The translations under genes and the position numbers were made by a program. The notes under the pieces are model-generated. The model ran no database searches. It was not told where the DNA came from and was given only the letters and a program-made list of their open reading frames with translations. From Lepas anatifera (Eukaryota > Arthropoda > Thecostraca > Lepadidae): DNA of 64,000 bases. The DNA is taken from the NCBI GenBank assembly GCA_034440635.1, contig JAOTON010002229.1, positions 372,001-436,000 of the forward strand, read 5' to 3'. Shown piece after piece: positions 1 through 64,000 of this stretch (positions are counted from its first letter, which is position 1; every line of letters begins with the position of its first letter).

Positions 1-2604
1 CCGGAATAACGATAACGACTGGATTACTCCTGAACTTAGACGACTAATGCATAAACGTGACAGGCTTTTCAAAATTGCGCGACAACGTCAGGCCCAAAAC
101 ATTCCCGATAACTCAACTGACTGGGAAAGATGGAAGCTATGCAGAAACAAAGTGACATCAATGACTAGGAGACTTAAATGTCAAAACATTCAACGAGGGG
201 CAAATCAGCTTTTGGAACAAAAACAAAACCCGCATAAATACCACGCAATAATTCGAAACATGACTGGGCGTAACAAAACATCCATAATTCCACCATTATT
301 GAATACTACTGGGAGCCTGATTCTAGAAGACACAGAGAAATGCGAAGCTTTGAATTCATATTTTGCTGGTCAGTCCTCATTAGGTGATGCAAATAATCGT
401 GAAATACCAGCATGCCACTCAAGAGCTGTACCAAAACTAGACAAACCAATGATATCAGAACAAGAAGTATTGGCAACCATTAACAGCTTGAATATAAATA
501 AATCGACTGGACCGGACAAAATCCCCGTGAAACTTATAAAACTTACAGCAGTTATAATTTCTGGGCCCTTGTCTAAGCTATTTAATAAATCATTGGAAAG
601 TGGAGAGTTCCCCAAATCATGGAAAGTCGCTAATGTAAAAGCAATCTTCAAAAAGAAGGGTAGCCCAGCCGATATTGCAAATTACAGACCAATTAGCCTC
701 CTGAGCTGCATTTCAAAAATATTTGAGAAAATAATGTTTCGGATAATTTACTCTCACATTACAAACCATGAATTGCTGACGGAAAGACAGAGTGGCTACC
801 GACCGGGACACGGAACGCGGCTCCAACTTTTCTACCTCTCTCACACCCTTTACGAATCCCTCGACAAAGGACAGGACCAGACCTTGCTCTACTTGGACAT
901 AAGTCGCTACTTCGACAAAATCTGGCACAAAGGACTCCTACAAAAATGTAAACATGAATTTGGACTCGACAACATCCTACCTTGGCTTCGTTCATACTTG
1001 ACTGACAGAAAACAACGCGTAATTATTGAAGATTCTCACTCTTCTTTACTTCCAGTGGACGCAGGATGTCCACAAGGATCGGTTCTTGGTCCTTTGCTTG
1101 CCCTTCTGTACCTTAACGATCTCTCAACTAAAACAGAAAACGAAATTTTATTTTTTGCCGATGACACTTGTTTGTTTGCTTCTCACAACACAAATAACGT
1201 CCAAAATGTGCAGGTATCACTTCAAAATGATCTTGATAAAGTTCTAAAGTATGGTTCGGATTGGCTTATAACATTTAATTCTTCCAAAACAATACAACAG
1301 ACATTTTCCTACAAAAAACTGCCCGCAATTCCAAAACTCGTTTTTGACTCCCAGCCAGTGCCAGTTGTAAATAGCCACAAACATTTAGGAATGATCTTCT
1401 CTAAGGATCTTCGATTTCATGAACATACAAACGAAATTATCAAAAAGGTCAATATGACACTCAGCCCGCTTTACCCAATATCAAGTCACCTAACTAGATC
1501 TACCTTAAGTCAGATTATCAACATATATGTCCGACCCCATTTTGACTACTGTGACATCATTTACGACGGACTTCTGACAGTCAACGACGCTGAACGACTT
1601 GAACGCCTTCAATGTAGAGCTGCGAGACTGGTGACTGGGGCACTTCCGAGGAGTAGTACAGAGAAGCTTAGAGCAGACCTTGGTTGGACGTCACTTAAAG
1701 ATCGGCGTAAAATTCATAAACTTGAATTTTTCCATACCTTGTGCCATACTATCACACCAACCTATATTAACAACATAGTGCCCAACATTAGAAGTAGCAT
1801 CATAAATCGGCCCATTCGTAACGCAAACCTAAGAATCCAACTGCACTTTCGAACTATTAACTTTAAACATTCGTTTTTGCCGAGCACAACCAAGTTATAC
1901 AACCTACTCCCAGAGCAGATCAGGGCATCCAACTCGCGAAAAGAATTTAAGAAAGGTGCTACAAGTCTTTTTGGTATTACAAAACCACCAGAATACTATA
2001 ACTATGGACCAAAACTTCAAAATACATTACTAACCCAATTAAGAATAGGAATGTCGCGTCTAAACAGTCACCAATACTCGGTTCAAAAAAGTACGACGCC
2101 GTCATGCGAATGTGGTTATTTTTGCGAAGACGTTAAACATTACATTCTACACTGTCCATTGTTTTTAAATGCAAGAACAAACCTAGTTAACAGAATATCA
2201 GCAATAATCAACTCTAATTTTTCATTGTTAAACAATGCAAAAAAATTAGACATACTTTTGAAAGGGGAAGGGTTATCCAAAACGCAGGGCTATGCAGTAA
2301 CTCAAGAAACATTTAGGTTTATCACTGCTTCACAGCGATTCCAATCTTGACTCCAGCCGTTAAAACTACAAGCACTAAGTTTACTGATTTCACTCTAATG
2401 CGCCGGCGTCCCACGGGTTGGCGGCATCGCACACCTAAAGTCGGAGCTGACGGTCCTGGCGGCGCTTCATGATTCGAAACTGTCCTCAAACTCGAAAGGC
2501 GCCTTCGATTTAAGCACTGTTGTGCTTTTGCGCCAATCGAGGATGTTCCATGGCTTGTTTGTTTTGACACAAGATGAAATACACGTATGTATGTATGTAT
2601 GTAT
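1..2604 (+). mobile_element. LINE (non-LTR retrotransposon), 5' end outside window
   Basis: The copy begins upstream of the window. Within it are the linker and reverse transcriptase part of the second ORF, a roughly 230-base 3' untranslated region, and a GTAT-repeat tail at about 2586-2604. The 3' end resembles the LINE fragment at 23.1-25.3 kb: both have a TTTAAG near a stretch reading GCGCCAATC(or CGCCAATC)-G-GGAT and both end in TGTATGTATG-like repeats. This supports one family with short tandem-repeat tails rather than poly(A), as is usual for CR1/L2-related and some other LINE clades. Clade is not fixed by eye. Confidence 0.88.
2..2350 (+). CDS. LINE ORF2 protein, reverse transcriptase part (5' partial)
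   Basis: The frame is open from base 2 to the TGA at 2348-2350. The first ATG at 47 is internal; the codons before it encode a WITPELRRL-type linker typical of non-LTR ORF2, so the real start and the endonuclease domain lie outside the window. Numbering from that ATG: a GPDKIP motif near residue 155, NYRPISLL near 211, catalytic motif A LYLDISRYFD near 281-290, PQGSVLGPL near 343, and catalytic FADD near 368-372. Near 686-703 is a C-terminal Cys/His cluster (CECG ... HYILHC), as in many LINE tails. The protein copies LINE RNA at nicked target DNA in the nucleus. No stop or frameshift is visible over about 780 codons, unlike the two other reverse-transcriptase copies in the window, so this is the youngest. 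The motif A variant SRYFD replaces the usual SKAFD, but the key aspartates are kept. Confidence 0.92.
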   Translation, partial: RNNDNDWITPELRRLMHKRDRLFKIARQRQAQNIPDNSTDWERWKLCRNKVTSMTRRLKCQNIQRGANQLLEQKQNPHKYHAIIRNMTGRNKTSIIPPLLNTTGSLILEDTEKCEALNSYFAGQSSLGDANNREIPACHSRAVPKLDKPMISEQEVLATINSLNINKSTGPDKIPVKLIKLTAVIISGPLSKLFNKSLESGEFPKSWKVANVKAIFKKKGSPADIANYRPISLLSCISKIFEKIMFRIIYSHITNHELLTERQSGYRPGHGTRLQLFYLSHTLYESLDKGQDQTLLYLDISRYFDKIWHKGLLQKCKHEFGLDNILPWLRSYLTDRKQRVIIEDSHSSLLPVDAGCPQGSVLGPLLALLYLNDLSTKTENEILFFADDTCLFASHNTNNVQNVQVSLQNDLDKVLKYGSDWLITFNSSKTIQQTFSYKKLPAIPKLVFDSQPVPVVNSHKHLGMIFSKDLRFHEHTNEIIKKVNMTLSPLYPISSHLTRSTLSQIINIYVRPHFDYCDIIYDGLLTVNDAERLERLQCRAARLVTGALPRSSTEKLRADLGWTSLKDRRKIHKLEFFHTLCHTITPTYINNIVPNIRSSIINRPIRNANLRIQLHFRTINFKHSFLPSTTKLYNLLPEQIRASNSRKEFKKGATSLFGITKPPEYYNYGPKLQNTLLTQLRIGMSRLNSHQYSVQKSTTPSCECGYFCEDVKHYILHCPLFLNARTNLVNRISAIINSNFSLLNNAKKLDILLKGEGLSKTQGYAVTQETFRFITASQRFQS

Positions 2605-3660
2605 GAACATTAGACCCTTTGATCAGTGGACCTTCTGACGTAATCCTTTTGAACCGCGAGATGTGATCCACCTACTGCGATAATACCTTTAGTGTGGTGG
2701 GAGGGAAGTGCTGTTATGTTCAAGTTCAAAGCTTATAATAGAAGTTGTATTTCATAGAGGCCAGGGAAGTATCTCCACAAGGAAAATGCAACACATACTG
2801 TCAAGTATATTCATGTTTTGGTGTAATTTCAAAGGTTCCTTTTAAGGCTGACTGCTCTCCCCAGTATCTCCCCACAACTGACTAATTTATATGTTTTGAA
2901 GTACTTCGATCAAAAACATGTTTTCTTTGTGGCTATTTCCTTGCTTATACTAGCCCTTTCTGTGTGGATTTTGCATCTTTTGGGCAATGAAAGAGCAAGA
3001 TGAAGCTGTGGAAGGGTCAAACTTATCAACATTTGTTCTTGCAGCTAGAGTTACCAGGCCAATTTGACAATTATGGGCTCCCACTAGATAGTTTGTACCT
3101 GACATATTTACTTCACCATTTTTCATAGAGGACATGGGAATGGCTCCATAGATAACATTTTCTTTTTACCTGGAGCAGAAAGCTTCTCGAAAGAATTTTC
3201 TAGCTAGAGCTAGGTGTTAATATCAATATGTTAGCAGCAAATTGGTTAAATGACTTCCTTTGAAATGGTATACTGACAATATGGAAGTAACAAATATGCT
3301 ATCACAATTTATATTTTGTTCACCCATATATGACTTGAAAATTTTAAAGTAATTAGGATATTCATAAGATGACAGTACGGCATGGATGTGTGCAACTGTA
3401 GGCATTATTCAATATTTGATTTTAAATATTAATTCAGGTTTAAGTAACTTGCTTTTGACCCTGGCATGAGTAACAGATAAAAAGCTAGAGCTTCATGCTT
3501 TTACATTCCTGATGTATGTCTAAAAGTCTCAAAATTAATTGTAAATGCATTTTCAAAAGCTGCTGGTGCATGAATAAGATTATGCTTCAGTGGAAAAAAC
3601 TAGGTCTGTACTGAAAAAGGCTTATTTAACTTACAGAAAATTGACTTGAAGTCCCAGTTT
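2605..3660. other. Unassigned AT-rich interval
   Basis: No coding pattern, RNA gene or repeat end was recognised. Only short chance reading frames are present. Confidence 0.5.
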
Positions 3661-3806
3661 AGTTGAAGCCCGGAATGAGCCTGGGTGAAGCCCGTTATCA
3701 GCCCGACATTGGCTTAAATCAGGCCTTCAGGCCCGGTCAAAGCCCGCGGGCCTGGGCCGGGCTTTTGCCCCGGGCCCCCGGGCCTAGAAAGTCCCACCTC
3801 TAGTAT
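3661..3806 (-). mobile_element. Lone GC-rich DNA-transposon terminus (hAT-like)
   Basis: Read on the minus strand, this starts TAGAGGTGGGACTTTC and runs into repeated GGCCCGGGC-type blocks and then GGGCTT repeats. Terminal AGAGGTG followed by subterminal GC repeats is characteristic of hAT ends. No partner terminus was found upstream, so it is either a truncated copy or a misassignment. Confidence 0.4.
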
Positions 3807-3814
3807 ATACACAC

Positions 3815-4212
3815 TAGGGCGGAGTGAAACAATTCAAACTATATGGATCATTCCGTAACATTGCTTTCATACTGCGCTAAACATTATGAAACTCAGAAGC
3901 GAAATGATTTTGGAAATCGGACACTGGGAACATGAGCAATATCGAGCATTTTTGGCGTTGCAGCCTCGCGTTGGAAATTATTGATGCTAGCGTACGGTGG
4001 TTTACGGGCTAGCTGTTGAGCAGATCACGTGCGTTTTGAAGCGTGGGAATCACCTCAAAAACATGTTGGAGGTAAAAATAGATCCCAGCTAGTGGATATC
4101 TCAGTTGCAGTGGCGGATGCAAGGAGGGCAGGGGGCTTAAACCCCCTTCCCGAAATGTCTGAGTGCCTATCGTAGATGTATAGCTGGAGGCAACCGAGGG
4201 AGTGACGGGGAG
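3815..4212 (+). repeat. Left arm of long inverted repeat
   Basis: It matches the reverse complement of 10134-10760 with scattered substitutions. Shared landmarks include GAAACTCAGAAG, GGAAATCGGAC, GAGCAGATCACGTG, CCCAGCTAGTGGAT and GTGCCTAT. Confidence 0.8.
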
Positions 4213-5069
4213 GCCCGAGCCCCTGGCCTCCCCTGAAATATTGTCCTAGATGTGCCACTTTTTGTTGCGCATTAGACATGTGCGAGACTCACCGACGAAT
4301 ATCTTTTAAGGCAAGTGCCAATGGCAACCTAAGTTGCCTGAGGCTAAGTTGCCGGAAGCTGCCATGAGTTGCCATGGTATACCACCGAAGCAACGGCTAC
4401 TATACCAGAAGATCTGGCAGTTTAAGTTGTCACCGGGTGCTCCTAGCTATCATGTTCAGTGCACTTCTTAGCGAAATATCCGCAAATTGGAGGGATGAGA
4501 AAGGAACTTGTTTGGCGCTGGGACAAGTTACCGCTCGCAACACATTAGTCACTACAACATTTTTGCTGGTTTGGATTGTGCCACACCCAACCACTGGGAA
4601 AAGCCGGGGGAGGCAATATTAAGTGATCTTGCGTCGAGGTAGTTTGCAAAACGTGCTAGAAGGTCGTCGGAAACGCAAATCGACTTCTGTGTTTTCTGTT
4701 CTGTATCTTCACGGAAGGTGCTACTGGTGTGCCGTCACTCTAAAAGAAGAGAAGAGAAGCACTTCTTAGACTTCCTAAACATATGTATGTAAAACCGAAA
4801 ATGCCGAGGAACAGGAGTATATGGCTTAGTTGAGAAGTATTCGACAGATATCTGATTGGCCCATTGGCCGAGTTTCCCGTTTCAGAGCTTCCAACATTGA
4901 GGGACGTCTTGCGGAAAGGTCGACTGATGAAAGAGAGATCAGCCGATTGGAGCGATAAAAATTAACATGTGAGATTCGCGAAAAAATGACTCCTGATGTT
5001 AATAGGCACTATAGTTAGTGGCCGAAGCGTTGTGCTCTGTGCTAGGGTCTGAGAGGCGCGACGGGTACA
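4213..5069. other. Interior of the long-inverted-repeat element, no gene seen
   Basis: No recognisable coding region. A short internal repetition of GTTGCC/AAGTTGCC words occurs at about 4320-4375. Confidence 0.5.
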
Positions 5070-5271
5070 TTAACACGCGCATTGACGGGGAGGCGGGTAC
5101 CCGCCCCTTGGGATTTTCGGAAACAGCATAAAAACGGCGCCGCGTACTTGGCATTCCTTTGTTATCATTTCTACAGCTTCTGTCAAAACTTTAAGGTTAG
5201 GTCATCTCAGTTCAGGTCACCAGTACAGGTCAAGTGACCTGATCTCAAAGAAGTTTAAAATAACATAAGTC

Positions 5272-8200
5272 CAGGGGTCTAAAAACTTGCCGATCTACCT
5301 ACGCCGTCGGCGACCCTATCATCTTTTAGTTGGCGACCCAGCAACCGTCTCAAACTCTGATTCCATCTGTTTTCCCATGATTTTAGCTTCCACCATCCGC
5401 TCCTGCTTCTAAATATGCCTACCCTCTCCACTGTCTCCACGCGTCATCGTAATACACACAGTGCCCATAAAAATCTATTGGATGAAGTCTGCCAGTTCCT
5501 TTAGCCAAGAATGGGCAGAATCTACTTCGACAAAGAGCCAAGTTAGCCTTCGTTTCCCGGCTTGTTTGGCGTTTCTGAAAGATAGCTTGGCTACAACGGG
5601 GCATCTTTGGCCGATTACATCTGGCATCATCACCGCCCTTAGTTGCTGCTAGTCTTTGCTAGTTATGTTTCTTCTTATTACAATTTTTGGTTCCAATTTT
5701 ATGAAAAGCGACTGAAATTACCTGGTACCTTAGCTGATGCCATCTCCTTATACCGTATCTATGTATTATTTTTAAGTTCAAACTAGAATGTACTAGAATC
5801 CGTCACGAGTCGGTACCAAGTCGGTGATTTTCATTTTTTCAATAGGCGACCAATGGGAGACCGAGTCGGCCGAAACCGCCGACTTGCGTGGTTGCCTGGT
5901 CGCAGGTGGTCGCCCTGGTACATTTTCGGTGTGTGCGGCCGTCAGAACGAGCGCGGAGTGGGCTGCCGCTAATATTTTTGTATTCTTGTTGGTGGGCGCC
6001 GTTTTTGACGACTGGTGTTCAATTTGTTAAATCCAAGGGGTTAAATCACTACCCTGGTTAAATCAAGATGTGCGTTTATCATAGACGGTCCGTGCAATCT
6101 AGGTGGGTTTTGGAGTCTACTTGCAATGATGTTTCCTTGTTTTGCTTTACCGCGAAAAGTCTCAGAAGGAAAAAAACTTGAATACCAGTGGTGCATGTTT
6201 AAACTCTTTCCAACCACAATCACACTGAAATGTCATCGTAAACATTGTTCTATAGTCACACATTCCCAAGGGCGTGGATATTCTGAACGATTTTTGTGGT
6301 GCCTAATTATGAGACTATCCATTACAAGTATACTATTTTTGATACCACCATGTTCTTGCCTTATAGCTGGACATATAACTGGGTGACCAAGTAGGCCTGT
6401 TATTTAACGATTTTAAAGTCCCTGAAATGAGAAATAGGAAAATTTTTTAGGATGCTCTTAGTAGGCACAGAAATTAACATGAGCTTCCATTTGGGGTGCC
6501 ACAGCAGTGACAGGTCCAAGGGATCCCTGAACTCGAGTTCAGGACCCCGTAAGTTTGAAAGGATTCAGGGCGGCCTGAAGAAAAGGGTACCCCAAAACTG
6601 ATTAAACCAGATCTGCGAGGCAGAAAATACCTTGCTACTGCCCCCACCACTAGAATACAAATGATGGGGCTACAGATGGAGCTTTGAAGTTTAGAAGTTG
6701 TGTAAAATGGCATTAAAGGTGCTGAAAACAGGTTTTGTTATGCTAGGTTGGCTCGCATCATGTTCTGTATGGCCATATGTCTTGGTCTGTATATATTATT
6801 ATCTCAAGTGGCAATATAAATCAAATATTTAAAAACTTTTTGTTGTTTTTTCTAGATATCTATTAATTGATTTTGTATATGACTAGTGTTTTATTTACAC
6901 AGATGCACCAAGACATGTGAATGATCATAATAAACATGTTGAGCTTCAATATTTGAAGCAGGGTATAAAGTATGATTTCCTGTTTCTGTTTGAATGATAA
7001 ATTCCCTCTAAAATTTGAAGAACAGAAATAAGCCAGGTAGAAAGACGAAAAGTTTGTTTCATGGCCCAAAATTTTGTTCTGGAAAATGGTCTCAAGCATT
7101 CCCATAATTGGGAATGGGTGTTCCCATCTATGGGTCAAGCATTCCCATTTATGGCACTGTTACCATTTTTAAGTCACACCAATTACAGTTTTCTCCCACT
7201 GATTGATGACGATAGCCACCCTTTTTGGGTAAAGTGTGCCCTTTTGGTTGACAGGATGCAATCTCAGAGGGCTGCCCCCTACTAAAATCCTAGATCCATC
7301 ACTTTAAATTGGTACCCCATAAGGGATATAAATGTGCATTCCTGCACAGCACAAAGATGTGAAAAACCATTTCCAATTTGCCAGAAGACTCCACTGCAAG
7401 GACAATGGTCCAATCCAAGTCTGCCAAACATAGAATAAGCTGTGTCTTTTGCACAGATGGATGCACACTGGGTGATCAGGGTGTGTGTGTATGTTTTTTA
7501 ACTGATTGATTATATGCATCCAAGTTTCTGATAATATCTTGTATTTTTTGTCACAAGAAAGTTGACTCGTTTTGTTTTCTCTAGCGTGGATGAACTATGG
7601 AAGCACTGCCACAGAGGTACAGTAGAAATATCACAGATTGTGTCCACCACAAAAGAACAGGTTGCTGAAATGCAAACTGTTCTTCTCAGTACCCAATCCT
7701 GGTCCAAATGGGTCATCAGCAACTATTCTGGAAACTTTTTCAGTCCTGATTATTAATGCTAAAATGCATCAATTAAGAGCTTTGGAAATAGTTATCATGG
7801 GAATGATGTCATGCAAAGAAAATAAGGTTATTCCCAAGAGACAGCATTGCTATTGCTTTGAGTAGAACCATGTTCAACAATGGAGCAAAAATTGGGCCTC
7901 ATCTTAGCAATGGTTGATATTTTCCACTGTACTTCTGAAGAAATGTTGCCAATGAATAATGTTTGAATTATTTATTTGAAATGTTACAGGAATTTATCTG
8001 ATTTGTGGCGCCTCAAGGTGAAGAATGACAAGTATTTCATGACGCATGTATGTACATGAAAAATGTTTTTTTCTCTAGTTAAATGAAACATCGGAACTGT
8101 TCCTGAGGCTCTTTTTAAGGTGCTGCAAACCCTTTTATTTGTCTCCAAGATAAGGCCTAACAATTTTTCACATGGATGGACACAAAATAAAACCATTATT

Positions 8201-9384
8201 GATGAGAGAACAACAATGGTGAATCAATCATGGTTGTATCTTGCTTGGTATAGAAGTAATGGGCGAAAATTTTAATGCCCAGGGGTGCTGCCACGGAATT
8301 TTTACAGGGGAACGGACCCGGGCTGGTGCTGGCCGGGGCAGGGGAATTGTGAGCATATTTGGTACCTGACAGCATTATTGACGATGAACCGAAAATTTTG
8401 GGAGATGTCCCCCTGGTTGGCCAACAGGGGGATGCGTAGGTACCCCGTCCCACAGCTTTCGGCGCCCATTTGATTGCCCTTGTGTACGGACAGCGTATCA
8501 TCTTTGACCTCGATTGACCTCCAAACAGACTTAACCTAAGCTCAGTGGGCACTATCGATACGTATTCATGACTGCGTAGTACGTATAAATGACTGATCAC
8601 TATCCAACATTGGCTTTTAGGTCCGACATATCACGCTGAAAGCGAGCGTTCTTCCTATTATAACTTGAAGCTACGTGATAACATCTCCAATATTCAGTGT
8701 CCTGTTGCGCCCTAGCCTTTGACCTGATATGAAAATGGATGTTGCCTTAGTGAAAGAGCTGGTCGGGCTCTGTCGAATAGCGTTGAGAAAGTGGTTCCGG
8801 CTATTTTGCGTACGGAGATAAGCAAGGTTTTATAGAGCACTGCATTTGATACATTTTGACGTATATGAATTTTTCCCCTCTGGTGACCACAGTATTGACC
8901 TTACGCAAAAATTCCAGGAGTAACGCCGATTGCATTTCCGGTGACCTTTCGATCGCTTTTTCCGCTTCTTTCTTTGTTTCCGAGATCGAGGGTGTCATTT
9001 TTAACACCCTCCCACCAGGGGGGGTTCATAGGTGATTCATGCTGGTCACCGGGGCTAGGGTTAAGGGCCAGCATGTATAGTTTTGTTGCTTTCAGATCAT
9101 AACTTTGACTTTAATACTGAATTATAATCTCCATGAAATCACTTAGGTAATGACTTGATTCTGGCTTAGGTCATCGATATCGAGAAACTCGATCTATATT
9201 TTATGGGTTTTTTATATCTATATTTTATTTGAACCATCCCCCTTGCACTCGCCAGTGCTTCCCTATAGCCATATTTATACCACTTTTAAGACCGATTTTG
9301 TAATACATGTAGCATTAGGTTCGGCGACCATCGAAGAAGCTTGGATTTTAGTCGGCGACCACAAGCTCACTTTTTAGACCCCTG
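5272..9384. mobile_element. hAT-superfamily element, about 4.1 kb, no intact transposase
   Basis: It begins CAGGGGTCTAAAAACTTGCC and ends with the inverted TTTTTAGACCCCTG. It is flanked by the exact 8-bp direct repeat CATAAGTC (5264-5271 and 9385-9392), which occurs once at the corresponding place in the uninterrupted A copies. CAGGGG ends with 8-bp duplications define hAT. Several GGCGACC words (often TCGGCGACC) sit near both ends, a plausible subterminal transposase-binding array. No transposase frame is readable. Interior stretches with TTCCCATAATTGGGAA-like words and a GCTGCCCCCTACTAAA segment resemble the hAT at 42955-44959, so the two are probably related. Confidence 0.85.
8801..9064 (-). 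mobile_element. Decayed E-like TTAA element end inside the hAT
   Basis: A TTAA at 9061-9064 bounds a G/C-rich double-motif end. Next to it is a hairpin of GAGGGTGT and ACACCCTC (about 8987-9010), preceded by TTTCCGAGATC, the same words found beside type B and A palindromes. A few TGACC hexamers lie inside. The other end was not located. Confidence 0.45.
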
Positions 9385-10133
9385 CATAAGTCGGAACAGG
9401 ATGAACTTATCCAATTGAAACTCATATCACATAATGGCCCCACCGTGTTCTCTAAAAAAGTTCCGGTATTCTTATGTCGATAACCTAAAGTCGGTACGAG
9501 CCATGACCTCTCCAATGGAAATACATGTGCAAAATGTTTTTTAACTGAATAACTTAGCAACAGATGGTGATAAAGCGTTTATTTTAACTGCATTAGATTT
9601 GCCTTTTCTTTGCGGTTCTAATGATAAGCATTTACCTAATAGACCTGGACCTGTCCTCAGGTCAGGTAAAATCCTTGATTTGACCTAGCAAGGTCATATT
9701 ATATAGCATTCGATTCGGCTTGCTGCGAGGATTCATATGGTTTATTTTTTGTTCTATCTTAACATGTTCAGATGAAATGACCAAAAACCTTCATTTAGAT
9801 GTTATCCCTTTGACGACATGTTTTGACTTGTAGTGACCTTAAATTTGACCGGACAATAACTGAAATGTTTTCAATTGAGAATTAGATGGGTTACCCAACG
9901 CAGTTTTTTTCGCTACTTAGCGTGTTTTTTAGATCTTATGGGGGCGAGTACCCGCCCCGCCCCCTCCCGTCAAGGCGAAGGTGGCTCAGACCCCGTCAAT
10001 GCGCGTGTTAAGGCGGAGATCAAGTTTCGCAAACTGATGCCAACATCTAATACGAAGCATGACATGAACCTATCCATGAATAAGAATCGGTCGAGTGATT
10101 ACAGTATTTTGTAAGCGTACTGGGAATACCCGT

Positions 10134-10760
10134 CAATCCGTCACTACCTCGGAAGGCCTCCAGTGATGCATCTTCTATAGGCACTCTGACATTTCAGGAA
10201 GAGGGTTTGAACCCCTGTCCCCCTCCCCTTTGCATTCCCTACTGCAACCGAAATATACCTATCCACTAGCTGGGACCTATATTCCACCCCAGGGGGCGCG
10301 GTAGTGGAGTGGTCAGCGTAGCTGGCTTCCACGCAGCCGACCTGGGTTCAAGGCCCTGTGGCTTCCCTGAGCAAGGAGCAAGCTGGCTCCCGAGAAACCC
10401 TTCCAACAGGGAAAGAGTTGCCGAGGCCATATGACCCTGGCAGTTGGTGCGTCGATAAGCCCCAACAATTATATTCCACCTCCACCATATGTTTGGGGTG
10501 GTCCCAATGCTTCAAACCCCACGTGATCTGCTCTAACAGCTAGTGGTTAAACCACCGTACGACAGCACCACAGATTTCCAACGGAGATTGCAATGCCAAA
10601 AGTTTCTCAAACATCCATCAATAAATGTTCTATAATGCTCATGTTCCCGTGGTCCGATTTCCAAAATTCTTTCACTTCTGAGTTTCATAAGGCCTAGTGC
10701 AATAGAAAAAAACTATGTTAAGGAATGATCCAAATAATGTTGACATTTTCACTCACCCTA
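10134..10760 (-). repeat. Right arm of long inverted repeat, split by a SINE
   Basis: The arm is the reverse complement of 3815-4212. It is contiguous once the SINE and one copy of its target duplication are removed. Confidence 0.8.
10289..10469 (+). mobile_element. tRNA-derived SINE, copy 1
   Basis: A polymerase III A box, TAGTGGAGTGG (10302-10312), is followed by a B box, GGTTCAAGGCC (10345-10355). The tail region contains GTCGATAAGCCCCAACAAT. The element is flanked by the 11-bp direct repeat TATATTCCACC (10278-10288 and 10470-10480). A second copy with the same B box and tail lies on the minus strand at 57861-58036. It encodes no protein and would depend on a LINE for mobility. Confidence 0.88.
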
Positions 10761-10768
10761 ATACACAC

Positions 10769-11821
10769 ATAGGTTAGGTTTTGGAGAGGTTTCCAAATGT
10801 GACTCCAAAATGCAAACTTATTCAACGACAACGCTCAAGACCATTCCGCTCAAAGGTTTGCTTCACGTTTCACATTAATCGCTGCCTTCTTCCGTATGTT
10901 TATTTCACCACACTAAGTCACCCACTCAGTTCAACATTGCAAACACAGACATTAGTAATGGAGCTGACACGACGCCCTAACTTTTCGACACATTTCTACT
11001 TTGTGGACAGACACGTCATTTATTGAAACCTCTATGGGAATAGCTTCGCGTGTATGAATTCCAGTCTTCACGCAGAAGTCGGAAAGTCTGTCAGCTCGCC
11101 AACTATGTTGGTAACAATAACATACCGAGTCGGTAACAACATCAGCAGAATTGTGCTCACCAGCATGAGCAGTTGAGGCTCAGTCTACCAATACCTTATT
11201 TAAGCTTTATAAGGACTTAGATGGTATAGCAATTAATCCCATTTTCGTGCCAGACCTTTAAATTTTTGTTACACAAGCTTAGTTTCAAATTTCGTTGTCG
11301 TGAAACTTGCGCACTTTTTCCGAGCTCTGCCTTCACGTATACTCGACGTGCCGGTTGAATGCCAATGCTGAATGTGAGGTCGCCAGTTCGACAGCTGGTT
11401 CTACACTTTGGCTGTGATTTTTACATGGGTTTTCACTACAGATGAAAACTTGCTCTTCATTGCTTTCACTTCACTTCTTATTACAAATTTAGGCAAAGAT
11501 AAGTGCTTCAAAGAATATTGTTCTGTACCCATCTATAAGATTTGAGTGAATACAGGCACCAGGAGCAATCCATCGAATTTGATTTTGTTCACTCCATCCT
11601 AATGTCAATATTATAAATCATTGAATCTGTGGTAACGAGGGAAATCTAATAATACCTTAGCATTGACTGTTTAGCTTACTCTATTGGTCCACATACAAAA
11701 TAAAGACAGAGCAATATGTCATATAGGATTACCGCAAAAGTCGTTGCACGACTTATGTCGAGACGCCTCTCTCAGCACGTTACCGTGTACACTCAATATG
11801 CATTCACTCGATGACATACAC
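10769..11821. other. Unassigned interval
   Basis: No gene or repeat terminus was recognised. One short AGTTCGA-containing segment near 11385 is too poor to call a tRNA. Confidence 0.45.
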
Positions 11822-11840
11822 CAACACACAAAAAACACAC

Positions 11841-11871
<31 letters not shown>
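11822..11871. repeat. (CA)n microsatellite with A-rich interruptions
   Basis: About 50 bases of ACAC repeat, interrupted by AAAAAC at its left end. Confidence 0.95.
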
Positions 11872-11873
<2 letters not shown>

Positions 11874-13061
11874 ACATGTCGACAATTATCTATTCATTGA
11901 CTCAGTTCAGTCAGAAACTAGAAACAAATGAGAAATTTGTGTCATCTTTTTGAACGACCATGATCTGAATATTTATCATGTCGGCTCTGTTCGGGAACGC
12001 AGACAGGACGGCAACATTTGCGTTCCACGTCCACGAACAAACATGAGCCAGCACAGATGCTGCCCAGTGATAGTTTCAAGCTCAATGAGCCTTTCTGCTC
12101 TTTGCGTTTGGTCTTCGACAGTTCGGAGACTAACCACAACAGCCCTGTTTGTACACAGTGGAATTGGCCAGGTAATTGGTGATTTCCACGCTCGGTAGAA
12201 GCTGTCCGGCATCACGTTGCCAGCGTTTCACTGCGTCGGAAGCAGCGTGCACGGTGCCAGATCTGACTTTTGAAGGGGTATGTTGTACGATTGGGCTTCA
12301 GCACGAATAGCTGTTGCTTTCTTCATTTTTTACTTTGCTTTAATTCATTATGAGTTATTTTGCTGCCAAACTCTTTTCAAAACAAAATACTCCTGGTGTG
12401 AAATGCGGTGCATCCGGCAATTCTCGCCATACCATTGGGCCAGATGTGATGCATCGTTGCTCGTGCAGAAATATTTATTTGAGAACTTTCTGCACTGGGA
12501 ATAGAGACCCATGCATTGATCTGGTTTCAGCAATCATGTAATACTCACACTTCCACACAAATGAGGTGGCTTTTAAAGTGTTGTCGCAATGAGTATGAAG
12601 TGATTATAAACTATGGAAGGAGATGGTAAGGATGAGGAAAGGTGAGGATACAGAGGATGGGATTCTACCTGGAGGGGTCGCTGCAGCCACAGGCGCATGC
12701 GCTCACAGCCTCCAGGTAGAGTAAGGATAAGGATAAGGATTAGGTACCGGTAAAAAAAAACGCACAAGCACACAATCGCACACACACACTTCTAATATTT
12801 AAACTAAAATAATATGAGGATGAAAATGTTTGATTCTTCGGCTTCGTTCTCATTTCGTCTTTGATCTGATAAATTTCGTTGTTTGCGCTCCATCTTGTCT
12901 GTGACAGCGTTGACCTTGCTTCACTGATGTTCAGTTGTTGCATATTTTTATTTTCTTTAATCTCCGGTGCTGATGTTCTCTTTCACAAAGCTTGTTTTTT
13001 CCTTGTTCTCTAAAACTAGCCATCCTGAAATATTTCAATGTTCCCGCCGCAGAAGGTTTTT
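11872..13061. other. Unassigned interval with a small hairpin and GGATAA repeat
   Basis: It contains an inverted pair, TCTACCTGGAGG and CCTCCAGGTAGA, at about 12664-12721, directly followed by four GGATAA-type units. The hairpin could be a very short terminal-inverted-repeat element; no target duplication is clear. Confidence 0.5.
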
Positions 13062-13980
13062 TTAACACCCGCACTGGGGGGGGCTGGCACTAACGCGCAC
13101 TGGAGGGGAGCCTGGTAGGCCCCCTAAGATCTCGGAAACTAAGAGGTTTAGAAAAGCGCCACTTTGCAGGTGGGTGGGGGCTAAAGTTATCTACACGATG
13201 ACCAAATTTTAATTGACCTAGGTCAATATCTTCAAGGTCGAACGAGGTCGTAAATGTCAAATATTGGTCATGCTGGGGACCGATTGGTAAATGCTGTGAT
13301 TATGCGGGAAAATGGCGCGAATAAGTTAAAGGCGGACCAGGTTCATAGAGAAGAGTTCTCAAAGAGGCTTACCCACAATTTTTGGGTCAAGGCCGTTCAA
13401 AGTCATTGACCTTTAAGGTCACCATATGATATAGTACTTATAATGTACACTTTGACTAACACTGTAGCCACTGTTTGGCGGGAAATGAGGATTGACCTTT
13501 CCCAATGACCTTTGACCTTGACCTTTGACCTTGAAATTTGTATTGAGGTACCTATCGATGACGTCATAGCATAATATATGTCAGACCGGGTAACGTCATT
13601 TGGCCGGAAGCACAGTGGTCAGTGACATTGAAAGTGCAGAAATGACCTTGACCTGTGACCTTTGACCCTGACTTTCATGTGAGGTCACTTGGACATTTAG
13701 TCCCGGTTATATGGCGTTACGACGTCACCACTTGGTCTCCAATGCAAGCTAACTGGTCCGACCGCGCGATTACGGCTATCTCAAAATGCAGATCTGACTT
13801 TGAAAGCCGATAAGTAAACAAATGATCAACCGATTTTCAGAAAGTCTTCACCAATCGACGCGCTATCAAATTCTATTTAAACGTGGCCACGTATAGTTTT
13901 TCGGCTACGAGCGGTTCTCCGGCCACCTCGGAAAAACAGGTGGGCTGGGCCTGCGAGGCCCCCTCCAGTTTGCGTGTTAA
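13062..13980 (+). mobile_element. TTAA element type B, copy 1
   Basis: It is bounded by TTAA at 13062-13065 and 13977-13980, 919 bp long. The left end has the terminal motif twice (CCCGCACTGG... and ...GCGCACTGGAGG); the right end has it once. Palindromes GGCCTGGTAGGCC-type and GGCCTGCGAGGCC-type flank the body. The body carries direct and inverted AGGTCA half-sites, many in the extended form TCAAGGTCA. It is non-coding. Confidence 0.85.
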
Positions 13981-14822
13981 GGAGCTCATGAAAAACACGT
14001 GAAACGCAACAAAAAATCAAGGAGAAACATTAGCCTTGAAAAGAGGATAGTAAGGCCAAAAATGATGACTTACTTCTTATTTTTATCTTCTTCTAGCTTG
14101 CACCAGAGATGGTTGAGGCGAATAAATATTTGTACATAATGTAGCCAAAGGAATGTATCCTTCACCTGTATGGTATCATTGCTGATTTTGAATTAGAACA
14201 GGGGCATTTTTATGTTTTCAAAGAGCACTGAAAACACGTCCACTCCCTGTCGCTAAAAGAACTGAACCACGCATAATAGGCTTACATCGTCCTAGCTACG
14301 ATAGTAAACAGGCATAAACAAGGTCAGAACGGAAATCTGGCAACACCTTTCAAAAACATTGGGCAATTTGTTTTTTTAATAACACTGTTGTGAAACTTCA
14401 CTTCCAACTTCTACATAAAGCCTTTACGCTTAACGTTTACGCATGTAGGTATGTGAGAACACATAACGGGCGGATCATACCTCCTTTCATGGCACGTGTT
14501 TAAGGTCGCTAATGCTAAAAAGCCAGTGAATCTCTATGCCTTAATATGGGTATATCAGGCAGAGCGGGCAGAGCACTGTTGCTTCAGTTCGTCAGTTTGC
14601 TGACAGGGGTGATGAGCCGGCTCTGACAGCTTCGGTGACGAGGTTTTGAGGCACATCGTTGTAAAGTAAACCAGTCTTGTACCGTCTCTCCAATGAATAC
14701 AACTATGACTGCTCTGTCGTGCGCAAGGAGACAAGGAGACAACGTCAGGACATATCAGTTTTCAGGAGAGCTGTAGAGAGTATTTTCCCTGATATAATAA
14801 GATTTGTGTTTCTAAAAAAATG
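13981..14822. other. Unassigned interval
   Basis: No coding or repeat signature was recognised. Confidence 0.45.
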
Positions 14823-15040
<218 letters not shown>

Positions 15041-15479
15041 CTCCATCCTCCGACTGCATAAAATCATCTGGCCCGGATCATCCATTGAAACTTTTCTTGA
15101 AAAGCCACATTGTTTGGACTCTGGCTCCGCAGAGGTAATGAGTTAACTTTTCATCCTGCTGGAGCCAGTTTCAATGAGAACCGGCGTCTCAAATAGGGTG
15201 CTACCGTTCAGAATGATCCATGCCTCCGAAGTGAGAGCTGGAAATTCTCTACCTCCACAGGGAGAGTGCCGTAAAACCACTAACCACCGGAGCTGAATTA
15301 GTCAAATTGAGCTATGAAGTGTTTGTGTCATCTTCCCATATCGAGGCTTCGTGTAGGTGCCCGCTGTGAAACTCGGTCCTTGGCCAGCGAATGGGCCTAC
15401 ATCTGGAATATTATATAATGTAATAATATTATATCTTCCAGGTATTATATATATGATATCTGGAATGCTATACTCCACT
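15041..15479. other. Unassigned interval
   Basis: A local AT palindrome (ATATTAT/ATAATAT words near 15410-15470) lies just left of the D element. No gene was seen. Confidence 0.4.
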
Positions 15480-16488
15480 TTAACACGTGCCCCGCTGGGT
15501 CCCTGGCATGACGCGCCCCGCTGGGGGCGTTTTTCGCCCCCTCCGTATCTCGTTCCCCACCAAAATCAAAGGAAAATTATGGGCGGTGTTCGAAAGCTCT
15601 TGACAAGACGAAGAGATTTTATAAGATAATAAAAATGTTTATTTCAGGTCAATATTGAGGTCAGCATAGGTCAAAGAAGGTTCCATAGGCTTACAATAGA
15701 CCAGGGTACGTTTCTCTCTCTAGATCTGCCCACAGCGGAGTTATAGCAAATCTTTATACATAATTGGATTCCTCTCATCGCAGCAAATGGAAGGATGTAT
15801 AATATGACCTTGCTAGGTCAAATAGTGAAAATGACCTGACCTCAAGCTAGGTCAGGGTCAAAGAGTGACCCGGTATGGTCATGTTGCATATCAATCGACT
15901 CCCATGACAATATAAGCACAATGCAAGCAAAATTTGAGCCTTATCCCAATTCAGTGACAAGTTATTGGCAAAACAATCACTCTATGCTCCCGTGACCTGA
16001 TATGACCTTTGAGAGGTCAGATACTAAAAAACTCAACTTTATGGTCAAGATCTTTGTGAGAATAGACGGTTTGAGGATTTTCAGCTTTATTAATCCAGTA
16101 TTTACGGAAAACGAGCCCATTCTATTTTTTCACCATAGGCTTATAATAGGGTGACCAAAAATTGACCCCACCTTAGGTCAACAAAATCAAAACAAAATTC
16201 GGAGATAGCAGATTTTTAAACCCTAATGGCCTTATCATATTGTGAAAGTTTCAAACTGATCGCTTTGCTGATGTTCCCTGGGCGCCGCTTCAAACTCGTG
16301 ATTTTAGGTTTTGAGGTCGGGTTTCTTGACCTTAAATAGCTCCTTGACCTGACATGACCTTAACCTAAAAATTTTATCAGATGTGTAAAATCAATTAGGT
16401 ATAAGGTACTGTAAGTTTTGTTGTTGTAAGTTTGTTTGTTGGGAGGGGGCGAATTTCGCCCCCCTCCCCACAGCGGGGCGCGTGTTAA
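15480..16488 (+). mobile_element. TTAA element type D
   Basis: It is bounded by TTAA at 15480-15483 and 16485-16488, 1009 bp long. The left end has the terminal motif twice (first TTAACACGTGCCCCGCTGGG, then GCGCCCCGCTGG) followed by the palindrome GGGGGCGTTTTTCGCCCCC. The right end has GGGCGAATTTCGCCC and one motif. The body holds fewer but still many AGGTCA/TGACCT hexamers. It is the only D copy here. Confidence 0.85.
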
Positions 16489-18427
16489 TGCAGTCCTGTT
16501 TGATCTTAGCAGTGATGAATGTGTAGATTCAAGTGCTTGTTGTGACCATACGCGTTAGAAAGGGAGGCAGGGGGACGTCCCCCACACTTTTCATGAAAAA
16601 CATTTCATTCACATTGGAAAACAGCCGTGAAAAGTTTTTTAACGAGCCAGTGCGTGAGGACATATTGGGCCCAGATCCGATTAGTTTCTCGTTCTAGCGA
16701 GGGAAGTTTTTTATCACTGGCAGATTTAAGATTAGCCAGCCTCTCACTCTTTTCACTGGTGGCACGCTTATGGTTGTGACCCAATTAATTCTGAGGCATA
16801 GTTAATCAACTATTCGCCTTATGGCTTTGGCAGTGGACACGCCACTTACTCCCAAAAATGAGCATAACGACCAACTGCTACGGGTCAACGGTGTCGACAT
16901 GTTCACAGAATTGAGAGAGGGTTCAGGGATTAGCTGACTATTGTTCGGAGAATCTATCCGATTTGGAGCCCGTTCAGGTCTCCGTTCGGTTACCAAGCTA
17001 TTTCATTAACTATATCCTAGACCATTTTCTAAAATAGATACTAAATAGATATGTCCACATGGTAAAACGCAAGACTCGCATTTCAGGAAGAAAATTCCTA
17101 ATGTTTAAATCAGTTAAGCTATATGAGCTGCATATAACCCCCTAGCCCCTTCCTCTTGCATCTGCTATTGTCTGGGTCCATCTACAACACGCAAAACCGG
17201 GTCTTCCCAGACATATCATGAAATACATTTCCATCCCCATGTTTGACATTGCACTCAGCACTCGCTAATGCACCAAGTATGGCCGCGTTCTGGAAATGAC
17301 ATTACCATTTAACACTTTAGTGGTTTAATGGTTCCCGCCGCCAGTGAAATTAACCAGAGCGGACGGCCGGTTTATTTCACGAGTGGATTTCCAGAGCAGC
17401 CTCTGCCTCAGAAGCGGCGGACTGAGCCCGGTTGGCGCCCCCAGCCGGGCAACAGCCGCCCAAGGTGCGCCCCTCACCGGTCTCCTGGGTGATAAAGATC
17501 GCGTACGACGACACTAGCTGTGCTGAGACAGCAAGTGCTGTCCAACTGTAGGCAGTTTAACCAACATCGACACATTTCCTGTTTTCGAGAGTCAACTACT
17601 TTTCTGTGGTAAAGTTAGCTTTCTGACTACGGTGAGGCGGCAACTTTGGTTTGGGTTATGACAGGTTTGGCTTCTTGATGCGTTCTGAAGTGTTTTGTTT
17701 TGACATATGCTTGGAGCGTTTTGTTGTTTGGCAAGGCACCAATCAGCCTACATTTCAGATAGGCGGACTGCTTGTTGTGACGCACGAAAACGATGGATGT
17801 GTAAGACGGCAAATCACTTATGGTTGACAACATCCTGAAGCCATATCTAAACGAACTTGGCATTGTACCGATGAGTTATATCCGTTGAGTCAGAGAACAA
17901 CATTTTAAAGGGTCTTCATGAAATTTCATTTTCCGACCTTCATCTTGTTGTAAAGATAATGTGCATGTTACTAAATGTGTTGAGCTTCAAAATATATAAC
18001 CATTTTCTAAAGGTAAGTTGTTCGAGAAAAACGTATTTATTCTCTCCTAAAGAGAATTTGCAGAGAAGAAAATGTACCATTCTGAAACCGCAAATCAGCT
18101 TTGAAATGTAACGCCCACTCATTGTAGAATATGACCATAGTTTGTTTTTTGTTTGAACTTACCGGTCATTTTAAGCGTTTTGATATGCCTGCCACGTGGA
18201 ATTACGAAAAATTCAAGCATATCTTGTTGAATTTTGCTCCTCAATTTTTTTCTGTTTCATCCAAGGGTATACATACAACACTAGGTTTGCAATTCGCAAT
18301 TTTCAAGCACGAGCTAGCAAAAGCATAGTTTTGTAACTGTTAAAAAACTCAACGTTTGGGGCTGTATTCTCAAACATAATCATTGGTTATTCAAAATTGT
18401 TTTTTCTATTCACATACTAAGGTTAGC
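16489..18427. other. Unassigned interval, about 1.9 kb
   Basis: Part of it is GC-rich (17335-17510). A 14-bp palindrome, GGGGGACGTCCCCC, occurs near 16572. No reading frame with recognisable similarity was found. Confidence 0.45.
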
Positions 18428-20379
18428 TTAACACGCACACTGGAGGGGGCCTCGGAGGCCCCCCACCTGTTTTTCGGAGGTGGCCGGAGAACCGCTTGTA
18501 GCCGAAAAACGAAACGTGGTCACATTTAACAGAATTTAATAGCGCATCGATTGGTGAAGACTTTTTGAAAATCGGCCGAAGTTTTTTGACTCATAGGCTT
18601 TCAAAGTCAGACCTGCATTTTGAGACCGTCGTAAACACGCGGTCGGACCAGTTAGCTTGCATTGAAGACCGAGTGGTGACGTCATAACGTCACATAAGCG
18701 GGACTATATCCCGCGCCCCACCGGGGGTCCGGCGCCACCTTCGCCCCACCGGGGGGCCATCGATGGCCCCCCTCTAACTCCGAAAATATGGGCGTTAGCG
18801 CAAATCTGCAAAGTGCAATAGAAAGCTCGCGTGAATTCAGTACGAAATTACTTCGCATGTTTTAGTGCTCAGGTCAATGGTTTGACCTCCAGAGGTCAAA
18901 TTAGGTCAAGATCGGCTATTTTCACTCAAATATGCAATGATTAAGCAAACTGGGCATAACTCTTATGTCATTAGAGCTATTGAGGCCTGGTAAAGTACAT
19001 TTGATAGCAAATATCCAGTACTTTTTCCGCTATGTGGAACGTAAAGACCTCCCGCCAGTGGTTTGACCGCCAGAGGTCACCTCGTGACCTAATATGACCT
19101 GAGGTCACGAAAGGTCAGAAAGTGACCTTGCCGTATATCAAATGAAAGCCAGTGACAAGACGAACACGATGGTGTTTGTTTCACTGCTCTAGCTCAATTA
19201 GGTCAAAAGTTATTGTCAAAATACTGTTTTTGACCTCTGGTGACCTTTGATGACCTTGGAAAAGTCAAAGGGCAAATATGACCCCTGGGATCCGTGAAAG
19301 GGTGTCCAAAAACGTTGTTCTGAGCAGTCTGAGTATTTGCAATCATTTTTGTGGCTTTTATATCATGAAATAGCTTTTCCCCATGCTTTTCCAATGGGAG
19401 AGGTCGCCTCGTGACCTGACCTCAGGGCACGAAATCGAAAAATGCCGGATATACACCTTGTAGACCCTGGAGGGGTCATGAAGTGTAGGAAGTTTCAAAT
19501 CGATCGACTTTGAAATGTAGCTCTTACAGAGCTCTAAAGGTGAAGTGAGGTGACCTTGGTTGACCTCGTCTGGTGACGTGACCTTGGGTGACCCGGGGTA
19601 AAAAATTTCAGGGATGATGGGAAAATGATGCAGTGAGAGGTAGAGCCCTCAACTACGGTGCTGCGCCTCGTCGTTTTTCTGCTATCCCGGAAAAACCTTA
19701 GGGGGGCCATCGATGGCCCCCCCGGTGGGGCGAGGGATATATCAAGGTCACTTCGTATGAAAGTCAAGGTCAAGGTCAAAGGTCACAGGTCAAGGTCATA
19801 TCTGCACTTTCAAGGTCACTGACCACTGTGCGTCCGGCCAAATGACGTTACCCGGTCTGACATATATTATGCTAGGACGTCATCGGTAGGGTACCCCAAT
19901 ACAAATTTCAAGGTCAAAGGTCAAGGTCAAAAGTCATTGGGAAAGGTCAATCCTCATTTCCCGCCAATCAGTGGCTACAGTGTTAGTCAAAGTGTAAATA
20001 ATAAGTAGTATACCATATGGTGACCTTAAAGGTTAATGACCTTGAATGACCTTGACCCAAAAGTTGTAGGGAAGCCTCTTTGAGACGTCTTCTCTATGAA
20101 CCTTGTCCGCTTTTAGCTTATTCCCGCCATTTTGCCGCATAATCATAGCATTTACCAATCGATCCCCAGCTTGGCCAATATTTGACCTTTACGACCTCGT
20201 TTGACCTTGAAGATATTGACTTAGGTCAATGAAAATCGGTCATCATGTAGATCACCATAGCCCCCACACACCTACCAAGTGGTGTTGTTCTAACCCTCTT
20301 AGTTTCCGAGATCTTAGGGGGCCTACCAGGCCCCCTCCAGTGCGCGTTAGTGCCAGACCCCCTCCAGTGCGGGTGTTAA
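18428..20379 (-). mobile_element. TTAA element type B, copy 2 (split by a C element)
   Basis: It is bounded by TTAA at 18428-18431 and 20376-20379. The single-motif end is on the left and the double-motif end on the right. Subtracting the C element and one ATAT leaves about 921 bp, matching the other complete B copies. Around 19760-19800 there is a dense run of AGGTCA half-sites, including spacings with no gap and with a 1-base gap. Confidence 0.87.
18710..19736 (+). mobile_element. TTAA-class element type C, copy 1, inserted at ATAT
   Basis: It has complete C ends: a double GCGCCCCACCGGGGG-type motif on the left and a single motif on the right, each beside GGGCCATCGATGGCCC. It is flanked by ATAT on both sides (18706-18709, 19737-19740) rather than TTAA. 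The B copy at 30112-31031 shows the equivalent empty site with one ATAT. By hand count it holds about 19 AGGTCA/TGACCT hexamers. It is non-coding. Confidence 0.87.
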
Positions 20380-20392
20380 GGTTAGGTTAAGG

Positions 20393-21427
20393 TTAACCCT
20401 CGCCCCACCGGGGGGCCATCGATGGCCCCCCTAAGGTTTTTCCGGGATAGCAGAAAAACGACGAGGCGCAGCACCGCAGTTGAGGGCTCTACCTCTCACT
20501 GCATCATTTTCCCATCATCCCTGAAATTTTTTACCCCGGGTCACCCAAGGCCAGGTCACCAGACGAGGTCAACCAAGGTCACCTCACTTCACTTTAGAGC
20601 TCTGTAAGAGCTACATTTCAAAGTCGATCAATTTGAAACTTCCTACACTTCATAACTCCTCCAGGGTCTACAAGGTGTATATCCGGGATTTTTTCGATTT
20701 CGTGCCCTGAGGTCAGGGCACGAGGCGACCTCTCCCATTGGAAAAGCATGGGAAAAAGTTGTCTCATGATCTAAAAGTCACAAAAATGATTGCAAATGCT
20801 CAGACTGCTCAGAACAGCGTTTTTTGACACCCTTTTACGGATCCCGGGGGTCATATTTGCCCTTTGACTTTTCCAAGGTCATCCAAGGTCACCAGGGGTC
20901 AAAAACAGTATTTTGACAATACCTTTTGACCTAATAAAGCTAAAGCGCTGAAACAAACACCATCGTGTTTGTCTTGTCACTGGCTTTCATTTGATATACG
21001 GCAAGGTCACTTTCTGACCTTTCGTGACCTCAGGTCATATTAGGTCACGAGGTGACCTCTGGAGGTCAAACCACTGGCGGGAGGTCTTTACGTTCCACAT
21101 AGCGGAAAAAGTACTGGCAATTTGCTATCAAATGTACTTTACCAGGCTTCAATAGCTCTAATGACATAAGAGTTATGCCCAGTTTGCTTAATCATTGCAT
21201 ATTTGAGTGAAAATAGCCGATCTTGACCTAATTTGACCTCTGGAGGTCAAACCATTGACCTGAGCACTAAAACATGCGAAGTAATTTCTTACTGAATTCA
21301 CGCAAGCTTTCTATTGCACTTTGCAGATTTGCGCTAACGCCCATATTGTCGGAGTTAGAGGGGGGGCCATCGATGGCCCCCCGGTGGGGCGAAGGTGGCG
21401 CCGGACCCCCGGTGGGGCGCGGGTTAA
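20393..21427 (-). mobile_element. TTAA element type C, copy 2
   Basis: It is bounded by TTAA at 20393-20396 and 21424-21427, 1035 bp long, in inverted orientation to copy 1 and nearly identical to it. The single-motif end (TTAACCCTCGCCCCACCGGG) is on the left. It starts 13 bp after the end of B copy 2. Confidence 0.88.
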
Positions 21428-21540
21428 GGTATTATGGGCTGAGATTAGACAGAGTCTATTTGAGTGCCCACTTCATGGTAAGGACGTGTTAGGACAAGAT
21501 ATGTTTGTCTAGCCTTGCTTTGCTGTCTCTTGATCAGGTA

Positions 21541-21567
21541 GGTCCGGTTCGAATCCGGGTGTGACCA
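21541..21567 (+). other. tRNA-like T-arm and B box remnant
   Basis: A perfect polymerase III B box, GGTTCGAATCC (21546-21556), sits in a foldable T arm (TCCGG / CCGGG around TTCGAAT), followed by TGTGACCA as a possible acceptor 3' strand. No matching 5' acceptor strand or A box was found upstream, so this is a tRNA pseudogene or SINE fragment, not a functional tRNA. Confidence 0.5.
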
Positions 21568-22117
21568 CGTGCTCTTTGTTGGTTATTTCAAAGAAAAGAA
21601 TGATAAAACTGAGTTGCAGGCTTATGAAGAGATACATTAAGAACGAAATATGGTTTGCTTTCAGCACATTGTCATGCGGCTCTCCTGCGCCGGTGGGGCG
21701 TTAGCCCAGGTCGCATACCGGAGTTAGTGTTGTGTGTCCATTGACGGGGACAAAACATTTTAACTATACATTTAGTTGTGACACCAAATGATATTTTGTA
21801 TGACAGTTGATGTGTATTTTGATATATTTTTTGGTCATAGGCGGTTCCAGGAACTCAAAATTTGGGTTTGCAACGTTTTCCATTCGAACTCTTCGAAAGT
21901 GAATTAACTGCATACAGAATGGACAGGGGGGTAAAATAAGGATGTCTAGATCCCATCCGAGTATTGTATGATAAAAGGATATCATAGGCATGCTCAGGTA
22001 CCGTAATTAGTGAGGTTAACTAACTTTCAAGCGGATTTCAGTGCTGTGTCTGCCTTAAATGGGGCAAAGCATCGTAGATATGTATTTAATCCTCACATCA
22101 AATGGACACAATTCACC

Positions 22118-22251
22118 ATAGGCGGATCCAGGAGTGTTCCCCGGGTTGGGCAGGGGTGGATAAAGGCGGGGAAATTTGAAAAGTAGTCATACCTGAAAGG
22201 TGGGGTAATTTGTGTCTCATCCCACTTTTTACCTCCCTAAATCCGCCTTTG
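22118..22251. mobile_element. Short element with GGCGGAT ends
   Basis: It starts TAGGCGGATCCAGG and ends CCTAAATCCGCCTTTG in inverted orientation, about 134 bp. A related start, TAGGCGGTTCCAGG, occurs at about 21838. It is similar in ends to the element at 40133-40331. Target duplication is not clear. Confidence 0.45.
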
Positions 22252-23099
22252 ACATCTTTTGGCATTTGAGCACATTGCGTGACATCAGAGATATCACTGT
22301 AACTGGCGTGTGCATTTCTGTAAAAAATATAAATGAAAAATTAATATAATTCCCCACCTCAATTTCTGGCCCTAAAACCACCCTTGAATTTGAATTTCGC
22401 CAAAATGAGAGATATGACCATTTCCAAGCAATACTAGTTTTGTGAACGTCAAGCCTCAGAGACAAGACGTGACGGATAATCTAAAAAAAGCAGCATTTTT
22501 GTATATTTTGAACCCCCTATGTTTAACTTTCAAAATTTTAAACTTGTTTTCCAAAATGGAGTTTAGCACAAGAGGAGTCGATTGCAGTTTGAATTTTTTA
22601 AATCGGCTAGGTAGATTTCGAGACTTTGGGGGATCAGAACCCGCGCCCTGTTGGAAATTGGGGTAGCCGGGAGCCCGTTGGAAATAGGGTTAATATAATA
22701 CTATATTAAAAAAATCGCAACTATATGGTTTTGAGTCCTTTTCGGTCCTCTGCCTTGGTAATGCCACAGAAATGACACTCCAAGAAGCCTTCTTGAAAAC
22801 AATGCATTGTGGTCGTACTTAGGTAGCCATCATTTGACGGATTTTACCGAATTAATTACATTTATTGCATAAGAATCAGCTCTCAAATCTCGATCCATTT
22901 TTTAGCCGGCTCTTTCAAATAAACAGGCTTTCATCTTTTCAACGTCAGACCTATATTTTGAAATCTCCACAATCACGCGGCTGCGCAAGATCGCCTGTAT
23001 TGGAGACCAAGTGGTAACGACATAACCTCATATAAACTAGATGAATTAAATGAATGAAAATGAATGAACTAATGAATGAAAATTAAAAATTAGAAATAG

Positions 23100-23206
23100 A
23101 CACTCTCCTCTACGGGCACTCTCTCCTTCCCGGCGTTGACCAAGATGTGGCCCAAGAGGTTTTCAAATATATAAAAGCTAGCGGAAGGTTCCGTGGTGAA
23201 ACCGAA
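23100..23206 (+). pseudogene. C-terminal fragment of LINE ORF2
   Basis: The frame encodes a VFKYIKASGRF motif just before a stop. This corresponds to the TFRFITASQRF motif at the end of the window-start LINE protein. Nothing upstream of it remains, so this is only the tail of the gene. Confidence 0.6.
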
Positions 23207-23355
23207 CGCCGCTGAGCTGGTGGGCCGCTGCGTGGGTGACCTGGCTGCCGGTGCCCGGCCGGGCGCGGGCCGTGTGTGGTGGCATGGGCGGGGACGTCTG
23301 ACTGGCGGCGGTGTCGTCGTTGTCGTGTATGGTGGCACCGGAGTGGCGTCATGAT

Positions 23356-25207
23356 TTAACCCTCGCTCCACAGGGGGCCATCGATGGCCCCCTAAGGTTT
23401 TTTTAGGGATAGCAGGACAACGACGAGGCGCAGCTCTGTGGTTCGGAGCTCTATCTTTCACCCCATTATTTTCCCATCATCCCTTAAGTTTTTACCCCGG
23501 GTCACTCAAGGTCAGGTCACCAGATGAGGTCAACCAAGGTCACCTCACTTAAACTTTCGAGCTCTATAAGAGATACATTTCTTAGTCGATTAATTTGAAA
23601 CTTCCTGCACTTAATGACCTCTCCAAGGTCTATACAATGTATATTCGGTATTTTTAGATTCTGTGACCTGAGGTCAGGTCACGAGGTGACCTTTCCCATT
23701 GAAAAAGCATGGGGAGAAGTTGTCTTATGATCTAAAGTTCACAAAAAAATGATTGCAAATGCAAAGCGTAATCAGAAAGCGTTCTTTGACACCCTTTTAC
23801 GGATCCCAGGGGCCATATTTTCCCTTTGATCTCTTCAAGGTCATCCAAGGCCACCAGGGGTAAAAACAGTATTTGGACAATAACGTTTGACCTAATTAAG
23901 CTAGAGCGCTGAGTGAAACACCATCGTGTATGTCTTGTCACTGGCTTTCATCTGATATACGGCAAGGTCACTTTCTGATCTTTAATGACCTTAGGTCATA
24001 TTAGGTCATGAGGTGACCTCTGGAGGTCAAACCACTGCCCGAAGGTCATGACGTTCCACATAGTGAAAAAATGTCTGCCAATTTCCTATCAAATGTACTT
24101 TAACAGATCTCAATATCTCTAATTGCATAAGAGTTATGCCCTGTTTGCTTAATCATTGCATTTTTGAGTGAAAATAGCCTATCGTGACCTAATTTGTCCT
24201 CTGGAGGTCAAATAATTGACCTGAGCTCTTAACACACGGATTGACGAGGGTCTGAGCCACCTTCGCTTTGACGAGGGGGCGGGTACCCGCCCCCTAAGAT
24301 CTCGAGAACTACGGTAGGTAGCGAAAAACGGTAAACGGCGTTGGGTAGCCCATCCACTTGTCCATCAAAAATATTTGAACCATTTTTTTTTCAGGTCATA
24401 TTTAAGGTCACGAGAGGTCAAAACATGGCATCATAGGGATCACATGTAAATTACTGTTTTCGGTCATTACATCTGAACAATATAGAGCAAAACGACTTGA
24501 ATTATATGAATGCTCGCAGCAAGCCGAATCAAATAATATATAATTTAATCATACTAGGTCAAATTAAGGATTTGACATGACCTGATGTCAGGTCAGGGTC
24601 AAATTATATAAATGCATATCATTAGAACCGCAAAGACAAGGCAAGTCTAATGCACCTAAAATAAACGCTCTACCACCATTCGTTTTTTAGTTATTCAGCA
24701 AAAACCATTTTCCCATGTATTTCCAACGGAGAGATCACGCCTCGTACCTGACCTTAGGTCATTGATATAAAAAATACCGGAACATATTTTAGAGAACTCG
24801 GTGGGGCCATTATGTGACATGAGTTTCAATCGGATAAGTTCATTCTGCTCCGACTTACGCTATCTTAAACTTTTTTTGAGGTAAGGTCACTTGACCTGTA
24901 CTGGTGACCTGACCTGAGGTGATCTAGCCTTCAAATGTTCACAGAAGTTGTAAAATGAAGAGGAAAAAGGTATGCCAAGTACGGCGGCGCTACGCGCTCT
25001 CCTTCCGGAAAACCCGAGGGGGCGGGTACCCAACCCCCGTCAATGCGCGTGTTGAACATGCCAAGTAATTTCATACTGAGTTCACGCGAGCTTTCTAATG
25101 CACTTTGCAGATTTTCGCTAACCCCCCATATTGTCGGAGTTAGAGGGGGCCATCGATGCCCTCGGTTGGGCGAAGGTGGCGCCGGATTCCCGGTGGGGCG
25201 CAGGTTA
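23356..25207 (-). mobile_element. TTAA element type C, copy 3 (split by an A element)
   Basis: It is bounded by TTAA at 23356-23359 and 25204-25207. The single-motif end is on the left. Without the A insertion it is about 1025 bp. It is more diverged from the C consensus than copies 1, 2 and 5, consistent with greater age. Confidence 0.83.
24229..25055 (+). mobile_element. TTAA element type A, copy 2
   Basis: It has TTAA on the left (24229-24232) and TTGA on the right (25052-25055), a one-base decay of the duplication. The double-motif end is on the left. It is 827 bp, rich in TGACCT/AGGTCA. Confidence 0.85.
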
Positions 25208-25955
25208 AGTGCCTTGGCGCTTCTACGCCAATCGGGGATCCTCTGACTTACTTGTTTTGTGCAATGCTAGAAAATAAATTCATTTATGTATGTATGACAT
25301 GTCAAAGCCATCCCACAGGAATGTCAAAGTCAAGGTCAAAACTCACAACTTAAGGTCATACCAGTATTTTCAAGTTCATTGGTCCCAATCACATGGCGTT
25401 GCCAAGGATGACATTTATAATACTATGACGCCAAATTTAAGGTAACTTAGTGTAAAGTTCGGAATCGAAGATCAAGATAAAAGGTCATGGCTCCAGATCA
25501 ATCCTCAGTTTCCGTTCAACATGTGTTATAACGTTTGTTATAGTGTATGCATGTACATATGCATACATACATTATTGGGAGTACACCGTATCGTGACCTC
25601 AAAATTCAATGACCTTGAATGACCTTGAACTCAAACTTTCAGGCAAAATTTTTAGAGGCGCACCCTCAATGAACTTGGCCCGTTTATAGTATATTCATGA
25701 ATTTGTGCATAATTACGGCATTTCCCAATATTAAGCTTCCCAGCACAGTCAAGATTTGATATTCATGATTCAGTTTGGCCTTAAAATATTGACCTAGGTC
25801 AATGAAAGTTGGTTACAATGTAAATCGTTATACTCTCCACATAACCCCAAACGTAAATTTGTCTAGGTCTCTTAGTTGTTTAGACCTTAGGGAGACCAGA
25901 GACCAAACCTTCGTTCTAGTGCGCGTTAGTGTGAGACCCCTCTCCAGTGCAGGTA

Positions 25956-26751
25956 TGAACACGCGCATTCAGGTACCCGCCCCCTCGGATTTTTTCAGGT
26001 AGCACAAAAACGGCGGCGCGTAGCGCCGCTGTACTTGGCATACCTTTTCCCTGATTATTTTTTTACAATTTTTGTTAAAATTTTAAGGTCAGGTCATCTC
26101 AGGTCATGTCACCAGTACAGTTCAAGTGACCTGACCTAAAGAAGTTTAGGATAGCATAATTCAGAGTAGGATGAACTTATCCAATTAAAAGGTGTATCAC
26201 TTAATAGGCCCACCGAGATCTCTAAAATATTTTCCGGTATTTTTTATATCGATGTCCTAAGGTCAGGTACGAGGCATGACCTCTTCATAGAACACACCTG
26301 GGAAACATGGCTTTAACTGAATAAATTATTAATGGATGGTGTTCGAACCTTTATTGTAACTGCATTAGATTTGCCGTGTTCTTGCGGTTCTAATGATATG
26401 CATTTTTCCTAATTTGACCTTGACCTGACCTCAGGTCAGGTCAAATATCATATTTGGCATATCAAGGTCATATCATACATCATTCGATTCGGCTTGCCGT
26501 GAGGATTCGAAGGGTTTAAATTGCTTTTTATCTTGACTTGTTCAGATGTAATGACCGAAAACCTTCATTTACATGCTATCACTAACATGGCATGTATTGA
26601 CCTCTAGTGACCTCAAATGTGATCTGAAAAATTAAATATTTGTGATAAAGAAGTGGATGGTCTACCCAACGTGGTTTGCCGTTTTTCACTATCTAGTGTG
26701 GTTTTCGAGATCTTAGGGGCGGGTACCCGCCCCTGTCAATGCGCGTGTTAA
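25956..26751 (-). mobile_element. TTAA element type A, copy 3 (one end shortened)
   Basis: It abuts B copy 4, sharing the TGAA at 25956-25959, and ends at TTAA 26748-26751, which is also the start of the next element. By body orientation the right end should carry two motifs but has only one, so the spacer and one motif were lost, possibly by recombination between the two motif copies. Confidence 0.8.
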
Positions 26752-27170
26752 CACCCGCTCTGTTGGGCCTCTGAGCCACTTTCGCCATAGTGAAGGTGTT
26801 TAAACACCCCCCCTCACTCGATGTCGGTTCCTATACGGGATAGTGAAAAACACGGATGCTGGTGAATAGCGCCTCCAAATTCATGAAGAAACTAATTCAT
26901 TCATGAGCATAACAAACTCATGAAGAGTTAGAATCATTTTTAGTCACCATTCGCTCCTCTCGTTACAGCGAATCGAATGATCTATAATATAACTATATTA
27001 GTTCAAAACAGAAAAATGGCCTGAATGAGGTCAGGTCAAGGTCACAATCTGATCTGGCATAGTGAATATGCACATCAGTCGACTCGTAATAACAATCTAA
27101 ACGTAATGGTATTAAAGTCGAGAACGCCTCTGTGCATTGGTGAAAAACTCAATGAAATCTCAGTTAAGAA
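26748..27170 (+). mobile_element. TTAA element type E, left part
   Basis: It starts TTAACACCCGCTCTGTTGGG, then CTGAGCCACTTTCGCC as in type A, then the palindrome GGTGTTTAAACACC. The interior shares words with type A, such as GCGAATCGAATGAT and GAGGTCAGGTCAAGGTCA. Similarity fades by about 27170; the other end is missing. Confidence 0.65.
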
Positions 27171-27567
27171 AAGAAGAAAAGCAAGGAGGAAGAATATTTC
27201 AGTGTGTGGTACAAGTTTGGGATGAAAAAGGGTTCTAAGAGTGTTCTAGAGGTATCAAGAGTGTCTGGGAAACCTGTGTGCATCCAAATTATTTTAAACT
27301 CATTTCTTTATTAAACTAATGTATAGCTGGTGCATGAAATGTGGGGTATAATGTAAATAGTTTTAAACACTTATTTTAGTCCCGATAACTTCGGTTTCTC
27401 AGGTTTGTGGTTTTCTCCTGTTTTCTACTCTAATTATGTGGTCAAGCTAACTCTCACCCTTCGGGCGGACCAGCCATTGCAATATTTTGATCTGCATTAG
27501 TCGTTAAATAGGATATTACTTAATACCTAATCTTAATTTTACAGACCCTATAACAAATTCTGATAAC
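27171..27567. other. Unassigned interval, possible LINE 5' region
   Basis: It lies directly upstream of the LINE ORF1 remnant and may be its 5' untranslated region. No own signature was seen. Confidence 0.35.
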
Positions 27568-28632
27568 ATGGCACCAGTTTCAGTTAAATATATTGACAAC
27601 CGATTTGAAAGACTCACTCAAGAAAATGAACAGCTAAAAAAGGAACAATGGGATCTTAGAGAAGAATTTACAAATATGAAAGTGGGCTTCGAGGAACTTC
27701 AGTTCCTAGTGTCTGAAAAACATCGAGAGACGAGAAGCAGTCGAGACCAACTTAGCATCTGTAGACACGAAGTGCTCCACACTAGCCAATGATCTAGCTG
27801 GTGTACATGGGAGATGTCCGACACTTGCCGGTAAGCACAATGAACCCAGTTCAATACCTGAGCTTCAGTGTCAATACTCCTGCATGGGAACCCTTCTATT
27901 ATCAGGGGCAGTCATTCCCGAGTTTAGAGCTAAAGAAAACACCAAACACATGATTCTCTGAGTCATTCAGGAATACCTGGGGATCAGTATCCATCCCTTA
28001 GCTATGACAGCCTGCCATAGACTAGGAACAGGGGTACCGTCCTTGTGCGCTTTGCAAACAAGGATGAACGAGAGGCGGTATATCTCAAATGTATCTCTCC
28101 AGTGAAGCATGGTATCCAAGTACATGAAAGCCTGACCTCCAGTAGGTTAGCTGTAGTCAAATTAATCAAAGAGATGCATTACCCAAAAGAACAGTCTCCT
28201 TTCCTCACATATTACACCAGCCATGGAAGAATCTTCATCAGACCTAAAGGCTCCACTCAAGCTGTGGAAGTGGAAGTGGGTGCTACCAAGGCAGCCATCC
28301 TCGCTCTATGCCTAGGGATAACCAACAAGGGAAATGATAACTCAGTCCCTAACAGGCAACTGCCTGTGGGTCCACATAAATCTAGCCCCTCTCAAAACCA
28401 GGGCAGCAGGGTTAGTCCTATGGGAGAAAAAGCTGACAGCCCTAGGCACATTGTCATCTCCAACCCACTCCCTGATAGTGGAGAGACTCATGTGAAATCT
28501 GCTGACGCTTCTCTTCGCTCCCTGACTGGTGGATTGGTGTTGGGAGCTGGCTTCCCTACACCGAATGCAAAGGCACCCTCAAAACTCTTAGGTGACAGAC
28601 TTGGTGCAGTTTCTGTTGCGGGGGTATTGTAA
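27568..28632 (+). pseudogene. LINE ORF1 protein remnant (coiled coil plus nucleic-acid-binding region)
   Basis: The first frame (27568-27792) encodes a charged helix rich in E, K and Q (ENEQLKKEQWDLREEF), as in coiled-coil ORF1 proteins. After interruptions, about 27968-28035 encodes IQEYLGISIHPLAM, and the next frame from about 28037 continues VLVRFANKDEREAVY, so a single-base frameshift near 28036 splits one domain. This block (short helix, then V-R-F followed by a basic/acidic stretch) is the pattern of CR1/L2-type ORF1 RNA-binding domains. The last part, to 28632, is rich in S, P and G. ORF1 proteins bind LINE RNA into particles. Not functional as it stands. Family assignment is by pattern only. 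Confidence 0.68.
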
Positions 28633-29372
28633 ATGGGCCCACCCCGCTGCCCGATTCTAATGGGGGTGTAAGATTGTCCCAGCTGCTATCTCTGCTGGTA
28701 CAAACAAGACCCAGACTGCCTGTGGTATGGCAGACGCTCCATCCTTCAGTGATATTAGATCAGCTAACATATCTGAGGAGCTCCCTCCCGGTCCTTCCGA
28801 CACTCATCGACCAGATCTGTGTGTAGCGACGATCTCTCATGAGTCATCCTCTGCACCAGTGCAGACTAGAAGTAACTTCAAAACTTCTAACCTGTAAACA
28901 TGTGTATCTGTCTAACCCTCTGTTCATATCACCAGAACTGTTTCTCTCATATCGGTATCTATTTTCCTTTCCGTATCATATAGTCATGTTCCCTTCTATC
29001 CTGAGGCTGACTTTGATGTTGTCAGCCGTATAAAATATTGTTGTTACTTTCTGCTCCATATGTCTTAGAACATGTATTGGTTGGTTGGTCCGTCTGTCCT
29101 TGTAAAAGAAACAAACTAAATTAGTTTAGTTCTTTGTCTTCTCTGTAAAGTTCTGTAGGGTTTATAGATTAAGAGTTAACACCTTTTCTCTCACTAGTCC
29201 ATCAGCTTCGTTAGTTCTTGCATCTTGCTAACAAGTTTCTTCCGAATCTGCCTTTCAACTCTCTGTAATTAAATTCCAGATTCAATGTTATGTTTTTTTG
29301 AACGCATACTGCTACCATCATTGCTAGATTTTCTCCTCGGTATGCTTCCTAACCCACTATCTAACTCGTTAC
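28633..29372. other. Interval between LINE ORF1 and reverse transcriptase remnants
   Basis: No endonuclease motif was recognised. It is probably a scrambled or deleted ORF1-ORF2 junction. Confidence 0.4.
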
Positions 29373-31530
29373 ATGCTGTGCTTGATAAATGCAAGTATAT
29401 CGATATATGTCCCGCGCCGCTCATGTGACTCTAATTTGGCAACTCTTCTAAAAACGGCGTGGGACTCTATCTCTTCCGGCCATCAAACTGACATAATCTA
29501 CACTGACTACTCTGCGACCTTTCAGAGCGTGAATCATAAACTCTTACTCTATAAGCTTCAATGATGTTATAACGTGTCTGGAAAAGCGCTGTCCTGGCTT
29601 AAATAATTCCTTTGCTCGAGAAAACAACGGGTTGTCGTAAACGGAAAGTGCTCTCATTCGACGGATGAAGGCTCTGGAATACCGGAAGGCAGTCAAATAT
29701 CTCCTTTGCTCTTTGCCTTGTTCATTAATGATCTGCCAAACGAAACTCAAACAAATTCTTTGCTATTTGCTGACGATGTGAAGCTTTACCACCAAATTCA
29801 TACTACCGAAGACTCAGAACTGCTCCAGGCTGATCTAGATAGATTGGCTAAGTGGTCCGAATCCTGGAAGCTAAATCTGAATCCCTCAAAATGTCATTCG
29901 TTTAGAATCACTTTAAAAAGGAACCCCATCCCGGCAATCTACAAAATTCGAAACACACCTCTGGAGCACATGGACAAAGTTCGCGACCTCGGCATTTGGT
30001 TAGATTCCAAATAGAACTTTTCAGAGCATATAAACATCATCGTCAGCAAGGCAAACAAGATGTTGGGTCTGTTAATGCGCTCTCTTCAGAATGGCCGAGG
30101 TGGTGGAAGACTTAACACGCGCACTGGAGGGGGCCTCGGAGGCCCCCACCAGTTTTTCCAACGTGGCTGGAGAACCGCTCGTAGCCGAAACACGATACTT
30201 TGCCACATTAAACATAATTTATTAGCGCGTCGATTGGTGAAGATTTTTTGAAAATCGGTCGAAAATTGTTTGACTTATAGGCTTTTAAAGTCAGACCTGC
30301 ATTTTGAGATCGCCGTCATCGCGTGGTCGGACCAGTTAGCTTGCATTGGAGACCGAGTGGTGAAGACATAACACCATATAACCGGGATTATATGTCTAGG
30401 TCACCTCACATGAAGGTCAAGGTCAAGGCCAAAGGTCACATGTCCAGGTCATATCTGCACTTTCAAGGTCACTGACCACAGTGCTTCCGGTCAAATGACG
30501 TTACCCGGTCTGACGTACGTTATGCTATGACTTCATCGATAAGGCACCCCAATACTAAGGTCAAGGTCAAAGGGTAAGGTCAAAGGTCATTTGCAAAGGT
30601 CAATCCTCATTGCCCACCAAACAGTGGCCATAGTGTTAGTAAAAGTGTACATTATAAGTAATATACCATATTGTGACCTTACAGGTTAATGACCTTGAAT
30701 GACCTTGACCCAAAAATTGAATGGAAGGCTCTTTGAGACCTTCTCTATATGACCCTGGTCCGCCTCTAGCTTATTCCCGCCATTTTCCCGCATAACCACG
30801 GCATTTACCGGTCGGTCCCCAGATGGCCAAGTTTTGACCTTTATGACCTCGTTTGACCTTGAAGATATTGACCTAGGTCAATAAACATTTGGCATGATGT
30901 AGATCACTATAACTCCCACCCACCTCTTAAATTTAGTTTTTCTATGCCTCTTAGTTTCCGAGATCTTAGGGGGCCTACCAGGCCCCCTCCAGTGCGCGTT
31001 AGTGCCAGACCCCCTCCAGTGCGGGTGTTAAGGAAGGACCAATTTTGGCTGTATATTTTGGCAATGTTTGATCAATTCTGGAATATGGATGTGTCATCTG
31101 GGGCGAAGCTGCAAGATGTCATTTGGACAGATTAGACAGGGTTCAACATAAATTTTAATTTGGCTCGCAGCCAACATTCACACATCACAACCATCTCAGT
31201 CCTTGTCATACCATGATCTCTTAAAGCTCTTCAAAATTAGCAGTCTGTCCCAGAGAAGACTCCAGTACGACATTTGCTTCGTACTCAAAATCATAACCGG
31301 GAAGGTGGACTCCGCCTGTCTGCTCGGGAGCTTCCCACTCCATATACCTCAGCGGCGAACCAGGGGGATGCAAAGCCACATTTTACATACATGTTTCCCT
31401 GCCTCGTGTGGAGACCGTCAAAAGAGGCTTATTTCGCAGGGCAGCGATTGCTTTTAACGGCCATCTTAGACGCTGTCCCGAGGCAGACCCCTAGGCTTCG
31501 ACCTTTAGTAGTTTTAGAGCCAGGGTGAGA
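29373..31530 (+). pseudogene. LINE reverse transcriptase remnant, interrupted by a B element
   Basis: Recognisable parts in order: VPRRSCDSNL and DIIYTDYSATFQSVNHK (region of catalytic motif A, with TF replacing the usual AFD) at about 29405-29550; SLLFADDVKLY with the catalytic FADD at 29766-29777; LRWLDS-like region to 30015; then, after the B insertion, LEYGCVIWG and LDRLDRVQHKF (about 31076-31155) and PLHIPQRRTRG (about 31337-31370). Stops occur after 29562, at 30013 and just after the insertion point, so the gene is dead. The upstream polymerase motifs and endonuclease are missing. Removing the B element and one TTAA lets the same frame run across the junction. Confidence 0.83.
30112..31031 (-). 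mobile_element. TTAA element type B, copy 3
   Basis: It is bounded by TTAA at 30112-30115 and 31028-31031, 920 bp long. The single-motif end is on the left, the double-motif end on the right. By hand count it holds about 19 AGGTCA/TGACCT hexamers. It is inserted in the LINE reverse transcriptase remnant and provides the empty-site reference for B copies 2 and 4. Confidence 0.9.
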
Positions 31531-31828
31531 AAATATGTTAAAGCTCATCCATTTTAGGCTTCTTATCGTATTTTATGCCGTTTTTCATGTCTTAATGTAT
31601 TGCAGTGTTTCTGAGGTATTTTCATTTGCTTCACACTTATAGCTTCGTGTATATTTTATATCGAGTGTTTTATATTACTGTTGCAGGAATAGGTTGCATT
31701 ACATTGTTACACGGTTGCATTGTGAATATTCATTGGTGTGCTGTTTTATTGCTTGACTTCAGCTGTAATTGGGTTTCCACATACCTGTTGCTGATAAGCC
31801 TGAATAAATGAAATGAAATGAAATAACT

Positions 31829-34800
31829 GCACAATTACATCATGAAAATAAGGGCCTTAATATCATTCATGTTAATATTCGCTCCTTGTAGAATAATTAT
31901 AACTCTCTTGTTCTGTTGCTCAATCAACTAAATGTGAAGCCTGATATTATTCTAGTGTCTTAAACCTGGTTAGACCCTTCACTTACATCATCATATCAGA
32001 TCGACAACTACCGACTTGAAACTTCAAACCAGAGTGGGTCTAGAGGTAAGGGAGCAGCAATTTATATTTCCAATGACATTCCATATACTAGGCGAAATGC
32101 TCTTGAGCTGAGCAACGCCCATTTTCAATCTGTTTTGATTAAAATTCGGCCAAGAAAGTCCAGAAATGCAATCATTGGTTCGCTTTACCGCTCTCTATCT
32201 CATATCAACCCCTTAAATTCATTGAATATTTCGAAAACCTTTTTGAAGAAATAGGCAGGGAGCCAAAACATGCCATACTAGGGGGCGATTACAACATCGA
32301 TCTACTAAAATTCGACACATCTGAAAGCAGCGCCCAATTTTTCAATATGGTATCCGCAGCCGGCTGTTTTCCATGCATATCCCTCCCTACTAGAATAGCA
32401 GCAACTTCCAATACCCTGATCAACAACTTTATTAGTAATGACCTATACATCATCACCCAGAACAACCTCTGCTGTCCGATATCAGTGATCATTTGCCGAT
32501 TTCAATTACTGTTAATATAAACTACACCAATCTAATTAAAAAACTCCAAACTAGCAACCTGTTTGACTTTAGGAAACCAGATTCCCTGAAGCAAAACCTT
32601 ATTCCGAAACTAGCACAAGTATATGCGATCGATGGTGCGGAGGCAGCTGCAGCCTTCCTAATAAACACAATTAAAGAAGAATTATCTAAGTTAACTATAA
32701 AAAACAATAGGGAAAAAGTGCCGATCCAGCCATGGATATCGTACAATATTCTAAGCTGCATCAATCAGAAAAATAAACTATACAAAATATCAATTCATAA
32801 CCCTACTGTTGAAAATGGAACTAAGTTTAAACAGTATCGCAACGTTCTCAATAGCGTGATCCGAAGTGCAAAAAAGACTACTTCAAAAGAAAAATAGAAG
32901 AATTCAGAGGTAATCCTCAAAGACTATGGCAGATTCTTCTTGGCCTTACTCGCAAAAATAAGCAAAGACCTCCACCCCCTGACACATTTAAAGCTGGGGA
33001 TGCAACCTTTCATGACCCTTCTGCTATAGCGAATACCTTTAACAATTTTTTTTGCCACAATTGGCTCTACCTTAGACGCAAAGCTACCCTGTGCCTCCAC
33101 AGATCCTATGCATACTCTGCACAACCTTCATCAGCCTGTTGAATCCTTCGAATTCCAATAAGTAAATACTCTTACTATAGCCAACACAATTAAGGACTTG
33201 TTAAACACTGGTGGGGGAGAAGACAGACTTAGTTATAAAATCCTTAAAACAATTTCTGAAATTATCTCTCCAATTCTAGCTTTTATTTTCAACAAATGCA
33301 CAATTCAAGGAATTTTCCCCTCCTTCTTAAAACATGCAGTGATCATACCAGTATTAAAATCTGGGGATCCATCAAATTTCAATAACTATAGACCGATTGC
33401 CCTTTTGAGTACTATCTCAAAAGTATTCGAAAAAAATTGTTTATTATCAGATGGTTAATTTTCTAAATTGGCACAACATTTTGTACTACTATCAATTTCG
33501 GTTCAGGAGAAAGCACAGATAGCTTCATGCCGATCGCTCTTCTTTACGATCTGATAACCTCTTCTCTTGCAAATAAAAAAGTTTGTGCAACAATTACCTG
33601 GATCTTTCGAAGGCTTTTGACACTTTAAATAATGGAATTCTGCATCAAAAAGCTACATTTTATGGCTTTCACGACTTGTCCAATGATTTCCTGTCATCCT
33701 ATCTTCAAAACATTACACAGACAGTGAAATTCAACAATACCTGTTCACAAAATCATCTCACACTTAGAACGGGTGTATCACAGGGATCTGTTCTTGGGCC
33801 CCTTCTATTTCTCCTTTATATTAATGATATACATCTCAGCTTGCAAACCCCTAAATTTTTACTTTTCGCTGATGATACTGCTCTCGTATATACAGCTGAC
33901 AATATTGACCAACTACAAAGTATAACTACAAATAGCCTACCAGAAGTGTATAATTGGCTGGTGGGAAATCGTCTCACGCTGAACGCTAATAAATCTGTCT
34001 ACCAGGTATACCATTACTCTGAACCTGCCTCTCAGATTCAGATTTCAAATAATAATACCATCATACAAAGATGTTTTAGTGCTAAATATTTCGGGATAAC
34101 TATTGACGAGGATTTTAAGTGGAAATCTCATAAAGAAACACAGAACACACGATCGCCCGTAACATTGGGCTTATAAACCGTATCAAATATATTCTGGATT
34201 CAAGATGCATCCTCATGCTCTATAGTTCACTTATACTCCCATATCTTAATTACTGCTCCGAACTCTGGGGAGTAGTGTATTCCTCTCGGCTGACTAGACT
34301 TATAATTCTCCAAAAGAAGATGGTGAGAATAATTGCTAAGATCGGCGTTCGTGATCACACATCGAATATTTTTAAGGAATTAAAAATTCTGAAACTTCAG
34401 GATCTTGTTAAACATTTGCTCTTCCTCATCCTCCACTCACACCTTGCAAATACTCTCCCCCTCCTCTAACTGAAAAATTTACAATCACCTAATCAAATCA
34501 TGACAGAGTCATGAGAACCGGAAATCACTTTACGATTCCATTCGCTCCCACTAATTATCGCAATTTCTCACTCTTCTTAGCTGCTCCAATCACCTGGAAT
34601 GATATAATCGTCCCAAATATACGGTCTCTAGATGACGTTTCTGTCTCTTGATTGTTTTTCAAGACTGTTCCTAAGCGTATATTTTTAGACACAAATTGGA
34701 ATTATTGTCCCGGACAAATTTGCTACAATATTTGCTTCATCGCATCTCACCATTCCTATCGCCCGTAGATTCTACAATAAGATTTAAGGCCGCCAACGAC

Positions 34801-34877
34801 TAACATCTTATTTACCCAAAGCTACTTATGATATCTCGACACTGCTTGCACCAGTTCCGTGGGATTAAACACCATTA
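31829..34877 (+). mobile_element. Third LINE, 5'-truncated at the endonuclease
   Basis: It follows the tail of the preceding LINE directly. Endonuclease, linker and reverse transcriptase remnants are in one orientation. The 3' region is cut by the A element at 34878, and probable 3' UTR may continue after 35719. Numerous stops and frameshifts mark it as old. Confidence 0.8.
31850..34470 (+). pseudogene. LINE ORF2 remnant: APE-type endonuclease and reverse transcriptase
   Basis: The endonuclease part spans about 31850-32500: IIHVNIRSL-like start, TWLDPSLTSSYQI (after an in-frame stop near 31960), KGAAIYIS, SLYR, and the LGGDYNIDLLKF block (about 32277-32315), with the conserved D and N of APE nucleases. 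The linker lies at 32493-32897. The transcriptase part is in pieces: NYRPIALLSTISKVFEK (about 33385-33435), YLDLSKAFDTLN with motif A aspartate (about 33596), SQGSVLGPLLFLLYINDI (about 33778), LLFADDTALV with the catalytic DD (about 33861), and the thumb/C-terminal region LPYLNYCSELWG (about 34232). The enzyme would nick target DNA and prime reverse transcription. Frame changes near 33460-33583 and 34176-34215 disable it. Confidence 0.85.
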
Positions 34878-35719
34878 TTAACACGCGCATTGACGGGGGT
34901 CTGAGCCACCTTCGCATTGACGGGGGCGGGTTCCCGCCCCTAAGATCTCGAGAACCACGGTAGGTAGCGAAAAACGGTAAACGGTGTTGGGCTGCCCATC
35001 CACTTCTCCATCGAAAACATTTGAACCATTTTTTTGTCAGGTCACATTTAAGGTCACGAGAGGTCAAAACATGCCCGTCATAGGGATAACATGTAAAATT
35101 AAGTTTTTCGGGCATTACATCTGAACAAGTAAAGATAGAGCAAAACGACTTGAACTATATGAATCCTCTTAGCAAGCCGAATCGAATGATATATAATTTG
35201 ACCTTTCTAGGTCAAATCAAGGATTTGACCTGACCTAAGGTCAGGTCAGGGTCAAATTAAATAAAATGCATATCATTAGAACTGGAAAGCCCAGGCGAGT
35301 TTAATGCAGCTAAATTAAATGCTCTATCACCATCGGTTACTGAGTTATTCCTTAAAAACCATTTTTCCCATGTATTTCCAATGTAGAGGTCATGCCTCGT
35401 ACCTGAACTTAGGTCATCGATATCACAAATACCGGAACATATTTTAGAGAACTCGGTGCGGCCATTATGTGATATGAGTTTCAATCGGATAAATTCACCC
35501 TGCTCTGACTTATGCTATCTTAAACTTTTTTTGAGGTCGGGTCACTTGACCTGTACTGGTGACCTGACCTGAGATGACCTAACCTTAAAATTTTCACAGA
35601 AGTTGTAAAAATGATGAGGGAAAAGGTATACCAAGTACTGTGGCGCTACGCGCCGCCGTTTTTCTATTATCTCCGAAAACCCGAGGGGGCGGGTCCGCCC
35701 CCGTCAATGCGCGTGTTAA
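34878..35719 (+). mobile_element. TTAA element type A, copy 4
   Basis: It is bounded by TTAA at 34878-34881 and 35716-35719, 842 bp long. The double-motif end (TTAACACGCGCATTGACGGG, spacer with CTGAGCCACCTTCGC, second motif) is on the left. The right palindrome has lost part of its centre (GGGTCCGCCC). Confidence 0.88.
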
Positions 35720-36546
35720 TATAGTAAATAGTCTTATGTTTTGACTTCAATATGTGCACAGACAAGCAGGATGCACTTCAAGCTCTGCTTCTTGCCCCTC
35801 CTTGTCTTAATTGTTATCAGCTATATCAAGGACTAATTCCTAATATGAAGACGGTGCCAACAGAAATATCAATGCACTCCAACCTCAACTAGCCTAGGAT
35901 TGTACTCGCTGTCCATCGAATCTACTGGCCCTGGTGGCGCTGACTCGCTGTCGACATGCCTACCACTCCATCATAGCGCTGATAGGTGGCGCCACGTCTG
36001 TGGTAGGCCACCCAAGCAGTGGCATGAGTTGCCCTTGAGGTCAACCGGTAGGGAAATCTGGGAGAACATGGAGCAAGTGTTTCAACCAAGAGTAGTGCTT
36101 CTAGGAAGAGAAGGAACAGAAGATCCTCTGCCTCTTTATCAACTCACTCCACAACACAGAGAAGCAAAACGAGTATTCTCTCATAGACTTTCTCTCCATC
36201 ACTGGGCGCAGGTCTCGAAAGCTCGACATGTTGTCTCGATCCAGCATCAAAGGCAGGCTCTCCAGCCCAGACTTCTTGTCCTCCAGAGCTCAGCTACCAG
36301 ATGCTACAGGTTTACAGCTGGTTATACCAGTAGTGGAAGCACTGAGGCAGTGGGATGCACAAACTGGCTCTTTTTTCGGATAATTGCATTGTCAAAAAGT
36401 GTTTGCATGGATACAATATAGGTCAGGGTTACTATACTAAGGCAAACATCTGCGGCTAAAATCGTGTGAGAACTGTCTTATTAATTTCCTGTCTTGCCTT
36501 GTAGCGAGCTCCGTCCTCAAATGTTTCAAGCTCTTTAACGGAACTG
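35720..36546. other. Unassigned interval with an uncharacterised 173-codon frame
   Basis: A frame at 35900-36421 (+) is open for 173 codons and resembles no family I know. The composition is mixed and there is no clear start context or splice sites, so it is probably fortuitous. No other feature was seen. Confidence 0.35.
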
Positions 36547-37617
<1,071 letters not shown>

Positions 37618-37699
37618 ATAAGCGTGTATGGCTTCAAAATAAAAGCTGTATTGTAAATTCCTGCAAAGATGATGACCCAATTCGGAAAATCTGTTTAAG

Positions 37700-38192
37700 T
37701 AGCCTAGATGACCTCTCATAGGTCATGGGTCAAATATTGCAATATGAACCTGGAAAGGTGGCTAGGATACTACGATTTGGAGAATATGAAGGTATTTTCA
37801 GCTTCATCTACACAAATACAGCCCAATTCCTGTTTCCCTAATGCTTTTCCGATGGAGAGGTCATGATACGCACCTGACGTTAGGCCGTCGATATGAAAAT
37901 CCCCGGAATTTGTTTTAGTATTCATTGAGACCACTTTTGCGGTCTAAGTTTCAATTTGATAGATTCACCCTTTCCTTACTTATGACACCTCACAAATTTT
38001 CGGAGGTGAGGTCACATGACCTGCACCTTTGACCGGCCCTGAGATGACTTAACCTTAAGATTTTGTAGAAAGTTATGGAATTGATCAAGCATAAGGTGTA
38101 CCAAGTACGGTATTGCAACACGCCGCCATTTTTTCGTGCCGCCGGAAACCCCGAGGGGGATGTTCGAACACCCCCGCCGGGGCCAGGGTTAA
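37700..38192 (+). mobile_element. TTAA element type E, right part
   Basis: It ends at TTAA 38189-38192 with a single terminal motif (read inward: TTAACCCTGGCCCCGGCGGG) and a palindrome around GTTCGAAC. The interior from about 37850 to 38150 aligns with the right half of type A (GAGATGACTTAACCTTAA, TACCAAGTACGG, GCCGCCATTTTTTC, CCCGAGGGGG), although the terminal motif and palindrome differ. The left part is missing. Confidence 0.7.
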
Positions 38193-39241
38193 GGATGTCC
38201 ACCACAGCAGATGTGCCGGACGTCTGGTGGTAGCGGCGCATACCAAACATGCTCCTCTCCGCTGGACCATCTCTGCCTGGTCAATGTGATGTTGGGTATA
38301 AGGGTCCGACACCGTGCATCTTTCTCTAGAATGGGACGAACGTCCGATTTGTAGGCCAGCTCCTTGATAGTCTTGGAGCTTATCTTTAAGTTTCTTCTGA
38401 TGTTTGTGCGTGCGTCAGCTATCTGTCAACCTGAATATCCCGCTGAATACGTCTATGAACCTACTTTGTGGTGGGGCCATGGGGACGGGACTAAGTTTCA
38501 ATAGGTAGATTAGGTAATGCATTACTAAAACTGCATGAAGATAGCCAGTGGGGGTGGGTACAGACAACTAACATAACTTGTACTAATTGACTTTGGAATC
38601 ATACTAGGAAAATCTCTTGGAATGGCTGTGCGGGAAAGGATGGGCCCTCCTTCCTGCTTATATAAATGGGCGGTGGGTAAAAAAATATCCGCGTGTGCCC
38701 TTGGGAAGCCAGAAAGCCCGCAAATGACATTTTCCATCTCTGCTCAGAGTGGACATGTTCCACCAGCCATTTTCAGGTGCCGGCCGGCGCTGGTGCTGTG
38801 TGGCTGCTTACCCGAGAGATTTTGAAAACCGGCTGCTACCATTAGACTCACATTACCAAACGTCCGCGACTGAGTGTCTCGCATCTGGGGTCCCAGTCTT
38901 CGCGGTACCTCCGAGATAACGCCTTTCTCCAGGCTTATAACTGAATTCCTGTGGAGAAAAGTAGCTACCATCAAGCATTAGCGCAACTGATTCTGAAGGC
39001 GTCACTGAGTTTAGTAAAAGTGAGTGTATGAAGGTAAGTGTTATTCTTTATTTTCTCTTGAGATCCAGCAATGGACTCTTGACCGTGGGGGGATGGGGAT
39101 TAGGAAGCAGCTCCTAATATTTTTGGCTACTTATGAAATATTAACGAAGATGCACTTCATTAATGCATTTATGTAGGTAGATTAACGCAGAGAAGTGAGA
39201 AAATGAAAAATAAAAATTAAATCTAGGTTCAAAATCTTCAA
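38193..39241. other. Unassigned interval
   Basis: No gene or repeat terminus was recognised. Confidence 0.45.
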
Positions 39242-40132
39242 CCATATATGCCGGTTGGGTCATAAATGACCCAAAAATATTCAGCAACTGTTCCTTCTTA
39301 CAGAAGTACCATAAAGTGGTTCAGCACGTGAAAATGTACTTTACGGCAACAATTGGACACTTTGCCGTCAAAATAGACCGTAAACACGATCACTGAACTT
39401 GCCAGCTTCGCTCAGAGCGTCTTTACAGGAGCGGGTGTTGTCGGCTCGGATTTCTGTCATAGCGCGGAGAGATAAGAGGCAAGCTAACTTATGTTTAACA
39501 TTCATTTATAGTTACTGTTTCTTATTATTTATCCTTCTGAATTATTGTTCTTGCCGTTGATGCTTTCATAATAAGGTCAATAGAGGTGCAATGCGCTTAT
39601 TTTTTGAAGTTTAATCTGTCTGGGTCATAAATGACCCACTCGGCAAATGTGTGCACGCTGTGATGAAGAATTGTGATTTTGTTCCAACGTTGCCGTTCGT
39701 TTGTAATGACTTAAGTATTGCAACCACTATGTATCACACGTAGTTACATACACATATGATCATTGGTAGATATAGGAGCACCTTTTGGAGGGGCCAGGCC
39801 AACGTTTTAGGGGCTAAATCGAAAAAAATCGCAAAAACATGGTATTTGAAAGAAAAACGGTCAAAATTGGGGGTTTTAGGGCCCCAACACATACCATTTC
39901 AGGCTTTGGTTGGCCCCCCCCCTGAATCCGCCTTTTGAGTTTAATTTTGTTTTCTCTGCTTCAGAGTGACTGCTAATGACACTGGACATCCTTGAAGCGG
40001 AGGGTCGGGATGAAACCGAGGACGGAATAACTATGTATCTTTCAACCATCCGAAAATCCATGTGCAAAGTCAGGCGCTGATTCAGATGAAAGTGACGCAC
40101 CAAAGGGTATGTCACATCACTTACCTAGACAT

Positions 40133-40331
40133 AGGCGGATCCAGAAGGGGGCAAAGGGGGTAGGTGCTCCATCGACCCTCGGCGCCCCCTGAAAGGTCAA
40201 TGGCGCCCATGATGCGAAAATCGGCGCCTACCGATAGGACTTGACTGATAGGCGCCCACCTGATAGGTTTTGCCGGCCAAAGGTGGCACCCCCCGGAAAG
40301 GTGCCCCCATTGGTATCCTGAATCTGCCTAT
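40133..40331. mobile_element. Short element with GGCGGAT ends, about 200 bp
   Basis: It starts TAGGCGGATCCAGAAGGG and ends CTGAATCTGCCTA. The inverted match continues outward over CCTAGACA / TGTTTCTAGG. It is non-coding, with GGCGCC words inside, and lies in the 5' part of the piggyBac relic. A further GAATCCGCC terminus occurs at about 39925-39936. Confidence 0.55.
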
Positions 40332-40367
40332 GTTTCTAGGCTTATCCTGGCGCCTGAAGTTGAGCTG

Positions 40368-41911
40368 ATGAGATCAAATGACGACATTTTTGAGGATGAC
40401 GATGGGGACGGGGATAGAGGGTCCCTAACGTCACTAGATGAACCTCCGGAAACAAAACAAAAGGAAAGTAAGATGCGGCGACGTCTCTGGACTGATAGAC
40501 CTGTGAAGAACCTCAAATACCTCCCACCGTTCCCGCCAATGTCTCTTCCCAACAGTGAGACCAACATGAAGGAGCATAACCATTCTGCGTACAATTTATT
40601 CAGGCTCTTCGTCAATGACGAGTTCCTTGACCTCGTCGTTCAGCAAACCGAGCTGTACGCGGTGCAGTGCAACGTTTGTGGGTGGAATAATTTGTGTGAT
40701 TTAACACGCGCATTGACGGGGGTCTGAGCCACCTTCGCATTGACGGGGGCGGGTACCCGCCCCTAAGATCTCGAGAACCACGGTAGGTAGCGAAAAACGG
40801 TAAACGGCGTTGGGCTGCCCATCCACTTCTCCATCGAAAACATTTGAACCATTTTTTTGTCAGGTCACATTTAAGGTCACGAGAGGTCAAAACATGCCCG
40901 CCATAGGGATAACATGTAAAATTCAGTTTTTCGGGTATTACATCTGAACAAGTAAAGATAGAGCAAAACGACTTAAACTATATGAATCCTCTTAGCAAGC
41001 CGAATCGAATGATATATAATTTGACCTTGCTAGGTCAAATCAAGGATTTGACCTGACCTGAGGTCAGGTCAGGATCAAATTATATAAAATGCATATCATT
41101 AGAACCGCAAAGCCCAGGCGAGTCTAATGCAGCTAAGATAAAGGCTCCATCACCACCCGTTACCGAGTTATTCCGTAAAAACCATTTTTCCCATGTATTT
41201 CCAATGGAGAGGTCATGCCTCGTACCTGACCTTAGGTCATCGATATCAAAAATACCGGAACATATGTTAGAGAACTCGGTGGGGCCATTATGTGATATCA
41301 GTTTCAATCGGATAAGTTCACCCTGCTCCGACTTATGCTATCTTAAACTTTTTTGAGGTCGGGTCACTTGACCTGTACTGGTGACCTGACCTGAGATGAC
41401 CTAACCTTAAAATTTTCACAGAAGCTGTAAAAATGATGAGGAAAAAGGTATACCAAGTACGGCGGCGCTACGCGCCGCCGTTTTTCTACTGTCTCTGAAA
41501 AACCCGAGGGGGGCGGGTACCCGCCCCGTCAATGCGCGTGTTAACAACGCATCAATTGCTGAAGTAATATGGCATCAGAAGGGGGAAGGGAATTAGCTAG
41601 GCTTGAGCTATGGCAGGGCGCCAAATTTTGCCTCTTGGTGGGCTCGAACCCACAAGACCCTGCACATACAGATGCGACCCCAGGCCCCTCGCGAGTGGAG
41701 CACGATAGCTGATGAGCTGCTGTCATTCTTTGGAATTATGTTCCTATCCGGATGTGTAGACATGCCTTGTCGCAGGCTATACTGGAAGACTGATCCTAAT
41801 CTCCGCAATAAGCTGGTTAGTCGTTCGATGAGACGAGACGCGCTCGACAAGCTCTCGGAATACCCCCTCCTGGCCGACAACTCCAGGCTGGATCGGTCTG
41901 ATCCGTTCTGA
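40368..41911 (+). pseudogene. piggyBac transposase remnant, interrupted by an A element
   Basis: The first part (40368-40700) encodes an acidic N-terminus (DDDGDGD) and then AYNLFRLFVNDEFLDLVV...TELYAVQ, the start of the piggyBac transposase domain, which usually reads like FELFFDDELLELIV..TN.YA.Q. After the A insertion (40701-41544) and about 120 bases of unrelated or scrambled sequence, a second part (about 41665-41911) encodes FFGIMFLSGCVDMPCRRLYW, then MRRDALDKLSEYPLLADNSR and a D-rich end. This matches the next conserved block (GI...G....P....YW ... SRDRF..I...LHF.DN). The catalytic aspartate region that should follow is absent; only about 450 bp remain to the right end. The element could not move itself. 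Confidence 0.78.
40701..41544 (+). mobile_element. TTAA element type A, copy 5
   Basis: It is bounded by TTAA at 40701-40704 and 41541-41544, 844 bp long, with the double-motif end on the left. By hand count it holds about 16 AGGTCA/TGACCT hexamers. Among them is an inverted cluster near 41048-41070, where two TGACCT face two AGGTCA around a single base. It is one of the best-preserved A copies. Confidence 0.9.
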
Positions 41912-42363
41912 AATGTTAGATCAACTCAACAGGTCACCAAAATTCATCAACCACAAAGCATAAGGAAAGCAGCAAAACAGCGAGAGGTTTGCGGTGTGAC
42001 GCTCGTTTCCGTGCGCAACAGTGAATGGTGGAAGTGCTGGTGTCAGTGGGTGTTTTTTTGTAAAGAAATCCTACATTGCTGATCGTTACAGATTTAAAAC
42101 ATACGGCATGTTTCACAGTGCCGATTAGTATCAACTAGAGGCAGAGAATCAGCAGAGAAATTGTGCCGCCGTCGTAATCCGTTCCTTGACTTTTTGACTA
42201 CCTTTCTGCCAGTTGGGTCATTTATGACCCGGATGCACAATGGGCTTCCTTTGGGCAGAATGTCTTATATTTTTGGTTTTCTCATTATTTTTGCCCATCT
42301 AAACTTCCCCTAGACGGAGAAGACATAGCTCGAAAAGGAAAAAGTCCGGTGTATATGGGTTAA

Positions 42364-42903
42364 GGGGACGTCCCCTCTTCACGAGCGAACGGGGCACGTG
42401 TCCCTGCACGATCAAACGGGGCACGTCTCCCCCTTCCCCCTGCTGTTGACGGCCTACTTTTCTAACTCCGAGCATCGTATAAACGGGTATTCCGCATGGC
42501 CTATATTTCTGACACCGCAAACACAGGCGCGTCGCTTCGCTTCCTTCGCCGCTTTCCCGCACGTCTAGGAGATTGTCTCGCTGATGCCGGCAGAAATAGC
42601 TGGGTCATTCCACAACAAAATGGCAAAAAATATCAAAATAGCACCCTACATCTCATTTTTTGATAAAACTTTGTCAAGGGGTTTCTCTGGGTCGCTGATT
42701 CATGCTGTGATATTCTTAGCCTCACTCTTCCAGCGGCTTCTGAGTTATTGCCTCCGGAATTTTTTCGATATGGTGCAAAACTTCATTTTACCAATAGCTA
42801 TATCTTCAAAACCAATCATTATATTTGCACTGAATTTGTCTCCGGAATCCTTAAGACCTAAAGAATGCTTTGGAGTCAAAATTCAAAATTTAAGAGTAAA
42901 GAC
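42364..42903. other. Unassigned interval
   Basis: It starts with GGGGACGTCCCC right after the piggyBac-flanking TTAA and has three GGGGCACGTC/T words at 42368-42435. No gene was recognised. Confidence 0.4.
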
Positions 42904-42954
42904 TTAACCCGCGCCCCAACGGGGGTCCGGTGCCACCTTCGCCCCACCGGGGCC

Positions 42955-44959
42955 CAGAGGTGCAGAAAGTATGCTGGCTGTCACAAACTCAATGCGACGT
43001 ATGCCTCCTCTGTCACACAGAGTTGGAAATAATAATTGTATACTTGAATACTATTTCCAATATGCTGAATGTCCTCTACCTGTCCCTTACTTTTTGCAGC
43101 AGACAAGGTTCTGGCACCAAACCATTACAGCCTGAAAGTAGTAAACTGAGTTTTCATTTATAGATCATGTTTTTGTTTTTTGGAAGGAAAATTTCCAATT
43201 ATGGGTCATTTTTCCAGTATTGGGGTCATAACTATTATTGGCAACTCTGACTGCAGCTTCCCCTAATGACATGCATTTCCTTTTTTGAAGAAGTATCCAT
43301 TTTTGGAAGGAGTGTTTCCAATTATGGTACTTTTCCACATGATTACATGTAGCAATTATCATGAAAATAGTCATTATTGGGAACATACCTATTAATGGGA
43401 GCGTACATGTACACACAATTGGGAACCCTAGCCACAGCTTCCCCCCCACTAAACTTCTATCTCACATATCAACAAAAGGGAAAAAATGTCAATGTCAACA
43501 TAGTATTTGAATCTACCTAAAATGTGTTGGTAAAGTGGACCTTAGGTAGCATTTTTATAAACACATCAAATGCTTAAAATTTGCATCCCACTCACGATCA
43601 TCACCTGCCTGGTCATTCCTTTTTGCAGTAAAAACTCTGAGGCAGCTAGACTGCATAGATGTAAAATTATGTCTATTGCCCTAATAGGTACAGAGGTATT
43701 GAAATTCACATACCAAAGAAAAATCCAGTGTAGTGAAAATCCTGCTTTAACTCCATGCAGGTCCTGTGCGTTGCTTACCACCACTGGTAGTAAGCAACAC
43801 ACCCCCAACCAGCGTTTTTCGAAGTATATTTCTTTCTGAGATTTGCTGTGATTTTCTGAGATAAGAAGGGGTCTACTCGGCCCCCTCCAGTGCACGTTAG
43901 TTCCAGGCCCCTCTCCAGTATGGGTGTTAACACTTTGTGGAGGACTGCATTAGCACATATTTGCTATCTGTACAATATTGATATGATAATTTGATCATGA
44001 AAACTCACCTGAATCACTGTTGTTGCCAGCCTGTTGCTGGCGCCAACTCTTCCAACTTCCTCCAAATCCAAATCTATCTAACCAATCTAGGGCACAAATA
44101 AACTAAGGCACAAGCAGGCTAAGGAATGAAAAACCAAGCTTGAAATGGGAAAGTGCATCAGTCTTACAATAGCCTACATTCATCTTAGATTAGCCATGGG
44201 CAGCAATATTTATTCTAGCTAGTTTTAGCCTGCACTTATCTTAAATATACCTAATGAATATGCCCTCAAAATAAGTGGCTTCCCGCCTGTTTAAATTTTT
44301 GGCAGGCTCTACATCACATAAACATTTCTAACTTGTCTTGTCCCTGTTGCGCAGTTTAAGTAGAATTGCTGCCCAGCTATGTTTATTTTCTCACTCACTT
44401 AGTACTTTTATTAGTAGCTTTTAGGCGTACTTAATACTAAATTCGAAGAAATAGGGGCAAATAAATCGAAGACACTCAAACTGTAAATATGATTTAACCT
44501 GAAAAAATGGACAGATAAGTACGTGATAAAGTATCTGTGTTATCGTTAATGCCTTAAATATGCCCACAATCGTGTATTTCTCGAAAAAATTGACTGTCAC
44601 ATTTCCGGTATCTAGGCGGCAACTTTCTGCAAACTACTAACAATCAGCCCCATTGGGCTGCATGTTAAAATCTGGCAACTGTGACAGCGGTTTGCGGGTT
44701 TTCTGCAGCGGGGGTCCCTCGTTTTAGTAGAAACTGAACACAGTACCAATATTGTATTACTATTGGTACGCTGTGCAATTGAAGAACAGAGCTGCTAAGT
44801 TAAAATATTCCCTACGCGCTTAATTCTCTATTTCGAAAATATGGGGTTTGATCTTGAGCCATACAGTCAGGATCGCTATTTTGTCACAATTATGCACCTC
44901 AATTTTCGTAAATGTGTCACAAACTCCGGTAGCCGAGTTGGCAAGTTTCTGCACCTCTG
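42955..44959. mobile_element. hAT-superfamily element, 2.0 kb, no transposase
   Basis: The inverted ends are CAGAGGTGCAGAAAGTATGC (left) and, read inward from the right, CAGAGGTGCAGAAACTTGCC; the next bases also match (GTCACAAACTC / GAGTTTGTGAC). The 8-bp flanks are CCGGGGCC (42947-42954) and CCGGGGGC (44960-44967), one mismatch. The interior shares TTCCAATTATGGGTCA-like words and a CCCCCACTAAAC segment with the hAT at 5272-9384. A decayed B end sits inside. No transposase frame was seen. Confidence 0.83.
43850..43929 (-). mobile_element. Terminal fragment of a type B element
   Basis: The double-motif B end is present: CGGCCCCCTCCAGTGCACG, then CCCCTCTCCAGTATGGGTG and TTAA at 43926-43929. 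Only the end and a short decayed stretch remain; it is inside the hAT. Confidence 0.65.
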
Positions 44960-45121
44960 CCGGGGGCCATCGGTGGCCCCCTCTAACTCTGGTAAAGATC
45001 TGGTAAAATACATTTGATAGTAAAATTTTAGACATTTTCCCGCTATGTTGAACATAATGACCTCCCGCCAGTGGTTTGACCTCCAGAGGTCACCTCTTGA
45101 CCTAATATTACCTGAGGTCAC

Positions 45122-46152
45122 TTAACCCTCGCCCCACCGGGGGGCCATCGATGGCCCCCTAAGGTTTTTCCGGGATAGCAGAAAAACGACGAGGCGCAGC
45201 ACCGCGGTTGAGGACTCTACCTCTCACTGCATCATTTTTCCATCATCCCTGAAATTTTTACCCCGGGTCACCCAAGGTCAGGTCACCAGACGAGGTCAAC
45301 CAAGGTCACCTCACTTCACCTTTAGAGCTCTGTAAGAGCTACATTTCAAAGTCAATCGATTTGAAACTTCCTACACTTCATGACCCCTCCAGGGTCTACA
45401 AGGTGTATATCCGGGATTTTTCGATTTCGTGCCCTGAGGTCAGGTCACGAGGCGACCTTTCCCATTGGAAAAGCATGGGGAAAAGCTATTTCATGATATA
45501 AAAGCCACAAAAATGAATGCAAATACTCAGACTGCTCAGAACAACGTTTTTGGACACCCTTTCACGGATCACAGGGGTCATATTTGCCCTTTGACTTTTC
45601 CAAGGTCATCCAAGGTCACCAGAGGTCAAAAACAGTATTTTGACAATAACTTTTGACCTAATTGAGCTAGAGCGGTGAAACAAACACCATCGTGTTTGTC
45701 TTGTCACTGGCTTTCATTTGATATACAGCAAGGTCACTTTTTGACCTTTCGTGACCTCAGGTCATATTAGGTCACGAGGTGACCTCTGGCGGTCAAACCA
45801 CTGGCGGGAGGTCTTTACGTTCCACATAACAGAAAAAGTACTGGCAATTTTCTATCAAATGTACTTTACCAGGCCTCAATAGCTCTAATGACATAAGAGT
45901 TATGCCCAGTTTTCTTAATCATTGCATATTTGAGTGAAAATAGCCGATCTTGACCTAATTTGACCTCTGGAGGTCAAACCATTGACCTGAGCACTAAAAC
46001 ATGCAAAGTAATTTCTTACTGAATTCACGCGAGCTTTCTATTGCACTTTGCAGATTTGCGCTAACGCCCATATTTTCGGAGTTAGAGGGGGGCCATCGAT
46101 GGCCCCCGGTGGGGCGAAGGTGGCGTCGGACCCCCGGTGGGGCGCGGGTTAA
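45122..46152 (-). mobile_element. TTAA element type C, copy 5, nested in C copy 4
   Basis: It is bounded by TTAA at 45122-45125 and 46149-46152, 1031 bp long, in the opposite orientation to the C copy it sits in. Host C sequence (GAGGTCAC before, GGTCAGAAAGTGACC after) is continuous across it. It is less diverged than its host. Confidence 0.89.
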
Positions 46153-46773
46153 GGTCAGAAAGTGACCTTGCGGTATATCAAATGAAAGCCAGTGACAAGA
46201 CATACACGATGGTATTTGATTCAGCGCTCTACCGCAATGAGGTCAAAAGCTATTGTCAAAATACTTTTTGGATCCCTGCTGACCTTGGGTGACCTTGGAG
46301 AGGTGAAAAGGAAATATGGCGCCTGGGATCCGTGAAAGGGTGTCCAAGAACGCTTTTCTGAGCAAGCCGAGCATTTTCAATAGTTTTTATGACTTAGATC
46401 ATAAGACAGCTTTTCCCCATGCTTTTTCAATGGGAGAGGTCACCTCATGACCTGACTTCAGGTCACGAAATCGAAAAATCCCAGATATACACCTTGTAGA
46501 CCCTGAAAGGGTCATGAAGTGTAGGAGTTTTAAAATCGATCAACTTCGAAATGTAGCTCTTATAGAGCTCAAAAATTGAAGTGATGTGACCGTAGTTGAC
46601 CTCGCCTGGTGACCTGACCTTGGGTGACCCGGGGTAAAAAATTTCAGGGATGATGGGAAAATAATAAGGCGATAGGTAGAGCTCTCAAACACGGTGCTGC
46701 GCTTCGTCGTTTTCTGCTATTCCGGAAAAAAACTTATGGGGGCAATCGATGGCCCCGGTGGGGCGAAGATTAA

Positions 46774-49700
46774 GTTTACCTGTCACCTATGATAAGGTCA
46801 TATAATTTCCTAACGATGACACACAAAATTTACAGCTTTTCATTGACAAAATTGAGGTTGGGATATCACATTTCTATGCCAAAACATTTTTGAGACATCT
46901 TTTCCTTAAATGTATCGAATTTTATTTGTGAAATTATTACTGCAGGTGAATTATACACAAGCTTTTCTTACTTTGAAACATTACCAATTTTCACATGCAG
47001 AAAATGCATAAATTTCATACAGGCGAACGACACAGTCTCGAAAGAACATACGTGCGTAATTATAGGTGGATTCAATCTAGAATATATAAGGATATTAGTA
47101 TATTTACATTATTTCCGGCTTGCAATACACTGTGCCATCAGGGAGTTTTGAAAGTTAGCCCTGCCCTGTGAGCGGCATCACTGTTCTGCTCACGTTTCCT
47201 AATTCAAAACATTTGGTATGTCCGGCATGGAGATGGCGAGGAAGGTCATATGATCACACACGTGTCCTAGTATCTGTGTTCACACTAGGCGATGAAAAGG
47301 TACCACCGCAGCGTGCGAACGGCACAACTTGTCTGAAAAATACATGCTGCATGATGGTACTCAAAAACTTAAAATTATTATCCAAACATGCAATGGTATA
47401 GCAGCATTTAAAAGCATGTTTGAATAATAAATATCAGTCCACCTGATGACCATCCCACCGCCGGGCCTGCTAGTGGTGAAGCAACTTCTAGCGGGGAGAT
47501 GAGAGACAAGGGATATCAGCCGGCGAGCGACGAAAACAAAAGGACAGATATTTGTGACCCGTCTCCATTAGCCGGGATACGTGAGCATCCTCGGTGCCAA
47601 GGCCCACGGTACGCAGTATCATGTTGCACACGAGTCAGAAGAACTCTGGCACGGCCCATACAAAATATGACGGTGCAGAGCGGACCATTATACAAATATG
47701 AATCATCAATCTTATTAAAATGAAGCATTTACGTAGGCTCATAAAAGTCCTTTCCCTTTTTCAGATATTTATAGACAAATAACATATATCAAATGCAAAT
47801 ATTGCACTTCATATCCAAACGTTGACAATGTTATTCTTGTATAAATCCTTTGCTTACTACTGGTGCGAACTAAACCCAAAGTGCTCTTTCTGGATAAATA
47901 CTAAGACCGAGTGGCAAAACCGCGCTAGCCATCCGGATACAGGAGTTGATTGGCCCGTTCCCACGGTCGGTACAAAAAGATTGCGCACGTTTCTTTTACT
48001 GAATCCGACCGGGCCGATTGCCGGCAATGTCGACAATTCTCCTGTCTGTACCCCTTGTGGAGTGTGTCTCCTTACCATTTGTAAAGCGCTGTTTGTGTGC
48101 GCCACTGCAGGGCCGCCGGTGAAAACGGCGTCCAATTGGCTGGCCAGCACTACCACAATCAGTGCGTGCTCGGCTCCCGGCCAACTCCAGGCTCAGCTAA
48201 ATCTTGTAGATACCTATCTTAAGAAGACACAACACGCCAACTAGCCGAGGGGAGACAGATATTGGGACTGGGCATCCTGGAATGTTTTGGATACCCAATG
48301 AGCCTGGAATAGGGACATGCTCATGTTCAGCTTTTGTAGCGGCATTTAGCCAGCAAATTCAAAGAGGTGCACTTTCTTGAATCTACGATTGCAAAAGACA
48401 TGGATGGTGTGCAAGTGATTAGTAATATCCTTGAAATTGAATTGGAAGATTTAATCCGGTTGCATTAACTGAAAACTATATGGTGTACTCAGTTTACCTT
48501 ACGTGACCTCCAGGGGCCTCCTCTGGCGGCCAAGTTAGTCCATCTCCAGCCTATCAGAAGCTTGCGAAGTGCTCAGAGAACACGCGGACTATAATGCCTT
48601 TATTTTAGACTGAGTCATGGTTTCAGTGAGTGGGTAACGTCCATGAAATTATTGCATGCGTTTTTAGAGGCGTCGCCCAAAATATCCTTGTCAGCGATTT
48701 CAAAACTGGTGGAAATGTAGTAGCCCAAAGGAGAGCACCTGTCCAGATGTAATCCTGCACATATGATCGTGACACTGTTGTGCAACGTGAGGCGAAGAAA
48801 AATGATTACGCTTTGAAAAATATGTCTCATTGCAAGTCAGAAGCAGCGTTTCTCAGAGGCGGGCACACCATTTAAGGCAGCCTGAAGCAGAGCCTAGCTT
48901 CGGAATATCCGTGGTATTTGGAACTTTTTCGCCATCGTAAAGAAACACAAAAGTTGTTGATCTTGAACCAGCACTGGAGCTCGTTTTCAAAAAATCCACT
49001 CGCCTGTTTAAGCAAACGGCTACTTCAATCGGCGGGTGGACAGCACAAACAGCCGAGCAAACCAACCGTGTCAGACAACCTCCGCCCCAGGGCAATCACT
49101 TACCGTTGGAGGTGTCCACGACAAAGTTGATGAGTAACCACGCGGTCAACCAGCTGCGACCACTTTCCCAGAGAAGATCCATTATTCGCCTGCACAGAAC
49201 TGCAGCTTGTGCGCCTCCCAAACACTTGTGTGACGCTTAAGCCATTCAGAATCCCATGTTCATCCCACAGCCTGGAAACAGGGCATCTTGAGGAAGCTGA
49301 GGCTTAGAAACCTGCAAAAAGGGACGGAGCGAATTAGGTTACAATTTGAATTTTTGTATTTAGTTAATTGCCCACGGGATGACCCCATTAAAAGGCAAAG
49401 TAGAGGAGATAAAACAATGGCACATCGGTATAGAGGGCAATCGACACTATCTACACATGATAAGAGCACAAACACTGTACAACCGGAGTAAAATACCCAA
49501 AAGGCATTGTTGGTTTTGGTAAGAACTATATTATTATCATATATATTGTATATATTATATTAATATTATTGGTAATTGGTAAGAACAATACCATGGTTTC
49601 CAACACTATTTTGGAATGAGAAAAAATTAGCTGGATAATTACAAACCTGACACATAAAATTGTAGTTTATTGATTTAATATGGCTACTTATATTCCTCAT

Positions 49701-49950
49701 TTTCAAACGGGTGCCATTTGTATTGTCTATCATTATTATTTACCATTTATTTATTCATTATTTACCGTTTACCATTTAATTTTGGGCAGAGTGATCACAA
49801 TATTTTCGCGCTCTTGCGTAACTCCCTGAAATTTTGTATACAACTTGGAACATTTGTTCACTTACCACTGTCTCTTTTCAGCTCAATGTCTCGATAATAC
49901 CCTATTATCTGAACCTTTAAACCGTATCAGTTTCGTGTGTTGGGGTCTTA
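46774..49950. other. Unassigned interval, about 3.2 kb
   Basis: No gene was recognised. The longest frame (47822-48244, 140 codons) has no familiar motif. AT-rich repeats occur at 49530-49575. This may be ordinary intergenic or intronic host DNA. Confidence 0.45.
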
Positions 49951-50478
49951 GGGGTCACGTTTTGTTATGTTTATTTTAGCTTGATTCCGCTTAGCTATAA
50001 TGGAACATAATGGAACTAATTCGTCGAACAAAGCCATGGTAAAGCGGCTAGCTTTGGCGTGACACAAGTGCATTTTTCAGCACAATTCAGCAAGAACCAT
50101 TGGTGTCATTAACATCCGATTGGACATTTGCACGCGTGGAAGTTCAGAAGTGGTATTCAAGGCTCAACTTACATTTTAAACTTATGGTTGAGTCTTGCTT
50201 TATCAAATGTTCAAGCGCAATATGTATACGCAATATCCTAAATGAACTAGTTCGTACGAACAGAGGCGGGCTATGTGACGCCAAAACATAGGTTTTTGAT
50301 TAGCCATCATACTATTTTCGCACAAACTGGTGGCCATGTCAGGTCCCTTACCTCCATTGGGCCCACGTTCTTTCGATTTTTGCCTGCTAGGGAAGAGTGC
50401 CCATTTAGGTCTAGATAATAGAAACCCGTTTTTTGTGAAACTGTTTTACGCCCTTTGCAAAGGGCCGGTATAGCTCAT
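49951..50478 (+). repeat. Left arm of a long palindrome
   Basis: It is the reverse complement of 52150-52695 with few differences; the inner 180 bp differ at only a handful of positions. Arms meet around an A element. Landmarks are GGTATAGCTCATTTAA, CCCTTTGCAAAGGG, CGTACGAACTAGTTC and AGCTTGATTCCGCT. Confidence 0.88.
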
Positions 50479-52149
50479 TTAACACGCGCATTGACGGGGG
50501 ATACCCGCCCCCTCGGGTTTTTCGGAGATAGCAGAAAAACGGCAGCGCGTAGCGCCGCCGTACTTGGCATACCTTTTTCCTCATAATTTTTACAACTTTT
50601 GTTAAAATTTTAAGGTTAGGTCATCTCAGGTCAGGTCACCAGTACAGGACAAGTGACCCGACCTCAAAAAAAGTTTAAGATAGCATAAGTCTGAGCAGGG
50701 TGAACTTATCCGATTAAAACTCATATTCATATCACATAATGGCCCCACCGAGTTCTCTAAAATATGTTGCGGTATTTTTTATATCGATGACCTAAGGTCA
50801 CGTACGAGGCATGACCTCTCCCTTGGAAATACATGGGAAAAAATGTTTTTTTACGGAAAAACTCAGCAACGGATGGTGATAGAGCATTTATTTTAGCTGC
50901 ATTAGACTTGCCTGGGCTTTGCGGTTCAAATGTATGCATTTTATATAATTTGACCCTGACCTGACCTCAGGTCAGGTCAAATCCTTGATTTGACCTGGCA
51001 ACGTCAAATTATATATCATTCGATTCGGCTTGCTGAGAGGATTTATATAGTTCAAGTCGTTTTGATCTGTATTTACTTGTTCAGATGTAATGGCGGAAAA
51101 CTTAACACGCGCATTGACGGGGGTCTGAGCCACCTTCGCATTGACGGGTGGGGGGGGCGGGTACCCGCCCCTCCCCCCTAAGATCTCGAGAACCACGGTA
51201 GGTAGCGGAACACGGTAAACGGCGTTGGGCTGCCCATCCACTTCCCCATCGAAAACATTTGAACCATTTTTTGTCAGGCCACATTTAAGGTCACGAGAGG
51301 TCAAAACATGCCGTCATAGGGATGAAATGTAAATTCAATTTTTCGGTCATTACATCTGAAGAAGAAAGATAGAGCAAAACGACTTAAACTATATGAATTC
51401 TCTCAGCAAGCCGAATCGATTTATATATAATTTCACCTTGCTAGGTCAAATCAAGGATTTGACCTGACCTAAGGTCAGGTCAGGGTCAAATTAAATAAAA
51501 TGCATATCATTAGAACTGGAAAGTCCAGGCGAGTCTATTGCAGCTAAAATAAATGCTCTATCGCCATCCGTTACTGCGTTATTCCGTAAAAACCATTTTT
51601 CCCATGTATTTCTAATGGAGAGGTCATGCCTCGTACCTGACCTTAGGTCATCGATATCAAAAATACCGGAACATATTTTAGAGAACTCGGTGGGGCCATT
51701 ATGTGATATGAGTTTCAATCGGATAAGTTCCCCCTGCTCCAACTTATGCTATCTTAGACTTTTTTTGAGGTCGGGTCACTTGACCTGTACTGGTGACCTG
51801 AACTGAGATGAGATTAAAATTTTCACAGAAGTTGCAAAAATGATGAAGGAAAAGGTACACCAAGTAGACAATTTTGCTATCTCCGAAAAACCCGAGGGGG
51901 CGGGTACCCGCCCCCGTCAATGCGCGTGTTAATTTACGTTTTCCCTATGACGGCATGTTTTGACTTCTCGTGACCTTAAATGTGACCTGACAAAAAATGG
52001 TTCCAATGTTTTCGATGGAAAAGTGGATGGGCAACCCATCGCCGGATACCGTTTTTCGCTACCTACCGTGGTTCTCGAGATCTTAGGGGGCAGGTACCCG
52101 CCCCCCGTCAATGCGATGGTGGCTCAGACCCCCGTCAAATGAGCGTTAA
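50479..52149 (-). mobile_element. TTAA element type A, copy 6, at the centre of a palindrome
   Basis: It is bounded by TTAA at 50479-50482 and 52146-52149. The single-motif end is on the left. Without the nested A copy 7 it is 844 bp. Deleting it and one TTAA joins the two palindrome arms with only AAGTG between TTAA and TTAA. Confidence 0.87.
51102..51932 (+). mobile_element. TTAA element type A, copy 7, nested in A copy 6
   Basis: It is bounded by TTAA at 51102-51105 and 51929-51932, 831 bp long, in the opposite orientation to its host copy. The double-motif end is on the left, with an expanded G run beside the palindrome. The right half has a deletion in the GGCGGCGC region. Confidence 0.88.
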
Positions 52150-52695
52150 AAGTGTTAAATGAGCTATACCGGCCCTTTGCAAAGGGCGTAAAAACAGTTT
52201 CACAAAAAACGGGTTTCTATTATCTAGACCTAAATGGGCACTCTTCCCTAGCAGGCAAAAATCGAAAGAACGTGGGGCCCAATGGAGGTAAGGGACCAGA
52301 CATGGCCACCAGTTTGTGCGAAAATAGTATGATGGCTAATCAAAAACCTATGTTTTGGCGTCACATAGCCCGCCTCTGTTCGTACGAACTAGTTCATTTA
52401 GGATATCGCGTATGCATATTGCGCTTGGACATTTGATAAAGCAAGACTCAACCATAAGTTTAAAACGCAAGTTGAGCCTTGAATACCACTTCTGAACTCC
52501 CACGCAAGCAAATGTCCAATTGGATGTTAATGACACCAATGGTTCTTGCCGAATTGTCCCGAAAAATGCACTTGTGTCACGCCAAAGCTAGCCGCTTTAC
52601 CGCGGCTTTGTTCGACGAATTGGTTCCATTATATTCCGTTATAGCTGAGCGGAATCAAGCTAAAATAAACATAACAAAACGTGACCTAAGTATGG
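52150..52695 (-). repeat. Right arm of a long palindrome
   Basis: It is the mirror of 49951-50478. Similarity stops beyond about 52695 (outside sequence TATGGGTGG against TTGGGGT on the other side), with no clear outer target duplication. Confidence 0.85.
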
Positions 52696-53141
52696 GTGGT
52701 GTACGTATATTTAATTCTTAAAATGATAAGCTTTGAACATATGTGCGAATGAAAAACGATGCTTCCGGAACCTTTTCTGATGCAACGATTGCCTATATGA
52801 ATTGAGTAAAGAAATGCAGTAAAACACTAGTTCATGCCACTACTAGAGCAGAAGCTGAAAAACAAATACATAAATAAATTGTTGATTGCGCTAGCACATG
52901 CATACATATATGTATGATAGCTATATTTGTATGAATATGCAAAGAGTTGGCTCATCAGGCAGACTGGAGAGTGGTAATAAATACCCCCTAACGCCCCCAC
53001 CAATCTGTCCAAGATAGTTAGAAAATCGTTCGCAACCAAAAATTTTACTTGACTTATTCTAAATAACCTGATGGGCTCCTCGATTAGTTGAAATAATAAA
53101 AAATGTTTGTACATTACCAGAAACAAAATCCCGGAAAAAGC
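52696..53141. other. Unassigned interval ending in a decayed B fragment
   Basis: Bases from about 52960 to 53130 read like a worn type B start: ACTGGAG, CCCCCACCAATCTGTCC, a TCGTTCGCAACC segment and a GATTAGTTGAA segment in B order. No AGGTCA body follows; C copy 6 begins at 53142. Confidence 0.5.
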
Positions 53142-54159
53142 TTAACCCGCGCCCCACCGGGGGTCCAGCGCCACCTTCGCCCCACCGGGGGCCATCGATG
53201 GCCCCCTCTAACTCCGAAAATATGGGCGTTAGCGCAAATCTGCAAAGTGCAATAGAAAGCTCGCGTGAATTCAGTAAGAATTACTTCGCATGTTTTAGTG
53301 CTCAGGTCAATGGTTTGACCTCCAGAGGTCAAATTAGGTCAAGATCGGCTATTTTCACTCAAATATGCAATGATTAAGCAAACTGGGCATAACTCTTATG
53401 TCATTAGAGCTATTGAGGCCTGGTAAAGTACATTTGATAGCAAATTACCAGTACTTTTTCCGCTATGTGGAACGTAAAGACCTCCCGCCAGTGGTTTGAC
53501 CGCCAGAGGTCACCTCGTGACCTAATATGACCTGAGGTCACGAAAGGTCAAAGTGACCTTGCCGTATATCAAATGAAAGCCAGTGACAAGACAAACACGA
53601 TGGTGTTTGTTTCACCGCTCTAGCTCAATTAGGTCAAAAGTTATGGTCAAAATACTGTTTTTGACCTCCGGTGACCTTGGATGACCTTGGAAAAGTCAAA
53701 GGGCAAATATGACCCCTGGGATCCGTGAAGGGTGTCCAAAACGTTGTTCTGAGCAGTCTGAGTATTTGCAATCATTTTTGTGGCTTTTATATCATGAAAT
53801 AGCTTTTCCCCATGCTTTTCCAATGGGAGAGGTCGCCTCGTGACCTGACCTCAGGGCACGAAATCGAAAAATCCCGGATATACACCTTGTAGACCCTGGA
53901 GGGGTCATGAAGTGTAGGAAGTTTCAAATCGATCGACTTTGAAATGTAGCTCTTACAGAGCTCTAAAGGTGAAGTGAGGTGACCTTGGTTGACCTCGTCT
54001 GGTGACCTGACCTTGGGTGACCCGGGGTAAAAATTTCAGGGATGATGGGAAAATGATGCAGTGGAGGTAGAGCCCTCAACCGCGGTGCTGCGCCTCGTCG
54101 TTTTTCTGCTATCCCGAAAAACCTTAGGGGGGCCATCATGCCCCCTGGGCGAGGGTTAA
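53142..54159 (+). mobile_element. TTAA element type C, copy 6
   Basis: It is bounded by TTAA at 53142-53145 and 54156-54159, 1018 bp long, with the double-motif end on the left. The right palindrome is damaged (GGCCATCATGCCCC). The body is close to copies 1, 2 and 5. Confidence 0.88.
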
Positions 54160-54243
54160 AGTTGATGTAATATTACTTCTGGAGGAAATGATGTCAAGGT
54201 CCTACATAACTGGAAAAATTGATCGATTATATATATACAACCA

Positions 54244-55849
<1,606 letters not shown>

Positions 55850-56688
55850 TTAATACGCGCATTGACGGGGGCGGGTACCCGCCCCCTCGGGTTTTTCGGC
55901 GATAGCAGAAAAACGGCGGCGCTACGCGCCACCGTACTTGGCGTACCTTTTCCTTCATCACTTTTACAACTTCTGTGAAAATTTTAATCTCATCTCAGTT
56001 CAGGTCACCAGTACAGGTCAAGTGACCCGACCTCAAAAAAGTTTAAGAAAGCATAAGTCGGAGCAGGGTGAACTTATCCGATTGAAACTCATATCACATA
56101 ATGGCCCCACCGAGTTCTCTAAAATATGTTCCGGTATTTTTGATATCGATGAATTAAGGTCAGGTACAAGGCATGACCTCTCCATTGGAAATACATGGGA
56201 AAAATGGTTTTTACGGAATAACTCAGTAACGGATGGTGATAGAGCATTTATTTTAGCTGCATTAGACTCGCCTGGGCTTTGCAGTTCTAATGATATGCAT
56301 GTTATATAATTTGACCTATACCTGACCCCAGGTCAGGTCAAATCCTTGATTTGACCTAGCAAGGTCAAATTATATATCATTGGATTCGGCTTGCTGAGAG
56401 GATTCATATAGTTGAAGTTGTTTTGCTCCATCTTTACTTGTTCAGATTCAATGGCCAAAAAACTGAATTTACATGTTATCCCTATGACGGCATGTTTTGA
56501 CCTCTCGTGACCTTAAATGTGACCTGACAAAAAAATTGTCAAATGTTTTCGATGGAGAAGTGGACGGGCAGCCCAACGCCGTTTACCGTTTTTCACTACT
56601 TACCGTGGTTCTCGAGATCTTAGGGGGGCGGGTACCCGCCTCCCGTCAATGCAAAGGTGGCTCAGACTCCCGTCAATGCGCGTGTTAA
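55850..56688 (-). mobile_element. TTAA element type A, copy 8
   Basis: It is bounded by TTAA at 55850-55853 and 56685-56688, 839 bp long. The single-motif end is on the left (second base of the motif changed to T); the double-motif end is on the right. It has the full complement of inverted and direct AGGTCA hexamers. Confidence 0.88.
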
Positions 56689-57860
56689 TGCGATGTTTCG
56701 CCCATCAATGCAAGCCTGTACATCCAACCTGACCAAGCGATGCCGAATGAGTTAATGAAATGTATTGGCTCCCCTTAGTCCGTTACTTATGCTATTTTGT
56801 CAGCTTAAAACATTTTCTCTCTGGCTTATTCGTTGAAACATGCAATGATGTGAAACGCGAAACTGTAAAGAAATACTTTCCATTCATTTTAATTGATATA
56901 CATACATTATTCGTGGACTGTTAGGGAATTAATACTTACGTTCATATGTATTACATCATGATGAATAAGCGATATAACCAAATAAGGTTACAATGATACA
57001 GCTCGGCAGAATGATGGCTCATCTAGCGTTCAGTCTAATACTCTGTAAGCGTTTCTATCGACCACGCGTGCCGCCCGAGCTAACGCTGAACGGGGTCAGG
57101 GCCGCCCCGCGCGTCCTACAAGGACGTCCGAAATCTATGATCCTCATCTGAGCTAAATAGTAGCCTGAAAGTGAAGGCACGGTTGGAAAGCTTACTGAAA
57201 CTTTAGCGAGAGCTGATGACAGGCTCTCTCGTGAAAAGTTAATGGCAGGACTGGGCGTACTCACCAGACGATTCGGGACCTGAGGCTATAGGCGTGGCTA
57301 ACATTTCTTGCCGCCATCGAAAAGTCACTGCAATATTGGCAAATAGTATAGCCAGAGTAGCCCGAAAACTCCAGTGCATTCATGTGGAGCGGAGCAGTGA
57401 GCGAGTAAGAGGGCCTACACTCGGTAAACGTATTCGCAGATGATCACCTGATGCCAATTTTCTGAATATACAGCATGTTCTATGACTAGTTCTATCTCCA
57501 AATATCACCAGCTGCTATGCCTGCTACCGCTGGGCTGGACCCCCCCTCCACCCGTTTCCAACTAATGCATGCATTACAGATTCAAAGCTTACCCGTGAAC
57601 CATCGTTACTGACCAGAGAATGCTTTTCCCTCATTCCTAAAAGCCACTGAACATATGAACCACCTGAAAGTTGACAAAACGGTAAACTAATTGGAGTTGC
57701 AACGTTTTGGGTAGCGTCAGTAGTTTATAGAATGCTGTGATAAATAATAAGTTTGCACTACGCATTGAATCTTCGAAATCTTAAAAAGCTGGTACAGGCT
57801 TGCAATCTGGAAATTTGGAGCATACACAACGGATTACAATAATATAAGGGATAATATTTT
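56689..57860. other. Unassigned interval
   Basis: A GC-rich patch lies at about 57060-57125. No gene was recognised. Confidence 0.4.
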
Positions 57861-58036
57861 GTGGGGCTTATCGACGTACCAACTGCCCGAGTCATATGGC
57901 CTCACCAACTCTTTCCCTGTTGCATGGGCGGCTAGGGTATCAGATTGCTCTTTGTTCAGGCAGTCCACTGGGCCTTGAACCCTGTTCGGCCGCTTGGAAA
58001 GCGAGCGTGCTAATCGTCACACCACCGAGCCCCCTG
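57861..58036 (-). mobile_element. tRNA-derived SINE, copy 2
   Basis: On the minus strand it has the same B box GGTTCAAGGCC (57971-57981), followed by a CAACAGGGAAAGAGTTG segment and the GTCGATAAGCCCCA tail of copy 1. The A box is degenerate. Words like AATATAA occur on both sides but the duplication is not clean. Confidence 0.83.
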
Positions 58037-59384
58037 GAATATAAATGAGGTGAAAGGGTCTGAGGGAACGTCACCACCAGCACCTCCTGTCAGCGGCATA
58101 AATACTGTTTTGAGTTTGGGAGAGGGGATAGGGTTGGAAGAGAAACAGATGTGAAAACGCCACTGCTTTTGAAAATAAACTGATTCTGGTGAATATGGGA
58201 CAAGCTTCAAAACGTTGATATGTGTAGAGTCAAAAGGTAATGATGAGTTGAAACCCGAATACGGGGCATTTGGCGTTCCATTGAAGATGTGTCGTAATGA
58301 GCTCGCATTTCCGCTGAGTGCCTCCAACTCCTTCTCCACGCTTCGGCCGATGACAACATTCTTGGGATGGTAGCGCGAACGGCGCGACTTTCTGGTCAAC
58401 GGAGTAAAATGTACAGGAAAAATTTCACAAATGCCCAAGCTGTGCTCCGCTTTATTTGCGGTGCCCTCTCGTTGACACGTATGTCTTTGCTGCCATCTGC
58501 CGCTTCATTGATTGTCGGTCACCTGCGCACATGGTCGACCGCGAACTCCCGTTCGACTTGCAGCTCACCTCTTCACTATCGGTCGCAGGTCTTCTTTGGA
58601 TATTCGGTGGCCTCTCCCAAAACATTGGTGCTCGCAAATAAAACCCTCCTTCTGTTAATTTCCCCCATTATACTAAAGTTCAACTTTAACCCCCACTTAA
58701 GTCAAAACCCAAAATCGGCATATGTGAGGTGACTCTTGAAATTCCTGGAAGGCGCCCCGAGGGTTTAGATTAGGGGCACAGCACAGCTTGATCATGAAAC
58801 AATCCGTCTTCAGGGATAGCTTTGGAGAGAAAAACTCCAAGGGACACCGTGGGAGTAGAAAGGGCACTTGGGACGAACAAAAACTTTTCGATTTCAGCAT
58901 AGATCGATAATCTGGATACGATCAGCAGAAAACAAAAAAGCAGAATTGTTAAAACAATCAGGCTCTTCGTTGTTACGTGGGCTGGAGGGTGAATCAACTG
59001 CGAATATGATTTAGGGCCCAGACGACGCTTTTTAGAAATTAAAATATTTGGCATAAAGTTCTAGGATAAAATTAACTGACCCATGGATGCAGTCAATGTA
59101 TCTACATACAAACATCAGATAAACAAGTTGAACTCTGGGCATTTCCCATGTTGTGTAAGCTAAGATATGCCGGTGGTAAAACTGCACAGGTGGTGGTTAG
59201 GGGGGGATAGGGACCTTCCACATGTGATGGCAGCCAAACGTTGGGTTGTACGGACTCCCTTCGCCTTTTTTAGCAATCATCAGAGAATGGCTGACCCCCT
59301 TCGTCAGAAACCATAAAAAATTGCGAGCCCTCTCCCCTGTCGTAAGCGAAACTCTTGCCCACCTAAAAACATTAGTGAAATGTG
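58037..59384. other. Unassigned interval with two overlapping medium-length frames
   Basis: A 142-codon frame on the minus strand (58010-58438, running into the SINE) and a 121-codon frame on the plus strand (58367-58732) overlap in opposite directions. Neither resembles a known family; at most one could be real. Confidence 0.35.
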
Positions 59385-59635
59385 CAGGGGTGTGGATTGC
59401 ATATCTCTTGGGGGCGGGGGGACTATCCGGGCACCCCTAATGAAACGTTAAAGCTGTTTGGAGATATTCTTAAAGTTTTCCTGTTTTCCGTTCTACTCAT
59501 TTTTAATTTGTTGTATCAGGTGAAACAGGTCTATGAGAGGGCTACAACACACTACTTTATACTATCCCTTTCAATAAGGTGCTTGACATTGTTTCAAATT
59601 TAGTACCCCCATCATTTACTAAATACACACCCCTG
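59385..59635. mobile_element. Short hAT-like element, about 250 bp
   Basis: The ends are CAGGGGTGTGGATT and, inverted, AATACACACCCCTG. The 8-bp flanks GAAATGTG and GAAAGACG match at only 5 or 6 positions, so the assignment rests mainly on the CAGGGGTG ends. Confidence 0.5.
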
Positions 59636-60149
59636 GAAAGACGCCGAAGATGCAACAAAAAAGGTAATAGAGAACACTCAGATTTTCAGGCCTTTATTCC
59701 AACTGTACTGTATCACCACTGCTAGTTCCATGCAGCGCAGGAAACACCCACGCTAAAACCAAGAGCTGATGCCTGCTTAAAACACTATCGTTAATGAGGT
59801 GCAACACACTTTCACGGCGACACACGCCCCCACCACGCATTTTGTCACGTAATAGGATTAAACTGGATAGTTAAAAAACAATCAGTCTACAAATCGTAGC
59901 TGTTGCAATCAACTCAACTCAACTCAACTCAAACCCGTCCCCACGTCGCCCCGGTAGTGAAAGGGGAGATGAACATAAGAACATAATAAAAAATGAGCAC
60001 AAGAAATCGTCAGCCAGAGTCAAACCTCTATCCCCCTTCTTCAGAAAATATCAGACCCCCTTCAGTTGCTGACGTCATATATGAATAGCCCCTTACAGGC
60101 GTCCGACAATTGCTATGGAGTGAACCTCAGCTGCACCCAGACCTGGGGT
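59636..60149. other. Unassigned interval with a CAACT repeat
   Basis: About five CAACT units lie at 59909-59932. Nothing else was recognised. Confidence 0.5.
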
Positions 60150-60732
60150 CAAAATAATTCAAGGTCAGTTACCTGTAACGTCACAGTATGACATACTCCC
60201 TACAACTGCGCTATGGATAACACCGTAGCAGCCGTTGGGCGAAAAATGAGGATCGACCTTGACCTTGACCTGTTGCATTGACCTTTACATTAAGTTATTT
60301 TTACTACGAAGTCATAGCATAATATACGTCATACTGGGTAACGCTTTTTGACCGAGAGCACTAAATCCAATGACCTTGAGAATGCTGGTATGACCCCGAC
60401 ATTTGACTGTTGACCTTGGCCTTGACCTTAATGTGGGTTACCTTGACATATAATCTCGTTGATATGGCTTTATAACGTCACCAGTTGGTCCTCGATGCAG
60501 GCAAACAGGTGCCACCGTGCGAATGCGGCTATCTCAAAATAAAGAAATTGACTTTGAAAACCTATAAGGAAAAAATCTGACTGATTTTCAGAATTTTTCA
60601 TCCATCGACGCACCATTCAATGTTCTAAAATGTAGCCAAGTAGCATTTTCCGACTATGAACCGTTCTCCGGCCCCCTAAGAAAAATAAGAGGGGGCATCT
60701 GAGACTCCCTCCTCCAGTGCGTGTCTTTAAGT
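60150..60732 (+). mobile_element. Type B element, right half only
   Basis: The sequence follows the B body from the middle: TGACCTTGAATG-type hexamers, GTCATAGCATAATATACGTC, GGCTATCTCAAAAT, GTTCTCCGGCC. It ends in a worn single-motif terminus, CCTCCAGTGCGTG, with CTTTAA at the edge. The left half is absent. Confidence 0.65.
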
Positions 60733-60876
60733 GTTTATTCCTTCCTGAATCGATACCAGCTTCAGCTTTGGCAACATTTCATCCTCACGTTATCCGATAT
60801 ATTCTCAAACAATGTTGGTAATATTCTAAATTTTATGGCCCCCGCGGGACTTTTCGCCGGCGAGCAGAGTGTAAAG

Positions 60877-61350
60877 GTCAGGGTCAAAGGTCAAGATCAA
60901 AGATCATGGATAGAGGCCAATCCTTGTTTTCCGCCAACCAGGTGCTATTGTTTTACTTATAGTGTACATACATTATAGGTAGTATACCATATTGTGATGT
61001 CATAGGTCAATGACCTTGAATGACATTAACCCACAAGTCCTGTAAAAATTATTTGCGACCTACCCTGTATTACACTGGTCCGCCTTCAGCTTGTCCCCAT
61101 TTTCTCCCATAATCACGTAATTTCCCAATCGGTCCCCAGCACGTTCAGGATTTGACCTTTATAGCCTCGTTTCACCTTGAACATATTGACCTCGGGCAGT
61201 GAAAATTGACAATCATGTAGCGTTTTATAGCCTCCACCCAACCCCAAACAACGTTTTTTTCTAAGTCTCCTAGTTACTGAGATCTCAGGGGGCCTACCAG
61301 CCCCCTCCAGTTCGCGTTAGCACCAGACCCCTCTCCAGTGCGGGTGTTAA
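60877..61350 (-). mobile_element. Type B element, double-motif half only
   Basis: It ends at TTAA 61347-61350 with both motif copies (GGCCTACCAGCCCCCTCC, GTTAGCACCAGACCCC, CCAGTGCGGGTG). It lies in inverted orientation to the half B at 60150 and shares a short central part with it. The single-motif half is absent. Confidence 0.7.
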
Positions 61351-62879
61351 CATGTGCCTTGACTGGCGACAGACGGCCTCAGCTGTCATGAGGTTTTCAC
61401 GATGTCTGCGGAATTGCTTTCATGACCACGTACGATCCTATTGCACCCATACCACATAGGTGGTTAGGAAACTTTGGGCCAACAGGCACACCATTCAGCG
61501 GTTGAAGGTACTTTGGCAACGAACCAATGGGGGACTGGGGACGTGGGGGAGGGGGTACGTGCCCTGTGTGCCCTAAAACCCAGCATTGGCTCCGCCTGGA
61601 AGGTTCGCCGGCTCTGTGAAATGATAAAACACTTATTTTCTCTTCGCATATTTTACATCGTTATGTTATACTATGCTGACAATGACTTTTAAGTTGTTAC
61701 CATATGTGGCACAAAAATAGAACACTGTGGAGCCTCTTATTGTAAGGTTCGCGTCGACATCCCCCGAAGTGAATCAGAAGGCCGGCTATGTATGAAAAAC
61801 GTTTTGCTTCCCTCATAGGACAGCCATTTCAGCCGTCAAAGGGAGTATTCCACTCCTTTAGATGATAAAAGGGGTTTGGAAGCACTAATTAAGCCTTGAA
61901 ATATGTGAGTAATGTTTTTCTCAGCTATAAATTACTAGAAGAATATATCCCATTGTATTACAAATCATGCCATTATCTATTACTTCATTGTCTACAAAAT
62001 AATAAACTTGATCCGAGGCATAACATATACTCGTTTTGCGTTGTAACCCAGTACATCCTTCCATCGATATTCCATATTCAGTGTTATTTCCCCTAAATTC
62101 AAACCAAAGTTAGGAAGGCATAGGACTTCAATCGATTATTCATTGTACAAAATTGAGTTTATCGTTTCTTTGGAGGTGGAAAATTCTGACGTACGACAGC
62201 CAAGTGGCAATGATGGCTCCCGTGCTAGCATGGCATTGCTAAGGAGTGGCAGTGGTTTAGTATTTAGACCAATTAAATCATTGAAGCTAGGTGAAATGAT
62301 TCCTCCAGGTTATGAATAGGGGACTTGGTTCCCTTTATTTCAAATAATACATTCTGAATGAATTCAATACATGGAGCTTTACGTCAAATGAAACAGCCAG
62401 AAGTGGTTCCCGACACGCTTTACCTAGCTGCTATAAAGCTCAAAATTAATTGTTTAAATGGAACACTCCCTTTTAAATCAATCTGACCATTTTCGAAAAT
62501 AGCTTACATTAACAGAGTTTAAACACTCTGGAATCGAGCTCAAGTCTTGAGCCGAGGCAGCAACTGTCCTATTTGCTTATTTATACTCACAGCTCGACAG
62601 CAACATGGCCAGTTAACCATGTTGGCCATAGCGTTTCGGAACATCCATTGCCCTTGGTAACCGAGGTTAGCCAAAAATAATCGAGTATGCTATTGCCATT
62701 GTTCTGAAAATGTAAAGTATTTTTCCTGTGCAATATCAAACTTGCTTCATTATTTGGTTGAATCTATATTATTTCATTATTCCATCGGTGATCTAAGCAA
62801 AACGAGGATTTCATCAAATGATCAGATCAACTTAGTCAGATAAGGCAAAATTAATCGGCATTTTATTTTGAGAATGAAC
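61351..62879. other. Unassigned interval
   Basis: AT-rich with no recognisable gene. It could be upstream or intronic sequence of the GC-rich patch that follows. Confidence 0.4.
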
Positions 62880-63500
62880 CATAACGGCGCGAGCGAAATA
62901 ACCTGAGAGGTGCCCCATAACTCTTACTCAGCACGGATGAGGGATTCTCCCGTCAGTGCAGGATTTATACAGCCGACGGCTAAAAAGCCAGCTGGGGCGG
63001 GCTCCGGCTGCGACATAGACATCGTCTTCTCAATATCGAGGCGCCGTTCCATTTGGACGGTCGCAGGGCGGCGCAGCTGCTGCAGCGGTCGATGTCACGT
63101 CTGTCCAGGGAGCGGTTCCTCCTCCGGTGTCCGCAAACTCCACCGTTTCTGATCAGACCGCCACCTCCACCGGCGCTGCCCACAACACTCACACCGACCC
63201 ACAACACCGCACTGGCTGTGCTTCCCGCGAGGCCGAACTCGTAAGCGCTCATTGCGTTTGGTTCTCAAAAAGAAGCACAAACTGAGGCGCGGGAGTCAAT
63301 AAACTGAGAGTGGGAGATGAGGGCTGTGGCCGAACGGCAGCGCAGATCAGCTGAGGCGGAAGCGCGCCGAATGGAGGGGAAATATCGCCACCGCCGGCCT
63401 GTGGAGCCCAGCCTGTGTCCTTCGCCTCGGAGGAATGTTTTTATCATTGGCCGTGACCAGCAGACGGCGGCGGTCTGGCTACTACCAATGGCGCCGTAAA
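62880..63500 (+). other. GC- and CpG-rich patch, possible host-gene exon(s)
   Basis: The base composition jumps from AT-rich to GC-rich with many CG dinucleotides and none of the repeat words found elsewhere. One plus-strand frame is open from just after a TAG at 63016-63018 to 63240 (74 codons, A/S/T/P-rich, including AAAAAVDVTSVQGAVPPPVS). It meets a good splice donor, GTAAGC, at 63241. A further ATG frame at 63317-63499 encodes an Arg/Ala/Glu-rich helix-like peptide (ERQRRSAEAEARRMEGKYR). This could be a CpG-island promoter with a first exon. No acceptor or homologue was identified, so a chance frame is possible. Confidence 0.35.
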
Positions 63501-63764
63501 CTTGGACGTTTCTTTCATATTGTCATCGGAATGTGGGATCACTCAACACAAATTCTGGGCGCGGATAACGCTGAACCCTTGAAACGTTCATGCATGCGAG
63601 CTCTTGAGAAACCGGTCACAGAAATACTCTAGGCATTGGATATCAATGATGTCACACAATTTGATATAAGTTGAGAAAATGTGGAAAACCTATCCACCAG
63701 TGAGCATATTTTTCATGTCTTTTCATACTTTTTCATTTTATACTCACCGTTACATGGAGGGCTG
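63501..63764. other. Short unassigned interval
   Basis: No feature was recognised. Confidence 0.4.
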
Positions 63765-64000
63765 CTACTAGCTCAGCCCCTCCCCATCCCCACCTTTAAG
63801 CTTTCTGGCAAACAAACAAAAACAGCGGCACGCAGTGCCACCGTAATTGGCGAACTAAAGTTAGGCGAGTGAAAAGAAATTAGACAAACCTGGTGTTTTC
63901 CGCGACTCGCAATAAAACTTAGACCCAGGTCATCCAGTATCAGGTCACCAGCCCACGTCAGCTGACCTAACATCCTAATTTTGTAGAGGTGAAGCAGTAA
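63765..64000. mobile_element. Decayed A/E-like TTAA element, cut by the window end
   Basis: It keeps the A-type order: a pyrimidine-rich GCCCCTCCCC end, AAAACAGCGGCACGCAGTGCC (compare AAAACGGCGGCGCGTAGCGCC in A), an ACCGTAATTGGCG segment, and then AGGTCATCCAG, CAGGTCACCAG and TGACCTAACATCC in the same spacing. The terminal TTAA is not clear. Confidence 0.5.

Follow-up and report, generated by a model that had tools for sequence, protein, structure and literature searches.

AGGTCA arrays as a probably selected part of a clade of piggyBac-type transposons in Lepas anatifera

Results

Repeated elements and AGGTCA words in the window

The window analyzed here, a 64,000-nucleotide stretch of the Lepas anatifera genome (assembly GCA_034440635.1, contig JAOTON010002229.1, positions 372,001 to 436,000), contains copies of four repeat families, A to D. 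Their copies are bounded by TTAA; inside it lie inverted repeats rich in GC and a palindrome of the form GGGGG..CCCCC. Consensus lengths are 845 bp for A, 920 bp for B and about 1,033 bp for C, and D is represented by one window copy.

8196–9064, plus strand: fragment akin to family F of L019 (65–78% identity)
9384–10010, minus strand: A1, family A, partial
13062–13980, minus strand: B1, family B
15480–16488, plus strand: D1, family D, 15 hexamers, homologous to A and C
18428–20379, plus strand: B2, family B, split by C1
18707–19739, plus strand: C1, family C, 19 hexamers, nested in B2
20393–21428, minus strand: C2, family C, TTAA at both ends
23356–25230 (right edge approximate), minus strand: C3, family C, split by A2
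24229–25056, plus strand: A2, family A, nested in C3
25319–25968, plus strand: B5, family B, diverged partial copy
25954–26746, minus strand: A3, family A
30112–31031, plus strand: B3, family B, 19 hexamers
34878–35719, plus strand: A4, family A
39237–42363 (ends by eye), plus strand: piggyBac-like relic hosting A5
40701–41544, plus strand: A5, family A, 16 hexamers, at a TTAA within the relic
44960–46773 (left edge approximate), plus strand: C5, family C, split by C4
45122–46153, minus strand: C4, family C, nested in C5
50479–52160 (right edge approximate), minus strand: A6, family A, split by A7
51102–51932, plus strand: A7, family A, nested in A6
53142–54159, plus strand: C6, family C
55850–56688, minus strand: A8, family A
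60146–61350, strand not assigned: B4, family B, two diverged pieces

The relic matches PF13843 at 41597–41911 (5e-9) and contains GGGTCA..TGACCC palindromes (GGGTCATAAATGACCC / GGGTCATTTATGACCC) at 39257, 39622 and 42215; GGGTCATAAATGACCC starts 17 bp inside its decayed left tip, as judged by eye. Elsewhere in the window lie about 1.07 kb of almost pure (TG)n repeat (36545–37613) and two reverse transcriptase (RVT_1) fragments, at 29607–30014 (5e-14) and 33577–34176 (6e-16).

Nuclear receptors classically recognize AGGTCA as their half-site, and the words counted here fall within the form RGKTCA. An earlier note on this DNA had reported half-sites packed into element bodies, and its hand counts of 19 (18710–19736), 19 (30112–31031) and 16 (40701–41544) proved exact. 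The window holds 336 AGGTCA/TGACCT in all, 54 of them at 18428–21427, and the excess in element bodies is real: repeat blocks delimited by blast self-comparison (16,911 bp) hold 281 words and the other 47,089 bp hold 55, for 15 of which family D accounts. When block edges were later widened by hand, taking in D and other fragments, the blocks (20,257 bp) held 322 words against 10.0 expected under a first-order Markov model, and the 43,743 bp outside held 14 against 22.2, a figure that is biased low, and a split that favors the claim, because the edges were drawn after the word positions were known. The most enriched one-off word was GGGTCA (37 versus 11.7).

Across the window's own genome (1.044 Gb in 2,126 contigs), we counted 8,058 occurrences of the 16-mer TCAAGGTCAAAGGTCA and three of its reversed control. 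We also analyzed 200 kb of genome picked by presence of a B-type 16-mer (loci L009–L028). Here, 740 words lay within A–D matches (45,158 bp), and the remaining 154,842 bp held 170 against about 76 expected at 2/4096 per base. Eight word clusters outside the A–D matches include two further families, E (L016) and F (L019), each a single copy in this analysis.

The element bodies had been described as unrelated, a view that consensus blastn overturns. A, C and D are homologous (A–C, E=1e-37, 68.5% over 337 bp; A–D, E=8e-27; C–D, E=1e-11), and A and B have common terminal sequence, with about 100 terminal bp similar in inverted order (E=2e-10). Family F aligns with A, C, D and B, and E aligns weakly.

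The elements belong with piggyBac, and transposase-bearing relatives carry arrays

Among the ends listed (the six commonest four-base ends per side), 47 of the 57 left ends and 53 of the 68 right ends in A–D carried TTAA. Six of seven families (all but F) have a GC-flanked palindrome starting 44–46 from one tip, and six of seven (all but E) have one starting 18–26 from the other tip, in both cases counting the TTAA; in A and C the tip segment is repeated at the inner-palindrome end. The terminal palindrome is family-specific, yet within A, C and L031 the two ends carry an identical one; its halves, and both ends of these elements, look as if they had changed together.

A genome search gave at least 120 piggyBac-type transposase matches, and 16 loci were fetched. 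One of these, L031, is a 4,274-bp element whose tips have 18 identical bases, TTAA included, and whose 711-codon open frame matches T. ni piggyBac (6x67, E=3e-70) and piggyBat (6e-26). The PF13843 core was detected in L031 (2e-64) and in L043, inside an A element (4e-40). Given the TTAA, the layout of the ends and the transposase in L031 and L043, we file families A–F and L031, as judged from sequence, under the piggyBac superfamily. Kolobok also leaves TTAA and was rejected, as the transposase within the A element is of the PF13843 type. The piggyBat inverted repeat starts CAC, and for this reason we did not treat departures from a CC[C/T]T start as excluding. F and the left end of E begin CC[C/T]T, a tip rule given in an excerpt of PMC2872659; C and L031 begin CCCG, and A, B and D begin CAC.

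In L043, A 1–194 (88%) and A 228–813 (84%) flank a piggyBac transposase with an interrupted frame that is 45–49% identical to that of L031, and 12 of the 16 A hexamers are intact. As parts of A lie on either side of this transposase, A copies are internal deletions of a piggyBac element of the L043 type, which bears a transposase, and the arrays predate the deletion, standing on both sides of the gene. L031 itself has one word inside the frame and, downstream of it, ten more that are all oriented inward from that end; its 5′ kilobase has no AGGTCA array, placing the array 3′ of the gene. Eight more loci belong to the L031 family, and the full 3′ region is present in six of the nine, L031 included, with 8–11 words each; L035 has part of it, L036 and L038 none, and L044 is a further copy with 8 words in its 3′ region. 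The L031 5′ end matches ends of F (2e-14), A (3e-13), D (8e-7) and C (0.002), and the other end of D matches the L031 3′ end (4e-5; 3e-4 with words masked).

Both transposase families examined in the clade, L031 and L043, carry AGGTCA arrays. In four bounded elements from other piggyBac clades, 22–27% identical and with ends set by best inverted-repeat match, we counted 6 words in 12,470 bp versus 6.1 expected; L033 (3 words in 4.4 kb) was omitted from these controls, as its ends could not be located. None of the 16 loci fetched from the at least 120 PF13843 matches was a transposase-bearing relative of B–F. What this analysis adds is that the window elements are piggyBac-type non-autonomous copies whose transposase-bearing relatives carry arrays too.

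Known systems offer partial parallels. As in T. ni piggyBac and piggyBat, described in passages of PMC7351741 and PMC11707139, there are TTAA flanks, a piggyBac-type transposase and a palindrome that lies near one tip and deeper at the other end, with a repeated tip segment. In T. ni piggyBac, according to the same passages, cysteine-rich domains bind a palindrome at bp 17–33 of the left end (PMC7351741), the right end has an insertion and sequence duplication (PMC7351741; also PMC11707139), and 35- and 63-bp ends are enough for certain activities (PMC7351741). Those passages contain no hexamer array, whereas the arrays here run from about 165 bp inside. Coral CMITEs, in an excerpt of PMC2872659, are likewise TTAA non-autonomous elements linked to piggyBac-like transposons, whose interior varies less between families than their inverted repeats do, but they measure about 100 bp with a single conserved 75-bp region, in contrast to spaced one-word clusters in 0.8–1.5-kb bodies. 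Dispersed non-autonomous copies from an internally deleted piggyBac are also known as MER85/PGBD3; in the excerpted part of PMC3459987, the CSB-PGBD3 fusion of a transposase meets host transcription-factor sites by means of a host protein domain that tethers it to AP-1 sites elsewhere, whereas here a host-type word lies inside the element. A scan of IMG/VR for the A tip returned 0 matches. Among the papers listed in literature searches, no such arrays appeared in titles or abstract openings, a scope that a paper on piggyBac and AGGTCA could have escaped.

Words are arranged in clusters, the first at a fixed distance from one tip

For cluster positions, families were oriented with the inner-palindrome end first. 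First clusters are centered at 178 (L031), 178 (A), 184 (C), 180 (D), 190 (F), 174 (B) and 186 bp (E), thus 174–190 bp from the same tip in seven of seven families. In the same order, second clusters are centered at 347, 346, 395, 350, 350, 344 and 384 bp, and third clusters at 502, 524, 522, 527, 556, 450 and 548 bp. From the other tip, the nearest clusters lie at 160 (A), 172 (C), 146 (D), 170 (F), 178 (E) and 323 bp (B). Clusters are evenly spaced in A and D (CV 0.039 and 0.022) and unevenly in B and C (0.184 and 0.194). Pooled phase concentration reached 0.60 at a period of 188, compared with a maximum of 0.576 in 1,000 independent rotations, in a test whose families are not independent because most have common descent; best periods of single families ranged from 139 to 188.

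Of 121 words, 84 are oriented inward (13 of 25 in family E), and the commonest pair spacing in the pooled A–D consensuses is 10 bp (15 pairs). Pair types are mixed: DR4 is commonest, DR0 and DR1 occur in B only, and overlapping pairs are found as well. Of the forms that the earlier note had described, the inverted and everted arrangements are present, while two others hold for B and fail elsewhere: the extended form TCAAGGTCA (10 of 21 B consensus sites versus 0 of 16 in A, 0 of 19 in C and 0 of 15 in D) and one-base-spaced direct repeats (four, all in B). The words could have been kept as stems of DNA or RNA secondary structure, an idea to which the near-palindromic second cluster of A lends something (88.9% inverted self-match over 36 bp), but B clusters and the L031 array are mostly runs in one orientation and one aligned site has opposite orientations in A and in C; we give it hardly any credence.

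Hexamers are preserved above the bases around them

In the A/C/D alignment, hexamer bases are 74–100% identical and other body bases 48–56%; pairwise, 9–12 of 15–19 hexamers are fully intact versus 3–6% of free windows. Adding F gave 0.72–1.00 for hexamer bases versus 0.48–0.65 for others. Invariant A–C–D columns number 77 of 125 within the motif versus 177 of 518 elsewhere. Because common words attract an aligner, we masked them before realignment. Eight of 16 hexamers then coincided exactly between A and D (rotation null maximum 3), and between A and C three of 16 did so, rising to seven when an offset of up to 2 bp was allowed (null maximum 6). For C–D, five of 19 were exact (null maximum 4), with a weak result within 2 bp (0.0495). 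A–B gave no exact coincidence and six within 2 bp, in mixed orientation, and masked B–D alignment yielded no coincident words. An alignment artifact was rejected as the cause of coincidence, since A–C and A–D survive masking, as does C–D for exact matches.

Within families, hexamers are also more often intact than random CpG-free windows (A 0.758 versus 0.621, B 0.558 versus 0.408, C 0.877 versus 0.710) and, in larger sets of copies, than windows containing CA/TG (A 0.746 versus 0.584, B 0.687 versus 0.548, C 0.854 versus 0.723; 17 A, 21 B and 13 C copies). For CpG decay, columns with CG in any copy were dropped and TG/CA sites split from the rest; the advantage persisted in B, in C and at the TG/CA sites of A, and decay was rejected as its cause. 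At A sites outside TG/CA the advantage is near nil (0.056 versus 0.062), and one B site is intact in just 0.14 of copies. In six L031-type copies, word positions are slightly less changed than others (0.017 versus 0.023). The hexamers thus stand above neighboring bases among copies, both between families and within A, B and C, and outlast near-saturated bodies, in line with the retention by selection that the earlier note had suggested. We consider it very probable, from these sequence comparisons, that one piggyBac clade carries its AGGTCA arrays as a selected subterminal component that acts in cis.

The same comparisons bear on two other accounts of persistence. In one, words persist neutrally by descent from an old word-rich or duplicated sequence. 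Family E (L016:756–2306; 25 hexamers in 1,551 bp) is built of tandem units of about 163 bp, 72–75% alike with one cluster per unit, and direct internal repeats surround the clusters of B, both of which would suit such a legacy. The greater persistence of hexamers than of neighboring bases, between and within families, argues against it, and so do the motif-masked units. These gave no score above 3 in A and weak ones in D (two scores, z 3.4 and 3.8), and a tandem origin of A or of D was rejected; large B and C unit scores were discarded because they equal the overlap of the cut windows. With TRF showing just short local arrays and masked A and D units sharing little, the suggestion that the bodies grew from an AGGTCA tandem repeat also finds no support, and we regard a neutral legacy as quite improbable.

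In the other account, selection acts on the host, which keeps single copies as receptor-controlled regulatory elements. The array word is present in thousands of genome copies, the host has receptor genes, and Alu repeats are a precedent for receptor-site spread, as excerpts of PMC1785376 (DR2) and PMC3252374 (HNF4alpha sites) describe. Alu DR2 sites arose mostly via CpG deamination (PMC1785376); here, unlike in Alu, dense sites are kept between families and in transposase-bearing elements. Nested and broken copies are common, and selection on host copies fails to explain the pattern, given the preservation between family ancestors and in elements with a transposase. We judge this account very improbable.

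A candidate reader of the array

Cut-and-paste transposons are usually described as a transposase and its tips. Here a host-type word is kept in coding and non-coding members, across families whose other bases are near saturation, so that a dependence of transposition on a host DNA-binding protein could be tested directly, using a single transposase and a single transposon end. The host genome contains zf-C4 genes (45 exon matches). We tentatively propose, as a reading with slightly less than an even chance of being right, that the array serves mobility and that its candidate reader is a host nuclear receptor of constant specificity. The words lie outside minimal ends and remain constant while transposase and terminal palindrome change between families, which points to a reader of stable specificity. 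The resemblance to a receptor site carries less weight than it might seem to, since it was the familiarity of the word that led to the choice of this finding.

In the mechanism we envisage, the transposase would read the tips and the GC-flanked terminal palindromes, much as the core and cysteine-rich domains of the T. ni piggyBac transposase read its ends (a passage of PMC7351741), and a separate protein of constant specificity would occupy the hexamers. The receptor would be present where the element moves, in the germ line or early embryo, and might open or mark chromatin at intervals near one nucleosome repeat, aiding excision, end pairing or access of the transposase. Loss of hexamers would then mean fewer descendant copies, and even non-coding copies would retain them.

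Several observations count against this proposal. Flanks in A, C and D lack a receptor-type extension beyond the six bases, and no single receptor spacing predominates. The L031 5′ kilobase is without an array, the words of B miss those of D and match those of A loosely, A hexamers are barely favored outside TG/CA, the cluster ladder is irregular in B and C, and the L031-type copies show little difference at word positions.

The clade's own transposase could instead bind AGGTCA, with arrays as extra subterminal sites helping to pair the ends. Subterminal repeats in other eukaryotic transposons are thought to help end pairing and are usually ascribed to the transposase. Tol2, Tag1 and Ac, which PMC11707139 names, similarly repeat a short motif inside their terminal inverted repeats, in arrays usually ascribed to transposase binding; here the motif is a receptor half-site. 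Occurrence of arrays in both families of the clade examined, at chance level in the four bounded elements of other clades, would suit a transposase reader, as would the inward orientation of most words and the fixed distance of first clusters from one tip. The relic's GGGTCATAAATGACCC lies at a place matching the T. ni cysteine-rich-domain site (bp 17–33; PMC7351741, in the passage on that site), which suggests that a piggyBac zinc domain may read GGTCA. However, the palindrome at that place in L031 and A–D has no GGTCA and varies between families while AGGTCA is constant, clusters start about 165 bp inside, past minimal piggyBac ends, and the L031 5′ end has no array. Searched against Pfam at E≤1, the L031 protein matched nothing besides DDE_Tnp_1_7, and thus no additional DNA-binding domain. 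A cysteine pattern that might mark a C-terminal cysteine-rich domain is visible in L031 and L043, but the last 68 amino acids of L031 had no PDB match and a second stretch of the L031 match was not significant. We see a transposase reader as a serious possibility, though probably not the right one.

A host nuclear receptor, if it is the reader, would explain the arrival of thousands of receptor half-site clusters in a 1-Gb genome, with possible effects on hormone-controlled gene regulation. The fullest version of this proposal, which we consider unlikely as a whole, is that a host nuclear receptor is a permanently required cofactor for the mobility of a piggyBac lineage. This lineage would have kept a half-site ladder with about one cluster every 175 bp from one tip, close to a nucleosome repeat, while its transposase diverged to 45–49% identity, and its non-coding offspring would have spread thousands of receptor-site clusters through the genome.

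Nesting of copies

Insertion of elements into one another extends beyond the window: in L001, which overlaps L002 and L003, a B copy lies within an A copy. At A consensus 173–176 (about 40873–40876 in the window) a TTAA is fused to a hexamer, TTAAGGTCA. This fusion is the insertion point of B in L001, so that arrays may also provide nesting targets. TTAA is the canonical target of the group; C1, in B2, is flanked by copies of ATAT (18705–18712 and 19735–19743).
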